64,000 bases of DNA from Loktanella sp. SALINAS62 (lineage in GTDB: Bacteria; Pseudomonadota; Alphaproteobacteria; Rhodobacterales; Rhodobacteraceae): NCBI RefSeq assembly GCF_018263905.1, contig NZ_JAAFZU010000027.1, positions 104,289 through 168,288 on the forward strand, in the 5' to 3' direction. A program made the position numbers and the translations under genes. Shown here in pieces: positions 1-64,000 of this stretch (positions are counted from its first letter, which is position 1; each line of letters starts with the position of its first letter). Under the pieces are notes generated by a model that was not told the origin of the DNA, searched no databases, and saw only the letters and a program-made list of their open reading frames with translations.

Positions 1-1
1 T

Positions 2-160
2 TACACACGTGACCGTTGGCCGTATCGCTACGGGGGTCGCTACAGGTATTACCCAAGTGCGGGCGCCGGCATCGCGGCAGTGCTCATTGTCTTTCTGTTT
101 TGGCTGGGACTTATCGTGATTGCCTTGCCTTGGGCCACCGCACCGATGGTCGTTAACTAA
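2..160 (+). CDS. C-terminal end of a small membrane protein (partial)
   Basis: The frame is open from the window edge to a TAA at 158-160 and gives 52 residues. The first part is rich in Tyr, Arg and Gly; then comes one strongly hydrophobic segment (about residues 24-48: Ala/Val/Leu/Ile/Phe/Trp), and the protein ends MVVN. This looks like a single-span or hairpin membrane protein with a basic loop in front of the span. The start lies outside the window. No family is recognised. Confidence 0.45.
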   Translation, partial: YTRDRWPYRYGGRYRYYPSAGAGIAAVLIVFLFWLGLIVIALPWATAPMVVN

Positions 161-233
161 GACGGAGGGCGCGCGCGCATACGCGCGCCCCAATTATCAT
201 ACTGCCCAACCATCACACCGCATGGAGTCACAC

Positions 234-725
234 ATGAAAATTCATGGTTTCCGCGACATGTATCTCAAGGAATTGCAGGAACTGCAGTCGGTAGAGACGC
301 AAGTAAAAGACACATTTCCACGGTTGCAGGCGCTGGCGGCCGATGACGGCCTGAAACAGGCCATCGGCAAGCATCTGGATACGACGCGGTCACAGCGTGA
401 TCGCCTAGATGCCATTCTGGCCGAACATGACGTCAACCCCGATCGTCATACAGATCAGTCAATGACCGCTTTGATCGCCGAAAGCGAAAAATGGGTTCAA
501 ATGCTGGACAATCCGGACGTGCGCGATGCGGGCTTGATCGCGTCTGCCCAGAAGATCGCGCATTACCAGATTGCCGCCTATGGCACCGTGGCCTGCTGGG
601 CCAAACATCTTGATCTGGACACAGATTTGGCGGTGCTGCTGGACATCCTAGAGCAGGACAAGGCGTTCGATGCGGACCTCAGCAGGCTTGCCAAGCAAAA
701 GGTCAATCCGGACGCGCTGCAATAG
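234..725 (+). CDS. DUF892 (YciE/YciF) ferritin-like protein
   Basis: The protein is 163 aa long and has the four-helix pattern of DUF892, a ferritin-like stress family: MYLKELQELQSVE, then KHLDTTRSQRDRLD, then AHYQIAAYGT, then LEQDKAFDADL. I chose the ATG at 234 because GGAG lies at 224-227 with a normal spacer; the open frame reaches back to 120, but without a ribosome site. Family members usually carry a Glu/His metal-ligand set (HLEET..H and EHYE). Here these positions read HLDTT..Q and AHYQ, so part of the metal site appears lost. The function of the family is poorly defined. The gene stands alone between a membrane-protein end and the PCMT fusion. Confidence 0.8.
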   Translation: MKIHGFRDMYLKELQELQSVETQVKDTFPRLQALAADDGLKQAIGKHLDTTRSQRDRLDAILAEHDVNPDRHTDQSMTALIAESEKWVQMLDNPDVRDAGLIASAQKIAHYQIAAYGTVACWAKHLDLDTDLAVLLDILEQDKAFDADLSRLAKQKVNPDALQ

Positions 726-785
726 GCGCACCCCCGCACCACTGCATCGCTTCAGGAAAAAGTAGCCGAGCAAGGCATCATCATC

Positions 786-2768
<1,983 letters not shown>

Positions 2769-3033
2769 CCCAGCTTTCAGCACACAAAGGGGAAATTCCT
2801 CATGCGCCGCAGCTCCGACATCACTGGCGATCAGATTGACGCATGGACGATGCCATCGGTGCGATAAGGTTTGTGACCGAAAATCCAGTTGGATAGCGAA
2901 CACATTTGACCACCGCCGCATGAACCATTGGGGCGTCAAGGCTTGATCCCACCCACGAAGGCCACAGGTCTTTGGGCAACTGGTGGGTGTTCTGAAGCAT
3001 CATCCGCATGACGGTGAACACAAAGGAAGACCC

Positions 3034-3789
3034 ATGACTCGACGTATATTTCTTACAGCCAGCGCGCTGATGCTCTCTACACCGCTCGCGGCACAGGACG
3101 CGGTCGGCGATGCCGCAGCAGGCGAGACCCAGTTTGGCCGCCAGTGCGCCATCTGCCATGCCATCGAGAACGACGCAGGGGACGTCTTGGCCGGCAGCAG
3201 CGGCGGTGCAGGACCGAACCTTTACGGTGTCGCGGGCGCAACCCCCGGCACGCAAGAGGATTACGCCTACAGCAGCGCGCTGGAAGCCTACGGCGAAACC
3301 GGTTCCGTCTGGGACGAAGAGACCCTGCCAGCCTTTATTCAAGATCCCACTGGATACCTGCGCGAGGCGCTGGACGATTCGCGCGCGCGCAGCAAAATGT
3401 CCTATCGCCTGCGCGACGAAGATGACGCCCGCGACGTCTTTGCCTATCTCGCCACCTTCTCGCCAGAGGAGGAAGCCGAAACGATGGAAGAGGCCGCATC
3501 CAGCGACACAACAAAGACCGCAGAGGCCGAGGTCATTCACGACATCGCCGCGGGCGAAGACATCTACGATGGGAACTGTAGCAACTGTCACGGCCCTTCC
3601 GCCAAAGGCATGGCCAGCTTTCCAAAACTCGTGGGGCATGACGCCGACTATCTGGAAATGCGTCTCGAACAATACAGGGCGGGCGAACGTGTCGGACCGA
3701 ATTCAGGGCTGATGATGCCTGTCGCAAGCGAGCTGTCGGACGCGGATATCGGCAACGTCGTGGCCTATATCACCACCACATTCGAATAG
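3034..3789 (+). CDS. Periplasmic diheme cytochrome c
   Basis: The product is 251 aa with a Sec signal peptide (MTRRIFLTASALM then PLAAQ). It holds two c-type haem motifs, CAICH at residues 39-43 and CSNCH at about 182-186, in two class-I-like domains joined by an acidic linker (EEEAETMEEAA). Met residues near MSYR and LMMP could be axial ligands. The ATG at 3034 follows AAGGAAG; an open frame further upstream has no ribosome site and would bury the signal peptide. It lies 124 bp upstream of a PQQ-type sugar dehydrogenase on the same strand, and its likely role is to take electrons from that enzyme. That partnership is inferred from position. Confidence 0.85.
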   Translation: MTRRIFLTASALMLSTPLAAQDAVGDAAAGETQFGRQCAICHAIENDAGDVLAGSSGGAGPNLYGVAGATPGTQEDYAYSSALEAYGETGSVWDEETLPAFIQDPTGYLREALDDSRARSKMSYRLRDEDDARDVFAYLATFSPEEEAETMEEAASSDTTKTAEAEVIHDIAAGEDIYDGNCSNCHGPSAKGMASFPKLVGHDADYLEMRLEQYRAGERVGPNSGLMMPVASELSDADIGNVVAYITTTFE

Positions 3790-3913
3790 GTCGTCCGCAC
3801 AGGGCGATCTTTGCCACGCCATGGAACCAATCCGTCAAGCGGCGGGTTTGTTCCATGATTGCAATCGCTTTAGCCGCGGTTTGCAAACACAGAGATTCCA
3901 AGGGAGGAATACA

Positions 3914-5233
3914 ATGAATATTCGCACAAACAGCCGTTCCGAGCTGTCTATCATCGCTATCACGGCTGCCGCCGTGGCCGTTGGCGCACCGGCGTTCGCA
4001 CAGTCCGGTGCCAATACCACCAGCCTTCAGCACAGTGTCGTGCTGTCCGACCTCGACAACCCATGGGATATGGCGTTCCTCGACGATGGCACGATGTTCT
4101 TTACCGAAAAATGCGACGGCCTGTCGGTCATGATGCCATCAGGCGAAGTCAATTCGCTGCTTGGCATGGGAATGCCCGGCGGTGAAGGCACCAGTGACAT
4201 GTATGCCTCGAACGCCGAAGATCTTTTTTGTGAAGGTCAGGCTGGCATGATGGGCATCGCCGTCGATCCCAATTTCGACGAAAACCGCCGGATCTATGTC
4301 TATTCGACTTCTAACATGTCCGATCCGCACACCAACCGGCTGATCCGGCTAGAGGTGAACGAGGATTTCACCGACGTGTCGAACCGCACCGACATCGTGG
4401 ACGACGTGCCCTACAAAATGGAAGCGACCGACCAGCCATTTGGCGGACCCGGCGCCCATAACGGCGGTCGTGTCCGCTTTGGTCCCGATGGCAACCTGTT
4501 CCTGACCACCGGCGACAACCACAACCCGGAAGTGCCGCAAAGCCCGACGTTGATGGGTTCCAAGGTGCTGCGGATCGATACTGACGGTAACGCAATCGAA
4601 GGCAACGCGCCGCCCGAAGGCTTTGACGACCGGACCTATACCTATGGTCACCGCAACGTGCAGGGCATCGCTTTCCACCCCGAAACCGGTGATCCGATCA
4701 CGGTCGAACACGGTCCTTGGCACTCTGACGAAATCACGGTGCTGGAAAACGGCGGCAACGCTGGCTGGGACCCGCGCCCGGGCATGGCAGGCCGTGCCGA
4801 TGATTGCCCCGATGGGTATTGCGGCTACGAGCCGAACCAGATGGAAGCGCTGAACCGCTACGAGCGTGCGCAATACATGCCAATGACCGATTTCGACACC
4901 TATCCTGACGCAATGCCACCGATCTGGACCAACAATGGCTGGTCGCAGGGCAGTTCCTCTGCCGCCTTCCTTGACGGTGAAGCATGGGGTGAGTGGGACG
5001 GCGCCATGGTTGTGGGCCTGATGGGTATCGGCTTTGGCGGTACGCCGATTGGGCAGCGCATCGACGTGATCGAGCTGTCCGCCGATGACGATGGAATCTC
5101 TGTGGTCGACGTGACGGAAATGACCCTGCCTATGGAGTCGGCCCGTTTCCGGTCGCTGGTGACCGGACCCGACGGCAGCCTTTATGCTGCAGTCGACGAA
5201 GGTTCGATCCACAAGTTGACACCGGCAAATTAA
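3914..5233 (+). CDS. PQQ-dependent sugar (glucose/sorbosone-type) dehydrogenase, periplasmic
   Basis: This is a 439-aa member of the soluble quinoprotein glucose/sorbosone dehydrogenase family (a six-bladed beta-propeller). A signal peptide ends near GAPAFAQSG. The catalytic His is in GAHNGGRVRFGPDG (His about 182), and YGHRNVQGIAF and EHGPWHSDE match PQQ-binding loops. Such enzymes oxidise aldoses to aldono-lactones in the periplasm and pass electrons to PQQ, then to a cytochrome. The ATG at 3914 follows GGGAGG. An inserted Cys-containing loop (ADDCPDGYCGYE) is longer than in compact aldose dehydrogenases. The cytochrome gene before it and the aldonate pathways downstream fit a role in aldonate supply. 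The sugar itself cannot be told. Confidence 0.85.
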   Translation: MNIRTNSRSELSIIAITAAAVAVGAPAFAQSGANTTSLQHSVVLSDLDNPWDMAFLDDGTMFFTEKCDGLSVMMPSGEVNSLLGMGMPGGEGTSDMYASNAEDLFCEGQAGMMGIAVDPNFDENRRIYVYSTSNMSDPHTNRLIRLEVNEDFTDVSNRTDIVDDVPYKMEATDQPFGGPGAHNGGRVRFGPDGNLFLTTGDNHNPEVPQSPTLMGSKVLRIDTDGNAIEGNAPPEGFDDRTYTYGHRNVQGIAFHPETGDPITVEHGPWHSDEITVLENGGNAGWDPRPGMAGRADDCPDGYCGYEPNQMEALNRYERAQYMPMTDFDTYPDAMPPIWTNNGWSQGSSSAAFLDGEAWGEWDGAMVVGLMGIGFGGTPIGQRIDVIELSADDDGISVVDVTEMTLPMESARFRSLVTGPDGSLYAAVDEGSIHKLTPAN

Positions 5234-5247
5234 GCCGTCCGAAAGCT

Positions 5248-5268
5248 GCGCCGCCCCTAGGGCGGCGC
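5248..5268 (+). terminator. Stem-loop just after the PQQ dehydrogenase
   Basis: Arms of nine bases, GCGCCGCCC (5248-5256) and GGGCGGCGC (5260-5268), pair perfectly round a CTA loop, 14 bp after the stop codon. No T-run follows, so it may protect the mRNA end or pause transcription; a better terminator lies at 5302. Confidence 0.5.
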
Positions 5269-5301
5269 GGTATCGACTGCAGAAAATGCGGGCATGTATC
5301 T

Positions 5302-5324
5302 AATCCGGCTTTGGCCGGATTTTT
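5302..5324 (+). terminator. Rho-independent terminator
   Basis: AATCCGGC (5302-5309) and GCCGGATT (5314-5321) pair round TTTG, and a T-run follows. This is a canonical intrinsic terminator for the PQQ dehydrogenase transcript. Confidence 0.8.
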
Positions 5325-5407
5325 ACGTTCAGGATCCCACGCAAGAACACGCAACCTGCCGCACAGCGGTGCCCGCTTTGCCCATGATTATCCGGCGGCA
5401 ACGGCGT

Positions 5408-5440
5408 GGGCCCGGGTGACAGTCACCTCTACCCGGACCC
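5408..5440 (-). terminator. Stem-loop after the terC-family gene
   Basis: On the minus strand GGGTCCGGGT (5440-5431) can pair with ACCCGGGCCC (5417-5408), with one G-U pair, round a 13-nt loop. It lies about 25 bp after the stop of the gene at 5466. No T-run is present, so termination is uncertain. Confidence 0.4.
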
Positions 5441-5465
5441 TGTCCTGATGGCTCGCAGCCAGGTT

Positions 5466-6476
5466 TTAGCCCAATGGTGGCGTGTCTGTTGCACTGCGCG
5501 CGACGACTGGCCCGGTTTGCCCTGTTTTCCACAGCGAGAAAACAATGCCCGCACCCAGGATCGCGAACGTGATGCCGAGCGACCATTCCGGCGGAAATTT
5601 TTCCCAGCCCATCGCGTCAGCCACGAATATCTTTGATCCGATGAACACCAGCAGCAGCGAGAGTGCATATTTCAAATATGCAAAGCGATGCAACACAGCA
5701 GCCAGCGCAAAGTAGAGCGCACGCAGGCCAAGGACCGCAAAGATGTTCGATGTGTAAACGATGTACGGATCAGTCGTGATCGTAAAGACAGCCGGCACAG
5801 AGTCTACCGCGAACACGAGGTCTGCCACCTCGATCAGGATCAGTGCAAGGAAGAGTGGCGTGGCAAAGCGCACCAGCTTGCCTGTCTTGGGATCGGCCTG
5901 CCTGACAAAGAACGCATGGCCGTTTAACCTGTCGGTGACATTGAACCTGCGCTTGAGAAACTTCAGCAGTACGTTGTCATTCAGGTCGTGCTTTTTGTCA
6001 GAGACGAAAAGCATCCTGATGCCGGTAAAGATCAGGAAGGCTGCAAAGACGTAGAGCACCCAGTGATACTGATCGATTATTGTCGCACCGAGTCCGATCA
6101 TGATGCCGCGCAGCAGGATTACCCCAAGGATACCCCAGAAAAGCACACGATGCTGGTATTCGCGCGGTATCGCAAAGAAGCCAAAAATCAGGGCGATGAC
6201 AAAAACGTTGTCCATGGCCAACGTTTTTTCCACAACGAATGCGGTCAGGTACTGTGCTGTCGCCGCTGCGTCCATCTGCCACCAAATGAAACCGGCAAAG
6301 CCCAGGCCAAGCGAGATATACATAGCCGAAAGTTTCAGGCTCTCGGCGACCCCGATCTCGTGGTCGTCCTTGTGCAGGACTCCCAGATCAAAGATCAGAA
6401 GGCCCATGACCAGAGCCAAAAAGACAAGCCACATCCAGAGCGGCTTGCCCAAAAAGAGAAAGAATAAGATTTCCAC
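5466..6476 (-). CDS. TerC/Alx-family integral membrane protein
   Basis: This 336-aa polytopic protein belongs to the TerC family. It shows the signature blocks EKTLAMDNVFVIALIF and ADLVFAVDSVPAVFT with acidic residues inside membrane spans, about seven to nine hydrophobic segments and a cytoplasmic loop with SDKKHDLNDN. Relatives such as Alx and TerC are linked to manganese export, pH response, tellurite resistance and metalation of secreted proteins. The start is GTG at 6476. The only good ribosome site is GAGG in the RNA eight bases upstream, and it lies inside a stem-loop (see 6483-6511). A second TerC-superfamily gene sits at 35011. Confidence 0.88.
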   Translation of the reverse strand: MEILFFLFLGKPLWMWLVFLALVMGLLIFDLGVLHKDDHEIGVAESLKLSAMYISLGLGFAGFIWWQMDAAATAQYLTAFVVEKTLAMDNVFVIALIFGFFAIPREYQHRVLFWGILGVILLRGIMIGLGATIIDQYHWVLYVFAAFLIFTGIRMLFVSDKKHDLNDNVLLKFLKRRFNVTDRLNGHAFFVRQADPKTGKLVRFATPLFLALILIEVADLVFAVDSVPAVFTITTDPYIVYTSNIFAVLGLRALYFALAAVLHRFAYLKYALSLLLVFIGSKIFVADAMGWEKFPPEWSLGITFAILGAGIVFSLWKTGQTGPVVARSATDTPPLG

Positions 6477-6482
6477 GTGCGG

Positions 6483-6511
6483 GACCTCGTTTGCATGTTA
6501 ACGCCGAGGTC
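6483..6511 (-). promoter_or_regulatory. Hairpin covering the ribosome binding site of the terC-family gene
   Basis: On the minus strand GACCTCG (6511-6505) and CGAGGTC (6489-6483) form a perfect 7-bp stem with a 15-nt loop. The second arm contains GAGG, the only plausible ribosome site for the GTG start at 6476. Translation should therefore depend on opening this stem. Some terC/alx genes are known to be controlled by a manganese riboswitch (yybP-ykoY), but I do not see its conserved sequences here. Confidence 0.5.
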
Positions 6512-6766
6512 ACAGGGAACCGTTGAGGGTCCGGGCAAACCATCGAGCGCACTCGATGCGGTCCGACATCACGGCGGTCATCCGTCGTCAGAGGGGCCCG
6601 GCCCGCTTAGCGAAGATCATGCTGCTGATCCGTCCATTCAAGTCGCTGCGCAAATGATTTGTCAGGATCTGGAAAACGCCGCCGGACCAACCAACGCACA
6701 CCGCGTTCACGGGCGCGAATTCACAGCCCCGATGGCTTTCAGCGCCATTTCAGATGCCGTGTGCTG

Positions 6767-7492
6767 TTACTCTATATTGTTTTCATTGCTGGTCACAGGT
6801 TGCCCCGCTTCCCGTGCTTCGAACAACCGGACAAGGTTGTTTATCAACGCCGCGATGTGCGCGTTGATCTCTGCGCCGACGCGGGTGGGGTCGCGGGCTT
6901 CAAGCCCGAGCACGATGTTTTCGTGCTGACGGCGCACCCGCTCTCGGGCGCGTCGCTGGACGGCCGAAAGATAGCGTTGACGCCACATCCGCGCGAGGTA
7001 TGCGGCGTGCGTTTCGGCCAGTGCCGGATTGTGGGAGGCTCTTGCGATGGCAGTATGAAATTCCATGTCTACCTCGAACAGATCGATCAGCGCGTCACCC
7101 TCGGCGGTTTCGCTCAGCGCGCTGTGGCGTTCGAATAAGTCGCGGATCTCGGCAATCTCGGCATCCGACGCATTTACGCAGGCAAGTTCGCCAGAGAGCG
7201 TTTCCAGCGCCTGCAACACCTCGACTGAATCGCGGGCCTCTTTCAGGCTGGGATCGGCCACAACCGAGCTGCGGGCCGGGCGCAGGACGACAAGACCCTC
7301 TTTGGCAAGGATGCGCACCGCCTCGCGCAGGGGGGTCCGGCTGACGCCCATCTCGATGGCATTATCCCGTTCCTTGATCGAGTCGCCGGGCGCAAGCACG
7401 CCGCGCAGGATATTGCGGCGCAGTCGCGTCGCGATCTGTTCGGGTAGCGAAGACGATGCAGTCATAATTTTGTTTTCATGTTCTTTTTTCAT
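6767..7492 (-). CDS. GntR/FCD-family transcriptional regulator
   Basis: This is a 241-aa regulator. Residues about 15-80 are a GntR winged helix (recognition part SRTPLREAVRILAKEG), followed by an all-helical FCD ligand domain (HTAIARASHN, with His and Asp positions typical of a metal/ligand pocket). It is divergent from the TRAP transporter operon. A near-palindrome TTGGTATGCCAA lies at 7501-7512, eight bases before its own start, which fits self-control. The same motif occurs before three other units up to 17.86 kb. I infer that it controls the tetronate and pentonate genes. An ATG at 7465 is an alternative start. Confidence 0.85.
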   Translation of the reverse strand: MKKEHENKIMTASSSLPEQIATRLRRNILRGVLAPGDSIKERDNAIEMGVSRTPLREAVRILAKEGLVVLRPARSSVVADPSLKEARDSVEVLQALETLSGELACVNASDAEIAEIRDLFERHSALSETAEGDALIDLFEVDMEFHTAIARASHNPALAETHAAYLARMWRQRYLSAVQRRARERVRRQHENIVLGLEARDPTRVGAEINAHIAALINNLVRLFEAREAGQPVTSNENNIE

Positions 7493-7500
7493 GATCTCAT

Positions 7501-7512
7501 TTGGTATGCCAA
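7501..7512. promoter_or_regulatory. Predicted GntR operator site 1
   Basis: TTGGTATGCCAA differs from the palindrome TTGGTATACCAA at one position. It lies between the GntR gene (start 7492) and the TRAP operon (start 7969). Related FCD regulators are known to bind TGGTATACCA-type sites. Confidence 0.6.
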
Positions 7513-7968
7513 AAAGTTATTGCCTGTCGAGATGGCCCTCGCTAACGTGATTACACCCACCGTTGTGCGTATTTGCGGTGTGCTTGTCACCAGAATTCCC
7601 GGCAATTCCGGGGGATCTTTAATGTTAACCGCGAACGCTGTGTCGTTCGTATCCCTGTTGCTGATGAAGCGATGTCTTGTCGTTGTTTGAAGTCGTCAAA
7701 ACCGCGAGATTTCGGATCACGTCGAGCGCCTTCAAAAGCAATGTTCCGGCCAATAGACCGGGTGCCGTCAAAAGGCCGCCGCGGGAGGGCAGCCTTGGAT
7801 TGATGGCTATTCGTGGGCCTGCCGGCGTGATGAAGGACACGTCCGAGCGACCTTGGAACACCGATTGACACTGGAGTTGAGTGTCTTCAGCCATTCATCA
7901 GATGAATTATTCGGCGACCCGCCGATGCCGTTCGTCAAGTGAAGAGAAATCTTCTGGGAGGAAGAAAA
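7513..7968. other. Intergenic region before the TRAP operon, no gene seen
   Basis: About 455 bp with no convincing coding frame. Short frames on both strands (about 7587-7894) have no ribosome site and resemble no family I know. The region should hold the promoters of the GntR gene and of the TRAP operon; I could not fix a sigma-70 promoter with confidence. Confidence 0.4.
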
Positions 7969-8994
7969 ATGAAATCGATCAAAATAAACCGGGCCCTTTC
8001 GGCTGCCGTAGTTGCGCTTGTTGCATCGGGCGCGATGGCGCAGGATTTTACGCTGCAGATGCAGTCAAGCGATCCGGCAGGTGACCCCAATTATCAGTTG
8101 TGGCAGGCTTGGGCCGAAGGGATGAGCGATCTGACCGACGGACGCGTCGAAATCACAATGATGTCCGTTGGTTCAATCGTGGACTTTCAAGAAACGCTTG
8201 ATGCCGTCGGCGCTGGCATCCTTGACGGTCACGTCACCGATACGTCCTATTTTGCAGGCAAAGACCCTGCATTCGGCCTGATCGGCAACCCGACCGGCGC
8301 ATGGTCCGACCCGCGCGAAATGCTGAAGTTCTTCAACGAAGGCGGCGGCAAGGAGTTGATGAACGAACTGGTCGAGCCCTATGGGACCCATTTCGTCGGT
8401 GCATCGACACCGGGCCTGGAGGCTTTCGTCTCGGACGTTCCGCTTGAAGGTGTCGACGATCTTCAGGGGCTCAAACTGCGCGCGCCGGCCGGGCTTGTGC
8501 AACGGGTGTTCGGTGCTGCTGGCGCGTCGCCGGTGAACCTGCCCACGTCAGAAGTCTTTACGGCCCTCGACAAGGGTGTTGTGGATGCGGCGGACTACAG
8601 CGTTTTCCACGTCAACCAGTCACAGGGTCTGCACGAGATTGCACAGCACCCGGTCTACCCCGGCTTCCACTCGATGCCGCTGATCGAGGTGTCGATCAAC
8701 AAGAACACTTGGGATTCCTTCCCGGCTGACATTCAGCAGATTTTTGAAGACTCGGTCGCAGATGTAGCCGAACGCCAGATGGCTGCTGTCGATGAAAAGG
8801 ATGCTGCAGCAATCGAAGAAGCCAAAGCGCAGGGCGCAACGATTCACGACTGGCCCGCCGAAGAGCGCGCAAAGTTCCGTGCCATCGCCATGGGTGAATG
8901 GGAAAAGGCCGCCACAGAGTCAGAGGGTGCGCAGAAGGTATATGATACCCTGACAGCCTTTCTCGAGGCAGAAGGTCTGCTCAGCACAGAGTGA
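7969..8994 (+). CDS. TRAP transporter substrate-binding protein (DctP family)
   Basis: This 341-aa protein has a Sec signal peptide (MKSIKINRALSAAVVALV, cleavage after GAMA) and the DctP-family fold; the stretch LKLRAPAGLVQRVFGAAGASP contains the conserved Arg that pairs with the ligand carboxylate. It binds an organic acid in the periplasm for the DctQ and DctM proteins encoded next. The ATG at 7969 follows GGGAGGAAG. Its place beside ltnD-otnK-otnC-otnI and denD suggests L-threonate, D-erythronate or a related aldonate as ligand. A strong stem-loop follows the gene (9010-9032), as is common after genes for abundant binding proteins. Confidence 0.9.
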   Translation: MKSIKINRALSAAVVALVASGAMAQDFTLQMQSSDPAGDPNYQLWQAWAEGMSDLTDGRVEITMMSVGSIVDFQETLDAVGAGILDGHVTDTSYFAGKDPAFGLIGNPTGAWSDPREMLKFFNEGGGKELMNELVEPYGTHFVGASTPGLEAFVSDVPLEGVDDLQGLKLRAPAGLVQRVFGAAGASPVNLPTSEVFTALDKGVVDAADYSVFHVNQSQGLHEIAQHPVYPGFHSMPLIEVSINKNTWDSFPADIQQIFEDSVADVAERQMAAVDEKDAAAIEEAKAQGATIHDWPAEERAKFRAIAMGEWEKAATESEGAQKVYDTLTAFLEAEGLLSTE

Positions 8995-9009
8995 TCATCG
9001 GTCACATCC

Positions 9010-9032
9010 GGTGGAGGGGTCGCCCCTCCACC
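9010..9032 (+). terminator. Intercistronic stem-loop between dctP and dctQ homologues
   Basis: GGTGGAGGGG (9010-9019) and CCCCTCCACC (9023-9032) pair perfectly round TCG, with no T-run. It probably stabilises the binding-protein message or lowers read-through into the permease genes. Confidence 0.6.
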
Positions 9033-9060
9033 AACCCCCTCCATTCAGAGCGAGAAGACC

Positions 9061-9660
9061 ATGAGCCGAGAACCTTTAGCCAAGGGAGTGGCGGACACGC
9101 GCCTAAGTGCGACCAGTGAAGGTGTCGGACTGACCGCGCCCGAGGCAGGCCGATTTGGCATCGTGATCGAACGGATCGGATATGTGTTTGCCACGGCGAT
9201 CGTTCTGGCGGCGCTGATCCTGATCTACGAGATTTTCATGCGTTACGTGCTGAACAGCCCGACGCAATGGGTCCACGAGACCAGCATATTCTTGTGCGCC
9301 ATCGCCTTTCTTTACGGTGGGCTGTTCTGCGCCTCGCGGAACAGTCACATCAGGGTCGTGCTGATTTACGACGTGTTGCCGCCCCGCCTGCGCCGTGCCT
9401 TCGACGTCGTGATCTACCTCGTCAGTGCGGTCTCGGCACTGTTTTTCGCCTATGCCGCCTGGCTGGTCGTCAGGCTGGCCTTCTGGACGCCGACCGGTGC
9501 CTTCCGGATGGAAACCTCGGGATCTGCGTGGAATCCGCCGACGCCCGCGATCCTCAAGGGATTCTTGTTTGTCATCATGGTCGGTCTGGCGATCCAGTTC
9601 CTGATCCTCGCCTACAACCATGCCCGGCGCACTCACAGCGCCGATGGGAGCAAAATCTAA
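9061..9660 (+). CDS. TRAP transporter small permease (DctQ family)
   Basis: This 199-aa protein has a longer than usual cytoplasmic N-terminus (about 40 residues) and then four hydrophobic spans, with the family-type stretch FMRYVLNSPTQWVHETS near the first loop. DctQ proteins join the large DctM permease in sodium-driven uptake of organic acids. The stop codon (9658-9660) directly abuts the ATG of the large permease gene, so the two are translated together. Confidence 0.9.
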   Translation: MSREPLAKGVADTRLSATSEGVGLTAPEAGRFGIVIERIGYVFATAIVLAALILIYEIFMRYVLNSPTQWVHETSIFLCAIAFLYGGLFCASRNSHIRVVLIYDVLPPRLRRAFDVVIYLVSAVSALFFAYAAWLVVRLAFWTPTGAFRMETSGSAWNPPTPAILKGFLFVIMVGLAIQFLILAYNHARRTHSADGSKI

Positions 9661-10998
9661 ATGCTAGAGCTTCTTGACGTCGGCTTCGACCTGAGCGCGC
9701 TCGGGATCGAATATGGCACTCTGCTTATGTTCGGCCTGCTGATGGTCCTTTTGCTGACCGGCATGCCGCTTGCCTTTGTCACGCTGCTGGTCGCGCTGGT
9801 TTTCGCACTTGGCTGGTTTGGTCCAATGGCCGTTCCACTGATCACCAGCCGCGTCTTCAGTTTCGTCACCTCTTTCGTATTTCTTTCGGTTCCGATGTTC
9901 GTGCTCATGGCCGCCGTTCTGGACCGTTCGGGCATCGCGCGGGACCTGTTTGACGCAATGAAGCTTCTGTCGAACCGTTTGCGCGGCGGCGTGGCCATCC
10001 AGACGATATTCGTGGCCGTCATCCTTGCGGCAATGAGCGGGATCATCGGCGGCGAGATCGTGCTTCTGGGCCTGCTGGCGCTGCCGCAGATGCTGCGGTT
10101 GGGCTACGACCGTGGGCTCGCGATCGGTGTCGTTTGCGCCGGTGGTGCGCTTGGCACGATGATCCCGCCCTCGATCGTTCTGATCATCTATGGCCTTGCT
10201 GCCAACGTCTCGGTCGGGGCGCTTTTCACGGCGTCTTTTCTGCCGGGTCTCATGCTGGCGTCTTTCTACGTCATTTATATTCTGGCGCGCGCCTACCTGA
10301 CGCCCAAGAGCGTTCCCGATCCCGACCCCGTGGTCATGCCGACGGCGGAAAAAATCGCGCTGCTGCGCGGGCTGATCCTGCCAATGCTGGTCGTGATATT
10401 CGTGCTAGGATCGATCTATGGCGGTATCGCGTCGGTCACCGAAGCCTCTGCAATCGGGGCTGCCGGTGTCATTCTGGCGACCGTTGTGCGGGGCGAATTC
10501 ACGTTCGACCTGTTGCGCGGTGCGGCGATGCAGACGCTTGCGACCGTCGGGATGATCGTCTGGATCGGCATCGGGGCCAGCGCCATCGTCGGCGTCTTCA
10601 ATCTCATGGGTGGGATCGATTTCATCAGTTCGCTGATTATCGGCATCTCTGACGAGCCGCTTTATATCCTGCTGTTCATGATGCTGATCCTGTTCATCCT
10701 TGGTATGTTTCTTGACTGGGTCGGGATCGCGCTTTTGACCCTGCCGATCTTCGTCCCGATCATCGTCGATCTTGGCTATGATCCGATCTGGTTCGGTGTG
10801 CTGTTCTGCATGAACATGCAGGTGTCGTTCCTTTCGCCACCATTCGGGCCGGCTGCGTTTTACCTGAAAAGCGTTGCTCCGCCTGACATCTCGCTGGGGG
10901 ACATCTTCAAGGCGCTGCTGCCGTTCATTGGCTTGCAGATCATCGCACTGGCATTGCTCATCGCGTTTCCGTGGATCACCGGGATTTCCGGGCTGTGA
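9661..10998 (+). CDS. TRAP transporter large permease (DctM family)
   Basis: This is a 445-aa polytopic membrane protein with about twelve spans. It has the DctM-family features PPSIVLIIYGLAANVSVGAL and SFLSPPFGPAAFYLKSV, the two proline-containing re-entrant regions seen in related transporters. It carries out substrate translocation together with DctP and DctQ, powered by the sodium gradient. The length is normal for the family. The threonate dehydrogenase gene starts 73 bp downstream, after a weaker copy of the GntR operator. Confidence 0.92.
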   Translation: MLELLDVGFDLSALGIEYGTLLMFGLLMVLLLTGMPLAFVTLLVALVFALGWFGPMAVPLITSRVFSFVTSFVFLSVPMFVLMAAVLDRSGIARDLFDAMKLLSNRLRGGVAIQTIFVAVILAAMSGIIGGEIVLLGLLALPQMLRLGYDRGLAIGVVCAGGALGTMIPPSIVLIIYGLAANVSVGALFTASFLPGLMLASFYVIYILARAYLTPKSVPDPDPVVMPTAEKIALLRGLILPMLVVIFVLGSIYGGIASVTEASAIGAAGVILATVVRGEFTFDLLRGAAMQTLATVGMIVWIGIGASAIVGVFNLMGGIDFISSLIIGISDEPLYILLFMMLILFILGMFLDWVGIALLTLPIFVPIIVDLGYDPIWFGVLFCMNMQVSFLSPPFGPAAFYLKSVAPPDISLGDIFKALLPFIGLQIIALALLIAFPWITGISGL

Positions 10999-11044
10999 TA
11001 AGCGTGGTCACCACCCGACAGACTCCCCATAATTGTCGTCATAA

Positions 11045-11056
11045 ATAATATACCAA
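11045..11056. promoter_or_regulatory. Predicted GntR operator site 2 (degenerate)
   Basis: ATAATATACCAA keeps the right half-site TACCAA and the central TATA of the motif TTGGTATACCAA (9 of 12 positions). It lies 16 bp before the ltnD-otn operon. It is weaker than sites 3 and 4. Confidence 0.35.
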
Positions 11057-11071
11057 AAACAGAGGTACAGC

Positions 11072-11965
11072 ATGGCAGTGATCACGGTAATCGGACTGGG
11101 GTCGATGGGGCTTGGGATGGCGCTCTCGCTCTGCCGCGCGGGGCATCGCGTGATCGGCTGCGACCTGAGGGCGGATGCCGCCAAGTCATTGGTGGCCGAG
11201 GGCGGAGAGACCGGAACCCCGCGCGAGGCCGCAGCGCAAAGCGACGTCGTCGTCAGCGTCGTGTTGAATGCAGACCAGACCGAAGCCGTGCTTTTCGGTG
11301 CCGAAGGTTGCGCCGGGACGATGAAACACGGCAGCGCGATCCTGTCCTGCGCCACGGTACCGCCGCAGGTCGCCCGAAGACTGGCCGCCAAGGCAGAGGC
11401 GCTGGGGTTGCATTATCTTGATGCCCCTATCTCGGGCGGGGCTGCCAAGGCTGCCCAAGGCAAGTTGTCGATCATGGCAGCAGGGACCGAAGCGGCCTTT
11501 GACGCGGCGCGGCCCGCTCTCGACGCCATGGCCGAAACGGTGCACGATCTTGGCCGCGTCGCGGGCGCTGGCTCGGCCATGAAAGCGGTGAACCAGCTTT
11601 TGGCTGGTGTGCACATCGCCGCAATGGGCGAGGCACTGGCATTTGCGTCGAGTCAAGGACTGGATCTTCAGCGCACGGTCGATGTGATTTCGGCTTCGGC
11701 AGGCACCTCATGGATGTTCGAGAACCGCGCACCGCATGTGGTCGCTGCTGACTTTGCCCCCCGCTCTGCGGTGACGATCTGGCCCAAGGATCTTGGCATT
11801 GTATCCACCATTGCAGATGACGCGGGATTACCGGTGCCGTTGACCCGCGCGGCGCTTGGCCAGTTCGAAGCTGCGGTCGCGGCAGGATGGGGGGCCGAGG
11901 ACGATGCCGCCGTCACACGTGTCTACGCGCGCGCCGCCGGTCTGACCCTGCCTGGAGACAGCTGA
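11072..11965 (+). CDS. ltnD: L-threonate dehydrogenase (3-hydroxyisobutyrate dehydrogenase family)
   Basis: This 297-aa enzyme has an N-terminal NAD-binding fold (VIGLGSMGLGMA), the substrate motif DAPISGGAAKAAQGKLS and the catalytic Lys in GSAMKAVNQLLAGVH. That combination resembles the YgbJ/LtnD branch of the family, which oxidises L-threonate to 2-oxotetronate with NAD+. The next three genes encode OtnK, OtnC and OtnI and overlap one another, which supports the assignment. Its TGA overlaps the start of otnK (TGATG). The substrate is known from characterised relatives; here it is an inference from sequence type and context. Confidence 0.85.
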   Translation: MAVITVIGLGSMGLGMALSLCRAGHRVIGCDLRADAAKSLVAEGGETGTPREAAAQSDVVVSVVLNADQTEAVLFGAEGCAGTMKHGSAILSCATVPPQVARRLAAKAEALGLHYLDAPISGGAAKAAQGKLSIMAAGTEAAFDAARPALDAMAETVHDLGRVAGAGSAMKAVNQLLAGVHIAAMGEALAFASSQGLDLQRTVDVISASAGTSWMFENRAPHVVAADFAPRSAVTIWPKDLGIVSTIADDAGLPVPLTRAALGQFEAAVAAGWGAEDDAAVTRVYARAAGLTLPGDS

Positions 11966-13200
11966 TGCTGCTGGGTTGTATCGGAGACGATTTCACCGGG
12001 GCAAGCGATCTTGGAAACACGCTGGTCAAGGCAGGGATGCGCACGGTGCAATACGTCGGCGTGCCCCCCGGCCCCGCCGCGCCAGAGGTAGAGGCCGGGG
12101 TGGTCGCACTCAAGTCGCGGTCGATTCCGGTGGATGAGGCGGTGCAAATCTCGCTTGCCGCGCTGGACTGGCTACTGGCGCAAGGCTGCGAGCAGATCCT
12201 GTTCAAGTACTGTTCCACCTTCGATTCGACGCCGGATGGCAATATCGGCCCCGTCGCCGAAGCGTTGGCCGACAGGCTAGACGCAAAGCACGTGATCGTC
12301 TGCCCTGCGTTTCCCGCGACCGGCCGTTCGGTCTATCAGGGGCACCTTTTCGTCAATGACAGGCTTCTCAACGAAAGCGGTATGGAGAACCATCCGCTGA
12401 CGCCCATGACCGACCCCGATCTGCGGCGCTGGTTGGCCCGTCAGATGACGGGCCCGGTCGGGCATGTGCCCGCCTCTGTCGTGTTCGAGGGTGCACAAGC
12501 GATCCGCGCGCGGCTGGAGGCGGAACCGGTCCGGCTGGTGGTTTGCGACGCGATCCGCGACGCCGACCTGCTGGCGCTTGGGGCGGCCGCGAACGGACTG
12601 AAGCTGGTCACAGGCGGTTCGGGCATCGCGATGGGCCTGCCGGTCAACTTTCGCCGGGCCGGCCTGCTGGCGGGAACAGCCAGCAGTTGGCTGGGGCAAA
12701 CGGGGCGCGCGGCGGTGCTGTCAGGGTCCTGCTCCAACGCCACTCGCTTGCAGGTCGAACGCCACGCCGGGCCGCGCTTCGAGATCACCGCCGAGGCGCT
12801 CATGTCAGACGAAATCTCTGCCGGGCAGATAGCGGATTGGGCGCTGGCGCAAGACGGCCTGCCACTGATCTATTCATCGGCCACGCCGGACGTGGTGGGC
12901 GCGGCCAAGGACCGCTTTGGCGCAGAGACAATCGCGGCACGGGTCGAAGCGTTTTTTGCAGAGACGGCGCGCGCGCTGGTCGCGGGCGGCGTCACCCGAT
13001 TGATTACGGCGGGCGGCGAGACATCGGGTTCGGTGGTCGAGGCGCTGGCGCCCCCCGCGCTTGAAATCGGCCCCGAGATCGCACCGGGCGTGCCCTGCCT
13101 GCGCGCGGGACCGGATCTTGTACTGGCGTTGAAATCCGGCAATTTCGGCGGCCCCGATTTCTTTGCCGAGGCCGACACGATGCTGCGGGGCGCGGCATGA
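11965..13200 (+). CDS. otnK: 3-oxo-tetronate 4-kinase (DUF1537/four-carbon acid sugar kinase)
   Basis: This is a 411-aa DUF1537 protein of normal length. It has the N-terminal DDFTGASDLGNTL, FKYCSTFDSTPDGNIGP in the substrate domain, LSGSCSNAT before the C-terminal nucleotide domain, GGETSGSVVEAL and LKSGNFGGPDFF. OtnK phosphorylates 3-oxotetronate at O-4 with ATP. The ATG at 11965 shares a base with the ltnD stop, and the end overlaps otnC by 4 bp, so the four genes form one translationally coupled operon. A second, much shorter DUF1537 protein is encoded at 48922. Confidence 0.9.
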   Translation: MLLGCIGDDFTGASDLGNTLVKAGMRTVQYVGVPPGPAAPEVEAGVVALKSRSIPVDEAVQISLAALDWLLAQGCEQILFKYCSTFDSTPDGNIGPVAEALADRLDAKHVIVCPAFPATGRSVYQGHLFVNDRLLNESGMENHPLTPMTDPDLRRWLARQMTGPVGHVPASVVFEGAQAIRARLEAEPVRLVVCDAIRDADLLALGAAANGLKLVTGGSGIAMGLPVNFRRAGLLAGTASSWLGQTGRAAVLSGSCSNATRLQVERHAGPRFEITAEALMSDEISAGQIADWALAQDGLPLIYSSATPDVVGAAKDRFGAETIAARVEAFFAETARALVAGGVTRLITAGGETSGSVVEALAPPALEIGPEIAPGVPCLRAGPDLVLALKSGNFGGPDFFAEADTMLRGAA

Positions 13201-13841
13201 GCGACACGGCATTGCGCGAAGCGATCTGCCGTCAGGCGGGTTCCTTGTTTGCACGGGGTCTGACTGGTGGCGCGTCTGGCAATATCTCTGCCCGGTGCGA
13301 AGATGGCGGGCTGCTGGTGTCACCGACCGGGGCAAGCTTTGGCGCGCTGGATCCGGGGCGGCTTGCCCGTTTCGACGCGCAGGGGCGGCATGTCGACGGC
13401 GACACCCCGACCAAGGAAATGCCGCTGCACGCCGCATTCTACGAAACGCGCAGCACCGCAGGTGCCGTTGTGCATCTGCACTCGACCCATTCAGTCGCGC
13501 TCTCGATGCTGCACGATACCGACCCCGACAACATGCTTCCGCCGTTGACCGCCTATGCGATCATGCGTTTGGGCAAGGTCCAGCTGCTGCCTTACTTCCG
13601 CCCCGGCGACCCCGAGATGGGGAACGCGGTTCGGGGTCTGGCGGGCAAACGGTCGGCGGTCGTTTTGGCAAATCACGGACCTGTCGTGGCGGCCAAGGAT
13701 CTGGACGCCGCTGTCTTTGCGATGGAAGAGCTGGAAGAGACCGCCAAGCTGGCCATGCTGCTGCGCGGTGCGCAGCCCCGCTTGTTGACAGAGGCGCAAA
13801 TCCGCGACGTGGTCACGACATTCGATGTGGAGTGGGACTGA
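13197..13841 (+). CDS. otnC: 3-oxo-tetronate 4-phosphate decarboxylase (class II aldolase family)
   Basis: This 214-aa protein belongs to the class II aldolase/adducin family. It has the zinc-binding HLHSTHS motif (His ligands), GGASGNIS near the N-terminus and LANHGPVV near residue 160. OtnC decarboxylates 3-oxotetronate 4-phosphate to dihydroxyacetone phosphate. The reading frame overlaps otnK by ATGA and otnI by TGATG. Fuculose-phosphate aldolase is a relative of the same fold, but the neighbouring otnK and otnI favour the decarboxylase. Confidence 0.88.
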   Translation: MSDTALREAICRQAGSLFARGLTGGASGNISARCEDGGLLVSPTGASFGALDPGRLARFDAQGRHVDGDTPTKEMPLHAAFYETRSTAGAVVHLHSTHSVALSMLHDTDPDNMLPPLTAYAIMRLGKVQLLPYFRPGDPEMGNAVRGLAGKRSAVVLANHGPVVAAKDLDAAVFAMEELEETAKLAMLLRGAQPRLLTEAQIRDVVTTFDVEWD

Positions 13842-14620
13842 TGTTCTCGGCAAACCTTGGGTTTCTTTTTACCGACAGCACCCTACCCGACGCGATCCAC
13901 GCCGCCAAGGCACACGGGTTCGGTGCGGTCGAGTGTCACTTTCCCTATGCGACGCCCGCAGACGATGTCCGCGCGGCGCTTGACGCGACAGGGCTGGCGA
14001 TGCTGGGACTCAACACCACTCCGGGCGACACACAGGCGGGGGATTTCGGGCTCTGCGCCCTGCCTGACCGCGAGGATGAGGCGCGGGCCGCCATCGCGCA
14101 GGCGGTGGATTATGCGACAGCCATCGGGGCGGAAAACGTCCACGTCATGGCGGGCCGCACCGACGGCGGCAAAAAGGCAGAGGCGGTATTTCGCGCCAAC
14201 CTCGCCCATGCCTGCGAGCTGGCCGCGCCCTTGGGCATCGGCGTATTGATCGAGCCGATTAACCGGCGGGACGTGGCGGGCTATCACCTTAACCGGATCG
14301 AACATGCGGCCGAGATCCTGGCCGATGTGGGGCATCCGGCGCTGCGGATCATGTTCGATTGTTACCATCTGCAAATCACGCAGGGCGACCTGATACGCCG
14401 CTTCGAGACGCATCGCCACTTGATCGGTCACGTGCAGATTGCGGGCGTGCCGGACCGGGGTGAACCGGACAGGGGCGAACTGCACTACCCCAATCTGATC
14501 TCAGCTTTCCGCGAACTGGGGTGGAACGCGCCGATTGGTGCCGAATACAAGCCGCGCACGGGTCGCACAGAAGACGGACTGGGCTGGATGTCGGCGTTTC
14601 CGCTGGAAGGGTCTACCTGA
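13841..14620 (+). CDS. otnI: 2-oxo-tetronate isomerase (hydroxypyruvate isomerase family)
   Basis: The product is a 259-aa TIM-barrel of the Hyi/OtnI family. Metal and proton-transfer positions are visible in LIEPINRRDVAGYHL (Glu), MFDCYHLQITQGD (Asp, His), IGHVQIAGVPDRGEP (His, Gln) and IGAEYKPR (Glu). OtnI interconverts 2-oxotetronate and 3-oxotetronate so that OtnK can act. I placed the start at the ATG at 13841, which overlaps the otnC stop; the frame is open far upstream only because of high GC. It is the last gene of the plus-strand operon and converges with denD 12 bp away. Confidence 0.88.
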   Translation: MFSANLGFLFTDSTLPDAIHAAKAHGFGAVECHFPYATPADDVRAALDATGLAMLGLNTTPGDTQAGDFGLCALPDREDEARAAIAQAVDYATAIGAENVHVMAGRTDGGKKAEAVFRANLAHACELAAPLGIGVLIEPINRRDVAGYHLNRIEHAAEILADVGHPALRIMFDCYHLQITQGDLIRRFETHRHLIGHVQIAGVPDRGEPDRGELHYPNLISAFRELGWNAPIGAEYKPRTGRTEDGLGWMSAFPLEGST

Positions 14621-14632
14621 TCGCGACGGCCT

Positions 14633-15595
14633 TCAGGCGGGCCGGTCGTCTTCCAGATAATAACGTACGTTGTCTTCAAAGCTGTTGTCCGCTTGTAAAC
14701 CCAACGCCAGCGCCTTGGCCGGATCGTAGGCGAACCGCCAGCCCGTCACGATGTTGCGGATCGCGGGATTGTCTTCAAACCGGATCAACTGGGCGGCGTT
14801 CGGCCCTGCGACGGCTGTCATTGCGTCGATCATCTGGCGGATCGTCAGCGTGCGTCCCGGCATCGTCATGGTGCGGTTCTGACCAAGATCGGCGGCGGCG
14901 ACCTCTGCCCCGCGGATAAGGTTCTGAACGCACATACGGGGACTAAGGTAGTAATGCGCGAAATCGGGGTCCACGGGACAAACGGCTTCTTCGCCGTTCA
15001 ACGGCTCTCGGATGATTGACGACATGAAGGAGGAGGCGGCCCGGTTCGGACGGCCCGGACGCACCGAGATGGTGGGGAGACGTAGCGCGCGGCCATCGAC
15101 AAAGCCCCTGCGGGAATAGTCGTTGACCAGCAATTCACCGATTGCCTTTTGTGTTCCGTAAGAGGTCTGAGGGTTGGGTATCGTCCAGTCACGGATCGGG
15201 TCCGGCACCTCGCCGCCAAAGACCGCAAGGGACGACGTGAAAACAAGCACGGGCACAGTTTCAGTCAGCCGTGCGGCCTCCAGCACGTTCAGCACGCCGT
15301 GCAGGTTGACCTGCATGCCGACCTCGAACTCTGCCTCGGCGTGGGACGACACTACTGCGGCAAGAAGAAAAATTGTATCGAACCGCGCCGTCAGAAGCCC
15401 GCTGACCGCTGCGGGGTCGGTAATGTCGCAGGCAATCGTCTTGACCGCAAAAGGCGCGGCGACAGCGCCCGGAGCCGTGATGTCGGCCAGCGTCAATCCG
15501 GTGATCTCGCTGTTCCGCAACTGCCCCGCTGCCTCCAGCCGATGCGCCAACTTCTGGCCCAGAAAACCGCCGCCGCCAATGATCAGGATATTCAA
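14633..15595 (-). CDS. denD: D-erythronate dehydrogenase (extended SDR, epimerase-like)
   Basis: This is a 320-aa NAD-dependent epimerase/dehydratase-fold protein. It has the nucleotide motif GGGGFLGQKLA, then TSSLAVFG, and the catalytic pair in SYGTQKAIGE (YxxxK). DenD proteins oxidise D-erythronate so that OtnI, OtnK and OtnC can finish its breakdown, and all three are encoded next door. The start appears to be TTG at 15595, overlapping the stop of the xylX-like gene (TTGA); no ATG gives a full fold. It is thus coupled to a pentonate gene rather than to the otn operon. Confidence 0.78.
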   Translation of the reverse strand: MNILIIGGGGFLGQKLAHRLEAAGQLRNSEITGLTLADITAPGAVAAPFAVKTIACDITDPAAVSGLLTARFDTIFLLAAVVSSHAEAEFEVGMQVNLHGVLNVLEAARLTETVPVLVFTSSLAVFGGEVPDPIRDWTIPNPQTSYGTQKAIGELLVNDYSRRGFVDGRALRLPTISVRPGRPNRAASSFMSSIIREPLNGEEAVCPVDPDFAHYYLSPRMCVQNLIRGAEVAAADLGQNRTMTMPGRTLTIRQMIDAMTAVAGPNAAQLIRFEDNPAIRNIVTGWRFAYDPAKALALGLQADNSFEDNVRYYLEDDRPA

Positions 15596-16731
15596 CTCAA
15601 CAACCCCCGGCTTGCGAGGTTGCGCATCAGGGCCCCTGCGCCAAAGGTCCATTCCGGGCAGGTGGTCGACAGTTGCACGGTGTTGCGCAGGCTGCCCAGC
15701 CGGTCGTCTGATATCGTCACCACGTCGCCCGGTTTGTGCGTGAAGCCCTGACCGGGGGCATCGCGGTCCTGAACAGGCGCAAAGAGCGTGCCGAGGAACA
15801 GCATAAAGCCGTCAGGATACTGGTGATGCCGCCCGATGGTCTGGGTGACGATATCGGTCGGATCACGGCTGATCCGGGACATGGACGACCGGCCTTTGAG
15901 CAAGAAGCCGTCTTCTCCGGTCACGTCGAGCGTCAGTTCAGCCCGGCGCACGTCCTCCATGGTATAGTGACCGTCGAACAAGCGGATAAAGGGTCCGATG
16001 GCGCAAGAGGCATTGTTGTCCTTGGCCTTGCCCAGCAGGAGCGCTGAGCGGCCTTCGACGTCGCGCAGGTTCACATCGTTGCCCAGCGTGGCACCAAGGA
16101 TGCGGCCACGGCTGTCCACGGCCAGCACGACTTCGGGTTCGGGGTTGTTCCAGTGCGACATTGGGTGCAGCCCGACGCTGGCGCCCCAGCCGACGGCGGC
16201 CAGCGGCTGGCACTTGGTAAACACCTCTGCGTCGGGGCCGATGCCCACTTCGAGGTATTGCGACCAAAGCCCTTCCTTTTGCAAAAGCGCCTTGACCTGC
16301 ATCGCCTTGTCAGAGCCGGGCACGATCCCGGCCAGGCTCTCGCCGATCACACCCTGCACCCGCATCCTGATTTCATGCGCGCGGTCGGCATTGCCTGCGG
16401 CCTGTTCCTCGATCACCCTTTCGACCATGCTTTCGGCAAAGGTCACACCCGCGGCCTTGATCGCCTGCAGGTCGGCGGGGGGCAGAAGATGCGGCGTCAT
16501 CGGTGTTTCGGTGGAGCCTTGGGCAATGTCGTCCAGTGACCCGATGTCCGTGCCCTTGGCGTGGAGCACATAGTCAGCCGGGTCGTCACGTTCCAGCAGG
16601 TCGCGCATCGTCGGTATCGCGGACGAGGTGATGTCGATCACACGACCGTCGCGCAGTGTGACAACGACGGGTCCATCGGCGGTCTGTACGCGGCCGACAA
16701 GCAGAGCGCTGGAATGATCGGTTGGCAGCAT
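15592..16731 (-). CDS. 2-keto-3-deoxy-pentonate dehydratase, XylX-like (fumarylacetoacetate hydrolase family)
   Basis: This 379-aa protein belongs to the FAH family. Its C-terminal domain has the metal ligands in PEPEVVLAVDSRG and GATLGNDVNLRDVEGRSALL, then CAIGPFIRLFDG, as in XylX of the Weimberg pathway, which dehydrates 2-keto-3-deoxy-D-xylonate to 2-oxoglutarate semialdehyde. The ATG at 16731 follows AAAGG; the frame runs on to 17877 upstream but only across an operator and a divergent gene. A xylonate-dehydratase-like gene at 17933 would supply its substrate. Other FAH-family acylpyruvases are possible but less likely in this setting. Confidence 0.8.
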   Translation of the reverse strand: MLPTDHSSALLVGRVQTADGPVVVTLRDGRVIDITSSAIPTMRDLLERDDPADYVLHAKGTDIGSLDDIAQGSTETPMTPHLLPPADLQAIKAAGVTFAESMVERVIEEQAAGNADRAHEIRMRVQGVIGESLAGIVPGSDKAMQVKALLQKEGLWSQYLEVGIGPDAEVFTKCQPLAAVGWGASVGLHPMSHWNNPEPEVVLAVDSRGRILGATLGNDVNLRDVEGRSALLLGKAKDNNASCAIGPFIRLFDGHYTMEDVRRAELTLDVTGEDGFLLKGRSSMSRISRDPTDIVTQTIGRHHQYPDGFMLFLGTLFAPVQDRDAPGQGFTHKPGDVVTISDDRLGSLRNTVQLSTTCPEWTFGAGALMRNLASRGLLS

Positions 16732-16818
16732 GGTCAAGCCTTTGTGCAAGGGCAACAAGGAGGTGATTGCACCGGTTCGGCGCGGGTCGCGCGGTGGCTG
16801 CGCTTGTCCTTCGCGACA

Positions 16819-16832
16819 ATTGGTATACCAAT
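16819..16832. promoter_or_regulatory. Predicted GntR operator site 3 (perfect palindrome)
   Basis: ATTGGTATACCAAT is a perfect 14-bp palindrome. It lies 87 bp before the xylX-like gene (minus strand) and 49 bp before the dehydrogenase at 16882 (plus strand), so it can control both divergent promoters. Confidence 0.7.
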
Positions 16833-16881
16833 CCAGAGAGGAATCAAGCCGGACATCGGACCGGCGCCAAGGAGGTATGAC

Positions 16882-17799
16882 ATGGCGGACACTGCAAAGA
16901 TCGGGTTTATCGGTCTGGGATGGATGGGGCGCGGGATGGCGTCGAACCTGATGCGGGCGGGACATCCGCTGATGGTCAAGGGCAACCGCGACCGCACCCC
17001 GGTCGATGCACTGGTGGCGCAGGGCGCGGTCGAGGCCGACAGCCCCCGCGCGATGGCCGAGGGCTGTGACATCATCCATCTGTGCCTTTCGAATTCGGCG
17101 CAGGTCGAAGCGGTGATACGGGGTGAAAACGGGATTTTGGCCGCAGGCCGGCCGGGGTTGATCGTGATTGACACGACAACCGCCGATCCGGTGTCCACGG
17201 CGGCGCTGGCCGCCGAGATGGACGCGGCAGGCATGATCCTTGTCGATGCACCGCTGGGACGCACGCCCAAGGAGGCCGAGGAAGGCACGCTTGACGCGAT
17301 GGTTGGTTGCGATGACGCGACTTTTGCCAAGGTCCGCCCGATCATAGAATGCTGGGCGGGCAACATTACCCACGTGGGCGGCAGCGGCGACGGGCACCGC
17401 ATGAAGCTGGTGATGAACTTCATCTCGATGGGGTATGCCGCACTTTATGCCGAGGCGCTGACGATGGGCGTCAAGGCCGGGCTCGCGCCGCAGGCGATCC
17501 AAAGCGTGATCGGCGGCTCGCGGCTGTCGAACGGCTTTTTCGACACCTTCATGCGGGCCGCCGTCGACCGCGAGCGTGACGTGCACAAGTTCACAATCAC
17601 AAATGCGGCCAAGGACACCCGGTATGCCGCCGCGATGGCGATGGATGCTGGAATGGCGAACCCGCTGGGCGGGGCAATCCGCAACGCATTTGCCCAGATG
17701 GAAGCGGTCGGAAAGGGCGACCACTATGTGCCATGGCTGGCCGATCACACGGCAGAGCTGAACGGGCTCGACCTCGAAGCGGCGGCGAAAAAAGGCTAG
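16882..17799 (+). CDS. NAD(P)-dependent beta-hydroxyacid dehydrogenase (3-hydroxyisobutyrate dehydrogenase family)
   Basis: This 305-aa protein has a Rossmann motif (IGFIGLGWMGRGMASNL), the substrate loop VDAPLGRTPKEAEEGTL and the catalytic Lys in GHRMKLVMNF. It resembles tartronate-semialdehyde or hydroxyisobutyrate reductases, but the usual DAPVSGG loop is changed to DAPLGRT, so the substrate may differ. The ATG at 16882 follows GGAGG; another ATG at 16877 is out of frame. It is divergent from the xylX-like gene and shares the palindromic operator with it. I expect a sugar-acid or aldehyde substrate; nothing more exact can be said. Confidence 0.8.
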   Translation: MADTAKIGFIGLGWMGRGMASNLMRAGHPLMVKGNRDRTPVDALVAQGAVEADSPRAMAEGCDIIHLCLSNSAQVEAVIRGENGILAAGRPGLIVIDTTTADPVSTAALAAEMDAAGMILVDAPLGRTPKEAEEGTLDAMVGCDDATFAKVRPIIECWAGNITHVGGSGDGHRMKLVMNFISMGYAALYAEALTMGVKAGLAPQAIQSVIGGSRLSNGFFDTFMRAAVDRERDVHKFTITNAAKDTRYAAAMAMDAGMANPLGGAIRNAFAQMEAVGKGDHYVPWLADHTAELNGLDLEAAAKKG

Positions 17800-17849
17800 G
17801 TCCCTTGCCCCGCCCCCGGGCGGACGTGGGTGCGAATTGGTGCTTGCTT

Positions 17850-17861
17850 TTGGTATACCAC
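17850..17861. promoter_or_regulatory. Predicted GntR operator site 4
   Basis: TTGGTATACCAC matches TTGGTATACCAA at 11 of 12 positions and holds the full core TGGTATACCA. It lies 71 bp before the xylD-like gene, in the gap after the dehydrogenase at 16882. Confidence 0.65.
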
Positions 17862-17932
17862 GTGACTGATGCTGCAATCAGTACGAACATTTCGCTTCTT
17901 CCGGGAAGCCCGCGTCAAGGAAGTAAATCGCC

Positions 17933-19711
17933 ATGGACACCCGTGCCAAACGCAAATTCCGCAGCCAAGAGTGGTTCGACAACCCAAACAATCCCGGCAT
18001 GACGGCGCTCTACGTCGAGCGCTACCAGAACCATGAATACACCCGCGCCGAACTGCAGGGCGAACGGCCCGTGATCGGCATCGCGCAGACCGGAAGCGAC
18101 CTAGCGCCCTGCAATAAAATCCACGTTTTCCTGATGGATCGAATCAAGGCTGGCATCCGCGATGCTGGCGGCCTGCCGATGGAGTTTCCGGTTCACCCGA
18201 TTCAGGAAACGGGCAAAAGACCAACTGCTGCCCTTGATCGCAACCTTGCCTATCTTGGCCTTGTCGAAGTGCTGCACGGCTACCCGATCGATGGTGTCGT
18301 GCTGACCACAGGGTGCGACAAGACCACGCCCGCGATGCTTATGGGGGCAGCTACGGTCGACCTTCCGGCCATCGCGCTGAACGGCGGGCCGATGCTGGAC
18401 GGCTGGTGGAAAGGCGAACGTGCGGGCTCTGGCACGATTATCTGGGAAAGCCGAAGGCTGCTTGCAGAAAACAAGATCGACTATGAGGAGTTCATGAGCC
18501 GTGTTTGCGCTTCTGCCCCCTCACTCGGGCACTGCAACACGATGGGCACGGCCAGCACGATGAACGCAATGGCAGAGGCGCTTGGGATGTCTTTACCTGG
18601 CAACTCAGCGATCCCGGCACCTTTTCGGGAACGGATGGCGATGGCCTATGAGACGGGCCGCCGCATCGTCGCGATGGTCGAAGAGGATCTGAAGCCGTCG
18701 GATATCCTGACGCGCGACGCATTCGAGAACGCTATCGTCACCAATTCCGCCATCGGAGGGTCGACAAACGCGCCGCCGCATTTGCAAGCGATTGCACGGC
18801 ATGCTGGCGTGGCGCTCGACGTGACCGACTGGCAGAAAGTAGGCTTTGACGTACCGCTGCTCGTCAATATGCAACCCGCCGGTAAATACCTGGGCGAAAG
18901 TTTCTATCGGGCCGGCGGCGTGCCTGCAGTCATGGGTGAGCTGAAAAAGGCAGGCCGTCTGCACGAAGGCACCATGACCGCCACGGGCAAAACGACGGGC
19001 GAGAACCTCGCTGGATGGGAAAGCCGCGATAATGACGTCATCCTGCCCTATGACAAACCAATGCGAGAGAACGCGGGCTTTCTCGTGCTGTCAGGTAACC
19101 TGTTCGACAGTGCGCTGATGAAGACATCGGTCATTTCCGCCGGTTTCCGCGACCGATACCTTAGCCGACCCGGATTGGAAGGCATCTTTGAGGCGCGTGC
19201 TGTGGTTTTTGAAGGTCCAGAGGACTATCACGAGCGGATCAACGATCCTGCCTTGGAAATCGACGCCGAGACGATTTTGTTCATCCGCGGCGTCGGCTGC
19301 GTCGGCTACCCCGGCTCGGCAGAGGTGGTGAACATGCAGCCACCGGATGCAGTGCTTAAGCAGAACATCAACCACCTGCCAACAGTGGGTGACGGGCGGC
19401 AGTCGGGCACGTCTGAAAGTCCCTCGATTCTCAACGCCTCACCCGAGGCCGCAGTCGGTGGCGGCCTTGCTCATCTCAAAACCGGGGATCGGGTGCGATT
19501 AGATCTGAATGCCTGCCGTCTTGATGCACTGGTCGATGACGCCGAATGGCAGGACCGCCGTGCCGCCTGGACAGCGCCTGAACTGCGCAACCAAACACCC
19601 TGGCAAGAGATCTACCGTATGAACGTGGGCCAGCTTGCGGACGGCGGCTGTCTTGAACTGGCAACGGCCTATCACAAGGTGGGACGCGACCTGCCGCGTG
19701 ACAATCACTAG
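17933..19711 (+). CDS. D-xylonate (pentonate) dehydratase, XylD-like, IlvD/EDD family
   Basis: This is a 592-aa dehydratase of the IlvD/EDD family. The three Fe-S cysteines are visible: Cys60 (APCNKIH), Cys128 (TGCDKTTP) and Cys201 ([11 protein letters not shown]). The N-terminal [10 protein letters not shown] and the C-terminal TPWQEIYR, together with [21 protein letters not shown], match what I remember of Caulobacter-type XylD. It removes water from an aldonate (xylonate or a close pentonate) to give the 2-keto-3-deoxy acid that the xylX-like enzyme takes further. It is first in a unit with an SDR (9-bp gap) and an iron alcohol dehydrogenase, and has GntR operator site 4 in front. Confidence 0.87.
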
Positions 19712-19719
19712 GACAAACA

Positions 19720-20457
19720 ATGACCAAGTCGATCCTCATCACTGGCGCAGGCAGCGGTATAGGACGGGCCACCGCCCGCCGCTTTCTTGACGCGGGCTGG
19801 CGTGTAGCCTTGACCGGGCGGCGCGCGGATGCCCTGCACGAAACCGCAGCGGGTCACACTGCAGTTCTGGTCGTCCCCTGCGATGTGACGGACGAGACGG
19901 CGGTCGACGCGCTATATGCGCGCATCGCAGAGGAATGGGGACGTCTGGATGTCCTGTTCAACAATGCGGGCACGAACGTTGCGGGCCGACCCATCGATGA
20001 AATTCCGGTCGCAGAATGGCGGCAGGTCTGCGACGTCAACATCACCGGCATGTTCCTTGTCGCGCGCCAAGCTTTCGGGATGATGCGCCGTCAAAGTCCA
20101 CAGGGCGGGCGGATCATCAATAACGGTTCAATTTCAGCACATGTGCCGCGTCCCGGCTCGGCCCCCTACACCATGTCCAAGCACGCAGTGACCGGGTTGA
20201 CCCGGACCCTATCGCTGGACGGGCGCCCTTTCAACATCGCATGCGGGCAGATCGACATCGGCAATGCGCTGACCGACATGGCGGTGGCAATGACGCATGG
20301 CGTCCCGCAGGCCGACGGCGCAATGGCAGTCGAGCCGGTGATGGACCCAGCCTGCGTGGCCGATGCAGTGCTGCATATGGCATCCCTGCCACCCGACGCG
20401 AACGTCGCGTTCATGACCGTAATGGCGACCAAGATGCCGTTCATCGGCCGTGGGTAG
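19720..20457 (+). CDS. SDR-family NAD(P)-dependent oxidoreductase
   Basis: This 245-aa classical SDR has the cofactor motif GAGSGIGRA, the NNAG motif (FNNAGTNV) and the catalytic Ser and Tyr-x3-Lys (NGSISAH, YTMSKHA). It follows the xylD-like gene by 9 bp, so it likely oxidises a sugar or reduces an acid intermediate of the same pathway. It is a close paralogue of the SDR at 54873: both share blocks such as [14 protein letters not shown] and [16 protein letters not shown] and end in MPFIGRG. The two copies lie in two separate sugar-acid clusters. Confidence 0.85.
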
Positions 20458-20543
20458 GACGTTTCGTTCACGCGGTGTCACACATCGCCCCCAAGGTCAG
20501 TCGTGATGCAGATGAAAGCCGAAACGCAACGAAGGAGCCCGCG

Positions 20544-21653
20544 ATGGCATTGATCTCCTATCTCACCCGGATCGAGTTTGGCGAAGGCGAGGTGGCGCGC
20601 CTGCGCGACCATCTGGATGCACTCAAGGTGGCGCGGCCACTTGTCTGCACCGACAAGGGTCTTGTCTCGACCGGGCTTGTCGAAAAGATTACTGGCACAC
20701 TGGCCGACGCGGTCGTCTTTGCCGCGACGCCAGCCAACCCAACGGAAGAGGCTGTGATGGCCGCACTTGCGCTTTATCGTGAAAAGGGCTGCGACGGGAT
20801 CGTCGGACTTGGCGGCGGGTCGTCTCTCGATCTGGCAAAGGCCGTGCGACTTCTGACCGGGCACGAACCGCCGCTGGCGCAATACGCCGCCATCCACGGA
20901 GGGGCCGCAAAGATCCATGGCAATATCGCCCCCCTGATCGCGATCCCCACCACATCCGGCACCGGGTCCGAGGTTGGGCGCGCATCGGTCATCATCACCG
21001 ACGACGGGCGCAAGCTGGGGATCCTGTCGCCCTACAACTTGCCATCGATTGCCCTTTGCGATCCGGAATTGACGTATGGCCTGCCCGCCGGGCTGACCGC
21101 CGCGACAGGGATGGACGCGATTTCACACTGTCTCGAAACTTACATGGCCCCTGCCTTCAATCCGCCCGCAGAGGCCATCGCGCTGCACGGGCTGGACTGC
21201 GGATTGCGGTCCATCGAACGGGCCGTCGCTGACGGATCTGATATCGATGCGCGGCGTGACATGATGGTTTGCGCCCTCGAAGGTGCGATGGCGTTCCAAA
21301 AGGGGCTGGGCGCGGTCCACGCGCTGACTCACCCGCTTGGGGCGATCCGGTCGCTAAACCTGCATCACGGCACGCTCAACGCTGTTCTGATGCCTGAGGT
21401 CCTGCGCTTCAACCGCGACAGCATCGGCGCCAAATGGGACGTCCTGCAAGATCGGATGGGAGAGGCCCCCGACGCCTACATCCGCGCGCTGAACGCCCGA
21501 ATCGCGATGCCGTCAGGCCTGTCCGCGATGGGCGTGACCGAAGCCATGATGGAAGAGGTCGCAAGCGCCGCATTGACGGATCATTGCCACGCAACCAATC
21601 CCCGGATCGCGACCCGCGACGAGTATCTGGAAATTTTGCGCCGTTCCAGCTAG
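20544..21653 (+). CDS. Iron-containing alcohol dehydrogenase
   Basis: The product is a 369-aa group III (iron-dependent) alcohol dehydrogenase. It has the NAD-binding GLGGGSSLDLAKAV, PTTSGTGSEVG, and metal ligands in ATGMDAISHCLETY, GAVHALTHPLG and LHHG. Such enzymes interconvert alcohols and aldehydes such as glycolaldehyde/ethylene glycol or 4-carbon semialdehydes; the substrate cannot be told here. The ATG at 20544 follows GAAGGAG. It is 86 bp after the SDR and probably in the same transcript. A second, more distant member of this family is at 47151. Confidence 0.87.
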   Translation: MALISYLTRIEFGEGEVARLRDHLDALKVARPLVCTDKGLVSTGLVEKITGTLADAVVFAATPANPTEEAVMAALALYREKGCDGIVGLGGGSSLDLAKAVRLLTGHEPPLAQYAAIHGGAAKIHGNIAPLIAIPTTSGTGSEVGRASVIITDDGRKLGILSPYNLPSIALCDPELTYGLPAGLTAATGMDAISHCLETYMAPAFNPPAEAIALHGLDCGLRSIERAVADGSDIDARRDMMVCALEGAMAFQKGLGAVHALTHPLGAIRSLNLHHGTLNAVLMPEVLRFNRDSIGAKWDVLQDRMGEAPDAYIRALNARIAMPSGLSAMGVTEAMMEEVASAALTDHCHATNPRIATRDEYLEILRRSS

Positions 21654-22034
21654 GCTAGAAATTCAGGATATCGACACCGTTCGGCGGATAATTTGTCATG
21701 ACCTACGACCTGCGTCTGACCAGTCTGGACCGGGTGCTCAACGGTGCAATCTGACGCAATGCTTGAGGGCATCGGCTGGACTAAACTGAAGCAGGTCACG
21801 GCGAGAAATCCCACCTTTCCTTAACTGGATCAACCTATGATCCATTCGTCCGCTGACCCCACATAGACAATATCTGGACCGCAAAAATAGGCCGAGGGTC
21901 GGTTTTACGCTTACATTTCATAGGCCAAGGAATGAGGTTACGCGACCTCTAACGGCAAAATGAAAGACGTCTATCAAAAATGAGTCGACGACGTCGTGTG
22001 GTTATGATCCTCTGTGTGCGGGAGGACTACGAAT
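21654..22034. other. Intergenic region before the LacI-ABC operon
   Basis: About 380 bp without a convincing gene. A short hairpin GGATCA/TGATCC (21827-21843, 5-nt loop) is present without a T-run. A tiny frame at about 21697 (18 codons) has no ribosome site. The region presumably carries the end of the dehydrogenase transcript and the promoter of the LacI gene. Confidence 0.4.
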
Positions 22035-23099
22035 TTGAAACGCGCACCTACTCTGGTGGATGTTGCGACGCGGGCTGGCGTAAGCTACGCGACGGTCGAT
22101 CGTGTCATAAATGGACGCGGAAGCGTGGCCGAAAAATCGCGGACCACCGTCATGAGAGCCGTTGCCGACCTTGGCTATGTGCGGAACGTTGCTGCGGCCA
22201 ATCTGTCACAGCGCCGGGTATACCGCTTCTGTTTCGTCATCCCGGAAGGCACGAACGCATTCTTTGATCGCGTCTGTAAAATCGTGGGTGCGGTTAGCCC
22301 CCCGGACGGGACAGATCGTGTCCAGATCCGCGTCGAACGGGTCGCCGCCTTCGATGCAGCCGCCTTAGCAAAGTGCCTGATCGAGTTGTCTGACGCCGAT
22401 CTTGATGGCATTGCGATTGTCGGCATCAACGACGCGCGCATCGACACCCCCATCGCTATAATGCGGGACAAAGGGATTGCCGTGCTGGCGATGATCTCGG
22501 ATATGCCTGAATCGTTGTGTGATGGGTATATCGGGATAAACAATACAACCGCTGGCGCGACTGCAGGCGGGCTTATCGCCCTTTCGCATGGCGGACGACC
22601 CGGTCGCGTCCTGCCGATCGTCGGTGCCCTGACCGCTCGCGACCACGCCGAACGGATTGACGGGTTCCGTAAGACGCTCGCTGCCACCGCTTTGACCATT
22701 GCCCCCCTCATCGAAGGGCGGGATCGCCACGATCTGGTCGAAACGCACCTACGCGCAGCCCTTGTCGCCGATCCAGCGATCACGGCGATCTATAGCGCAG
22801 GGGCGGGCAACGCGGGCCTGATCCGCGTTCTTGCGACCCTTCCGTCCGATCGTCCGCGACCTATGGTCGTGCTACACGAGCTGTTGCCCCATAGTCGCGA
22901 CGCGCTGGAGCAAGGGTTGATAGACATCGTGATCGATCAACGCCCCGAGGAAGAAGTCAGGCGCACGCTGGCGTTGCTGCGCTGCCTTGCGGATCGTCGT
23001 CCGCTGCCCGCAGCCCGGCAGATCGTGCCGGCTATCTATATCCGCCAAAACCTGCCTGCCGAGGTCGACCCCGCTTTGCTGGAAGGCTCTGCCGCATGA
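22035..23099 (+). CDS. LacI-family transcriptional regulator
   Basis: This 354-aa protein has a LacI helix-turn-helix (TLVDVATRAGVSYATVDRVINGRG) and a periplasmic-binding-protein-like sensor domain. I chose the TTG at 22035 as start because GGAGG lies at 22021-22025 with a 9-nt spacer and the LacI fold begins right after; a GTG at 22014 lies ahead of that ribosome site. Its end overlaps the ABC ATPase gene by ATGA, so the regulator is made from the same message as the transporter and probably controls it in response to the transported sugar. Confidence 0.83.
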   Translation: MKRAPTLVDVATRAGVSYATVDRVINGRGSVAEKSRTTVMRAVADLGYVRNVAAANLSQRRVYRFCFVIPEGTNAFFDRVCKIVGAVSPPDGTDRVQIRVERVAAFDAAALAKCLIELSDADLDGIAIVGINDARIDTPIAIMRDKGIAVLAMISDMPESLCDGYIGINNTTAGATAGGLIALSHGGRPGRVLPIVGALTARDHAERIDGFRKTLAATALTIAPLIEGRDRHDLVETHLRAALVADPAITAIYSAGAGNAGLIRVLATLPSDRPRPMVVLHELLPHSRDALEQGLIDIVIDQRPEEEVRRTLALLRCLADRRPLPAARQIVPAIYIRQNLPAEVDPALLEGSAA

Positions 23100-24613
23100 C
23101 CGATGATCCCATCCTCGCCCTTCATGGGGTCCACAAAAGTTTCGGACCCGTCGAGGTCCTATCCGGTATCGACATCGTGCTGCGCAGCGGTGAGGTGCTC
23201 GCCCTGATCGGAGAGAACGGCGCGGGCAAATCCACAACAATGAAAATCCTTGCAGGATACCAGCCCGCCACAAAGGGCCGCATCCTGCTGGATGGTCAAG
23301 AAGTACGCTTTGGATCGCTCCACGAGGGCGAAGCGGCGGGGATCGTGCTGATCCATCAGGAATTCAATCTCGCCGAACAGTTGACAGTCGAACAGAACAT
23401 CTTTCTCGGACGCGAATTGCGGCGCGGCCTGTTGCTGGACAAAAAGCGAATGCGCGACCTGACACGGCAATATCTGGCACGGCTAAACTGCCGCGTCGAT
23501 CCGGACACCCCCGTTTCGCAGTTGTCGAACTCGGACAAGCAGATGGTTGAGATCGCAAAGGCGCTGAGCCGCAACGCCCGTGTCCTGATCATGGACGAAC
23601 CGACTGCCGTGTTGACCGGGTCCGAGGTCGAGGTGCTGTTCGAACAGGTGCGCGCCTTGCGGGCGGCGGGCACGGCGATCCTGTTCACTTCCCACAAACT
23701 GGGCGAGGTGGCCAACATCGCCGACCGCGTGACAATCATGCGCGACGGGGCGGTCGTACGAACCGATATCGTGGCCGCGATGACCGAAGACGATATGGCC
23801 ACCGCAATGGTGGGACGCGATGTGTCGGCTCTTTATCCGGCAAAACCCGGTGTTTTAAAGGGTGGCAGTGTCGCCTTGCAGGTGCAGGGGCTGACCGTTC
23901 CTGGTCACGCTCAGGACATCGGATTTACCCTGCGCCACGGCGAAATCCTCGGCATCGCGGGTCTGATCGGGTCGGGCCGGACCGAGGCGATGGAGGGGCT
24001 TTGTGGGCTTCGCCCGGCGACGATGACCGCTTTGAAGATCGAGGGGCAGCCCGTCACGATCCGCAGCACCGCAGACGCCTTGGACCACGGGTTGTGCTAC
24101 ATGACCGAAGACCGCAAGCTGCGCGGCTTGCTGTTGGACAAGGGAATGCGGGTCAACCTGACGCTACAAGCGCTGGCCCGTTTTGGTCGTATCCTGATCG
24201 ACCGCAAGGCAGAGGATGCGGCGCTGGTACAGGCGGTCAAGGAATTCGATATTCGTGCAGGCAGCGCCGACGTGCTGGTCGGCAACCTATCGGGCGGCAA
24301 CCAGCAAAAGCTGCTTCTGGCCAAGATCATGCAGTCCGAACCCCGTATCCTGATCGTAGATGAACCGACGCGCGGCATCGACATCGGCACCAAGCAACAG
24401 ATCTACACCTTCTTGCGCGCGCTTGCTGCCGCCGGAAAATCCATCGTGGTCGTATCTTCGGAAATGCAGGAAATCATCGGCATGTCCGACCGCGTGCTGG
24501 TCATGCGGCAAGGTGGGATCGCCGGCACGTTAGAAGGTGACCACATCACAGAAGACGCAATCGTGCGCCATGCGATGGGCGTTGGTGCCGACACAGACGA
24601 GAGGGCCGCCTGA
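23096..24613 (+). CDS. Sugar ABC transporter ATP-binding protein (RbsA/XylG type)
   Basis: This 505-aa protein has two ABC domains, as in RbsA, XylG and AraG. The first has Walker A GENGAGKST, the signature-like LSNSDKQMVEIAKAL and Walker B VLIMDEPTA. The second has a degenerate Walker A (GLIGSGRTEAM), a proper LSGGNQQKLLLAKI and ILIVDEPTRGIDIG. Such asymmetry is normal for this family. It drives import of a monosaccharide through the permease encoded next; the genes overlap by one base (TGATG). Confidence 0.92.
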   Translation: MTDDPILALHGVHKSFGPVEVLSGIDIVLRSGEVLALIGENGAGKSTTMKILAGYQPATKGRILLDGQEVRFGSLHEGEAAGIVLIHQEFNLAEQLTVEQNIFLGRELRRGLLLDKKRMRDLTRQYLARLNCRVDPDTPVSQLSNSDKQMVEIAKALSRNARVLIMDEPTAVLTGSEVEVLFEQVRALRAAGTAILFTSHKLGEVANIADRVTIMRDGAVVRTDIVAAMTEDDMATAMVGRDVSALYPAKPGVLKGGSVALQVQGLTVPGHAQDIGFTLRHGEILGIAGLIGSGRTEAMEGLCGLRPATMTALKIEGQPVTIRSTADALDHGLCYMTEDRKLRGLLLDKGMRVNLTLQALARFGRILIDRKAEDAALVQAVKEFDIRAGSADVLVGNLSGGNQQKLLLAKIMQSEPRILIVDEPTRGIDIGTKQQIYTFLRALAAAGKSIVVVSSEMQEIIGMSDRVLVMRQGGIAGTLEGDHITEDAIVRHAMGVGADTDERAA

Positions 24614-25614
24614 TGACATCCGAGACCGTGAATCCGATCAGCCACCGGCGCCGCCTGCCCTCGATGAGTGTGCTTGGTCCGATCTTGGCGCTGGTCATCC
24701 TGATCGTCATCGGCGCGCTGATGAACAGCAACTTTCTGAGTTCCGGCAACATCAACAACGTGCTGTCCCGGTCCGCCTTCATCGGAATCATTGCGGTTGG
24801 CATGACGTTTGTCATCACGGCGGGCGGGCTGGACCTGTCGGTGGGGTCCATGGCTGCCTTTATCGCGGGCCTGATGATCCTAGTGATGAATGCAGCACTG
24901 CCGACACTGGGCGTTGGCGTGCCGATCATCCTGCTGGGGATGCTGACCGCGCTGCTGGCGGGCGTGCTGGCGGGGATGCTGAACGGATTTCTGATCACGA
25001 CATTGGGGATCGAAGCCTTTATTGTGACCCTCGGCACCATGGGCATCTACCGCAGTCTGGTGACCTGGTTGGCCAATGGTGGCACCCTGTCGCTGGATTT
25101 CGAACTGCGCGGCTTCTACCGCCCTGTCTATTTCGACGGTGTTCTGGGCGTTGCTTGGCCGATCATTGTCTTTGCCGTGGTTGTGATCCTGGGCGAAATC
25201 CTGATGAGCCGCGCACGCTTTGGCCGCCACTGCGCCGCCACCGGGTCGAACGAACACGTCGCCCATTATTCCAACGTCAACGTCAACCGCACGCGGATGC
25301 TGACCTATATCATGCTTGGCATGCTGGTTGGCGTGGCGACGATCATGTATGTCCCCCGCCTCGGCTCCGCCTCTGCCTCGACCGGTGTGTTGTGGGAGCT
25401 TGAGGCGATCGCCGCCGTCATCATTGGGGGCACCGTCCTAAAGGGCGGTTTTGGCCGGGTCTGGGGCACCGTGATCGGCGTCCTTATCCTGAGCCTGATC
25501 GACAATATTCTGAATCTGACCGACCTTGTTTCACCCTACCTGAACGGCGCGATCCAAGGGGTCATCATCGTACTGGCTGTGATATTACAGCGAGAGGCCA
25601 AGGCGAAAGGCTGA
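24613..25614 (+). CDS. Sugar ABC transporter permease (RbsC/XylH type)
   Basis: This is a 333-aa membrane protein with about eight to ten spans and the family-type blocks ITAGGLDLSVGSMAAF and LEAIAAVIIGGTVLKGGFGRVWGT. It forms the membrane channel of the monosaccharide importer. It begins inside the stop codon of the ATPase gene and is followed by the binding-protein gene after 28 bp. Confidence 0.92.
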   Translation: MTSETVNPISHRRRLPSMSVLGPILALVILIVIGALMNSNFLSSGNINNVLSRSAFIGIIAVGMTFVITAGGLDLSVGSMAAFIAGLMILVMNAALPTLGVGVPIILLGMLTALLAGVLAGMLNGFLITTLGIEAFIVTLGTMGIYRSLVTWLANGGTLSLDFELRGFYRPVYFDGVLGVAWPIIVFAVVVILGEILMSRARFGRHCAATGSNEHVAHYSNVNVNRTRMLTYIMLGMLVGVATIMYVPRLGSASASTGVLWELEAIAAVIIGGTVLKGGFGRVWGTVIGVLILSLIDNILNLTDLVSPYLNGAIQGVIIVLAVILQREAKAKG

Positions 25615-25642
25615 CAGTTTCGCCACTCTGGGAGGAAATCAA

Positions 25643-26590
25643 ATGTCTTACTTCAAAACGATTCTAGCCGGGACCGCCGCAGCGGTCATCGGCACGGCGG
25701 TTATGGCGCAGGATACAAAGGTGATCGGTGTGTCGATCCCGGCGGCGACCCACGGCTGGGCCGGCGGCATGAACTTTCACGCGCAAGAGGCCATAAACCG
25801 GTTGGAAGACGTCTATCCCGATCTCGACTTCGTCTTGGCCACCGCGTCGGACGCGGGCAAGCAAGTCAACGATATCGAGGATATGGTTGCCACACGTAAC
25901 ATCAGTGCGCTGGTTGTGCTGCCTTTCGAATCCGATCCGCTGACTCCGCCGGTTCAATCCGTGGCGGATAGCGGCGTCTGGGTGACGGTCGTCGACCGTG
26001 GTTTGTCTGTGCCCGGGATCGAGGATCTGTATGTCGCCGGTGACAATTCCGGATTCGGCAAGGTATCTGGCGACTACATGGCATCGCAAATGCCGGACGG
26101 CGGCAAAATCGTCGTGCTACGTGGCATCCCGACCACCATCGACAACGAACGTGTCGAAGGTTTTCAGTCCGCTATCGAGGGGTCCGGTATCGAGATTCTT
26201 GGCATGGAGCATGGCAACTGGAACCGCGACGACAGCTTCAATGTGATGCAAGACTTCCTGTCGAAATACGACCAGATCGACGCGGTCTGGGCATCCGACG
26301 ATGACATGGCCGTTGGCGTGCTTGCCGCCATTGAGGCAGCAGACCGTCAGGATGTGAAATTCGTCCTCGGCGGTGCCGGAATGAAAGAGATGGTAAAGCG
26401 CGTGATGGATGGCGACACGATGATCCCGGCCGACGTCACCTACCCACCTTCGATGATCGCCACAGCGATCGAAATGACGGCCGTCGGCATGACGTCGACT
26501 GCGCCAGTGTCGGGTAACTTCACCATTGGATCGGTGCTGATCACGCAGGACAATGCAGCGCAGTTCTACTACCCTGACAGCCCGTTCTGA
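25643..26590 (+). CDS. Sugar ABC transporter substrate-binding protein (RbsB-like)
   Basis: This 315-aa periplasmic protein has a signal peptide (MSYFKTILAGTAAAVIG, cleavage after AVMA) and a two-lobed Peripla_BP_4 fold (IGVSIPAATHGWAGGM at the start of lobe one; VWASDDDMAVGVLAAIEA near the hinge). The aromatic and Asp positions (Trp in GWAGG, Asp in ASDDD) suit stacking on a sugar ring. The ATG follows GGGAGG. The ligand is unknown; the regulator, ATPase, permease and binding-protein order means that the regulator is produced first. A terminator-like hairpin follows. Confidence 0.9.
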   Translation: MSYFKTILAGTAAAVIGTAVMAQDTKVIGVSIPAATHGWAGGMNFHAQEAINRLEDVYPDLDFVLATASDAGKQVNDIEDMVATRNISALVVLPFESDPLTPPVQSVADSGVWVTVVDRGLSVPGIEDLYVAGDNSGFGKVSGDYMASQMPDGGKIVVLRGIPTTIDNERVEGFQSAIEGSGIEILGMEHGNWNRDDSFNVMQDFLSKYDQIDAVWASDDDMAVGVLAAIEAADRQDVKFVLGGAGMKEMVKRVMDGDTMIPADVTYPPSMIATAIEMTAVGMTSTAPVSGNFTIGSVLITQDNAAQFYYPDSPF

Positions 26591-26596
26591 ACCTTC

Positions 26597-26625
26597 GGAG
26601 GCCGGTTTGAAACCGACCGGCCTCC
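26597..26625 (+). terminator. Terminator-like hairpin ending the LacI-ABC operon
   Basis: GGAGGCCGGT (26597-26606) and ACCGGCCTCC (26616-26625) form a perfect 10-bp stem with a 9-nt loop, followed by CTTTC. It starts 7 bp after the binding-protein stop codon. Confidence 0.65.
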
Positions 26626-26799
26626 CTTTCGAGAACGGGTCGCGCTTGCAGGCTGGTCGTCAACGATGTGCCCCCGTTCGATCATGCAGGGGCGGAATGA
26701 CTGGCCAAAACAATCGGTGGCCATTCTGTTGATTTCCACCCAGAGGTGACCCGGGTTTTCCATCCAGAACTGACCCACTTTGAGGTTATGTTTCGGTTG

Positions 26800-27069
26800 T
26801 CAGGCTTGGGTCGAGACATCGATGCGCTCCTTCTTTTTCCGCGCCGCGACGGCGGCACTGGCGTTGAAGCGGTCGCTGTCCTTGCCAGTCTCCAGAATGT
26901 GGCAGCGATGAGTCAGGCGATCGAGTAGTGCTGTCGTCATCTTGGGGTTCCCAAGGACGGTTGCCCATTCGCTGAAGCTCAGGTTCGTCGTGCTGACGAA
27001 ACTTGTCCGCTCTTAGCGTTTGCTGAGCAAATGAAAGAGCAACGCGCCGCCTGGTGCGCTGAACGGCAG
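26800..27069 (-). pseudogene. istB remnant of an IS21-family element
   Basis: On the minus strand one frame reads LPFSAPGGALLFHLLSKR, then a TAA stop (27013-27015), then [19 protein letters not shown] and further to a natural end (VSTQA, stop 26800-26802). This is the C-terminal half of IstB, the IS21 helper ATPase; the stop replaces the Tyr usually found in LLSKLYE. The IS21-type end sequence lies just beyond, at about 26730-26790 (GTGGGTCAGTTCTGGATGG on the minus strand). The N-terminal half and istA are gone. Bases 27070-27352 hold no gene I can recognise. Confidence 0.75.
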
Positions 27070-27352
27070 GTTCGGTGCGGTGCATCCGGGATCCGGGCTT
27101 CTATCATGATCCGTTTGGCAATCTGCCGGACCCGCACGCGGGTCAGCGGCCAGATCGGCAGTGCGGATTTTGCGGGCGGCCTAGGCCTCGCGAAGGCCAT
27201 CGCCAGCACGGCGTGCCAATCCTATCATCCAGAACCAGTCGCCGCACTCTGTCTTCTCCAATGTAAATATGGGCTACCAATCGCACGACCGTTTTGGCAG
27301 TCTTGAGCGGACGCACCAAATGTATTCTGAGAAAAACCCGAGGATCGACACC

Positions 27353-27967
27353 ATGGCGAGACGCGTGTTGCCAAGCCATGTAGGGTTCATACCCGATGGA
27401 AATCGGCGTTGGGCAGCGGGCCGGGGCCTGCCCAAACATTCGGGATATCGGGCCGGGCTAGAGCCTGGCCTCGCGCTGTACGAGATGTGCAAAAGCCGCG
27501 GCATTCCCGAAGTTTCCGTGTTTGGCTTTACCCAAGACAATACCAAGCGGCCTGCGGAACAGATTGATGCCTTTCGCCAAGCCTGTGTGGCTTTCGCCAT
27601 GGAGATCGTCGAACGGGGTGCGTCGCTGCTTGTCATCGGTGACGACACATCAAGTCAGTTTCCCGACGAGCTCAGGCCTTACCGCACGCGCAAAGGGTCT
27701 GGCATCAAGGTCAACTTTCTCGTGAACTACCACTGGAAATGGGACCTCGCCGGGCTGGAGCAGGGCGAGCACCGATCTGCCGAAGCCTCTCGACTCGACC
27801 TCATTGTGCGCTGGGGTGGCGGGCGTCGCCTGAGCGGCTTCCTTCCTGTTCAATCCGTTTACGCCGACTTCTACGTCGTCGATCAGCATTGGCCGGATTT
27901 CAAACGAGAGCACTTCGAAGACGCACTCGGGTGGTTTAAGACGCAGGACCAGACGCTTGGGGGTTAA
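27353..27967 (+). CDS. Cis-prenyltransferase-like protein (undecaprenyl diphosphate synthase family)
   Basis: This is a 204-aa protein (up to 232 aa if the upstream ATG at 27269 is used; I prefer 27353 because AGGA precedes it). It carries the cis-prenyltransferase motifs: HVGFIPDGNRRWA with the catalytic Asp, SVFGFTQDNTKRP, VNFLVNYHWKWDL, and RWGGGRRLSGFLPVQSVYADF followed by WPDF. The usual IMDGNGRWA is IPDGNRRWA here, which marks a side branch distinct from housekeeping UppS. It could make a short-chain or unusual prenyl diphosphate, or be a paralogue with changed function. No terpene or lipid genes are next to it; it sits between transposon and recombinase remnants. Confidence 0.78.
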   Translation: MARRVLPSHVGFIPDGNRRWAAGRGLPKHSGYRAGLEPGLALYEMCKSRGIPEVSVFGFTQDNTKRPAEQIDAFRQACVAFAMEIVERGASLLVIGDDTSSQFPDELRPYRTRKGSGIKVNFLVNYHWKWDLAGLEQGEHRSAEASRLDLIVRWGGGRRLSGFLPVQSVYADFYVVDQHWPDFKREHFEDALGWFKTQDQTLGG

Positions 27968-28187
27968 CGCAGGCAGCCAGTGGCGAAACAGAAAGCCTTA
28001 ACCACAGGATGCGCACGTTCGAAACGTGCCACCGCCTACCTTGCCGGGTCCTGATCCCACGGGTATTTACCTGCTCCGCCATGGCCCGCAGCGTGGCATG
28101 CGCCTTAACCGCGATCACGACGACCACGTCGCGCAAGTCTTTGGCAAACTGATCCGCATTGCGGGCAATGGTCTCACGCAACGCCAC
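27936..28187 (-). pseudogene. Remnant of a serine recombinase/resolvase (C-terminal part)
   Basis: The minus-strand frame includes FAKDLRDVVVVI, TLRAMAEQVNTRGIRT and GRRWHVSNVRIL, which is the DNA-binding end of resolvase-type recombinases that normally read like LRAIAEALNARGIRTARGG. The catalytic domain is missing and the frame drifts into unrelated sequence after LWLRL. It is a fossil of a mobile element. Confidence 0.6.
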
Positions 28188-28272
28188 CCCGCCCTTCTAA
28201 TTCGGAAGCACCACGACTACGCACGCCGTCACAACTGCAATGCAGATCTTTTTACAAATCAGTCAGGTCAAT

Positions 28273-29868
28273 TTAAAATCCAACGGCTTGGCCGTCCTTA
28301 CGCGGGTCAGATCCGGCGGCATAGCCGCCGTTATCCAACCGTTCGATCAACTGCGCACCGCCAAAGCCAAAGGCGCTGTCTGGCGTCTCGACCGATATAG
28401 TGTGGCCAAGGCCGGAAAGCTTGTCGCGAACAGACGGTGGTAGTGTCTCTTCACAGGCAACATGCTGTCCATCAACGAAACGCCATCGCGGGGCATCAAC
28501 CGCAGTTTGCACATCCTGATCCCAAAGCTGGGTGCGCAGTACCATCTGCACATGCCCCTGCGCCTGCATCGGGCCACCCATCACACCAAAGCTCATTTTT
28601 GGCTGGCCATTCTTCATCAAGAAACCCGGAATGATCGTATGGAACGGTTTTTTGCCCGGCCCGACTTCGTTAGGATGACCCGGTGTCAACGTAAAACCTG
28701 CCCCCCTGTTCTGAAGGCTGATCCCCGTGCCGGGCACCACAACGCCAGACCCAAACCCTGAGTAGTTGGACTGGATAAACGACACCATCATGCCTGACGA
28801 ATCCGCTGCCGTCAGATACACGGTACCGCCATCACGGGGTGCACCCGGGCCATGCTCTTGTGCTTTGTCGGGCGATATGTGGGCCGCGCGCGCCTTCAGG
28901 TAGGCGGGGTTCAACAAATCTTCGGTCGTTGTGGGGGCCATGTATTTGCGGTCGGCGACATAGGCGTGCAGGTCGGCAAAGGCGAGCTTGATCGCCTCGA
29001 TCTGCAGATGCAGCGCCATCGGGTCATCCGGGCCAATCTCTCTTATTGCTGTGTGTTCCAGCATGCCAAGCGCCATCAGTGCCGCGATGCCCTGACCGTT
29101 AGGCGGGATCTCGTGCAGAGTGCTCTCGTCAAAACCAGTTGAAATCGTGCCGCACCATTCTGGGCGATGCGCTGCAAGGTCTGCTTCGCTTAAAACGGCG
29201 CCATGGGCGCGGGCATGGGCCGCGATCTTTTCAGCAAGCGGGCCTTCATAAAAGGCCCTACCTGCGGTTTCGGCGATCATGGACAAGCTGCGCGCCATGT
29301 CGGGACAGCGAAACCGTTCGCCCGCCCGGGGCGCGCGGCCATTGGGCATAAAGGTTTCTGCAAAGCCGGGCTGGTCTGACAGCAATTCGGCCCCGCGTTC
29401 CCACAGCGCACCGATGACCGGACTGACGATAAATCCGTTTTCCGCGTAGCCAATCGCAGGGGCCAGCAAAGTCGGCAAATCCAGCGTGCCAAAGCGTTCC
29501 GCCAAAGTGACCCACGTGCTGATTGCTCCAGGCACCGTGACGCTTTCCCAGCCGCGGAATGGCATTGTTTTGTGGCCCGCAAACCGATCGGGCGTCCAAC
29601 CGGCCGGAGCCGCACCCGACCCGTCCAACCCGTGCAATTCCTTGCCGTCCCATAGAATGCAAAAACCATCGGACCCCAAACCATTGCCGGTGGGTTCCAC
29701 GACTGTCAGCGTGGCTGCGGCAGCAATCGCGGCATCAACTGCGTTGCCCCCTTTTGCCAAAATCGCAAGACCGGCCTGCGCTGCCAAGGGGTGTGACGTG
29801 GATACCAGATTGTCTGCCAGCACAGGCGAACGACGTGAGCTATAAATTGAATCGTGACGCAAATGCAT
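28273..29868 (-). CDS. Gamma-glutamyltransferase family protein
   Basis: The product is 531 aa, an Ntn-hydrolase of the gamma-glutamyltranspeptidase family. The self-cleavage nucleophile is probably the Thr in DGGTVYLTAADSSG, and the small subunit has SGFGSGVVVPGTGISLQNRG and GGPMQAQGHVQM. The large subunit has PLAAQAGLAILAKGGNAVDAA. No signal peptide is visible, so it should act in the cytoplasm, unlike classical secreted enzymes. The ATG at 29868 overlaps the TctA stop (TAATG), so it is coupled to a TTT transporter. It may hydrolyse an imported gamma-glutamyl compound or a related amide. Confidence 0.85.
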   Translation of the reverse strand: MHLRHDSIYSSRRSPVLADNLVSTSHPLAAQAGLAILAKGGNAVDAAIAAAATLTVVEPTGNGLGSDGFCILWDGKELHGLDGSGAAPAGWTPDRFAGHKTMPFRGWESVTVPGAISTWVTLAERFGTLDLPTLLAPAIGYAENGFIVSPVIGALWERGAELLSDQPGFAETFMPNGRAPRAGERFRCPDMARSLSMIAETAGRAFYEGPLAEKIAAHARAHGAVLSEADLAAHRPEWCGTISTGFDESTLHEIPPNGQGIAALMALGMLEHTAIREIGPDDPMALHLQIEAIKLAFADLHAYVADRKYMAPTTTEDLLNPAYLKARAAHISPDKAQEHGPGAPRDGGTVYLTAADSSGMMVSFIQSNYSGFGSGVVVPGTGISLQNRGAGFTLTPGHPNEVGPGKKPFHTIIPGFLMKNGQPKMSFGVMGGPMQAQGHVQMVLRTQLWDQDVQTAVDAPRWRFVDGQHVACEETLPPSVRDKLSGLGHTISVETPDSAFGFGGAQLIERLDNGGYAAGSDPRKDGQAVGF

Positions 29869-31379
29869 TAGACAGCATCCTTGGTTGGGTTCATTTGTTT
29901 GCGCGATTTGATAATTCTGCGGATCGCCCATCCGACGGATAGAACAGCTGCCACCAGAAAAATCAGGCTGACAGGACGGGTGAAAAACAGCGTCCAGTCA
30001 CTGTCTGTCATCAAGGCGCGGCGCAGGTTTGTTTCTGCAATGGGGCCCAGAATGACACCCAGCACCAATGGTGCCAGCGGGTAGTCAAGCGCCTTGAGCG
30101 CGTAGCCGAACAGACCAATAAAGCCCAGAAGATACATATCCGTCACGCGGTTGTTCAGCGCAAAAGACCCCACGACACAGCAGACGAGCACGACAGGCAC
30201 AACGACCCATTTCGGCACCTCGGCCACCCGCAGAAAGCCGCGCATTGATACGATGCAGATGAACAGCATCATCAAGCTAGACACCGCCATGGCGATAAAC
30301 ATCCCGTAAACCAGATCAGCGTTATCCATAATCAAACGCGGTCCGATTGATATGCCATGCACCATCAGCGACGCCATAAGGATCGCATCAACCGCCGAAC
30401 CGGGGATGCCCAAAGCAATCAACGGGATAAGGCCGCCACCGGCCGTCGCAGAATTCCCTGCCTCGGATGCGACAACACCGTCGGGTGTGCCGGTACCAAA
30501 GGCCTCTGGTGTTTTCGATGCCCGCTTTGCCTGATCATAAGCCACAAGGTTCGCGATTGATCCACCGGCACCGGGCAAGGCACCGATTGCGACGCCGATC
30601 AGCGATGACCGGATCAGGTTGACCGGGCGCATGAGGACTTCGCGCATGACGGCCCATGTCTTAAATTCAATCTCTCCGTGTATCAGCTTTTCACCAGACT
30701 TGACGGCGTCAACATCCTCCACCTCTGACGCGAGCTGAGAGATGGCAAAGATACCAATCAGAACCACCAGAAATGGCAGGCCGGCGGCCAGCAGTTCAAA
30801 CCCCATGTCAAAGCGCGGGCGACCCATCATAGGATCCGTCCCCACTGTTGATATCACTAGCCCAATCATTGCGGCGATCAGCCCGCGTTGCAGTGAGTCC
30901 CCGACAAGGCTGGCGACAATGGTCAGCGCAAAGACAATTAATGCAAAGTATTCCCAAGGTCCGAGTTTGACCGCAAAAATCGCCAGTGGCGGGGCGGCAA
31001 AAATCAAAACGATGGTCGATATGATCGTACCAAAAAATGAGGCCCAGACACCCAGCGACAACGCGCGGCCCGGTTCACCCTTGCGAGCCATTGGAAAGGC
31101 ATCAAACGTGGTGGCAACCGACGACGGCGTGCCGGGGATACCCAAAAGTGCCGCCGAAATCAGACCGCCAGTATACCCACCGACATAGACCGACAACATG
31201 AGTGAGATGCCCTGCAGCGGTTCCATCGCAAAGGTCAAAGGCAGCGTCAGGACAATAGCCATTGTCACGGTAAAACCTGGAATAGCTGCCGCAACGATGC
31301 CTGCGAATGATCCAAAGAACATCATCAGCAGCGTGGTTGGCGACAGCACTTCTGCGGCACCGTTAAGAAAGGCGTCCAT
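29868..31379 (-). CDS. Tripartite tricarboxylate transporter large permease (TctA family)
   Basis: This is a 503-aa membrane protein with about eleven to twelve spans and the TctA signatures GIPGTPSSVATTFDAFPM, LPGAGGSIANLVAYDQAK and GIPGSAVDAILMASLMVHG. It is the channel subunit of a sodium- or proton-coupled importer for carboxylates or similar solutes. It lies 3 bp after tctB and overlaps the gamma-glutamyltransferase start. A second TctA is encoded at 59998. Confidence 0.92.
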   Translation of the reverse strand: MDAFLNGAAEVLSPTTLLMMFFGSFAGIVAAAIPGFTVTMAIVLTLPLTFAMEPLQGISLMLSVYVGGYTGGLISAALLGIPGTPSSVATTFDAFPMARKGEPGRALSLGVWASFFGTIISTIVLIFAAPPLAIFAVKLGPWEYFALIVFALTIVASLVGDSLQRGLIAAMIGLVISTVGTDPMMGRPRFDMGFELLAAGLPFLVVLIGIFAISQLASEVEDVDAVKSGEKLIHGEIEFKTWAVMREVLMRPVNLIRSSLIGVAIGALPGAGGSIANLVAYDQAKRASKTPEAFGTGTPDGVVASEAGNSATAGGGLIPLIALGIPGSAVDAILMASLMVHGISIGPRLIMDNADLVYGMFIAMAVSSLMMLFICIVSMRGFLRVAEVPKWVVVPVVLVCCVVGSFALNNRVTDMYLLGFIGLFGYALKALDYPLAPLVLGVILGPIAETNLRRALMTDSDWTLFFTRPVSLIFLVAAVLSVGWAIRRIIKSRKQMNPTKDAV

Positions 31380-31382
31380 TGT

Positions 31383-31892
31383 TTATCGTCCTCTGGGGAG
31401 AAATACGTTGAAAACCTCGGCGAAGAGCCAGTTGAGGCCAAATGAAAAGATCAACGCGAGCGCGATTGCGATGCCAATGGCTTTGCGTGTTTTTGGTGCA
31501 AACGTAATCTGGAGCACGAGCAGGAACGCGAATGTTGCGATCGGATAGCCAATGACGGGCATCGTAAAGAGGTAGACGCCAAGACAGCCAAACACGACGA
31601 AAACAAGCCGTTTCGCGCGGGCCCAGTGGCCAATCTGCGCGATGAAACGACCGTAGGCCTCTGCTGGAAGCATCCGGATTGATCCAGCGATTGCGCTGAG
31701 CAAAAGCAGGATAAGCACCCCGTGAACCAGCATTGGAAAGGCGCCGGCACCCAGCACTTCAAAGCGCGATGTGGGGATGGTGCGGGCCTCCAGAAAGAGC
31801 CCCGCTGATACCGCGAGAAGTGCGATATAGGAGATGAGACGAGCAACTTCGCCCGCCTCACCGCCTGTTGTCATGTTGGCGCTGCGGCTCAA
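31383..31892 (-). CDS. TTT transporter small permease (TctB family)
   Basis: The product is 169 aa with four hydrophobic spans and a cytoplasmic basic loop (GHWARAKRL), the standard TctB layout. Sequence conservation is low in this family, so the call rests on topology and on the position between tctC and tctA. The ATG at 31892 overlaps the tctC stop (ATGA). Confidence 0.87.
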   Translation of the reverse strand: MSRSANMTTGGEAGEVARLISYIALLAVSAGLFLEARTIPTSRFEVLGAGAFPMLVHGVLILLLLSAIAGSIRMLPAEAYGRFIAQIGHWARAKRLVFVVFGCLGVYLFTMPVIGYPIATFAFLLVLQITFAPKTRKAIGIAIALALIFSFGLNWLFAEVFNVFLPRGR

Positions 31893-32839
31893 GGTGCGAT
31901 CACTTCTGCGAGGCGATCAACCGAAGCTGCCAGATTGGACAGATACGTGGTGTAGCCGTCCTGACCACGGAATGCGACGTCTGCGCCGGCATTGTTCACT
32001 TGCTCAATGAATGTGGGATCATTCGACAAGTTCTCAAGCGCCGATTCCAGAACGGCCTGCGCGTCATCGGGCGCACCTTTTGGCATTACGATACCGCGAG
32101 TGATCGACAGGTCCAGATCCGACCCCAGTTCCATCAGTGTCGGCACGTCAGGGGTCTGTGGCAAACGCTCTGTAGAGCCTGCAGCGAGGAAAACCAGATC
32201 GCCGTTTTCAACAAACTGCAGCGACGACGAGATATCACCGATCGCCAGATCAAGGTTACCGCCGACCAAGGCACGGACGCGTTCGCCTGTGCCTTCGTAG
32301 CCAACATAACGCCAGTCCAGATCAAAAGCTTCGGCAATCATCGCAGCGTGCAAATGCGGCACACCGCCCAATGTGACACCGATTGTCAGCTCGCCGGGGT
32401 TGGCCTGTGCATACTCGACCAAACCCTCGAACGTATCGTAGGGCTGATCGGTCGCAGCCACGAGGAACTGGGGTGATGCGGTCATCAAAGCGATGGGTTC
32501 GAAATCGTCCCAAGCCAGTTCAGTAATGCCAGTCGCGGTCGCGGCCAACAGACCTTCGTGGACTTGGCTGATTGTATATCCATCCGCAGCACGCCGCGAT
32601 GCTTCCGTCAAACCAACTGTGCCACCAACGCCGGGGATGTTGATAACGGGCATATCCGCACCCAGAAAAGGGCTGATGTTGTTCGCAACGATCCGCATCA
32701 GCGTATCGCTACCGCCCCCGGGGGACCAAGGTACGATGAACTCGACCGAGCGATCGGGATAGCCTTGTGCGATGGCTGGCTGTGCAAGCGTGGCTGTGGC
32801 GAGCCCGATACCTGCGATCATACGTGTCATAAAAGTCAT
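31889..32839 (-). CDS. TTT transporter substrate-binding protein (TctC family)
   Basis: This 316-aa periplasmic protein has a signal peptide (MTFMTRMIAGIGLATAT, cleavage after AIA) and the TctC fold, with VEFIVPWSPGGGSDTLMR at the first ligand loop and GVGGTVGLTEASRRAADGYT. The ATG at 32839 follows GGAG; an ATG at 32914 upstream lacks a ribosome site. It is first in an operon with tctB, tctA and the gamma-glutamyltransferase, and divergent from a LysR gene. The ligand is unknown. Confidence 0.88.
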   Translation of the reverse strand: MTFMTRMIAGIGLATATLAQPAIAQGYPDRSVEFIVPWSPGGGSDTLMRIVANNISPFLGADMPVINIPGVGGTVGLTEASRRAADGYTISQVHEGLLAATATGITELAWDDFEPIALMTASPQFLVAATDQPYDTFEGLVEYAQANPGELTIGVTLGGVPHLHAAMIAEAFDLDWRYVGYEGTGERVRALVGGNLDLAIGDISSSLQFVENGDLVFLAAGSTERLPQTPDVPTLMELGSDLDLSITRGIVMPKGAPDDAQAVLESALENLSNDPTFIEQVNNAGADVAFRGQDGYTTYLSNLAASVDRLAEVIAP

Positions 32840-32937
32840 GAGTATCTCCGGTTTTGTGCTGTATTGCCGCGTCTTATGGTCTGGCTCATGCGTAAAGCTG
32901 CAGCTTACCTTCACAAAGCGATTTAACTTTGTCTTTT

Positions 32938-32956
32938 GATTAAGCTTTGCTTAATC
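32938..32956. promoter_or_regulatory. Predicted LysR-type operator before the TTT operon
   Basis: GATTAAGC (32938-32945) and GCTTAATC (32949-32956) form a perfect inverted repeat with a 3-bp centre, eight bases before the LysR gene. A second palindrome, AAGCTGCAGCTT, is at 32895-32906, nearer the tctC promoter. The pair fits a LysR recall site and activation site. Confidence 0.55.
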
Positions 32957-32963
32957 TATCTTC

Positions 32964-33890
32964 ATGGATACACGCCAACTTCAGACCTTAATCGCCGTCG
33001 CAGACACTGGAAGCTTTGCCAGTGCGGCGCGCCTTGTGAACCTGACTGCATCGGCAGTCAGTCAACAAATTCAGACGCTTGAAATAGATATTGGGGTGTC
33101 GCTGTTTGATCGGAACAAACGCCCACCGCAGATGAATGCACATGGCGAAGAACTGGTACGCGCAGCACGCACCGTGATGCAGACAATCGTGGAAACCCGG
33201 ATGAATATTTCCGGTCGCCGAACGGCGGGTGTGCTTAAAATTGGGGCAATTCGAACGGTTTCAATGCGACTTGTACCTTTGGCGCTGGCTGACATGGCCG
33301 CGCTTTACACCGACCTTTCGTTTGATCTGACTGTCGGAATATCCCAGTCATTAACCGCAGACGTAGCGGCTGGTCGGCTTGATGCAGCACTTGTTGCCGA
33401 ACATGTGGGGGTTCCGGCAGGATTGTCATGGACACCTGTGCTGTCTGAACCGTTGGTTTTGGTCGCGCCAGCGCACGCCACCGGCCAGACCGAGCTTTCA
33501 TTGCTGAAAAATCTTCCGTTTATTCGTTACGAAACAGATGTCCCTCTGGCCCGGCAGATCGCGACAGAGCTATCACGCCTTGGTGTGTCGCCGCGTGAAA
33601 TCGCTGTCGCAAATACAATGCCATCGGTTGTTGGAATGGTGCAGGCGGGACTAGGGTTTGCCATTATTCCGCAGATCGCCTTTTTGGATGCCGCCCCCTC
33701 TTCGCTATACTGCATCCAGTTCCGCAACGGGGCCATCACGCGTCGGGTCGGATTGGTACAACGGCAGGTGTCATCAAGATCCGAGGTACTTCAGGAACTG
33801 CGAAACATATTGTCGCAACGGACCTATAAAATTGGGCCCAAGGCAGCTGAGATCGTATCGTTTAGAAACGGATGGCACGACGACGTCTAG
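32964..33890 (+). CDS. LysR-family transcriptional regulator
   Basis: This 308-aa regulator has an N-terminal winged helix (FASAARLVNLTASAVSQQIQ) and a LysR substrate domain (residues about 90-295). It is divergent from the tctC-tctB-tctA-ggt operon and most likely controls it. No clear ribosome site precedes the ATG; the message may have a very short leader. Downstream lies a patch of broken insertion sequences. Confidence 0.88.
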   Translation: MDTRQLQTLIAVADTGSFASAARLVNLTASAVSQQIQTLEIDIGVSLFDRNKRPPQMNAHGEELVRAARTVMQTIVETRMNISGRRTAGVLKIGAIRTVSMRLVPLALADMAALYTDLSFDLTVGISQSLTADVAAGRLDAALVAEHVGVPAGLSWTPVLSEPLVLVAPAHATGQTELSLLKNLPFIRYETDVPLARQIATELSRLGVSPREIAVANTMPSVVGMVQAGLGFAIIPQIAFLDAAPSSLYCIQFRNGAITRRVGLVQRQVSSRSEVLQELRNILSQRTYKIGPKAAEIVSFRNGWHDDV

Positions 33891-33920
33891 GGTCTGGACC
33901 CATGAAAACGAGTGGTGCAC

Positions 33921-34207
33921 ATGTCTGATCTTTTCTGGTTGACCGACGCCCAGATGGCGCGTCTTGAGCCCTTTTCCCCGAGTCCAACCGCAAGCCCCGT
34001 GTCGATGATCGACGGATTTTGAGCGGGATTTTCTTCATCAATCGCAATGGCTTGCGATGGCGGAACGCACCCAAGGAATACGGCCCGCACAAGACCTTGT
34101 ACAATCGCTGGAAACGATGGAGCGACAAAGGCATCTTCGCCCGGATGATGGCCGGTCTGGCGGCTGACCATGGCGAACAGAAGACCGTGATGATTGATGC
34201 GACCTAG
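33921..34207 (+). pseudogene. IS5-family transposase fragment, frameshifted
   Basis: The frame opens with MSDLFWLTDAQMARLEPF and then shifts in the run of T and C near 33975-33982; the rest, LSGIFFINRNGLRWRNAPKE to MIDAT, is in the next frame. A single-base loss explains it. It is the N-terminal third of an IS5-type (IS427-like) transposase; the remainder is cut off by the next fragment at 34204-34207. Confidence 0.8.
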
Positions 34208-34404
34208 CCGAAGTCTCCGCCACGGGTTGCCGAGTTGCGCCTGATCTCTCGGGAGATCGTGCTGGGCGATCTCCTCAACTTCAGGGCGATGGCACGGACA
34301 CCTGTGCCCCTCGCGCACTCCAAGACTATTTCCTCACGTTCTGCGAAGGAAAGGCTACGGCTCTTTGAGAAAGGCGCCGATGGCGCAAAATGTGTGGGAG
34401 GCAT
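34204..34404 (-). pseudogene. IS30-family transposase N-terminal fragment
   Basis: The minus strand encodes SLSFAEREEIVLECARG and AIALKLRRSPSTISREIRRN, the N-terminal helix-turn-helix of IS30 transposases. It is truncated where it meets the IS5 fragment, and its upstream side joins an IS3 fragment in the same frame. Confidence 0.75.
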
Positions 34405-34410
34405 TCCGCC

Positions 34411-34674
34411 CTGTGAGCCTTGGTCAGAGTGGATCATGAGCCTTTGCTTTGGCTTGCGTCGGCAAACTGCAGCCAACAACGCCTGCAAAGCCAGGTCGGT
34501 TGTCATGTCCGATTACATCGACCACCCGACAACGCGTCTTGAGAACAGGTCGATGACGACAGACAGATAAGACCAAACTTCGTGGGTTGAGATATGGGTA
34601 ATGTCGGTCACCCAGACTGTGTCAGGTGCATCAATCTCAAATTGCCGGTCCAGTGTGTTGTCAGCAACCACAGC
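34411..34674 (-). pseudogene. IS3-family orfB integrase-core fragment with internal stop
   Basis: The minus strand reads VWVTDITHISTHEVWSYL, then VVIDLFSRRVVGWSM, a TAA (34513-34515), then MTTDLALQALLAAV and IHSDQGSQ. This is the DDE core of an IS3-family transposase, including the first two Asp residues. The frame ends at the junction with the IS30 fragment at 34410. Confidence 0.78.
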
Positions 34675-34719
34675 AGGCTTGCACCTCAAAGTGCACCAGA
34701 GTGAATAGCCCCGCGTTTC

Positions 34720-34794
34720 TTAGACGCCCTCTTGCCTCAGTTTCTGCCGCCACTCGAAATCGATAGGCGACAGCATTCCGTTCCGCGCGTGTTT
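34720..34794 (-). pseudogene. IS3-family orfB C-terminal end (fragment)
   Basis: The minus strand reads KHARNGMLSPIDFEWRQKL and ends RQEGV then TAA, the typical end of IS3 OrfB. It lies on the wrong side of the core fragment at 34411-34674, so the two pieces are from different copies or were rearranged. Confidence 0.6.
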
Positions 34795-34834
34795 GTGCCC
34801 AAATCAACTCTAATCGCCGCTTGACGAATATAGG

Positions 34835-34918
34835 AGCTTCAACGCTCTCGCGGAAACCATTAACGGTCTCTACAGAACTGAGCTGGTTCACCGCTTGGGC
34901 CCGTGGGTCAGGGACTAA
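34835..34918 (+). pseudogene. IS3-family orfB fragment on the plus strand
   Basis: The frame reads SFNALAETINGLYRTELVHR and LGPWVRD, then stops at 34916-34918. It matches the segment just after the catalytic Glu in IS3 OrfB (LAETINGLYKAELIHRRGPW). It has the opposite direction to the neighbouring IS3 pieces. Confidence 0.6.
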
Positions 34919-35010
34919 ATCCGCACCGCGTCGCGGCAGGATTCATACGTCCGTTTTTAATCCCATGGTCAGTCGCTTCTGCTGCGAGGACACTGAAACC
35001 TGAAAGCGGC

Positions 35011-36051
35011 CTACGACGAGTTGGCGGCGGCAGCGCGCACCCGGAGCGATGACCACAGTGCAAGCCCGATGAGCGTTGCCCCCACCAAACCGGTCAAGAT
35101 TTCTGGAACATGGACAAGTGCTTGGGCGAACATCGCCAGCGACAGCGCGAGGATCGAATAGAACGCGCCGTGCTCCAAGTATCGAAATTCGGTCAGGGTC
35201 TGTCGTTCCACAAGCATGATCGTCATGGACCGCACGTAGAACGCACCGATGCCAAGGCCGATGGCGATCAGGAACAGGTTCTGCGTCAATGCAAAGGCCC
35301 CGATGACGCCATCAAAGCTGAAGGAAGCGTCCAGGACCTCCAGATACAGAAACGCGCCAAGCCCGCCCCGCGCAGCCCCCGCAGTCGCGGCCTGCTTGCT
35401 GTCCAGGATATCGCCCAGAAGTTCGACCGCCAGAAACGTGACGATCCCGCAAATCGCAGCGAACAGGAACGCGGCCCCCTCTCCCGATGGAAGCGACACG
35501 GTAATCGCCAGCACGATGCCCAACACCAGCGCGATCGCCACACCTGACAGCCGGCCGGCGTGGCACAATCGGCGCTCGACCGGTTCGAACCAATGGACGT
35601 CCTTGTCGGCATCCACGAAATAGCTGAGCGCGACCATCATCAGGAACGTCCCGCCAAAGGCCGAGATCGACAGGTGGCTGTCTTCCATGATCTGCGCATA
35701 GGTGTCGGGTTCGGTCGCAGCCAACATCAGCGCGGAAATCGGGCCGATCTGGGCTGCGATTGCAACGACCGCCAGCGGAAAGATAATCCGCATCCCGAAG
35801 ACCGCGATCAGGATGCCCCATGTCAGGAACCGCCGCTGCCATTCGGGCGTCATGGTCTGTAACTTGTTCGCGTTGACGATGGCGTTGTCAAAACTGAGCG
35901 AAATCTCCAGCACCGCCAGCAACCCGCCGATCAGCAGGAAAGACAGCCCACCGGGCATGCCATCAGCGCGCAGGCCCAGCACGAACGCCCCGACTAGGCC
36001 GAGAATTGTAAAAAATATAGGCCAGATAAGATAGATCCGAAGCGTGTTCAT
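35011..36051 (-). CDS. DUF475 / TerC-superfamily integral membrane protein
   Basis: This 346-aa protein has about nine to ten spans and the DUF475 (YkoY-like TerC branch) motif EISLSFDNAIVNANKL with its intramembrane Asp, and a second half with FSFDGVIGAFALTQN. TerC-superfamily proteins are tied to metal (manganese, calcium) export and tellurium resistance. Its ATG overlaps the stop of the 2-hydroxyacid dehydrogenase (ATGA), placing it last in the dipeptide-ABC operon. It is distinct from the TerC/Alx-type protein at 5466. Confidence 0.85.
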   Translation of the reverse strand: MNTLRIYLIWPIFFTILGLVGAFVLGLRADGMPGGLSFLLIGGLLAVLEISLSFDNAIVNANKLQTMTPEWQRRFLTWGILIAVFGMRIIFPLAVVAIAAQIGPISALMLAATEPDTYAQIMEDSHLSISAFGGTFLMMVALSYFVDADKDVHWFEPVERRLCHAGRLSGVAIALVLGIVLAITVSLPSGEGAAFLFAAICGIVTFLAVELLGDILDSKQAATAGAARGGLGAFLYLEVLDASFSFDGVIGAFALTQNLFLIAIGLGIGAFYVRSMTIMLVERQTLTEFRYLEHGAFYSILALSLAMFAQALVHVPEILTGLVGATLIGLALWSSLRVRAAAANSS

Positions 36052-36998
36052 GCAGGCACCGCCACAGGTGTCAGCAGGGGGTTGCCTTGAAAATGGGCGG
36101 CAAGGTTGTCGACGACCAGCTGCGCCATGGCGTCCCGCGTTTCCACCGTGCCGCTCGCGTGGTGCGGATATAGCGTCACGTTCGGCAAGGCGGTCAGCCG
36201 GGGATCGGGCTGCGGTTCGTTTTGATAGACATCCAGCCCGGCACTCCCCAAGGCACCGGTCGTCAGGGCGTCGATCAGGGCGGGTTCATCCACGACGGAC
36301 CCCCTTGCGACATTGATCAACGTGCCTGTCGGACCAAGCGCGCCCAGCATGGCCGCATCGACCATGCCGTCCGTTTCTTCGCCGCCGGGGACGATCACCA
36401 CAAGGATATCCGCCCAGTCCGCCAGCGCCATAGGATCGGCGAAATACTGATGCGGGACGTCCTTTTGGCTACGCGCGGTATACCCGATCTCTAGCTTCAG
36501 CGGGGCAAAACGCGCGGCGATGGCCTTGCCGATCGTCCCGAACCCAAGAATACCGGCGCGCTTGCCGGTCAGCGTGGACAGTAGCGGCCAGGGTCCCTTT
36601 TCACCCCATTCCCCGGTCTGGACATATCCATGCGCCTGCACCAGTTCGCGCCGGGCGGCCAGCGTCAACATCAGCGCGGCGTCCGCGACGTCATCATAAA
36701 GCGCGGCAGAGGTGTTGGTAAAAGCAATCCCATGATCCGCCAATGCCTCTACGTCGATGGACTCGAACCCGGCGGACGAACAGGCGACGATCCGGCAGTT
36801 CGGCAGATGCTGCAGCATCGCGTGGGTTAGTGTCGCATGGCCATTGATGACAACGCCGGAACATTTGGGCCCGTGCTGCGCCAAAAACGCGGGCTTGTCC
36901 GCCGCCTCGTCATAGCGGTGAAGCGTATATGCTTGTTCCAGCTGCGCCATCGCATGGGGCCGCGCGGGATACATCACAAGGATATCGGGCTTTGTCAT
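36048..36998 (-). CDS. D-2-hydroxyacid dehydrogenase (hydroxypyruvate/glyoxylate reductase type)
   Basis: This is a 316-aa D-isomer-specific 2-hydroxyacid dehydrogenase. The NAD(P) motif is GILGFGTIGKAIA, and the catalytic Arg, Glu and His are in NVARGSVVDE, YQNEPQPD and PHHASGT. It resembles plant HPR2 and bacterial GhrB-like enzymes that reduce hydroxypyruvate or glyoxylate. It overlaps the ABC ATPase gene by 4 bp and the DUF475 gene by 4 bp, so it is made along with an oligopeptide-type importer. The substrate is not settled. Confidence 0.87.
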   Translation of the reverse strand: MTKPDILVMYPARPHAMAQLEQAYTLHRYDEAADKPAFLAQHGPKCSGVVINGHATLTHAMLQHLPNCRIVACSSAGFESIDVEALADHGIAFTNTSAALYDDVADAALMLTLAARRELVQAHGYVQTGEWGEKGPWPLLSTLTGKRAGILGFGTIGKAIAARFAPLKLEIGYTARSQKDVPHQYFADPMALADWADILVVIVPGGEETDGMVDAAMLGALGPTGTLINVARGSVVDEPALIDALTTGALGSAGLDVYQNEPQPDPRLTALPNVTLYPHHASGTVETRDAMAQLVVDNLAAHFQGNPLLTPVAVPA

Positions 36999-38614
36999 GC
37001 GGTTACCTCCTGTCGGGCAGCGCGGCGCTCGGCCTGCACTTTTGGATCGGGATGCAGGCTAGAAGCCAGCAGATTGCGAGTATATTCTTCGTGGGGCGCA
37101 TCGAAAATCTGACGCACAGGACCCTGTTCGACGATCCGACCGTCCTTCATCACGATGACGCGGTGCGCGAAATCCCGCACCAGCGGCAGATCATGCGCGA
37201 TAAACAGATAGCTAAGGCCAAGATCGTTCTGGATTTCCTCCAACAGGGCGATCACCTGCGCCTGAATGGAAACATCAAGCGCCGAGACGGCTTCGTCACA
37301 GACAAGGATTTTCGGTTCCAGCGCAAGCGCGCGGGCGATGGCGATCCGCTGGCGCTGTCCGCCAGAGAACTGGTGCGGGTGACGATGGATGTGATCGGCT
37401 TCCAGCCCGACGCGTTCCAGCAGTTCCCTGATCCGGGCCGGGCGTTTGTCCTTTGCCAGAATGTCAGGGTGAATCGCGAAAGCTTCGCCAATGATCTGGC
37501 CGACGGTCATGCGCGGGTTCAGCGATTGCGTAGGATCCTGAAACACCATTTGGATATCACGGCGCATCCGGTACAAATCGCGGTCGCCCATCGTCACTAG
37601 ATCGCGGCCGTCATACAGCGCCTCGCCCGTCGTTGGTTCGATCAGGCGCAGCAGACATTTCGCCAGCGTCGATTTACCAGACCCGGATTCGCCGACGATG
37701 GCGACGGTTTCACCCGCAAACAGCTCAAAGCTGGCCTGATCCAGCGCCGCGAAGCCGCCGAAGTCCTTGCCAAAGTTACGAACCTCCAGCAGCGGTTTGG
37801 TCGCGGTCAATGGCGTCGCCATCTCTCCGGTTCCCGGAACGGCGCCGATCAGTTTTTGCGTATAGGGGTGCGTGGGATTGTGATAGACCTGTTCCGCGTC
37901 GCCGGTTTCCACGATACGGCCGCCGTTCATGACGACGACACGGTCAGCGATCTCTGCGACGACACCCAGATCGTGGGTGATCAGCAAAAGGCCCATCCCG
38001 GTTTCCGCCTGCAGTTCCTCCAGCAGTGCAAGAATCTGCGCCTGCACGGTCACGTCCAGCGCGGTTGTCGGTTCATCTGCAATCAGGATATCCGGCTTCA
38101 TCGCAAGCGCCATCGCGATCATCAGACGCTGCCGCTGCCCGCCCGAAAACTGGTGCGGGTAAGCGTCGATCTTGTCGTCGGCTTCCGGGATACCGACGCG
38201 GTTCATCAATTCCAGCGTCCGCGCACGCGCCTGCGCTTTGGCAGTCCCGTGGGCGGTCATGATCTCCGCGATTTGCGCCCCTACGGTATAAACCGGGTTA
38301 AGGTGGCTGAGTGGGTCCTGAAAGATCATCGCGATCCGCTTGCCGTTCAAACGGCGCCGTTCCTCGTTCGAGGCGCGCAAAAGGTCACGGCCCTCGAACA
38401 GGATTTCCCCCGACACGATCCGGCCCGGAGGGCAGTCGATCAGGTTCATGATGGCCGAAGCCGATACGGATTTGCCGGAACCGGATTCCCCCAGAATGGC
38501 AAGACATTCGCCCCGATCCAGATGCCAGCTGACATCGCGGACCGCATGGACCGGACCGCGCACCGTATCAAAGTCAACAGACAGGTTGCGGACTTCCAGC
38601 AGGTGATCAGTCAT
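36995..38614 (-). CDS. Dipeptide/oligopeptide-type ABC transporter ATPase (fused DppD-DppF type)
   Basis: The product is 539 aa with two complete ABC domains. Domain one has [27 protein letters not shown] and [13 protein letters not shown]; domain two has [27 protein letters not shown] and [13 protein letters not shown] (Pro to Ala in the Walker B region). Each is followed by the oligopeptide-ABC tail with [10 protein letters not shown] or a similar block. It energises the two permeases encoded before it, with an 8-bp overlap to the second. Confidence 0.92.
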
Positions 38615-39548
38615 TTTTTGCCTTCTCCTTGTTCACTTCCAGCCGCCAGCGCTGCGATGGGTCCAGCGCGGTGCGCATCCAGCCTGACAGCAGGTTCAGC
38701 GACAGGGTCGTCAGAATGATCGCAAGTCCCGGCCAGAACGACAGCCACCACGCGCTCGTCAAGTAGGGACGGCCCTGGCTGACCATCAGGCCCCACGTGA
38801 TCTCTGGCGGTTGGATGCCAATGCCAAGGAATGACAGCGACGATTCAGCGAGCATCACAAAAGCAAAATCCAGCGTTGCGATCGTGATCAGCGTCGGCGC
38901 CACGACAGGCAGGATATGGCGCGCCACGATGCGCTTCGTCGAGGCGCCCATCACCTGTGCGGCCTGCACAAACATCCGCTCGCGCACTTCCAGCACCTCG
39001 GCCCGGCTGGTGCGCAGGTAGATGGGGATACGGGTGATCGCCAGTACGATGACCAGGTTCCCGACCGACGGTTCCAGCACATAAAGCACGATGACCGCCA
39101 ATAGCAGCGACGGGAACGACATGATGACGTCGGCCAGCCGCATGATGACCTGACTGGCGGTCTTTGTCGTATAGCCCGCAATCAGTCCAAGCCCCGTGCC
39201 GATCAGCAGCGAACAGGCCACCGCCCCGGCAGCGACTGCCATGGTGTTCTGCGACGCGACAATAATCCGTGCCAGCAAGGGCCGGCCCAGCTGATCGCCA
39301 CCCAAAATGAACAGCCAGCCGCGTGACAAGTCGAAAGGTGGCGCGTTGCGACCGCGCAGGTTCTGCCGGGTGGCGACATCCTCGAACAGCATTGGGCCAA
39401 AGATTGCGCAGAAGATCACAACCAGCAGGATGCAGGCGGCGGCAAAGGCGAACTTGTCGCGCCACAGCATGCCCAAGGTCGTCCGCCACGCGGGCGGAGG
39501 TTTGTAGATTGGGTTGGCCGTGGTGATGGCAGAGTCTATCTGGGACAT
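38607..39548 (-). CDS. Dipeptide-type ABC transporter permease (DppC family)
   Basis: This is a 313-aa membrane protein with an N-terminal cytoplasmic segment, a first span, a periplasmic loop (RNAPPFDLSRGWLFILGGDQLGRPL), then five spans. The EAA loop EVLEVRERMFVQAAQVMGAS contacts the ATPase. The gene is 1 bp after its DppB-type partner. Layout and length are normal. Confidence 0.92.
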   Translation of the reverse strand: MSQIDSAITTANPIYKPPPAWRTTLGMLWRDKFAFAAACILLVVIFCAIFGPMLFEDVATRQNLRGRNAPPFDLSRGWLFILGGDQLGRPLLARIIVASQNTMAVAAGAVACSLLIGTGLGLIAGYTTKTASQVIMRLADVIMSFPSLLLAVIVLYVLEPSVGNLVIVLAITRIPIYLRTSRAEVLEVRERMFVQAAQVMGASTKRIVARHILPVVAPTLITIATLDFAFVMLAESSLSFLGIGIQPPEITWGLMVSQGRPYLTSAWWLSFWPGLAIILTTLSLNLLSGWMRTALDPSQRWRLEVNKEKAKND

Positions 39549-39549
39549 G

Positions 39550-40464
39550 TCAATACCGGATTCTGGGATCGAGCACCGCGTAGAGGATGTCGATGATAAG
39601 GTTCATCACGAAGATGGCGATGGCGGTCACAAAGATCGCGGCCAGCACCACGGTAAAGTCGCGTTGCAGGATGGAATCGATCATCAGCTTACCGACACCG
39701 GGAAAACCGAATATCGTCTCGACGACCACGGCACCGTTCAGCAGGGCTGCGGCCTGATCGCCGATCACGGTGATGACCGGCAGCAGTGCATTGCGCAACG
39801 CGTGGACGAAGATGACAGACTTGTTTTTGACCCCCTTGGCGCGGGCGGTCTTGACGTAGGCGGCCCCCAGCGTGGTGATCATCGACGACCGCACGACCTG
39901 CAGGATCAGGCCAAAGGGCCGGATGAACAGCACCCCAACTGGCAATATCCAGTGCCAGACCGTGCCGGTCCCGCTGGTAGGGATGAAGGCCACGTTGAGC
40001 GAAATGGTCACGATCGCAACGATAGCGATCCAAAAATCCGGGGCGGATGCGCCTATCAGACTGAAGAACGTCGCGATCCGGTCGAACAGACCACCAACAT
40101 GAAATGCGGCAAGCGACCCGATTACGATGGCGGCGACCGTCACCAGAGTCATGGTGATTGCGGCCAGTTGCAGCGTCCAGACGAAGGCCCGCAGCACGAC
40201 ATCCAATGCGGGTTCCGACCGGCGGATACTGTCGCCGAAATCCAGCACGGCCAAGTCTGCCATGTAGCGTCCGAACTGCACCAGCAGTGGATCGTTCAAA
40301 CCGTTGATCTCGCGAAAATTCTCGCGCGCTTCCAAAGAAGCGTCCAGCGGCAGGTAAAGCGATGTCGGATCGCCGGTCAGCCGCGACAGGAAAAAGACAA
40401 GGATGATGAGGCCCAACAGCGAAATCAGGCTCGCAAGGGCACGTTTGCCAAGGAAGGCGCGCAT
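39550..40464 (-). CDS. Dipeptide-type ABC transporter permease (DppB family)
   Basis: The product is 304 aa with six spans. It has the DppB N-terminus (RALASLISLLGLIILVFFL), a long periplasmic loop with GDPTSLYLP, and the EAA loop YVKTARAKGVKNKSVIFVHALRN-type region in which Gly and Ala positions are kept. It pairs with the DppC-type protein to form the channel. A hairpin lies between it and the binding-protein gene. Confidence 0.92.
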   Translation of the reverse strand: MRAFLGKRALASLISLLGLIILVFFLSRLTGDPTSLYLPLDASLEARENFREINGLNDPLLVQFGRYMADLAVLDFGDSIRRSEPALDVVLRAFVWTLQLAAITMTLVTVAAIVIGSLAAFHVGGLFDRIATFFSLIGASAPDFWIAIVAIVTISLNVAFIPTSGTGTVWHWILPVGVLFIRPFGLILQVVRSSMITTLGAAYVKTARAKGVKNKSVIFVHALRNALLPVITVIGDQAAALLNGAVVVETIFGFPGVGKLMIDSILQRDFTVVLAAIFVTAIAIFVMNLIIDILYAVLDPRIRY

Positions 40465-40484
40465 GGGTCAGGCTTTCGTCGAGG

Positions 40485-40513
40485 AAAAAACGGGGGCGAC
40501 CTAAGCCGCCCCC
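40485..40513 (-). terminator. Intercistronic terminator/attenuator after the ABC binding-protein gene
   Basis: On the minus strand GGGGGCG (40513-40507) and CGCCCCC (40498-40492) pair round an 8-nt loop, then G and six T (40490-40485). It is 9 bp after the binding-protein stop codon and would let only part of the transcripts reach the permease genes. Confidence 0.7.
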
Positions 40514-40521
40514 AGGGAGGA

Positions 40522-42030
40522 TCACTCCGCGAACTTGATCTGCGACAGTTGCAGTTCAGAGTTCGTCTTGATCGACGGTGCAAAGTCCAGACGTTCGTTC
40601 ACGCGGGTAAAGCCGACCATATGGAACAGAAGCACGTCGGCCACGATCTCTTCGTGAATGTAGGCAAAGGCATCGCTCCACAGCTGCTCACGCTCGTCGT
40701 CGGTCGCGGCAGTCGCATCGGCGATCATCTGGTCCAGCTTCGGGTCGGTCACGCCGGACTGCAGACCGTCCGAGGCGTATTTGAAGAACATCGAGAACAC
40801 CGGGTCGCCACTTGCATTGTCGTGCATGGCCTGAACCATCATCGGGCCGCGATCTTCGGCAAATGGCTTGGAATACAGACCTTCCCACTCGGCCACTTCG
40901 TACATCTCGAGGTTCACGTTCAGGCCAACGTCCTGCAGCATCTGCGTGACGGCTTCCATCGTCTCCAGCACGTTGCCAAAGTTGTTCAGTCGACCGACCA
41001 GCGTGATCTCTGCTTCGGTATCGACACCATCGGCAGCGGCCTCTTCGAGAAGCTGACGTGCCATGTCGGGATCGTAGCTGTAGGGTTCGAGTTCGGCGTT
41101 GTAGCCGATGGTCGACGGCGGCGTCATGCCGGTGGCCAGCAGCGTGCCGTCGGCAAGAATCGTGCCAACGAAAGCTTCACGGTCAATGGCGTGGTTCATC
41201 GCCTTGCGCACGCGCACGTCGTCAAGCGGCGCGGTGCCGTTGTCGATACGCAGATATACGGTTTCCGAGTTCGGATATGAAAAATCCATGTCTTCCGAAA
41301 CGGCATCCTGCAACGCGATGGATGGCGCGATATCGGCCTCGCCCGTTTCAACCATGGCGGCACGAACGGCGCTGTCGGACCGGAACACATATGTCGCGCT
41401 CGTCACCGCAGGCGTTTCGCCCCAGTAACCGTCGTAGGCCGACAGGGTAATGTTCTGGCCGACGTTGTATTCGTCGAATGTATAGGGGCCGGTGCCGATG
41501 GGCGTGTCAAGGAAAGCATCCATCGTAGTTTCCGATGGCACCACGGTCACGGTGGACATCAGCAGCGGCAGGATGGGCTGCGCCGGGTCTGTGGTGATAT
41601 CAATGGTGGTTGCATCCACAACTTCGGTCGTCAGTTCCATGCCGCCAAAGAATTTCGCACCGATCTCGCAGACGATGGCGTCGGTTTTGATACGTGCGAT
41701 GGAATGGGCCACATCTTCGGCATCGAAGGTCGATCCGTCATGGAATGTGACGCCTTCGCGCAGGGTAAAGCGCCAGGTACCGTCGCCCCTGTCTTCCCAT
41801 GCGGTTGCCAGACGCGGCTGGATGCCTGTGCCCGGCACCAGTTCGGTCACCGTCTCCGACACGTTCTGCTGCAGGACGCGGCCGATGTTCGACCTCGATG
41901 TCATGCAGGGGTCCACAAGGTCGAGTTCTTCGGCAAGCACGACCGTGACGTTGCTGTCCTGCGCAAACGCCGCCGTGGCGCAGGTCGAGGCAAGCAAGGC
42001 CGCCGCAAGAGTAGTGAATTTATGTGTCAT
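40522..42030 (-). CDS. Dipeptide/oligopeptide-type ABC transporter substrate-binding protein
   Basis: This is a 502-aa SBP_bac_5 family protein with a signal peptide (MTHKFTTLAAALLAST, cleavage after AFA). It has the family block WEDRGDGTWRFTLREGVTFHDG near residues 80-100. The ATG at 42030 follows GGGAGG; upstream in-frame codons lack a ribosome site. It is first in the operon and divergent from a LysR gene. Members bind peptides, but also glycosides, opines and nickel; the D-2-hydroxyacid dehydrogenase in the operon leaves room for a non-peptide ligand. Confidence 0.9.
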   Translation of the reverse strand: MTHKFTTLAAALLASTCATAAFAQDSNVTVVLAEELDLVDPCMTSRSNIGRVLQQNVSETVTELVPGTGIQPRLATAWEDRGDGTWRFTLREGVTFHDGSTFDAEDVAHSIARIKTDAIVCEIGAKFFGGMELTTEVVDATTIDITTDPAQPILPLLMSTVTVVPSETTMDAFLDTPIGTGPYTFDEYNVGQNITLSAYDGYWGETPAVTSATYVFRSDSAVRAAMVETGEADIAPSIALQDAVSEDMDFSYPNSETVYLRIDNGTAPLDDVRVRKAMNHAIDREAFVGTILADGTLLATGMTPPSTIGYNAELEPYSYDPDMARQLLEEAAADGVDTEAEITLVGRLNNFGNVLETMEAVTQMLQDVGLNVNLEMYEVAEWEGLYSKPFAEDRGPMMVQAMHDNASGDPVFSMFFKYASDGLQSGVTDPKLDQMIADATAATDDEREQLWSDAFAYIHEEIVADVLLFHMVGFTRVNERLDFAPSIKTNSELQLSQIKFAE

Positions 42031-42175
42031 CTGATCCTCCCTGATCGATGGTGATTGACGCGACACTAGATCCTCCAAAGTCGCGTATCCGCAAAGCCGT
42101 CGCGTTGAACGAACCCCACTTGGATGCCAGTCTGCCGAAACACGCGGCAGAACAAAATTTCAAAGTTGAATTGAT

Positions 42176-42196
42176 TTGATACCCAAAATGTATCAA
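42176..42196. promoter_or_regulatory. Predicted LysR operator before the dipeptide-ABC operon
   Basis: TTGATAC (42176-42182) and GTATCAA (42190-42196) are a perfect inverted repeat with a 7-bp centre (ATAC-N7-GTAT), a classic LysR T-N11-A site. It lies 9 bp before the LysR ATG and about 145 bp before the ABC binding-protein gene. Confidence 0.65.
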
Positions 42197-42205
42197 TAGG
42201 TGATT

Positions 42206-43105
42206 ATGTCTAGTTTCGACTTTAATCATCTGCGTTGTTTCGTAGCCGTCGCCGAAGAGCTGAATTTTCGCCGCGCGGCTGACCGACTGAATATGACGCA
42301 GCCCCCCCTGACCCGGCAGATCCAGCTTCTGGAACAGCGCACGGGGCTGAAGCTGCTGGACCGCAACACGCGGCAGGTCCGGCTGACCCCAGCAGGAGCA
42401 GATTTTCTGAACAGCGCCACGGATATTTTGGAACGCGCTGAACGGGCCGTCCTGTCTGCGCGACAGGCAGAGCGTGGCGAAACCGGTGCCGTCGTGCTGG
42501 GTTTCGTGCCGTCCGCCGCAATCACCTTTGTGCCGCACATCGTCGCCGCCGTGGCCCGTGACCGCCCCGGCGCGTCGTTCCGTCCGACCGAAATGATGAG
42601 CTATGAGATCATCGAAGGCCTGCGGTCCGGTCGACTGGATTTCGGCCTGACGCGCAGCGAATCCCCCGCGCCCGAGATTGAAAGCGTCCGTGTGGTCAGC
42701 GAGCCTTTCTTGCTGGCGGCCCCTTCTGACCATCCGCTTGCGCGTAAGACGCCTGTGCGTATCGCCGATTTGAATGGCGTCGACTTTCTCGGCTATTCCG
42801 ACGAACGCGGTGGGTTCCTGCGCAACGTGCAGTCGGCTGTGTTTGCTGCGATGGATGTTCGCCCCAACATCCGGCACGAAGTCAGTCAGACCCAGACGAT
42901 CATCGGGCTTGTGGCGCAGCGGCTTGGCGTCGCCTTGGTGCCGGCATCGGCCAGCGGGATGCACCTGCCCGGTGTTGTCTTTTGCGAAACGGATCTGCCG
43001 GACCGGTTCCGGTCGACCCTTTATCTGGCCAGCGTGCCGCGTCGTCATACGGCACTGCACAGCGCCGTACGCGACACGGTCATTCGCACGATGGCCGCAC
43101 TTTAG
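42206..43105 (+). CDS. LysR-family transcriptional regulator
   Basis: This 299-aa regulator has the LysR helix-turn-helix (LNFRRAADRLNMTQPPLTRQ) and a substrate domain of the usual length. I chose the ATG at 42206 (MSSFDFNHLRCF); a GTG at 42200 is in frame but gives no better ribosome spacing. It is divergent from the dipeptide-ABC operon and has a perfect inverted repeat at its promoter. It overlaps the end of the EamA gene by 4 bp (convergent). Confidence 0.88.
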   Translation: MSSFDFNHLRCFVAVAEELNFRRAADRLNMTQPPLTRQIQLLEQRTGLKLLDRNTRQVRLTPAGADFLNSATDILERAERAVLSARQAERGETGAVVLGFVPSAAITFVPHIVAAVARDRPGASFRPTEMMSYEIIEGLRSGRLDFGLTRSESPAPEIESVRVVSEPFLLAAPSDHPLARKTPVRIADLNGVDFLGYSDERGGFLRNVQSAVFAAMDVRPNIRHEVSQTQTIIGLVAQRLGVALVPASASGMHLPGVVFCETDLPDRFRSTLYLASVPRRHTALHSAVRDTVIRTMAAL

Positions 43106-43992
43106 GGTACCGGCCTGATTGTTCCACGCGCCGAACGTGCCATCAGCAAGGTCGCCACGAAAATCAGCACGGCCCCAATCCACGTCGCCATCGTCGCCAT
43201 CTGCCCGAACACCAGCCACCCGGCCAATGCCACGGCGGGCAAACGCAGAAAATCGATCGGCGTCAAAAGCGAAGCATCCGCCAGCGAGAACGCCCGCGTC
43301 ACCAACCCCATGTTCAGCGCCCCCATGATCCCCTGCGCGACCAATAGGCCCCAGACCCACGCCGGCGGCGACGACCAGAAAAACAGCGCCGGAATCGCGG
43401 CTAGCGGCACGGTCGCGATCAGGTTCCACGCGACCAGCGTTTCGGTCCGGTCGCTGGCGGTCATCGGCTTCAGCACCAGTTGGATCACTGCCGTTAGAAG
43501 CGCGCCGCCCAGCGCAAAGGCCAGCCCAGCCGACACGCCCCCCTGCCCCGGTCGCAATACGACCAAAACCCCAATGAAGCCTATGGCGACCGCGACGATC
43601 CGAAGGCGTTGCGGCAACTCTGACAGAAAAATCCACGCCCCCAACGTCACGAACAAGGGTGTCGTGAAAGCGATGGCCGTCACATCTGCCAGCGGAGCAA
43701 CGGCGAAGGCTGCGAAGAAGGCGATCAGTGACGCCAGCTTCAATCCCGCCCGAAGCACGTGGCGATAGGTGTAGTTCGACTTCAGGATGCCGGGCCGCGA
43801 CAGGATCCAGGGCAACACCACCAGCAGACCGAACAGCGACCGTGTGAACCCGATGAACACCGGATGAACATGGGGCGCCACGGCCCGCGCAATCATCGCA
43901 TCCAGCGCACCCAGACAGGCGACGATGACCATCAGCATCACGCCGATCATCTGGCGACGATCCTGTCGATCGCCTGCATTCGGGGACTTCAT
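43102..43992 (-). CDS. EamA/RhaT-family (DMT) membrane transporter
   Basis: This 296-aa protein has ten hydrophobic spans in two EamA repeats. The first repeat begins after a polar N-terminus (MKSPNAGDRQDRRQM); FAAFAVAPLADVTAIAFTTPLFV is the typical conserved end of repeat one. Members export metabolites or amino acids, but the substrate cannot be told. It ends 4 bp inside the LysR gene, and its 5-prime side faces the sialidase-like operon. Confidence 0.87.
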   Translation of the reverse strand: MKSPNAGDRQDRRQMIGVMLMVIVACLGALDAMIARAVAPHVHPVFIGFTRSLFGLLVVLPWILSRPGILKSNYTYRHVLRAGLKLASLIAFFAAFAVAPLADVTAIAFTTPLFVTLGAWIFLSELPQRLRIVAVAIGFIGVLVVLRPGQGGVSAGLAFALGGALLTAVIQLVLKPMTASDRTETLVAWNLIATVPLAAIPALFFWSSPPAWVWGLLVAQGIMGALNMGLVTRAFSLADASLLTPIDFLRLPAVALAGWLVFGQMATMATWIGAVLIFVATLLMARSARGTIRPVP

Positions 43993-44049
43993 GGAACATT
44001 CCGCTCTCGCTTGTGGGCTTGCATCCCAAGTCGTGCGCCCGGATCACTT

Positions 44050-44060
44050 ATTTGTCAAAT
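44050..44060. promoter_or_regulatory. Predicted GntR operator, upstream half of a pair
   Basis: ATTTGTCAAAT is a perfect inverted repeat round one central base (TTG-N-CAA core). A second repeat with the same core is 54 bp downstream. Both lie between the EamA gene and the sialidase-like operon. Confidence 0.4.
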
Positions 44061-44103
44061 GTTTCTTTCAGAACCATAAAAAAAAGGTTTATTATGATAT
44101 ATT

Positions 44104-44116
44104 AAGTTGACAACTT
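44104..44116. promoter_or_regulatory. Predicted GntR operator before the sialidase-like operon
   Basis: AAGTTGACAACTT is a perfect inverted repeat round one base. TTGACA inside it could also be a promoter -35 box. It lies 51 bp before the operon at 44167; the GntR regulator encoded at 48242 is the likely binder. Confidence 0.5.
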
Positions 44117-44166
44117 TTGGTTTCCCCCTCAAATAAACTGTTAGATTGCACTGAAGGAGCCGCATA

Positions 44167-45309
44167 ATGCAGATGACGCCGGACCAAATTGAAGCCGGGA
44201 TGGATGGTCGCCTGCGGCCAGTGTCGGACGGCAGGTCAGAGGCACTGCTGCCTGCCGTTACGATCCAGAACCATGCGGCCTTTCTGGCACGGGGCAAAGA
44301 CGGATTGGCGTGTCTTTGGTTCGGTGGCTCGCTGGAAGGTAAGTCCGACATCTGCGTCTGGCGCAGCCTTCTGACAGAAGGCCAATGGTCCGAGCCTGAG
44401 CAAATCAGCGACGACCCGGACAGGTCCGAACAGAACCCGATCCAGTTTGACGCACCCGATGGACGGCGGCTGTTCCTGCACACCGCGCAAGTGGGTGGCG
44501 ATCAGGACGCCTGTCGCGTGCGTCTGCGACAGGCAGGCGGCGCGCCTGTGGATCTGCCGCTCGCGCCCGGCACATTCATTCGCGCGGCCCCGCTGGTGCG
44601 CGACGACGGCGCGTGGTTGTTGCCGCTGTTCCGTTGTGTGCCACGCCCCGGCGAACGCTGGACCGGCGCACACGATACCGCTGCTGTCGCAATCAGTGCG
44701 GACGCGGGCAGAACATGGCGTACGGTCGAGGTGCCGGATTCCATCGGCTGCGTACACATGACCCCCGTCGACCGGGGCGACGGCCATCTGGTCGCTTTCT
44801 TCCGCCGCAGACAGGCGGACATGGTTTATCGTACAACCAGCGCCGATGGCGGCGAAAGCTGGACGCCACCTGCCCCGACCGACGTGCCGAACAACAATTC
44901 ATCAATCGCGGTGATCCGCTTGGCCGACGGACGCATCGCCATGGCCTGCAACCCCACCAACGCGGCAGAGCATCCAACCGCCCGCCGCGCGTCGCTATAT
45001 GACGAACTGGGCGAAAGCGACGACCGCCCCAATGCGTCCGGCGGCTGCACGCCGATCTGGGGGGTGCCGCGCGCGCCGATGACCCTGTGTCTGTCAGACG
45101 ACGACGGCCAGACGTTCGCGCGCCGCATCGTGGTCGAAAAGGGCGCTGGCGATTGCCTCAAGAACGACTCCGTTTCCGGCGAGAACCGCGAAATGTCCTA
45201 TCCCGCATTGTCGCAGGCCTCGGACGGGTCGCTTGACCTTGCCTATACCTACCACCGCCGCGCGATCAAACACGTGCGGCTATCCCTGAACTGGTTGGAA
45301 TCCCAATGA
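44167..45309 (+). CDS. Sialidase-like (BNR-repeat) six-bladed propeller protein, cytoplasmic
   Basis: This 380-aa protein has three Asp-box motifs, SADAGRTW (177-184), SADGGESW (225-232) and SDDDGQTF (310-317), the mark of the sialidase/BNR propeller. Arg and acidic residues that could form an active site are present (Glu at REMSYPALS, Arg in [12 protein letters not shown]). No signal peptide is visible, so it acts inside the cell. Known bacterial sialidase-fold enzymes release or rearrange sialic acids and related sugar acids. It overlaps pdxA2 by 4 bp. A hydrolase or isomerase of an imported acidic saccharide is a reasonable guess; the reaction is unknown. Confidence 0.75.
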
Positions 45310-46247
45310 TCGGCATCACCATGGGCGACCCCGCTGGCGTCGGCCCCGAAATCATCCTGAAAGCCTTGGCGGAAATGGGCGACGATGCCCGCGCGCAGGT
45401 TCGCGTCTTCGGCTGTCGCACCACGCTGGACGCGACAGAGGCGGTCGTGAGGACAGGTCTAGATCTGGACACACTGTCGATCGAGGACGTGCCCGTTGAA
45501 GGCGCACCCTTGCCGTGGGGAAAAGAGGACCCGCGCGCCGGGGATGCCGCCTATCGCTGTATCGCCGCTGCCGTGACAGCCGCGCAGGATGGGCGCATCG
45601 CCTGCATCGTGACCGCACCGCTGAACAAGGCGACGCTGAATGCGGCAGGACATCACTATGACGGACATACAGGCTTGCTGGCGCATCTGACGGGGCACAA
45701 GCGGGCCTTTATGTTGCTGGCCTCCGAACGGCTGAACGTCATCCACGTTTCGACCCATGTGGCACTGGCCGACGCGATCACACGCGCGACGCCGGACCAG
45801 GTGCTTGCCACGATACGTCAGGGCCACGCGCATCTGAAACGCCTTGGCATCGCGGCCCCCCGCATCGCTGTCGCGGGCATCAACCCGCACTGTGGCGAAG
45901 GCGGTCTGTTCGGCACAGAGGACGACGACCAGCTTGCGCCTGCTGTCGTTGCGGCACAGGCCGAGGGTATCGACGCCCAAGGCCCCATCGCAGCGGATAC
46001 AGTGTTTCACCGCGCTTTCAACGGCAGCTTCGATCTGGTGATCGCGCAGTATCACGATCAGGGCCATATCCCGATCAAGCTGGTGGCTTTCGACACGGCG
46101 GTAAATGTCACGCTTGGCCTGCCGATCGACAGGGTGTCGGTGGATCACGGCACCGCCTTTGACGTCGCCGGAACCGGACGCGCGAACCACACAAATATGA
46201 ACGCGGCGCTGGCCTATGCCCGTCGCCTGACCGGAGACAGCGCATGA
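45306..46247 (+). CDS. PdxA2-type 4-phospho-acid-sugar dehydrogenase (4-hydroxythreonine-4-phosphate dehydrogenase family)
   Basis: This 313-aa PdxA-family enzyme has [14 protein letters not shown] at its start and metal-binding His residues in [19 protein letters not shown] and [10 protein letters not shown]. Housekeeping PdxA makes vitamin B6; PdxA2 forms act on D-threonate or D-erythronate 4-phosphate, giving DHAP and CO2, and pair with DUF1537 kinases. A short DUF1537 gene lies in the convergent operon (48922), which favours the PdxA2 role. It overlaps the genes on both sides by 4 bp. Without a comparison to the genome's other PdxA, the B6 role cannot be excluded. Confidence 0.82.
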
Positions 46248-47149
46248 CCCATGCAATTCAAGGCGTCCATTGCGCCGCAGCCACCCCCGTCACCGCCGAT
46301 GGTCGTCCCGATCTGGCCCTGTTCACCGCCCATTGCCGTGCGCTGCTGGACGAAGGCTGCCACGGCATCGCGCTCCTTGGCACGACCGGAGAGGCGAACA
46401 GCCTGGCCCACGCTGACCGCATGGCGCTGCTAGACGTAGCCATCGACGGTGGCATCGACGCAGGCGTGATGCTGCCCGGCACCTCTGCCCCTGCAATCCG
46501 GGACACGATACAACTGACCCGGCATGCGGTCGCGGCGAATGCCAAGGGCGTCGTGTTGCTGCCACCCTACTATTACAAGGGTGTCAGCGACGAAGGGCTC
46601 TTCCGCTTCTACGCCCGCGTAATTGAAGGAGTCGCGGACGACCGCCTGCGCGTGGTGCTGTATCACATCCCCCAAGTGACGCAGGTGCCGATCACGCATG
46701 ATCTGATCGATCGGCTGATGCGTGAATTTCCCGGTATCGTCGTGGGGATCAAGGACAGCGCAGGCGATATCGACCACATGGTCAGGCTTGTGCGCGACTT
46801 CCCCGATCTGGCCGTTCTGGCAGGCGCTGACCCGCTGATGCTGCCGCTGCTCCGCGCTGGCGGCGCTGGCTGCATCACCGCCACGTCAAACCTGCGCGCC
46901 GACGCGTTGCGGGATATTTGGGACAACTGGCAGGACGACAGCGCCGCCGATATCGTGCGCGCAGCACAGGACCGGATCGACGACTGGCGCGCCCTGACCA
47001 ACGCCTATGTACAACTGCCGACCGTCAAGGCGATGCTGGCCCGGTCGCGCGGCGACGACGGCTGGCTGAATGTGCTGCCGCCGCTCGTGCCCGTCACCGA
47101 CGAGGCCCGCGCCGACATCCACGCCCGCATGGCCGAACTGGAGCACTGA
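46244..47149 (+). CDS. DapA-family lyase/aldolase
   Basis: This is a 301-aa TIM-barrel of the dihydrodipicolinate synthase/N-acetylneuraminate lyase family. It has GTTGE (46-50), the Tyr of VVLYHIP (140) and the Schiff-base Lys of VGIKDSAGD (170). Such enzymes split or join 2-keto acids through the Lys. With a sialidase-like protein upstream and an alcohol dehydrogenase downstream, a 2-keto-3-deoxy acid aldolase that yields pyruvate and an aldehyde fits well. It is one of three DapA-family genes in this part of the window. Confidence 0.85.
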
Positions 47150-47150
47150 C

Positions 47151-48248
47151 ATGGACCTTGCTCGCCCCATCACCCTGCACTTGCCCAAAAGGGTCGAAGT
47201 CGGCCAAGGCACCGCCGCGCAGCTTGGACTTTGGGCCAAAGGCTTTGACCGCGTGCTGGTCCTGTGTTCCCGCTCGACGCAGGCAATGATCGACCAATTG
47301 GGCCTTTCCACGCCGCCTGCGTCGCATGTGGTTCCGCCCGAACCAAAGGACAAAGACCTTGCAGCCGCCATCGACACCGCGCGAAAGGTACGACCCGACC
47401 TGATCGTCGGCCTTGGCGGCGGATCGGTCATGGACATAGCAAAGCTGGTCGCGGTCCTGTGGGGCAGCGATCATGCGCTGTCGAACATCGGCGGTGCGGA
47501 CAAGGTCACCGCCCGCTACTCTGCCATTGCCCAAGTTCCCACGACTGCTGGCACCGGGTCCGAAGGCGGCATTCGCGCGCTCTTCACCTCGACCGACACC
47601 GGTATGAAAGTGGCCGTCGAAAGCGCGCTGATGCTGGCCGATTTGGCAATCCTAGACCCCGACCTGACGATGGGCATGCCGCCCGCGATCACCGCTGCTA
47701 CGGGCGTGGACGCGCTGGCGCATTGCGTCGAAGGATTTACCTCCAAGCGGTCGCACCCGCTGATCGACGGTTATGCGCGCCAGGGGATTGCGCTGACCGG
47801 GCGCTATCTGGCGCGCGCCGTGCAGGACGGATCGGACCCCGAGGCACGGTCGGCCATGCTACTGGCGTCCTTTTATGGCGGACTGTGCCTTGGCCCCGTG
47901 AACACGACCGCCGGGCACGCCGTGGCTTATCCTTTGGGGACTCACGCCGGCCTGCCGCACGGGCTGGCCAACGCATTGGTGTTCCCGCACGTGCTGGCCT
48001 TCAACGCGCCCGCCGCGCCGGAAAAGACCGCCGAGATTGTCACGAGTCTTGGCGCGCGCAGTGCCGAGGCAACCGTTGACTGGTGCCGCTCTCTTGGCAT
48101 CGACATGTCGCTGAAAAGCCATGGGATATCAGATTCGCAACTGTCCGCTTTTGCCAAAGAGGCGCACGGCATCCGCCGTCTGATGGACTGGAACCCGCGC
48201 GAAGCGAGTGTCGCTGACATCGAAGCAATCTATCGCGCGGCTTATTGA
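47151..48248 (+). CDS. Iron-containing alcohol dehydrogenase
   Basis: This 365-aa group III alcohol dehydrogenase has GLGGGSVMDIAKLVA for NAD, PTTAGTGSEGG, and metal ligands in TGVDALAHCVEGF, NTTAGHAVAYPLG and LPHGLANAL. It starts one base after the lyase stop and ends convergent with the GntR gene (7-bp overlap). It may reduce the aldehyde released by the lyase or oxidise an alcohol sugar; maleylacetate reductase is a related activity. It is distinct from the member at 20544. Confidence 0.87.
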   Translation: MDLARPITLHLPKRVEVGQGTAAQLGLWAKGFDRVLVLCSRSTQAMIDQLGLSTPPASHVVPPEPKDKDLAAAIDTARKVRPDLIVGLGGGSVMDIAKLVAVLWGSDHALSNIGGADKVTARYSAIAQVPTTAGTGSEGGIRALFTSTDTGMKVAVESALMLADLAILDPDLTMGMPPAITAATGVDALAHCVEGFTSKRSHPLIDGYARQGIALTGRYLARAVQDGSDPEARSAMLLASFYGGLCLGPVNTTAGHAVAYPLGTHAGLPHGLANALVFPHVLAFNAPAAPEKTAEIVTSLGARSAEATVDWCRSLGIDMSLKSHGISDSQLSAFAKEAHGIRRLMDWNPREASVADIEAIYRAAY

Positions 48249-48925
48249 TCCAGCGCCCGCGCGCGCGACCCTTCCAGATGCAGCCGCATTTCTGTCCGGG
48301 CGGTGTCTCCGTCTCCGTCACGAATTGCGGCGAAGATCCGGCCGTGTTCGTCAAAGACGTGCTCCAACCCCGCCGGGACGATCTTAAGTGACGCGCCGTG
48401 CCGGCGCATGCCGACGGCGATGTGATCCTTCAACTCCTCCATCGACATGGCAAAATAGCGGTTACCGCTCGCCCGCGCGATAGCCAGATGGAATGCGAAA
48501 TCAGCGTCTTCTCGGTGATGCGCGGCGCGGGTCGCCTGCCCGAGAAGGTCAAGGGCGGCCACGATTTCTGTCAGTGCCGCGGGTGTCTTCTCGCGGGCTG
48601 CAGCTGCCGCCGCTTCGGGTTCGATGGCCAGCCTGAACGCATAGCAAGCCGCCAGATCGCGGGTGCCCTCGGGCCGTCCAAAGCCCAGCGGCGCGCGCAA
48701 GCCGGACTGCCGCACAAATGTGCCGGACCCTTGCCGGGCCTGCACTAACCCCTGTTCGGCCAGCCGCCGCAAAGCTTCTCGCAAAACGGGGCGAGAGATG
48801 TCGAGCTCTGCCGCCAGCGCATGTTCGGTCGGCAGCCTTTCCCCGTCGGCATAGGCCCCCGATCGGATCGCGCGGAACAAGCGGTCATAGGCCGCATCGG
48901 CAAGTGAGGGGCGCCGCGCCTTCAT
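48242..48925 (-). CDS. GntR/FCD-family transcriptional regulator
   Basis: This is a 227-aa regulator with a winged helix (ERLPTEHALAAELDISRPVLREALRRL region) and an FCD domain (FHLAIARASGN). The start at 48925 overlaps the stop of the DUF1537 kinase gene (ATGA). It is the last gene of the long minus-strand operon and lies end to end with the plus-strand sialidase-like operon. The paired TTG-N-CAA repeats before that operon are likely targets. Confidence 0.87.
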   Translation of the reverse strand: MKARRPSLADAAYDRLFRAIRSGAYADGERLPTEHALAAELDISRPVLREALRRLAEQGLVQARQGSGTFVRQSGLRAPLGFGRPEGTRDLAACYAFRLAIEPEAAAAAAREKTPAALTEIVAALDLLGQATRAAHHREDADFAFHLAIARASGNRYFAMSMEELKDHIAVGMRRHGASLKIVPAGLEHVFDEHGRIFAAIRDGDGDTARTEMRLHLEGSRARALDQ

Positions 48926-49884
48926 GCGACAAGCCTGCACAGCGCGTCGGGCGCGCCAAAGCCACCGGATTTCGTGACGATCAACCGCCCCGCCGCGTCG
49001 CGCGACACTGGCAGACCTGGTAACGCTTCTCCGGTCACGTGCAACAGGTGCACACCCAGCGCGTCCAAGACCGCCTCTGCCGTGGCACCGCCAGACACGA
49101 CGAGCGCGTCTATCGCAGCAGCGCGAGAAGCGATCCCGTCGGCGAAACGGCGCGTTACCGCGCCCAGCGGCAGGCCGGCGATGTCGGTCGCATGGACCAG
49201 TCCGCCACCGCCCGGTGGCACCTGTCCACCGGGTGCTGTTTCGCAATCCAGTCCCGACGCCTGCAGCGCCGCAATCTGTGCCAACGTGATCGGGTCCTGC
49301 GACCCGATGGCGAACAGCATGAGCCCTGGCAACGGCAAGTCGATGACGGTTGGAGCTGCGCCCATGCGCTGCGCCAAGACCTGCGCCAGCCCGCGCGCAC
49401 CGACCGGCAAGGCACCCGGGTCGGCATCCAGCGCCGCCGCGATGTCTGTTTTGGTTGCGGCATCCGGCGCAATGGCCTGTGGGCCTAGAACATCCGCAAT
49501 CATGATCGGCCGGTCCACGCCGAACCCCTGCACCGCGCCGTCGCGCACGATCCGCCCCATGTCGGGCAAGGCAGGCAGCAAAAGGGGTCGGCCGGGCATC
49601 GCACGCAGCTCTGCCCTGATGTTACCTTTTAAGCGCGAGTCGACTTTCTTCATCAGCGCGGCCCCGTCAGGCACCATCGCCATGATCTTTGCCACGGTCC
49701 GCGCAGCCGTGTCGGCGTCACACTCGCGGCTACGGGTCGAGACCGCGACGATCCGTTTCCCGTAGTCCAACGCCGCTTGAAACGCATCTGGACCAGTCGC
49801 CACGACAGCCCCCAACGCGGCAAACGGGGCGGCTGCATCCAGCGCCCCGGTCAGATCGTCCGCCACAATTATCAAGTCCGGCAC
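48922..49884 (-). CDS. Short DUF1537 (four-carbon acid sugar kinase) family protein
   Basis: The product is 320 aa against about 410-470 for most of the family, OtnK in this window being 411. It keeps the N-terminal VADDLTGALDAAAPF, KKVDSRLKGNIRAEL, the C-terminal VVSGGATAEAVLDALG and the final VTKSGGFGAPD. The shortage falls in the middle, between substrate and nucleotide domains. DUF1537 kinases phosphorylate D-threonate, D-erythronate or oxotetronates at O-4. The start is GTG after GGAGG. Together with the PdxA2 gene in the convergent operon it could convert a tetronate to DHAP. Whether the short form is active is open. Confidence 0.78.
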   Translation of the reverse strand: MPDLIIVADDLTGALDAAAPFAALGAVVATGPDAFQAALDYGKRIVAVSTRSRECDADTAARTVAKIMAMVPDGAALMKKVDSRLKGNIRAELRAMPGRPLLLPALPDMGRIVRDGAVQGFGVDRPIMIADVLGPQAIAPDAATKTDIAAALDADPGALPVGARGLAQVLAQRMGAAPTVIDLPLPGLMLFAIGSQDPITLAQIAALQASGLDCETAPGGQVPPGGGGLVHATDIAGLPLGAVTRRFADGIASRAAAIDALVVSGGATAEAVLDALGVHLLHVTGEALPGLPVSRDAAGRLIVTKSGGFGAPDALCRLVA

Positions 49885-49937
49885 AGCGCCCTCCGATTGG
49901 CGTGCACCTTAAACGGACTGTGACATTGTGCCAGCCC

Positions 49938-50693
49938 TTAGCCCATCAATGTGCCACCATTTGCGTTCAATGTGGCCCCCGTGATGAACCCCGACGCAGG
50001 CGACGCAAGGAACAGCACCGTGTCCGCGATCTCTGTGTCCGAACCCAGCCGACCCATCGGCACCTTGGCCAACACCTGCGCGCGGTAGGCAATGTCCCAC
50101 TGGTCGGTCATGTCGGTCTGGATCGGACCAGGGCAGACCGCGTTCACGCGGATACCGTGCAGCGCAAATTCGCGCGCAAAGTGCATGACAAGGTAATTCA
50201 CAGCGGCCTTGGACGCGCCATAGGCGGGCGACGCATTGGGATGAGGCGCCTTCGACGCAGAGGAACTGACGCTGACGATTCGCCCGGTCCTTGCAGCCAT
50301 CATGTGAGGCAGGACGGCCCGGCACAGATGCAACGTGCCGTTCAGGTTCACGTCCAACATCCGCTGCCAGTCGTCCAGTGCCAAGTCCAAGGTGCTGATG
50401 CGCTGGTTCATACCCGCGTTGCAGACCGCAATGTCGATCCGTCCGAACCGATCCATCGCCGCCGTCGCCATCCGGGCCGACACGTCGGGGTCCGAGATAT
50501 CGCCAAAGATGGCCACGGCATCGCGACCCGTCGCTTGAACCGCAGCAAGCGTGTCATCCAGCGCCCCGTCCCGCGACGCCCCAAGCACGAGGTCCGCACC
50601 CGCCTGTGCCAGCCGCACCGCGACCGCGCGACCGATGCCACGGCTTGCCCCACTGATGATCGCGACCTGCCCGGTCAGATCACTGCCGCTCAC
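49938..50693 (-). CDS. SDR-family NAD(P)-dependent oxidoreductase
   Basis: This 251-aa classical SDR has GASRGIGRA, CNAGMN, the catalytic SVSSSASKAPH Ser and YGASKAA (YxxxK), and the C-terminal NANGGTLMG. The start is GTG at 50693 with GAGGA in front, 10 bp after the stop of the dehydratase gene. It resembles 3-oxoacyl reductase and sugar dehydrogenase-type SDRs; in this operon oxidation of a sugar or a sugar acid is likely. Confidence 0.84.
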   Translation of the reverse strand: MSGSDLTGQVAIISGASRGIGRAVAVRLAQAGADLVLGASRDGALDDTLAAVQATGRDAVAIFGDISDPDVSARMATAAMDRFGRIDIAVCNAGMNQRISTLDLALDDWQRMLDVNLNGTLHLCRAVLPHMMAARTGRIVSVSSSASKAPHPNASPAYGASKAAVNYLVMHFAREFALHGIRVNAVCPGPIQTDMTDQWDIAYRAQVLAKVPMGRLGSDTEIADTVLFLASPASGFITGATLNANGGTLMG

Positions 50694-50703
50694 CCTGCCA
50701 TCC

Positions 50704-51609
50704 TCAGCTACGGCCTTCGATCAAGGCGGCCATCATCTGGCTTTCCTCCTCGGTCAGATCGGTCAGCGGCGACCGCACGGAACCCGTGTCAAACCCGCGC
50801 AGCCGCACACCGGCCTTCACGGCGGATACGGCATAGCCTGACTTGCGGTCGCGGATCGCGGCGAAAGGATAATAAAATTCCTGCAGCATCTTGTGACAGG
50901 TCGCATCATCGCCCGATGTAAAGGCGGCGTGGAACGCCAGCGCCGTTTCAGGCACAAAGTTGAAAACGGCGGACGAATAAGTGTCCACCCCCGCCCCGCG
51001 ATAGGCCTGCGCAAACAGCTCGTGCGTGGGCATACCGCCGATATAGGCCAACCGGTCGCCCAGACCGACCGTAATGCGCTTGACCGTATCGATGTCGCCG
51101 GTTCCGTCCTTGAACCCGATCAGGTTGGGGCAGTTGTCGGCTAGCCGGGCCAGTGTTTCCGCCTTCACGACCGACTGGCCCCGGTTGTAGACGATGACGC
51201 CCATGTCAGTGGACCGGCAGACCGCACGGATATGGGCCTCAATCCCATCCTGGGGCGCGCCGATCAGGTAATGCGGCAATAGCAGGATACCGTCGCCGCC
51301 CGCCGCCTCGATCCCCTGTGCAAGGTCACAGGCCATACGCGTACCATAGCCGCATCCGGCGATAACCGGGGCGTCGGGCTGGGCTTCGCGGGCGGTTTTG
51401 ACCACGGCGATCACCTCATCCGGGGTCAGGGAAAACATCTCTCCGGTGCCGCCCGCGACAATCAAGCCCGCAACGGGATGGGCGGACAGCCAGTCAAGAT
51501 GCGCGCGGAACGGACCGGGCGCAAAGCGATCTTCTGCGTCGAAGGGTGTAACCGGGAACGACAGCAGGCCGGACCGAATTACGTCGCGCAGCTCAGTAGG
51601 GGACATCAT
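50704..51609 (-). CDS. kdgD: 5-dehydro-4-deoxyglucarate dehydratase (KdgD-like, DapA family)
   Basis: This is a 301-aa DapA-family protein. It has GLLSFPVTPFD at the N-terminus, AGGTGEMFSLT, Tyr141 (VIVYNRG), Lys167 (IGFKDGTGD), and GVDTYSSAVFNFVPETAL and the stretch YAVSAVKAGVRLRG that resemble KdgD. KdgD converts 5-dehydro-4-deoxyglucarate to 2-oxoglutarate semialdehyde and CO2; the enzyme for the next step is encoded at 53336 in the same operon. The ATG at 51609 has GGAG with an 8-nt spacer. The symbol rests on remembered family patterns, not on a database match. Confidence 0.75.
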   Translation of the reverse strand: MMSPTELRDVIRSGLLSFPVTPFDAEDRFAPGPFRAHLDWLSAHPVAGLIVAGGTGEMFSLTPDEVIAVVKTAREAQPDAPVIAGCGYGTRMACDLAQGIEAAGGDGILLLPHYLIGAPQDGIEAHIRAVCRSTDMGVIVYNRGQSVVKAETLARLADNCPNLIGFKDGTGDIDTVKRITVGLGDRLAYIGGMPTHELFAQAYRGAGVDTYSSAVFNFVPETALAFHAAFTSGDDATCHKMLQEFYYPFAAIRDRKSGYAVSAVKAGVRLRGFDTGSVRSPLTDLTEEESQMMAALIEGRS

Positions 51610-51621
51610 TGGATTGGCTCC

Positions 51622-52614
51622 TTAACAATAATCTTCGGGACCGACCTGTTGGGCCGGAGAGTAGCGTGCGCCGTGGCACCAGCCGACGGGCATTCGGCGG
51701 TCGATTTCGACCAGCAGGTCAGCGTCCAGCGGCGCGCGCGCACCGGCGATCAGGTCCAGCAGATGGGCGACAGAACGTGTACCGGGAATCGCCAACACAT
51801 GATCGCCCTGCGCCAGCGTCCAGCCGATGGCCAGCGCAGCACAGGGCAAGCCTGCCTCTGCCGCCAAGTCCCGCAAGGGTTGGCTGGCAGAGATGTTGCG
51901 CTGCAGGTTCGCACCCGTAAAACGCGGATTGGTTTTCAAAAAGGCCGATGTCTCGACACGATCGGCATCCGGCGGTGCGTCCGTCAGCAATCCGCGCCCG
52001 ACCGGAGAGAACGCGACCAGCGCCGCCCCTGTTGCGGCACAGCTTTGCCGCAGACCAAGATCGGGCTGCCGCGTTTGCAGCGAGTATTCGGACTGCACGG
52101 CAGCGACCGGATGGATCGCCGCCGCCCGCGCCAGCGAGGTCGGCGCGATTTCTGAAAAACCAAAGCCGCCGATCTTGCCCTCTTGCTGAAGGGCCGCGAG
52201 CGTTTCCGTCACGGCCTCGATCGGGGTCCGGGAATCGCGGCGGTGGACGTAGAACAGATCGACCTGTTCGACACAAAGCCGTTTCAGGCTGGCTTCCAGT
52301 TCGGATCGAAGATGCGCGTCAGAATTGTCGAAGACGCGTTTGCCATCCGCGTCCTTGGTGATCCCCGCCTTGGTCGCGATCCGCAGATCACCCTGCCCCC
52401 GGTCGGTAATCCAGCGGCCAATGATCGCCTCGGAAAGGCCTGCGCCGTAGACATTCGATGTGTCCAGATGGTCGATGCCGCCGTCGCGGGCGGCATCGAG
52501 AATGGCAAAGCTTTCGGCTTCGGTCGCGGGACCGTAGAACCCCGCGAACGACATGGCCCCGACCCCTATAGCAGAGACCTCTGGACCGGAGCGACCGAAA
52601 GCGCGGCGGATCAC
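51622..52614 (-). CDS. Aldo/keto reductase
   Basis: This is a 330-aa aldo/keto reductase of the bacterial AKR11-13-like group. It has DTSNVYGAGLSEAIIGRW (Asp and Tyr of the tetrad), TKAGI (Lys), VDLFYVHRRD (His) and the NADP-binding FSPVGRGLLTD. It starts at GTG (52614), overlapping the stop of the RraA-like gene by 4 bp. It may oxidise a sugar to its lactone or reduce a keto intermediate; the exact substrate is unknown. Confidence 0.85.
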   Translation of the reverse strand: MIRRAFGRSGPEVSAIGVGAMSFAGFYGPATEAESFAILDAARDGGIDHLDTSNVYGAGLSEAIIGRWITDRGQGDLRIATKAGITKDADGKRVFDNSDAHLRSELEASLKRLCVEQVDLFYVHRRDSRTPIEAVTETLAALQQEGKIGGFGFSEIAPTSLARAAAIHPVAAVQSEYSLQTRQPDLGLRQSCAATGAALVAFSPVGRGLLTDAPPDADRVETSAFLKTNPRFTGANLQRNISASQPLRDLAAEAGLPCAALAIGWTLAQGDHVLAIPGTRSVAHLLDLIAGARAPLDADLLVEIDRRMPVGWCHGARYSPAQQVGPEDYC

Positions 52615-53321
52615 CGACCCTTGGCCTTACGCCATGCGTCAAAGTCGGTCGCGTGTTCGTCCATCGTGCGGGGATAGAGGCCAATGATGCTGACGCCATC
52701 CTTGACGCGGTCGACCACAAAATCCTCGTAAACCGTCATCTCGAACGCCTCGTCCGCGATGTCATCGGCGATGTCCTGCGGGATGACGATGACGCAGTCG
52801 GCGTCGCCCACAATGATGTCGCCCGGAAAGACGGGGGCATCGCCGCAGCCGATGGGTTCGTTGATGCCGATGGCCTCGTTCGTGGTCAGGTTCGTCGGGC
52901 TGGACGGGCGATTATGATAGGCCGGAATGTCCAATTCTGCGATCACCGCCGCGTCGCGGAAACCGCCATCGGTGACAACCCCTGCCCCGCCGCGCACCAT
53001 CAGACGTGTGATGAGGATGTCCCCGGCAGAGGCTGCCGTGGCGCTTTTGCGGCTGTCCATCACCAGCACGTGGCCTTTTGGGCATTGCTCGATGGCGACA
53101 CGCTGGGGGTGTTCGGGATTGCGAAATTCGACAAGCTGGTTGCGATCCTCGCGGGCGGGCATGTAGCGCAGCGTATAGGCTGGGCCGACCATGTTCTTGC
53201 CCTTCCAGCCGACCGGGTTCACGCCCTGGATCACCTGGCTGCGCAAACCGCGCTTATAAAGCGCGGTCGCAAGGGTCGCGACCGACACGTCCATCAGCTT
53301 TTCACGGGTTTCCTGTTTCAT
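52611..53321 (-). CDS. RraA-like protein (ribonuclease regulator / HMG-aldolase family)
   Basis: The product is 236 aa from the ATG at 53321 (242 aa if the GTG at 53339, which overlaps the dehydrogenase stop, is used). It has the RraA fold blocks GPAYTLRY, GHVLVMDSRKS, MVRGGAGVVTDGGFRD with the conserved Arg-Asp, and GDIIVGDADCVIVIP. Family members act as RNase E inhibitors or as 4-hydroxy-4-methyl-2-oxoglutarate/oxaloacetate aldolases. The longer members in sugar-acid operons most likely act on 2-keto acids. In this operon an enzymatic role is more likely than RNase control. Confidence 0.8.
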   Translation of the reverse strand: MKQETREKLMDVSVATLATALYKRGLRSQVIQGVNPVGWKGKNMVGPAYTLRYMPAREDRNQLVEFRNPEHPQRVAIEQCPKGHVLVMDSRKSATAASAGDILITRLMVRGGAGVVTDGGFRDAAVIAELDIPAYHNRPSSPTNLTTNEAIGINEPIGCGDAPVFPGDIIVGDADCVIVIPQDIADDIADEAFEMTVYEDFVVDRVKDGVSIIGLYPRTMDEHATDFDAWRKAKGR

Positions 53322-53335
53322 GGGTGTTCTCGCTT

Positions 53336-54853
53336 TCACTTCAAATCGTCCGGCAGCACGGCACCGGGCAGGTTCTGGTAGCAGACAGGGCGCAGGAACC
53401 GACGGATCGACAGGGTGCCGACACTGGTTGCGCCAAAGTTGGTGGACGCAGGGTATGGACCGCCATGGACCATCGTGTCAGCGACCTCGACCCCCGTCGG
53501 GAACCCGTTGGCAAGGATCCGGCCAGCCTTGCGTTCGAGGATCGGCAGCAGATCCTTTGCTGTTTTGGAATCGCCGTCGTCCATATGCAGCGTGATCGTC
53601 AGCTGGCCCTTCAGCGACCGGGCGATCCGCTCGATCTGCGCCGCGTCCTTGCAGCGCACGATAAGGCCGACAGGACCAAAAACCTCTTCCGACAGGTGAT
53701 CGTTGCTCAGCCATGTGTCGGCATCGGTTTCGAACAGGAACGGTGTGGCACTGCGATCCACTGGTTCGGACACAAAGACCGAAGCCACGTTGGTGCTGTC
53801 CGCCATCGCCTGCGCACCGCCCTTATAGGCTGCGGCGATGCCATCGGTCAGCATGGTCTGTGGTGCCATGTCCTGCAACGCGGCCTTGGCGGCGTCGCGC
53901 ATCGTGTCGGCATCGGCGCCATCCAGAACAACCGCGATGCCGGGGTTGGTGCAGAACTGCCCCGCGCCCATCGTCAGCGAACCGGCCCAGCCTTTTCCCA
54001 GTTCCGCCGCGCGCGCGCCCATGGCTGCGGGCAGGCAGAACATCGGATTCACGCTGCCGAGCTCCCCGAAGAACGGGATCGGTTCGTCCCGCTGTGCGCA
54101 CAGATCGAACAACGCACGACCGCCTCCCAGCGATCCGGTAAAGCCGACGGCCTTGATCAGCGGATGCTGGACAAGCGCCGTGCCGACGTCGCGCTTGCCG
54201 CCCTGAATCAGGCTGAACACACCCTTGGGCATGCCTGTCTTTTCGATGGCGGCAAGGATCGCCTCGGCTACGATTTCGCCTGTGCCGGGGTGGGCAGAGT
54301 GTCCCTTTACGACGACTGGGCAACCGGCAGCAAGCGCAGCGGCGGTATCACCACCAGCGGTCGAGAACGCGAGCGGGAAGTTTGAAGCGCCAAATACGGC
54401 TACAGGACCGATCGGGCGCTGGATCATCAGGAGTTCCGGACGCGGCAGGGGCGCGCGGTCAGGCAGGGCTTCGTCGTGACGGCGGTCAAGGTAGGCCCCG
54501 TCGCAGATGTGGCTGGCGAACAGGCGCAGCTGACCGACGGTGCGGCCTCGCTCGCCTTGCAGACGCGCCTCTGGCAGGCCGGTTTCGGATGCACCGATAG
54601 CGGTGATCTGCTCTGCGCGCGCGTCGATTTCATCGGCGATGGCGTCGAGAAAGGCGGCACGGTCTTCACGGCTTGAATAGCCGTAGGATTCGAACGCTTC
54701 TTCGGCGGCGACGCAGGCACGATCCACCAGACCGGGCGTGCCGACGAAATAGTCATGTGCATCGCCGTGGGCGGGTTCAGACCGGAACGTCGTGTCGCCC
54801 GCGACCCAATCCCCCGCGATCAGGTGTTTTCCATGAGGGATGAAGTTTGACAT
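53336..54853 (-). CDS. NADP-type aldehyde dehydrogenase, 2-oxoglutarate semialdehyde dehydrogenase-like
   Basis: This 505-aa aldehyde dehydrogenase has the catalytic Cys301 (GAGQFCTNPG) and Glu264 (FFGELGSVNP), with the cofactor loop VVKGHSAHPGTGE. The N-terminal form, the GQFCTNPG motif and the length fit the 2,5-dioxovalerate (ketoglutarate semialdehyde) dehydrogenase group. It would finish both the KdgD route in its own operon and the XylD-XylX route at 15.6-19.7 kb, where no such dehydrogenase is present. The product is 2-oxoglutarate. Confidence 0.83.
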   Translation of the reverse strand: MSNFIPHGKHLIAGDWVAGDTTFRSEPAHGDAHDYFVGTPGLVDRACVAAEEAFESYGYSSREDRAAFLDAIADEIDARAEQITAIGASETGLPEARLQGERGRTVGQLRLFASHICDGAYLDRRHDEALPDRAPLPRPELLMIQRPIGPVAVFGASNFPLAFSTAGGDTAAALAAGCPVVVKGHSAHPGTGEIVAEAILAAIEKTGMPKGVFSLIQGGKRDVGTALVQHPLIKAVGFTGSLGGGRALFDLCAQRDEPIPFFGELGSVNPMFCLPAAMGARAAELGKGWAGSLTMGAGQFCTNPGIAVVLDGADADTMRDAAKAALQDMAPQTMLTDGIAAAYKGGAQAMADSTNVASVFVSEPVDRSATPFLFETDADTWLSNDHLSEEVFGPVGLIVRCKDAAQIERIARSLKGQLTITLHMDDGDSKTAKDLLPILERKAGRILANGFPTGVEVADTMVHGGPYPASTNFGATSVGTLSIRRFLRPVCYQNLPGAVLPDDLK

Positions 54854-54872
54854 GTCGTCTCCTTTAGTATGC

Positions 54873-55607
54873 TCAGCCGCGACCGATGAAGGGCATCGCC
54901 GTGGCCATGATCGTCATGAACTGAACGTTCGTCTCCAACGGTAGCGTCGCCATGTGCAGCACCGCGTCAGCGACTTGGCCCGCGTCCATCATGGGTTCGG
55001 CACGGATCGATCCATCCGCCTGCGGCACGCCCTTTGTCTGGGTCGCAGACATGTCGGTCAGCGCATTGCCGATGTCGATCTGGCCGCAGGCAATGTTATG
55101 CGCGCGCCCGTCCAGCGACAGGCTGCGAGTCAGTCCGGTGATCGCGTGTTTTGACGCAGTATACGCAATAGATCCGGGACGCGGCGCGTGGGCCGACACC
55201 GACCCGTTATTTATGATCCGACCGCCCTTGGGGTCCTGCGCTTTCATCCGGGCAAATGCCGCGCGCGCGCAAAAGAACGACCCGGTCAGGTTCACGTCGA
55301 TGATGCGCCGCCAGTCGTCAGGCGAAGTTTCGTCGGGCGGCACAGATTTCAGGCTGGCGCCCGCGTTGTTGAACAGCGCGTCGATCCGGCCCCACGCCTT
55401 GGCGGCGGTATCGAATGCCGCATCGACCGCGGCGGCATCGGTCACATCGCAGGGCAGCAAGAGCGCGGATGTCCCGTCGGCTGTCTCGCGCAGCGCATCA
55501 GCGCGCCGCGCGATCAGTCCAACCCGCCAGCCTGCGGACAGAAACCGGCGTGCTGTGATGCGACCGATGCCCCCCGATGCGCCTGTGATGATGATCGACT
55601 GTGCCAA
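54873..55607 (-). CDS. SDR-family NAD(P)-dependent oxidoreductase
   Basis: This is a 244-aa classical SDR with [23 protein letters not shown] and YTASKHA. It is a clear paralogue of the SDR at 19720; the two share the block [16 protein letters not shown] and both end in MPFIGRG. It lies 1 bp after the DapA-family gene upstream and 19 bp before the dehydrogenase, in the dehydratase operon. The repeated pairing of this SDR type with an IlvD/EDD dehydratase suggests it is the sugar-oxidising or keto-reducing step in both clusters. Confidence 0.85.
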
Positions 55608-55608
55608 G

Positions 55609-56508
55609 CTACAGCAACCCGTTGTCGGTCAGGAACGCCCGCATGGTCTGCGCCTGAGCGTCCGTCAGCGGCCACGCGGAAGGTGCGCGCGTACCACCGC
55701 AATCCTGGCCTAGCGCCTGCAACGCGGCCTTTACGCCGGTTACGTTGGTGCCGTTCATTTCCTCTGCGCGGATGTCCTCGAACGGACGCATGGTTTCGAT
55801 CAGACGGTTCGCCTCGTCGTAGTTGCCAGCGTCGAGAGCGGCGTGGATCGCGACAGATCGTTCCGGCCAGACATTGATCAGCCCGCTAGTGAACCCCCGT
55901 GCGCCCACGGCATAGAGCGGCGGAGCCCAGACTTCGGCCAGACCGCAGACCCAAACAATGTCATCGGCGCAGGCCGCGCGGGCGGCGGCGAGTTTCAGCG
56001 GATTAGGGGTCGCCCATTTCACGCCCTTCACGCCGTCCAGATCACACAGTGCCTTGATCCCATCGGTACCGATGCCATCGTTGCGCAGGTACAGCATCAC
56101 CGGCAGACCACCCGATGCGTCGCGGACCTGCCGGACATATTCGACGATACCGCGCGGAGAAACGAAGGGATCGGGCGGTTGGTGGATCATCAGGGCTGCC
56201 GCCCCCGCCTTGGCGCTTTCTTCAGCCAAACGGCAGGCGTCGCGGATGCCACGTCCGATTCCGGCCAGCAGGGGGGCACGTCCATCGATCATGGCAGCGA
56301 CTTCGCGCGCCATGGAGCAGGCCTCGTCCGTGGTCAAAGCGTAAAATTCGCCGGTATTGCCGTTGACCACGGGCATGTGGACCCCTGCCCGCAGGGCGCG
56401 GTCGATGATCGATTCCAGCTTATCAGGGGCGATGTCGCCGGCATCGTCGTAGGGGGTGACAAGGATGCCGGAAATGCCGCGCAGGGCTGTGTCTAGGTCA
56501 TGAGTCAT
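55609..56508 (-). CDS. DapA-family lyase/dehydratase
   Basis: This 299-aa DapA-family protein has [20 protein letters not shown], Tyr140 (VMLYLRND) and the Schiff-base Lys164 (KGVKWAT). GNTGE in place of GTTGE and WAT after the Lys set it apart from the other two DapA-type enzymes here. It overlaps the IlvD/EDD dehydratase gene by one base, so it very likely acts on that enzyme's 2-keto-3-deoxy product, either as an aldolase or as a dehydratase. Confidence 0.82.
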
Positions 56509-58247
56509 CAGTAAATATCCGGTTCGCCCGCGGCAGGACCGAAGGATTTTTCAAGAAAGTCAAAGTCGCAGCCCGTGTCGGCCTGTCCCACGTGCTTGGA
56601 GAACATATAGCCCCAGCCCCGCTGGAAGCGCGGCTCTGGCGGGGTCCATGCTGCGCGGCGTCGTTCGATCTCTGCCTCGTCCACCAGCATGTCGAGCCTG
56701 CGGTTCGGAAGGTCCATCCGAACGATGTCGCCGGTCTGCAGCAACGCCAGCGGTCCCCCGATAAAGCTTTCGGGCGCAACGTGCAGGACGCAGGCACCAT
56801 AGGACGTGCCGGACATCCGCGCGTCGGAAATCCGCAGCATATCGCGATGGCCCTGTTTGATCAGCGCCTTGGGGATCGGCAGCATGCCCCATTCCGGCAT
56901 GCCAGGCCCGCCCAAGGGCCCTGCGTTGCGCAGTACCATCACGTGGTCGGGCGTCACGTCCAGATCTTCGTCGTCCACGGCCTTTTTCATCTCGGGGTAG
57001 CTGTCAAAGACCAACGCGGGGCCTTCGTGGACATAGTATTTCGGATCGCAGGCGGCAGGTTTGATGACCGCGCCGTCCGGGCACAGATTGCCGCGCAGCA
57101 AAGCGAGCGAGCCTTCGTGATACACGGGGTTCGACAGCGGACGTATGACATCGTCGTTGTAAACCACCGCACCTTCAAGGTTTTCACCCATCGTCTTGCC
57201 GGTGACGGTGATGCAGGTGGTATCCAGACGATCCTCCATCTGCTTCATCAGCGCGCGCAGACCGCCCGCCATGAAGAAATCCTCCATCAGGTAGTCCTTG
57301 CCAGAGGGCCGTACGTTGGCAATCAGCGGCGTCTCACGGCCCAACAAATCCAAATCGTCCAACGTCAGGTTGACGCCCGCGCGGCGGGCCATGGCGATCA
57401 GGTGGACGACGGCGTTGGTGGAACACCCTGTCGCCATCGCAATGATTGCGGCATTGCGCACGGCGGCGTCGGTGATGATGCGGTCGGGTGTCAAATCCTC
57501 CCACACCATATCGACAATGCGGCGACCACAGTCCGAACCCATCCGCTGGTGTCCCGAATCGGCGGCAGGGATCGAGGACGCGCCGGGCAGCGTCAGCCCC
57601 ATCGCGTCGGTGATCGCGGTCATTGTGGACGCGGTGCCCATCGTCATGCAGGTGCCGACCGACCGCGCGATGCCACCCTGCACGCCCAGCCATTCCTCGT
57701 CCGTGATGTTGCCCGCGCGGCGTTCGTCCCAGTATTTCCATGCGTCCGATCCGGACCCCAGAATCTTGCCCGCGTAATGCCCACGCAGCATCGGACCGGC
57801 AGGCAGGTAAATAAACGGAATGCCCGCAGTGATTGCACCCATAACAAGACCCGGTGTTGTCTTGTCGCAGCCGCCCATCAGCACCACACCGTCGAACGGG
57901 TGCGAACGGATCATCTCTTCCGTCTCCATCGCCAGCATGTTGCGATACAGCATCGAGGTCGGTTTGGTGAAGCTTTCATCCACCGACAGTGACGGCATTT
58001 CGACACCAAAACCGCCGTTCTGGAAAACGCCCCGTTTGACGTCTTGCGCCCGCTCACGAAAGTGGCCGTGACACGAATTGATTTCCGACCACGTATTCAG
58101 GATGCCAATGACCGGCTTTCCGCGAAATTCATCCTCAGAATAGCCCATCTGCATCATCCGCGACCGATGGCCGAAACTGCGAAGATCGTCCGGCCCGAAC
58201 CAACGAGAGGACCGAAGCGTGTCCGGCGTTTTGCGAGCGTGGGTCAT
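56508..58247 (-). CDS. Sugar-acid dehydratase, IlvD/EDD family (L-arabinonate-type)
   Basis: This is a 579-aa dehydratase with the Fe-S cysteines Cys59 (INSCHGH), Cys127 (GGCDKTTPG) and Cys200 (GTCMTMGTAST). The RISDARMSGTSYGA and GPLGGPGMPEWGML blocks resemble L-arabinonate/aldonate dehydratases more than the XylD type at 17933. I chose the ATG at 58247 because AAGGA precedes it; the frame extends to 58295, but that would run through the LacI operator and promoter. It is first in a ten-gene operon, divergent from the second TTT transporter. Which aldonate it uses is open. Confidence 0.87.
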   Translation of the reverse strand: MTHARKTPDTLRSSRWFGPDDLRSFGHRSRMMQMGYSEDEFRGKPVIGILNTWSEINSCHGHFRERAQDVKRGVFQNGGFGVEMPSLSVDESFTKPTSMLYRNMLAMETEEMIRSHPFDGVVLMGGCDKTTPGLVMGAITAGIPFIYLPAGPMLRGHYAGKILGSGSDAWKYWDERRAGNITDEEWLGVQGGIARSVGTCMTMGTASTMTAITDAMGLTLPGASSIPAADSGHQRMGSDCGRRIVDMVWEDLTPDRIITDAAVRNAAIIAMATGCSTNAVVHLIAMARRAGVNLTLDDLDLLGRETPLIANVRPSGKDYLMEDFFMAGGLRALMKQMEDRLDTTCITVTGKTMGENLEGAVVYNDDVIRPLSNPVYHEGSLALLRGNLCPDGAVIKPAACDPKYYVHEGPALVFDSYPEMKKAVDDEDLDVTPDHVMVLRNAGPLGGPGMPEWGMLPIPKALIKQGHRDMLRISDARMSGTSYGACVLHVAPESFIGGPLALLQTGDIVRMDLPNRRLDMLVDEAEIERRRAAWTPPEPRFQRGWGYMFSKHVGQADTGCDFDFLEKSFGPAAGEPDIY

Positions 58248-58280
58248 GACTGGTCCTTTTGCGGGTAACACTTCTGACAA

Positions 58281-58294
58281 TGTATGCGCATACA
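58281..58294. promoter_or_regulatory. Predicted LacI-family operator, dehydratase side
   Basis: TGTATGCGCATACA is a perfect 14-bp palindrome with a central CG, as usual for LacI-type repressors. It lies between a minus-strand -35-like TTGACG (58316-58311) and a -10-like TACATT (58292-58287), so a bound repressor would block the dehydratase operon promoter. Confidence 0.7.
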
Positions 58295-58344
58295 AAAATG
58301 ATCGTCAACCGGATTGCAGGCTCATTTATGTTAAATTTCGCAGG

Positions 58345-58373
58345 TTGACAGCAGTGATTGGGGCGTGTTCAAA
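58345..58373 (+). promoter_or_regulatory. Predicted sigma-70 promoter of the second TTT operon
   Basis: TTGACA at 58345-58350, a 17-bp spacer and a weak -10 TTCAAA at 58368-58373. The second LacI-type operator begins 5 bp downstream, over the expected transcription start. Confidence 0.5.
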
Positions 58374-58378
58374 CTCTA

Positions 58379-58392
58379 TGTATGCGCATTCA
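58379..58392. promoter_or_regulatory. Predicted LacI-family operator, transporter side
   Basis: TGTATGCGCATTCA matches the palindrome at 58281 in 13 of 14 positions. The two sites are 98 bp apart centre to centre, a distance that could allow looping between the divergent promoters. Confidence 0.65.
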
Positions 58393-58439
58393 TTGCGCTT
58401 TACGAATCCGCCGCAGTTTTGCGGCGCAGGGAGGATAAA

Positions 58440-59486
58440 ATGACGATTTCACGCAGAACACTTTTGGTTGCAGCATCCGCTGCAGCCCTTATGGCACAGC
58501 CTATGGCCGCCGCCGCTCAGGACTTGCCGCGCAATGTGCGTATGGTGATCGGGTCCAGCTCGACTGGTGGTGACACGTACCAGAACGCATCGATTCTAGC
58601 CGAGTCGCTGAGCGAGCATCTGGGCATCAACGTCCGCGTAGATCCGGTTGGCGCATCAGAGGCTTTCAAGGCACTGGCGCGCGACAGCCGCGGCACCACG
58701 ATCATGATGCACCACGACCAGTCCTATCTGCAGGAACTGTATGGTATAGAAGGTTCGCCTGACATTTTCGCCGAAACAATCGTTGGCCCGACCATTTCGG
58801 TCAACCCAGGCAACGCCTACCTTGTGCCAGCAGACAGCCCCTACCAAAGCATGGATGACATTCTGGCCGCTGCTGAAGCCGGTGAACGTGTCCGCGTCGC
58901 GATCCAGCCGGGTGGCGTGTCGGAAATCGGGTTCACCGCGATGCGGAACGCCGCACGGTTGCGCGCCCCGGGATCCGAAGCAAACATCGTGCCCGTGAAC
59001 ACCGGCGATCAGGCCGACAAGAACCAGGCAATGTGGGACGATCTAGCTGATGTCATCAACGGATCGATCCAGGCGAACGAACAGTTCACCCAGTTGCCTT
59101 CCGACGATCCGACCGCAATGCGTTTCATCTGGATCACCGCGACCCCGGAAACGCTGAATAAGGCCCCAGCCGAAGGTCTGGGTGCGACCAGCCGCGACGA
59201 CATGTTGGCCTATGCCGCACCAGCAGTTTCCGTGCCGATGACAGCCGACGAAAATTTCACCTTCGACAAGGAATTCTTCCTGATGTTCAATCCGGAAACC
59301 GATCCGGCGCTGATCCAGGCGATCGATACGGCGATGGAAGAAATCTATGCGAAAGGTGCGATCCAGGAACGGTTCCTGTCGTCGTTCTTCACGCCGCAGT
59401 ACCGCCCGATGGCCGAAGCCCAGGAACACCTGCAGTCGAAGAACAACGACTATGAGACCATCATCTCTGACCTGAAGTCGGAATAA
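58440..59486 (+). CDS. TTT transporter substrate-binding protein (TctC family)
   Basis: This is a 348-aa binding protein. The signal peptide begins MTISRRTLLVAASAAAL; the twin Arg in SRRTLL resembles a Tat signal, so export of a folded protein is possible. The mature part has the TctC-type loop VIGSSSTGGDTYQNA and a sequence less like classical TctC than the one at 31889. The ATG at 58440 follows GGGAGG; codons further upstream overlap the operator. It is divergent from the aldonate dehydratase operon, which suggests an aldonate or related acid as ligand. A strong terminator-like hairpin follows. Confidence 0.8.
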   Translation: MTISRRTLLVAASAAALMAQPMAAAAQDLPRNVRMVIGSSSTGGDTYQNASILAESLSEHLGINVRVDPVGASEAFKALARDSRGTTIMMHHDQSYLQELYGIEGSPDIFAETIVGPTISVNPGNAYLVPADSPYQSMDDILAAAEAGERVRVAIQPGGVSEIGFTAMRNAARLRAPGSEANIVPVNTGDQADKNQAMWDDLADVINGSIQANEQFTQLPSDDPTAMRFIWITATPETLNKAPAEGLGATSRDDMLAYAAPAVSVPMTADENFTFDKEFFLMFNPETDPALIQAIDTAMEEIYAKGAIQERFLSSFFTPQYRPMAEAQEHLQSKNNDYETIISDLKSE

Positions 59487-59503
59487 GCCCGACCATGGAC
59501 ACG

Positions 59504-59538
59504 GGTCCGGCCGCCAGTGCGCGCGGCCGGACCTTTTT
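59504..59538 (+). terminator. Intercistronic terminator/attenuator after the second tctC homologue
   Basis: GGTCCGGCCGC (59504-59514) and GCGGCCGGACC (59523-59533) form a perfect 11-bp stem with an 8-nt loop, followed by five T. It should end most transcripts after the binding-protein gene and let only some reach tctB and tctA. Confidence 0.78.
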
Positions 59539-59565
59539 CGAAACGCCGCTTCGGAGGGGACGCGG

Positions 59566-59985
59566 ATGGAAAACCTGACACGGGTGACGATCGACTTCGA
59601 CACCTCGCATCTCATCTTTCCCATCATGATAGGGGTGATCCTATCGCTTTTGGGTCTGGCCATCCTGATCCGCGACCGTGCGGCGATCATGTCGTCCGGG
59701 CAGATGTGGGCCACCACGTTCCGCGACATGGACAAGCCGCGCTTTTTCGGAGCGCTTGCGATCACCATCGTCTATTTTCTGGCGATGGTTCCAGTCGGGA
59801 ACATCTGGCCCAATGCCGGCTATGGCTTCCTGATCTGTTCCGTCCCCTACGTCATCGCACTGGGCCTGCTGTTCATGCACAGCCGCTCACGCGCGGCCAT
59901 CGGATCCATGCTGGCCGTTGCGATCATCGCACCACCGGTTGTCTGGTGGCTATTTTCCGAAGTTTTCTTCCTCACCCTGCCATAA
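59566..59985 (+). CDS. TTT transporter small permease (TctB family)
   Basis: The product is 139 aa with four hydrophobic spans (LIFPIMIGVILSLLGLAIL; FGALAITIVYFLAMV; GFLICSVPYVIALGLLF; MLAVAIIAPPVVWWLF). Topology and position identify it as the small TctB subunit; sequence identity in this family is low. GGAGGGGA precedes the ATG. The large permease begins 12 bp after its stop. Confidence 0.85.
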   Translation: MENLTRVTIDFDTSHLIFPIMIGVILSLLGLAILIRDRAAIMSSGQMWATTFRDMDKPRFFGALAITIVYFLAMVPVGNIWPNAGYGFLICSVPYVIALGLLFMHSRSRAAIGSMLAVAIIAPPVVWWLFSEVFFLTLP

Positions 59986-59997
59986 AGGCTGTTGTTC

Positions 59998-61503
59998 ATG
60001 GACCTTCTCGCCCACCTGCTCGATCCGTGGTTCATCGGCCTGATCTTTGGCGGCACCCTGATGGGAATCGTCTTTGGCGCGATCCCCGGCATGACCGCGA
60101 CGATGGCCGTCGCCGTGTGCTTGCCGCTGACCTTTTCACTGGGCCTCGTCAACGGTCTGGCGTTGCTCCTCAGCCTATATGTCGGCGGCATCACCGGCGG
60201 GCTGGTGCCCGCCATTCTACTGGGTATCCCCGGCACACCGTCGTCGATCACGACCACCTTCGACGGTTTTCCCATGGCCAAACGCGGTGAAGGCGAAAAA
60301 GCACTGAAGATCGCCATCATCGCATCCGTCGCCGGTGGTCTTGTGTCGCTCGTGGCCCTGTTTTTCTTTGCGCCAGTCCTGGCAAAGTTCGCGATCAAGT
60401 TTTCCTATGTCGAGAAATTCCTGATCATCTTCTTTGCCCTGACCGTCATGGCAGCTTTGTCCAAGGACATGCTGCTGGGTATCTTTTCGGGCGTGTTGGG
60501 CATCTTTTTGTCACTGATCGGCACCTACGACATCACCAACGGCGGCAACGGCCACACGCGCCTGATCCCGCCCGGCATGGACTATTGGCTGGACGGTGGC
60601 TTTGCCTTGCTTCCCGTGCTGATCGGCATCTTCGGCGTGACCGTCATCCTTGAAGAGGCCGAATTGGGTATGCCGCGCGGGCAATCGCTAAAGGATATTG
60701 AGGTTGGGCCGCATTCGCGATTTTCCTTCTCGATCTTCAAAGGTCAGACGCTGAATCTGCTGCGGTCCGGCAGCATTGGCACCTTTGTCGGCATCCTGCC
60801 TGGCGTCGGCGGGTCAGCCGCATCGATCCTGTCCTATACCGCTGCCAAAACAACATCACGCCACCCCGAACGCTTTGGCAAAGGCGAACCCGCCGGTGTC
60901 ATCGCGTCAGAGGCCGGCAACAACGGTCTGACCGGCGGCGCGCTGGTACCGTTGCTGTCATTGGGCATTCCGGGCGATTCCACGACTGCTTTGCTGATTG
61001 GCGCGTTTGCGTTGCAGGGCATTCAGGTCGGGCCGTTGTTCATCAGTCAAAACATCGACACATGGAACGCGATGATCACGGCGATGGTCATTTCGAACCT
61101 TGTGATGCTGGTCACCATGTTCTTTGCAATCCGCTGGTTCGCCATGGTCATCGCTGTGCCCAAGCAAATTCTGTATCCATTCATCCTGATGATGTGCGTG
61201 ATCGGTGCCTATACGATCAATTACGGCATCATCTTCGACGTCTGGACGCTGCTGATTTTCGGGGTGTTCGGCTGGTTGATGGTCAAGCTGAAGCTGGAAG
61301 TCGCTCCATTCATCATCGGCTTCATCCTTGGACCGTCGGCAGAGATCTACTTTGTCAAATCGCTGGAAAGCTTTGGGGATCCCTTCATCTTCTTCACCAA
61401 AAGCTGGATTGCGGCTTTCTTGTGGGTCCTGATCATCGCATCGGTCGTGATGTCGGTCATTTTGTCGCGGCGGAACAGGAGCGACGGGGCAATGCGGACT
61501 TGA
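59998..61503 (+). CDS. TTT transporter large permease (TctA family)
   Basis: This 501-aa membrane protein has the TctA blocks LLGIPGTPSSITTTFDGFPM, ILPGVGGSAASILSYTAAK and LSLGIPGDSTTALLIGAF. I chose the ATG at 59998 with AAAGG nine bases upstream; an in-frame TTG at 59992 is too close to that site. It is the channel of the second TTT importer. The LacI-type regulator gene follows after 59 bp with its own promoter. Confidence 0.92.
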   Translation: MDLLAHLLDPWFIGLIFGGTLMGIVFGAIPGMTATMAVAVCLPLTFSLGLVNGLALLLSLYVGGITGGLVPAILLGIPGTPSSITTTFDGFPMAKRGEGEKALKIAIIASVAGGLVSLVALFFFAPVLAKFAIKFSYVEKFLIIFFALTVMAALSKDMLLGIFSGVLGIFLSLIGTYDITNGGNGHTRLIPPGMDYWLDGGFALLPVLIGIFGVTVILEEAELGMPRGQSLKDIEVGPHSRFSFSIFKGQTLNLLRSGSIGTFVGILPGVGGSAASILSYTAAKTTSRHPERFGKGEPAGVIASEAGNNGLTGGALVPLLSLGIPGDSTTALLIGAFALQGIQVGPLFISQNIDTWNAMITAMVISNLVMLVTMFFAIRWFAMVIAVPKQILYPFILMMCVIGAYTINYGIIFDVWTLLIFGVFGWLMVKLKLEVAPFIIGFILGPSAEIYFVKSLESFGDPFIFFTKSWIAAFLWVLIIASVVMSVILSRRNRSDGAMRT

Positions 61504-61528
61504 TTCGCGCGCCCCACCCGGCAACAAG

Positions 61529-61556
61529 TTGACAAATGACGCCGGGTTCGCACAAT
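61529..61556 (+). promoter_or_regulatory. Predicted promoter of the LacI-type regulator gene
   Basis: TTGACA at 61529-61534 (a perfect -35), a 16-bp spacer and CACAAT at 61551-61556 (4 of 6 for a -10). The ATG at 61563 is only seven bases after the -10, so the transcript would begin at or next to the start codon. Confidence 0.5.
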
Positions 61557-61562
61557 TCTTCT

Positions 61563-62570
61563 ATGCCGCGCCGCAGGGTGACGATGCAGGATGTCGGTCG
61601 CATGGCGGGGGTCAGTCAGGTCACAGTCAGCCGCGCGCTAAGCGACCCATCGAAAGTATCAAAGGCCACGCTGGACCGGATACAGGCCGCGATCTATGCA
61701 ACCGGATTTGTACCCAACGCCGCCGCCGGGGCGCTGGCATCTCGGCGGTCGCATCTTATCAGCGCGTTGGTCCCGTCGATTACCAATATCGTCTATTCTT
61801 CATTCATCCGTGCATTTTCTGAACGCATCCGCGCAGATGGCTATCAGATCCTGCTGTCAGAGACCGGGTTCGATCAGCAAGACGAAGAAACGGCTGTAAA
61901 AGCCCACTTGTCGCGCCAGCCGGACGCCATCCTTTTGACAGGGATCCATCACAGCCGCGAAACACGGCGCATGCTGCTGGCGTCCGGCATTCCGGTCGTC
62001 GAGGTCTGGGACATCAGCGACACCCCCATAGACACCTGTGTCGGCTTCGATCATGCCGCAGCCGCGCGTACCGTTGCGAAATTCGCGATCAAGAACGGCT
62101 ACCGGACCGCCGCAACGATCACGGCAGGCGATTCGCGGGCACGCCAGCGTCAGGTATCGTTCGCACAGCATTTTCAAACTGCAGGCGGATTTCCCGTGAT
62201 GGACATCGACATCGGCGGCCCCGCCAGCATCGCGGCAGGTCGCACGGCCCTGACGCAGATTCTTAAAGCAACCGACGTCGAAAATAGCGCGGCGTTCGTT
62301 TTTTGCAGCTCTGATCTTTTGGCACACGGCGCCCTGATCGAAGCCGCCAAGCGCGGGATCGTCGTACCGGACGCGCTGGCGATCATGGGATTTGGTGATC
62401 AGGATTTTGCTGCGTCGCTTGAACCGCCCCTTACCTCGCTTCGCGTCGACCGTGATCTTTTGGGGCACAGCGCGGCCGAGGCTCTCATCGCCAGAATAAA
62501 CGGCCACCCTGTAAAAGACGTAACGCGTATCAACTTTGAAATTGCGCTCAGGAACACGGTCCTATGCTAA
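61563..62570 (+). CDS. LacI-family transcriptional regulator (GntR/IdnR-like)
   Basis: This 335-aa regulator begins with MPRRRVTMQDVGRMAGVSQ and VTVSRALSDPSKVS, the LacI DNA-binding domain with hinge helix (AAAGALASRRS), then a periplasmic-binding-like domain. It resembles gluconate-type LacI repressors. No ribosome site precedes the ATG at 61563 (nor the ATG at 61536), while a promoter ends just upstream, so it may be read from a leaderless message. The LacI-type palindromes at 58281 and 58379 are its probable targets. Confidence 0.83.
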   Translation: MPRRRVTMQDVGRMAGVSQVTVSRALSDPSKVSKATLDRIQAAIYATGFVPNAAAGALASRRSHLISALVPSITNIVYSSFIRAFSERIRADGYQILLSETGFDQQDEETAVKAHLSRQPDAILLTGIHHSRETRRMLLASGIPVVEVWDISDTPIDTCVGFDHAAAARTVAKFAIKNGYRTAATITAGDSRARQRQVSFAQHFQTAGGFPVMDIDIGGPASIAAGRTALTQILKATDVENSAAFVFCSSDLLAHGALIEAAKRGIVVPDALAIMGFGDQDFAASLEPPLTSLRVDRDLLGHSAAEALIARINGHPVKDVTRINFEIALRNTVLC

Positions 62571-62645
62571 AGCGCTTTGTAAATGCTGTCCGGTCATTGT
62601 CGCAGCTGGTTTCGTGGTCGGCTAAAAATACGGAATAGGCCGCGT

Positions 62646-62753
62646 GTGATCAACGACAAGCTGCGCAGGTATGTCAAGCCAATCAACAGATTGGCGCCGG
62701 ACGCTGACCACCGCGGCCACAAGGGATTGAACAACGCCATCGAATGATCACAC
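62646..62753 (+). pseudogene. IS6-family transposase fragment
   Basis: The frame reads VINDKLRRYVKPINRLAPDA, then DHRGHKGLNNAIE, a TGA stop (62745-62747), then SH. IS6 transposases usually continue HKGLNNAIE.SHRPTR here, so this is a piece of the C-terminal half with a nonsense codon and no flanking remainder. Confidence 0.65.
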
Positions 62754-62816
62754 TGGTCTTGTCGCGGTTTGGTGCCGCTCCTTTGATAGCATAATGTGCA
62801 GCAAAGGAGATGAACC

Positions 62817-63092
62817 ATGGGCACAGTCAGGACGGATGAATTTCGCAAGGACGCGGTTCGGATCGCGTTAACCAGCGGGCTTTCACGGCGTCAGGTTGCG
62901 GATGATCTTGGCGTCGGCATGTCGACCTTGAACAAGTGGGTGACGACGCACCGCGAGGCGGATGTCGTGTCGCCGGATGACCGAGAGTTTGCGCGCGAGA
63001 ACGAACGACTTCGGCGCGAGAACCGTATCCTCAAGGAGGAGAGGGATATTCTAGAAAAAGCCACCCAGTTCTTCGCGAGCCAAAAGCCGTGA
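62817..63092 (+). CDS. IS3-family transposase OrfA
   Basis: This 91-aa protein has a helix-turn-helix (RRQVADDLGVGMSTLNKWV) and a C-terminal leucine-zipper-like coiled coil (LRRENRILKEERDILEKAT), the classic OrfA of IS3 elements. AAAGGAG precedes the ATG. It overlaps orfB by 4 bp; in IS3 elements a -1 frameshift often joins the two products. It looks intact. Confidence 0.9.
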   Translation: MGTVRTDEFRKDAVRIALTSGLSRRQVADDLGVGMSTLNKWVTTHREADVVSPDDREFARENERLRRENRILKEERDILEKATQFFASQKP

Positions 63093-63988
63093 GGTTCAGG
63101 TTCGTCGAGGAACAGCGTGGCACCTTCCAGATCAACCGACTTTGCCAGGTGATGAATGCCAGCCCACGTGGGTTGCGGGCACATCACAGCCGTCCTGCCA
63201 GTCGCAGGCAGCGCATGGACATGGTCGTCCTGGCGCACATCAAGGAGCAGTCGCGTTTGAGCCTGGGCAGTTATGGTCGGCCGAGAATGACCGAAGAACT
63301 CAAGGAGGTTGGCGTTGATGTAGGGCACCGGCGTGTCGGACGGCTGATGCGTGAGAACGGAATTGTCGTTGAAAGGACAAGGAAGTTCAAAGCGACCACG
63401 GACAGCGACCACACGTTCAACATCGCGCCGAACCTTCTGGACCGTGACTTCACAGCGGATCGGCCCAACCAAAAATGGGCGGGCGATATCAGTTACATCT
63501 GGACCCGCGAGGGGTGGCTGTATCTGGCGGTCATCCTCGATCTGCATTCGCGGCGTGTCATCGGCTGGGCTGTCAGCAACCGCATGAAACGCGATCTGGC
63601 GATCCGGGCGCTGAAGATGGCCATCGCACTGCGGTCACCGCCTCGGGGCTGCATCTTCCACAGCGATCGCGGCAGCCAATACTGTTCACACGACTATCAG
63701 AAGGTCCTGCGCGAGCACGGCCTGAAGCCATCGATGAGCGGCAAAGGCAACTGCTATGACAACGCCGCAGTTTTACGTCGGGAAAACAGTCTCCCAGACT
63801 GTTTTCTGATCCTCCTCACCTTCTTCAAGACCATCAAGGCCGAGTTGATCTGGCGGCGCACCTGGCAAACCCGCCGACAGGCTGAGACGGCCATCTTCCA
63901 ATACATCAACGGCTTCTATAACCCGCGCCGTCGGCATTCAGCATTGGGAGGCAAAAGCCCCTTGGCCTTCGAACGCCAAGTGGCCTAA
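63089..63988 (+). CDS. IS3-family transposase OrfB, interrupted near the catalytic Glu
   Basis: This 299-aa integrase-type protein has the first Asp in WAGDISYIWT and the second in HSDRGSQY, then GKGNCYDNAAV. In IS3 OrfB the catalytic Glu comes next (AVETFFKTIK, 35 residues after the second Asp). Here AAV is followed by about 16 foreign residues (LRRENSLPDCFLILLT) before FFKTIKAELIWRRTW. The foreign part is encoded by a perfect hairpin (63782-63806). The frame is kept, but the Glu is displaced or lost, so the enzyme is probably inactive. The C-terminal YINGFYNPRRRHSALG is normal. Confidence 0.85.
   Translation: MRFRFVEEQRGTFQINRLCQVMNASPRGLRAHHSRPASRRQRMDMVVLAHIKEQSRLSLGSYGRPRMTEELKEVGVDVGHRRVGRLMRENGIVVERTRKFKATTDSDHTFNIAPNLLDRDFTADRPNQKWAGDISYIWTREGWLYLAVILDLHSRRVIGWAVSNRMKRDLAIRALKMAIALRSPPRGCIFHSDRGSQYCSHDYQKVLREHGLKPSMSGKGNCYDNAAVLRRENSLPDCFLILLTFFKTIKAELIWRRTWQTRRQAETAIFQYINGFYNPRRRHSALGGKSPLAFERQVA
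63782..63806. repeat. Palindromic insertion inside IS3 orfB
   Basis: GAAAACAGTCT (63782-63792) and AGACTGTTTTC (63796-63806) form a perfect 11-bp stem with a CCC loop. It lies in a segment (about 63766-63811) that standard IS3 orfB genes do not have. It looks like a small mobile palindrome (REP- or MITE-like). Confidence 0.65.
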
Positions 63989-64000
63989 ACGAGCACGCGG

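Follow-up and report, generated by a model that had tools for sequence, protein, structure and literature searches.

A set of genes encoding a sialidase-fold (BNR) protein, a PdxA2-type dehydrogenase, a DapA-type lyase, an iron-containing alcohol dehydrogenase (FeADH) and a compact DUF1537 kinase travels together as a cassette through marine, plant-associated and gut bacteria and is a real gene set. It looks like a breakdown pathway for a seven-carbon sugar acid, in which an imported 3-deoxy-heptulosaric acid, probably DHA, is predicted to be split into pyruvate and a C4 aldehyde-acid, the latter being converted via D-threonate into DHAP and CO2. We give this reading an even chance of being correct.

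The cassette was analyzed in a 64,000-nucleotide stretch of Loktanella sp. SALINAS62 (contig NZ_JAAFZU010000027.1), here called the window, to which all positions refer. The BNR gene (44167..45309) lies on the plus strand and overlaps by 4 bases the gene for the PdxA2-type dehydrogenase (46247 being its last base, 45306 its first; PF04166), a predicted D-threonate 4-phosphate dehydrogenase. This gene in turn overlaps by 4 bases that of the DapA-type class I lyase (46244..47149; PF00701), which is followed by the FeADH gene (47151..48248; PF00465/PF25137), encoding a predicted aldehyde-acid reductase. The latter starts with the ATG at 47151, one base past the lyase stop, the listed start at 47070 being too early. 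Convergent to these four plus-strand genes are, on the minus strand, a FadR/GntR (FCD) regulator (48242..48925), which adjoins the kinase in relatives too, and the DUF1537 acid-sugar kinase of 320 residues (48922..49884; PF07005 and PF17042), the two overlapping by 4 bases. In the profile search the matches to all these Pfam families and to PF13088 (BNR) are above cut-off. Thus, open reading frames and profile matches confirm the gene positions, the overlapping or abutting plus-strand genes and the convergent kinase described in the initial annotation. An SDR gene next to the kinase (49938..50693, minus strand) is found at the same position in L004, L005, L006 and L028 and is accessory at most.

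Upstream, the minus strand encodes an ABC importer. Its ATPase (36995..38614; 539 residues, two fused ATPase halves) and two permeases (38607..39548 and 39550..40464) were assigned from open reading frames and translations; the permeases are also seen in the loci of relatives, and a homologue of the ATPase lies near BNR in Rhodobacteraceae-type loci that have the importer. The Opp/Dpp-type solute-binding protein (SBP_bac_5; 40522..42030; PF00496, 246.5 bits), also assigned from its orthologues, has a signal-peptide-like start. Between importer and BNR are a LysR regulator (42200..43105, plus strand; PF03466/PF00126) and an EamA-type transporter (43102..43992, minus strand; PF00892), whose membership in the cassette is doubtful. 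A 675-residue minus-strand open reading frame (42020-44047) was discarded as an artefact, since the EamA and LysR genes occupy that stretch.

A survey of BNR gene neighborhoods shows that BNR orthologues mostly keep their partners. Among 35 BNR loci, a DapA-type lyase is present within the fetched stretch in 34, FeADH in 34, PdxA in 30 and the DUF1537 kinase in 26. These loci were picked from match lists, so that they are non-random and include mutual relatives; the window itself is not a row, and L087 (same species as L075), L067 and distant BNR homologues were omitted. L067, in which a short kinase and a PdxA (45%) lie beside other genes, apparently represents a different pathway. The distant homologues, with 22-35% identity in the matched region, number 14; the 10 that were fetched (L039-L043, L060-L064) have no PdxA2, DapA, FeADH or kinase match in the stretch. 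The concern that BNR usually occurs without these partners therefore applies to the wider BNR family and not to the orthologues. Moreover, in 295 genomes of the host's family a BNR orthologue was found in 12 (one broken), the short DUF1537 kinase in 14 and both in 11. This association is not due to chance (Fisher p = 1.4e-16, a value that is indicative only, as the genomes are related).

The cassette is present in Alpha-, Beta- and Gammaproteobacteria, and the operon occurs in 1043 of the 5426 complete genomes of E. coli. The first named relatives were marine, and a plasmid search broadened the range: named carriers are mostly plant-associated or marine, with E. coli and Klebsiella as the exceptions. 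L038 is a decayed cluster. Two loci, L065 and L066, have lyase, FeADH, kinase and PdxA2 together beside a tricarboxylate transporter (TctABC), and a BNR match is found nowhere in either genome. Thus, these four genes form the core, which probably acts on an imported carboxylate. Further variants bear on the DHA pathway in both directions. L008 and L029 have neither PdxA nor kinase in the stretch and no short kinase elsewhere in their genomes, and a Streptomyces relative adjoins apiosidase-like and GH28 genes; both observations speak in its favor. Against it count the four loci with BNR and DapA, but with neither PdxA nor kinase in the stretch (L008, L029, L059 and L089), the lack of PdxA in the stretch of L032, the Streptomyces locus without FeADH and the additional SDR of SSS-type loci. 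L029 lies at a contig end in a draft of 300 contigs. Finally, the operons of Pantoea, Klebsiella and E. coli include genes for YhcH/NanQ-family (anomerase-family) proteins; YhcH is described as opening cyclic Neu5Ac for its aldolase (PMC8141875).

The BNR protein matches PF13088 with 192.5 bits (cut-off 31.4). The structure prediction proposed in the initial annotation bears out the GH33 fold: the AF2 model (pLDDT 93.6) is a six-bladed sialidase propeller that matches the GH33 structure 2ber with a VIA Z of 34.7 (rmsd 2.4, 303 aligned). The protein also lacks a signal peptide, as had been claimed, hydropathy over 12 residues peaking at 0.97 within the N-terminal 45, compared to 1.72 for the binding protein of the importer. 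The tyrosine and two arginines of GH33 are kept as Y345, R213 and R302 in 35/35 rows (window and 34 loci), their roles being assigned by position. The position of the arginine of the FRIP motif, however, reads as His36 in all 35 rows, a register taken from motif order rather than from residue-level structural alignment. Likewise, His197 aligns with the GH33 glutamate in two pairwise alignments, and the position is H in 34 of the 35 rows and Q in one; the canonical glutamate activates the tyrosine nucleophile. A script that looked for the FRIP motif in the loci read, as a source of canonical sialidases for residue-level alignment, found none. As judged from the two pairwise alignments, motif order and fold, BNR appears to keep the sialidase fold and the tyrosine while two catalytic residues, arginine and glutamate, are replaced by His36 and His197. 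As stated, the claim of sialidase activity is not supported.

The lyase matches PF00701 with 150.5 bits. Its Schiff-base K170 and Y140 are found in 33/33 lyase rows, which comprise the window and the 32 of 40 loci that passed a length and score filter. The window lyase does not reach the NanA equivalogs (87.8 vs 281 and 74.9 vs 382), and none of the lyases scanned reaches any NCBIfam equivalog, which counts against the proposed pathway. R249 was dropped as a specificity marker, since the KdgD of the window has the same arginine. In FeADH, D187, H191, H256 and H270, which we take to be the metal ligands, are at least 93% conserved (39 rows). By score its nearest families are the regulatory family ErcA, 4-hydroxybutyrate dehydrogenase and sulfoacetaldehyde reductase, all far under cut-off. 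That the catalytic residues of both enzymes are intact argues for the pathway.

The kinase has both DUF1537 domains (SBD_N, 62.4 bits vs cut-off 25, positions 1-124 of 230; NBD_C, 57.7 vs 28.3 bits, positions 96-168 of 168). With 320 residues compared to a full length of about 420 it is approximately 80-100 residues short, a point against the proposed reading; the short form is common to all 12 aligned sequences, including that of the window. Its model (pLDDT 93.0) matches the solved DUF1537 fold 5dmh with Z 32.7 (rmsd 2.8, 314 aligned). Also unfavorable is that the window proteins score below the NCBIfam equivalogs for D-threonate kinase (72.8 vs 450) and D-threonate 4-phosphate dehydrogenase (302.3 vs 583). 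The K. pneumoniae homologues exceed both (507.8 vs 450 and 667.3 vs 583), and RefSeq gives the E. coli pair the same two names, so that by equivalog and RefSeq name the enterobacterial kinase and dehydrogenase are predicted to be a D-threonate pair. In Caballeronia, kinase and PdxA2 are fused. The genome of the window has two PdxA copies. That of the cassette is closer to the PdxA2 structures 2hi1 (273.6) and 6e85 (267.1) than to the biosynthetic 1yxo (172.9), whereas the second copy is nearer to the biosynthetic structures 6xmy (247.5) and 1r8k (233.9) than to 6e85 (207.0). The top structure match of the window PdxA is 4jqp (275.5), which carries just the general PdxA name. The PdxA2 call thus survives the possibility that this is the sole, biosynthetic copy, and vitamin B6 biosynthesis was rejected as the role of the cassette PdxA.

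The transport module is exchanged between relatives, which have an Opp-type ABC, SSS, SLC13/CitMHS or TctABC system, the TctABC version being without BNR. The E. coli permease is of the citrate-type CitMHS/SLC13 family. BNR co-occurs with monomer-type carriers (SSS, SLC13), a poor fit to hydrolysis of an imported oligosaccharide. The 14 structure matches of one SSS carrier include no solved sialic acid carrier. Two operator-like palindromes precede BNR: ATTTGTCAAAT (44050..44060), detected in a site scan, and AAGTTGACAACTT (44104..44116), found by a TTGWCAA scan approximately 60 bases ahead of the gene. A TTGWCAA site lies ahead of the cassette in 25/36 loci, chiefly in ABC-importer versions; in the 27 loci tested first, 25 have it no more than 150 bases ahead of the first gene, compared to 171 of 10,800 background stretches, and several relatives have a second site farther upstream. 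It is absent from the cassette start in the other 9 loci, mostly of SSS/SLC13 types and two of them carrying FadR, which tells against the proposed reading. FadR is the probable regulator of cassette versions with an ABC or TctABC transporter, acting through these palindromes.

On these grounds, the importer would bring the acid in and BNR would free it or open its ring at the anomeric carbon. The lyase would then cut between C3 and C4 via its lysine Schiff base, giving pyruvate and D-threuronate (2,3-dihydroxy-4-oxobutanoate), whose aldehyde FeADH would reduce to D-threonate. The kinase would produce D-threonate 4-phosphate, and oxidation by PdxA2 followed by decarboxylation would yield DHAP. 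A single pathway from an imported ulosonic-type acid to pyruvate, a tetronate and DHAP, as originally suggested, remains the likeliest reading, whereas its nonulosonic acid does not: the simplest view of the aldehyde and the tetronate, listed as separate products, is that a single C4 product passes through both forms, which points to a seven-carbon 2-keto-3-deoxy diacid. Aldol cleavage of D-lyxo DHA followed by reduction gives D-threonate (stereochemistry worked out by hand). The substrate is probably DHA of pectin rhamnogalacturonan II (RG-II; PMC6811678; PMC12168206) and of prasinophyte scales, which, like the Tetraselmis theca, contain it (PMC10762512). DHA cannot be bought as a standard (PMC12168206). 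Among the titles and abstract openings listed in a literature search that covered mainly open-access papers, no DHA catabolic pathway was seen.

BNR might instead be a dehydratase or lyase that uses Tyr/His for beta-elimination beside a carboxylate and converts a different C7 acid into the 2-keto-3-deoxy diacid, in which case DHA would not be what is imported. The Tyr-His-Arg set that apparently stands in place of the canonical sialidase residues, the monomer carriers found alongside BNR and an order dehydratase-aldolase-reductase-kinase that would parallel the Gar pathway, where GarD acts as dehydratase in galactarate breakdown, all fit this idea. However, no IlvD-type match turns up in the stretch of the TctABC loci, which lack BNR, and we know of neither a sialidase-fold dehydratase nor a common natural C7 aldaric acid; we consider it unlikely. 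Alternatively, FeADH or another enzyme could oxidize a neutral tetrose, released from a C7 mono-acid such as 3-deoxy-heptulosonate, to the tetronate that the lyase would likewise yield in the end. SSS carriers would fit, as they take up neutral or mono-acid sugars, but oxidation of an aldose to an acid is unusual FeADH chemistry, the nearest (far under cut-off) families of the enzyme disagree with it, and TctABC and CitMHS carriers point to a di- or tricarboxylate. We give this scenario very little credence.

The GH33 fold and the NanA-related lyase family would suit another ulosonic acid (Kdo, 5-O-methyl-Kdo, sialic or other nonulosonic acids), with kinase and PdxA2 acting on a side product, and Kdo-type acids accompany DHA in algal scales (PMC10762512) and RG-II (PMC12168206). 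Such acids would give neutral aldoses or amino sugars and not a C4 aldehyde-acid, which together with the NanA scores led us to reject Kdo and sialic acids as substrate. Moreover, the ten window proteins scanned include no NanE/NanK-type family, and the core genes also adjoin dicarboxylate-type transporters, making this option decidedly improbable. No more credible is that kinase and PdxA2 serve vitamin B6 or the recycling of erythronate-type by-products next to an unrelated pathway. PdxA2 is reported to catalyze the PdxA reaction (PMC9997740), and a paper on E. coli BEN2908 treats the pair in this way (PMC12928451); yet a separate biosynthetic PdxA is present in the genome, and lyase and FeADH accompany the pair across classes and despite swapped transporters.

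If the DHA pathway is true, it would allow bacteria to break down a sugar acid that occurs in plant RG-II and in the coverings of scaly green algae. It would also be a natural source of D-threonate, on which the DtnK/PdxA2 pair acts; to our knowledge, none is established. A function would be assigned to an operon of rhizobia, marine bacteria and E. coli whose genes currently carry the labels "exo-alpha-sialidase" and "pyridoxine biosynthesis", and the cassette highlights a sialidase-fold family with altered catalytic residues. More tentatively, and with somewhat less than an even chance, this would be the pathway by which bacteria break down DHA, using a Tyr-His sialidase-fold enzyme and a compact DUF1537 kinase. 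It would then explain the natural origin of D-threonate and give a function to the E. coli operon, which could feed on DHA that other gut bacteria release from pectin in the diet.

As a cluster, the gene set is not new. The same genes (COG4692, DapA, Fe-ADH, OtnK, PdxA, EbgC, CitT, GlpR) are already named in print for E. coli BEN2908, in its genomic region 6, and for a cluster of the laboratory strain S. meliloti 1021 (NC_003078.1, 157196-164870), the accessible part of that paper proposing neither substrate nor pathway (PMC12928451). The GH143 Dha-hydrolase is predicted to share the substrate DHA, but is five-bladed with a Tyr-Glu pair (PMC6811678), unlike the six-bladed BNR. GH33 sialidases have the fold of BNR, which differs by the apparent His36/His197 in place of Arg/Glu and by the missing signal peptide. 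Sialic acid catabolism (sialidase, NanT/SiaT, NanM/NanQ, NanA) has in common with the cassette a propeller, a DapA-superfamily lyase and, in some loci, an SSS carrier and a NanQ-family protein; the cassette, however, lacks a NanA equivalog, and its product is predicted to lead to D-threonate instead of ManNAc. The D-threonate pathway, which according to DUF1537 studies reportedly consists of DtnK and PdxA2, uses the same kinase and dehydrogenase families, and the K. pneumoniae cassette passes its equivalogs. In the cassette, these are joined by three further proteins predicted to supply D-threonate (lyase, aldehyde reductase and sialidase-fold protein), and the window kinase is compact. Finally, the Gar pathway (GarD-GarL-GarR-GarK) proceeds by aldol cleavage of a 2-keto-3-deoxy diacid, semialdehyde reduction and phosphorylation, as do the predicted steps of the cassette, whose substrate would be one carbon longer, with a DapA-type instead of a GarL-type lyase, FeADH replacing GarR and DHAP being formed via PdxA2.

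Four plus-strand genes face a convergent DUF1537 kinase in the window, as the initial annotation had described. The sialidase-fold protein without signal peptide (BNR; 44167-45309), the PdxA2-type PdxA (45306-46247) and the DapA-type class I lyase (46244-47149) are encoded by genes that each overlap the next by 4 bases, and the iron-containing alcohol dehydrogenase (FeADH) starts at 47151. On the minus strand, the genes of a FadR/GntR regulator (48242-48925) and the kinase (48922-49884) overlap. Upstream of BNR lies an Opp/Dpp-type importer (36995-42030, minus strand), separated from it by a LysR gene (42200-43105, plus) and an EamA gene (43102-43992, minus), both of which had been hidden by a 675-aa ORF that we rejected as spurious. 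Two further gene groups are present in the window. One (9661-13841, plus strand) encodes TRAP DctM, a 3-hydroxyisobutyrate-dehydrogenase-like protein, a full-length DUF1537 kinase (437 aa) and a class II aldolase, and resembles an LtnD/OtnK/OtnC-type C4 acid pathway. The other (50704-58295, minus strand) encodes a KdgD-type dehydratase (subfamily score 412 bits vs 278), an AKR, an RraA-like protein, an aldehyde dehydrogenase, an SDR, a DapA-like protein and an IlvD/Edd dehydratase, as a separate sugar-acid route that perhaps leads to 2-oxoglutarate.

The genome has two PdxA copies. Among named types, that of the window scores best with the PdxA2 structures 2hi1 (273.6 bits) and 6e85 (267.1), compared to 172.9 for the biosynthetic 1yxo, whereas the second copy shows the opposite pattern (6xmy 247.5 and 1r8k 233.9 vs 207.0 for 6e85). 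Thus, the window PdxA is not a sole, biosynthetic copy, but is nearer to PdxA2. The K. pneumoniae kinase and PdxA2 exceed the cut-offs of the D-threonate kinase and D-threonate 4-phosphate dehydrogenase equivalogs, respectively, and the E. coli proteins carry the same names in RefSeq. Since the window proteins score under these cut-offs, D-threonate is carried over to them by shared context. The short kinase is approximately 80-100 residues below the length of solved DUF1537 proteins; its predicted structure (pLDDT 93.0) matches them (5dmh, Z 32.7), and the window protein has the motifs ADDLTGA, DSRLKG, GSxDP, GGATAEA and KSGGFG. In Caballeronia (L083 8127-10433) kinase and PdxA2 form a single 768-aa protein (DUF1537 10-403, PdxA2 433-754).

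Among 295 genomes of the family (that of the window is one of them), BNR matches were found in 17, 12 of them orthologues (at least 50% identity; one broken). The short kinase has a near-full-length match in 14 of the 295 (one split over two contigs), and 11 hold both; PdxA2 was found at E < 1e-100 in 10. The co-occurrence of BNR and kinase gives a Fisher p of 1.4e-16, which is indicative only, as the genomes are related. A class-wide sample yielded BNR matches in 12/385 genomes, with two orthologues besides the window, and plasmid records in 310/72,556, chiefly Rhizobium (128), Sinorhizobium (78), Pantoea (27) and Agrobacterium (17). For the E. coli operon, which the locus read places between glnS and nagE, 1043 of 5426 complete genomes show a coverage of 80% or more.

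The 35 fetched BNR loci contain DapA-family proteins (34), FeADH (34), PdxA (30, one as remains only) and DUF1537 (26). DapA is missing only from L034, a contig of 8.8 kb; in L035-L037 the kinase lies just outside the fetched stretch, and in L003 and L007 the short kinase is at another place in the genome. The L008 and L029 stretches contain neither PdxA nor kinase, and each genome has one PdxA and no short kinase; the L029 contig ends soon after FeADH. L038 is a decayed cluster with broken BNR, FeADH, importer and regulator genes. Fourteen more distant homologues of BNR share 22-35% identity with it across the aligned part; in the 10 that were fetched, the neighbours differ from the cassette genes. 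The link between BNR and its partners therefore holds for the orthologues, but does not extend to the BNR family at large.

The core is found with importers of four types: an Opp-type ABC importer (window, rhizobia, Agrobacterium, Aminobacter), a sodium:solute symporter (SSS; Methylobacterium, Azospirillum, Caballeronia, Roseomonas, Pantoea, Klebsiella), a CitMHS/SLC13 permease (E. coli) and TctABC (L065, L066). The two TctABC loci contain PdxA2, a DapA paralogue, FeADH, the short kinase and FadR. They lack BNR, and both genomes are absent from the BNR matches among the 295 family genomes. Lyase, FeADH, kinase and PdxA2 are thus taken to be the core, and BNR to be part of uptake or of substrate preparation. 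At L009 and L031-L033 the DapA orthologue is swapped for a paralogue of approximately 30% identity, and at L075-L077 and L085 (Sinorhizobium, Neorhizobium, Agrobacterium and one R. leguminosarum) for a near relative of that paralogue; a lyase is retained, of one DapA line or another.

Other genes recur at these loci. A PfkB-family kinase, its family tested there, adjoins FeADH in Maritimibacter (L003 14304-15341), where the short DUF1537 is elsewhere in the genome, and L007 has an ORF of the same length and place. TerC-family or DUF475 membrane proteins (L091 11153-11911, L008 644-1705, L030 958-1998) recur next to the cassette. A 2-hydroxyacid dehydrogenase adjoins the importer ATPase (L008 1705-2673, L030 2003-2941), and ketopantoate-reductase-like genes (L005 7997-8980, L008 13177-14145, L084 24707-25209) are found in or near the cluster. 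A conserved short SDR (approximately 227 aa) lies by or near BNR in SSS-type loci (e.g., L081 13154-13837, L084 14052-14768) and 8.7 kb from BNR in L029 (7589-8287).

The AlphaFold2 model of BNR (25 aligned sequences, pLDDT 93.6) has GH33 sialidases as its nearest solved folds (2ber, Z 34.7, 303 aligned, rmsd 2.4), so that the sialidase-like fold claimed initially stands in the model. The active site appears to depart from that of GH33 enzymes. Across 35 alignment rows (window and 34 loci), Tyr345, Arg213, Arg302 and His36 are kept in all and His197 in 34. In two pairwise alignments His197 aligns with the tyrosine-activating glutamate of sialidases, and, from motif order, the position of the FRIP arginine is read as His36; the catalytic roles are assigned by position, from GH33 enzymes. 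With histidines apparently at both positions, a canonical retaining sialidase is unlikely. Hydrolysis of a conjugate of DHA, the C7 3-deoxy-ulosaric acid that we propose as substrate, ring opening, lactone hydrolysis and beta-elimination are candidate activities. Conjugate hydrolysis has somewhat less than an even chance and, because BNR also accompanies small-solute carriers, is rated little higher than ring opening or lactone hydrolysis, for which we see perhaps one chance in three. Four phage records contain proteins related to E. coli BNR; two of these records are Halovirus HCTV-5 entries (annotated sialidase).

Of 27 loci (window, ABC types, L034 and L059), 25 have a TTGWCAA palindrome in the 150 bases preceding the first gene, compared to 171 of 10,800 random 150-base stretches. 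The other nine BNR loci, most of them of the SSS or SLC13 type and with L038 and L089 among them, have none there; the total is 25/36, and it is the ABC versions that the palindrome accompanies. Since the loci are related, these counts reflect conservation and not independent events. The window has two sites within 36-58.3 kb (44050-44060 and 44104-44116), and in the TctABC loci the palindrome precedes FeADH. We infer that FadR is its binder; L081 and L084 have FadR and no site upstream of the first gene.

In the proposed route the lyase would release pyruvate and an aldehyde, from which one reductase would make D-threonate. On that premise the lyase would need as its substrate a 3-deoxy-hept-2-ulosarate of D-threo configuration at C5 and C6. 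DHA is reported in pectin RG-II, where GH143 releases it (PMC6811678), is described as sialic acid-related and, in plants, as known from RG-II only (PMC12168206), and is also reported from the scales of prasinophytes and the theca of Tetraselmis (PMC10762512). Plant-associated and marine bacteria make up most of the named carriers, with E. coli and Klebsiella as exceptions. A Streptomyces relative (37% identity) occurs with DapA and an Opp-type importer; GH28 genes and a gene for an apiosidase-like protein lie next to it, in line with RG-II or pectin use, but FeADH, PdxA and kinase are absent from that stretch. The enterobacterial operons contain NanQ-family proteins, and YhcH is reported to open the Neu5Ac ring ahead of the lyase (PMC8141875), which by analogy suggests a cyclic ulosonic acid that needs opening for a lyase. 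The S. meliloti cluster lies at pSymB 157196-164870; SMb20144, possibly a member, is placed in the importer class 'other organic acids/alcohols' (PMC2848018).

The same gene set is listed for E. coli BEN2908, together with a similar S. meliloti cluster and, in the part seen, with no substrate given (PMC12928451). No DHA catabolic pathway was seen among the titles and abstract openings listed. The proposed route follows the same logic as galactarate breakdown, here one carbon longer, and would join onto the D-threonate pathway.
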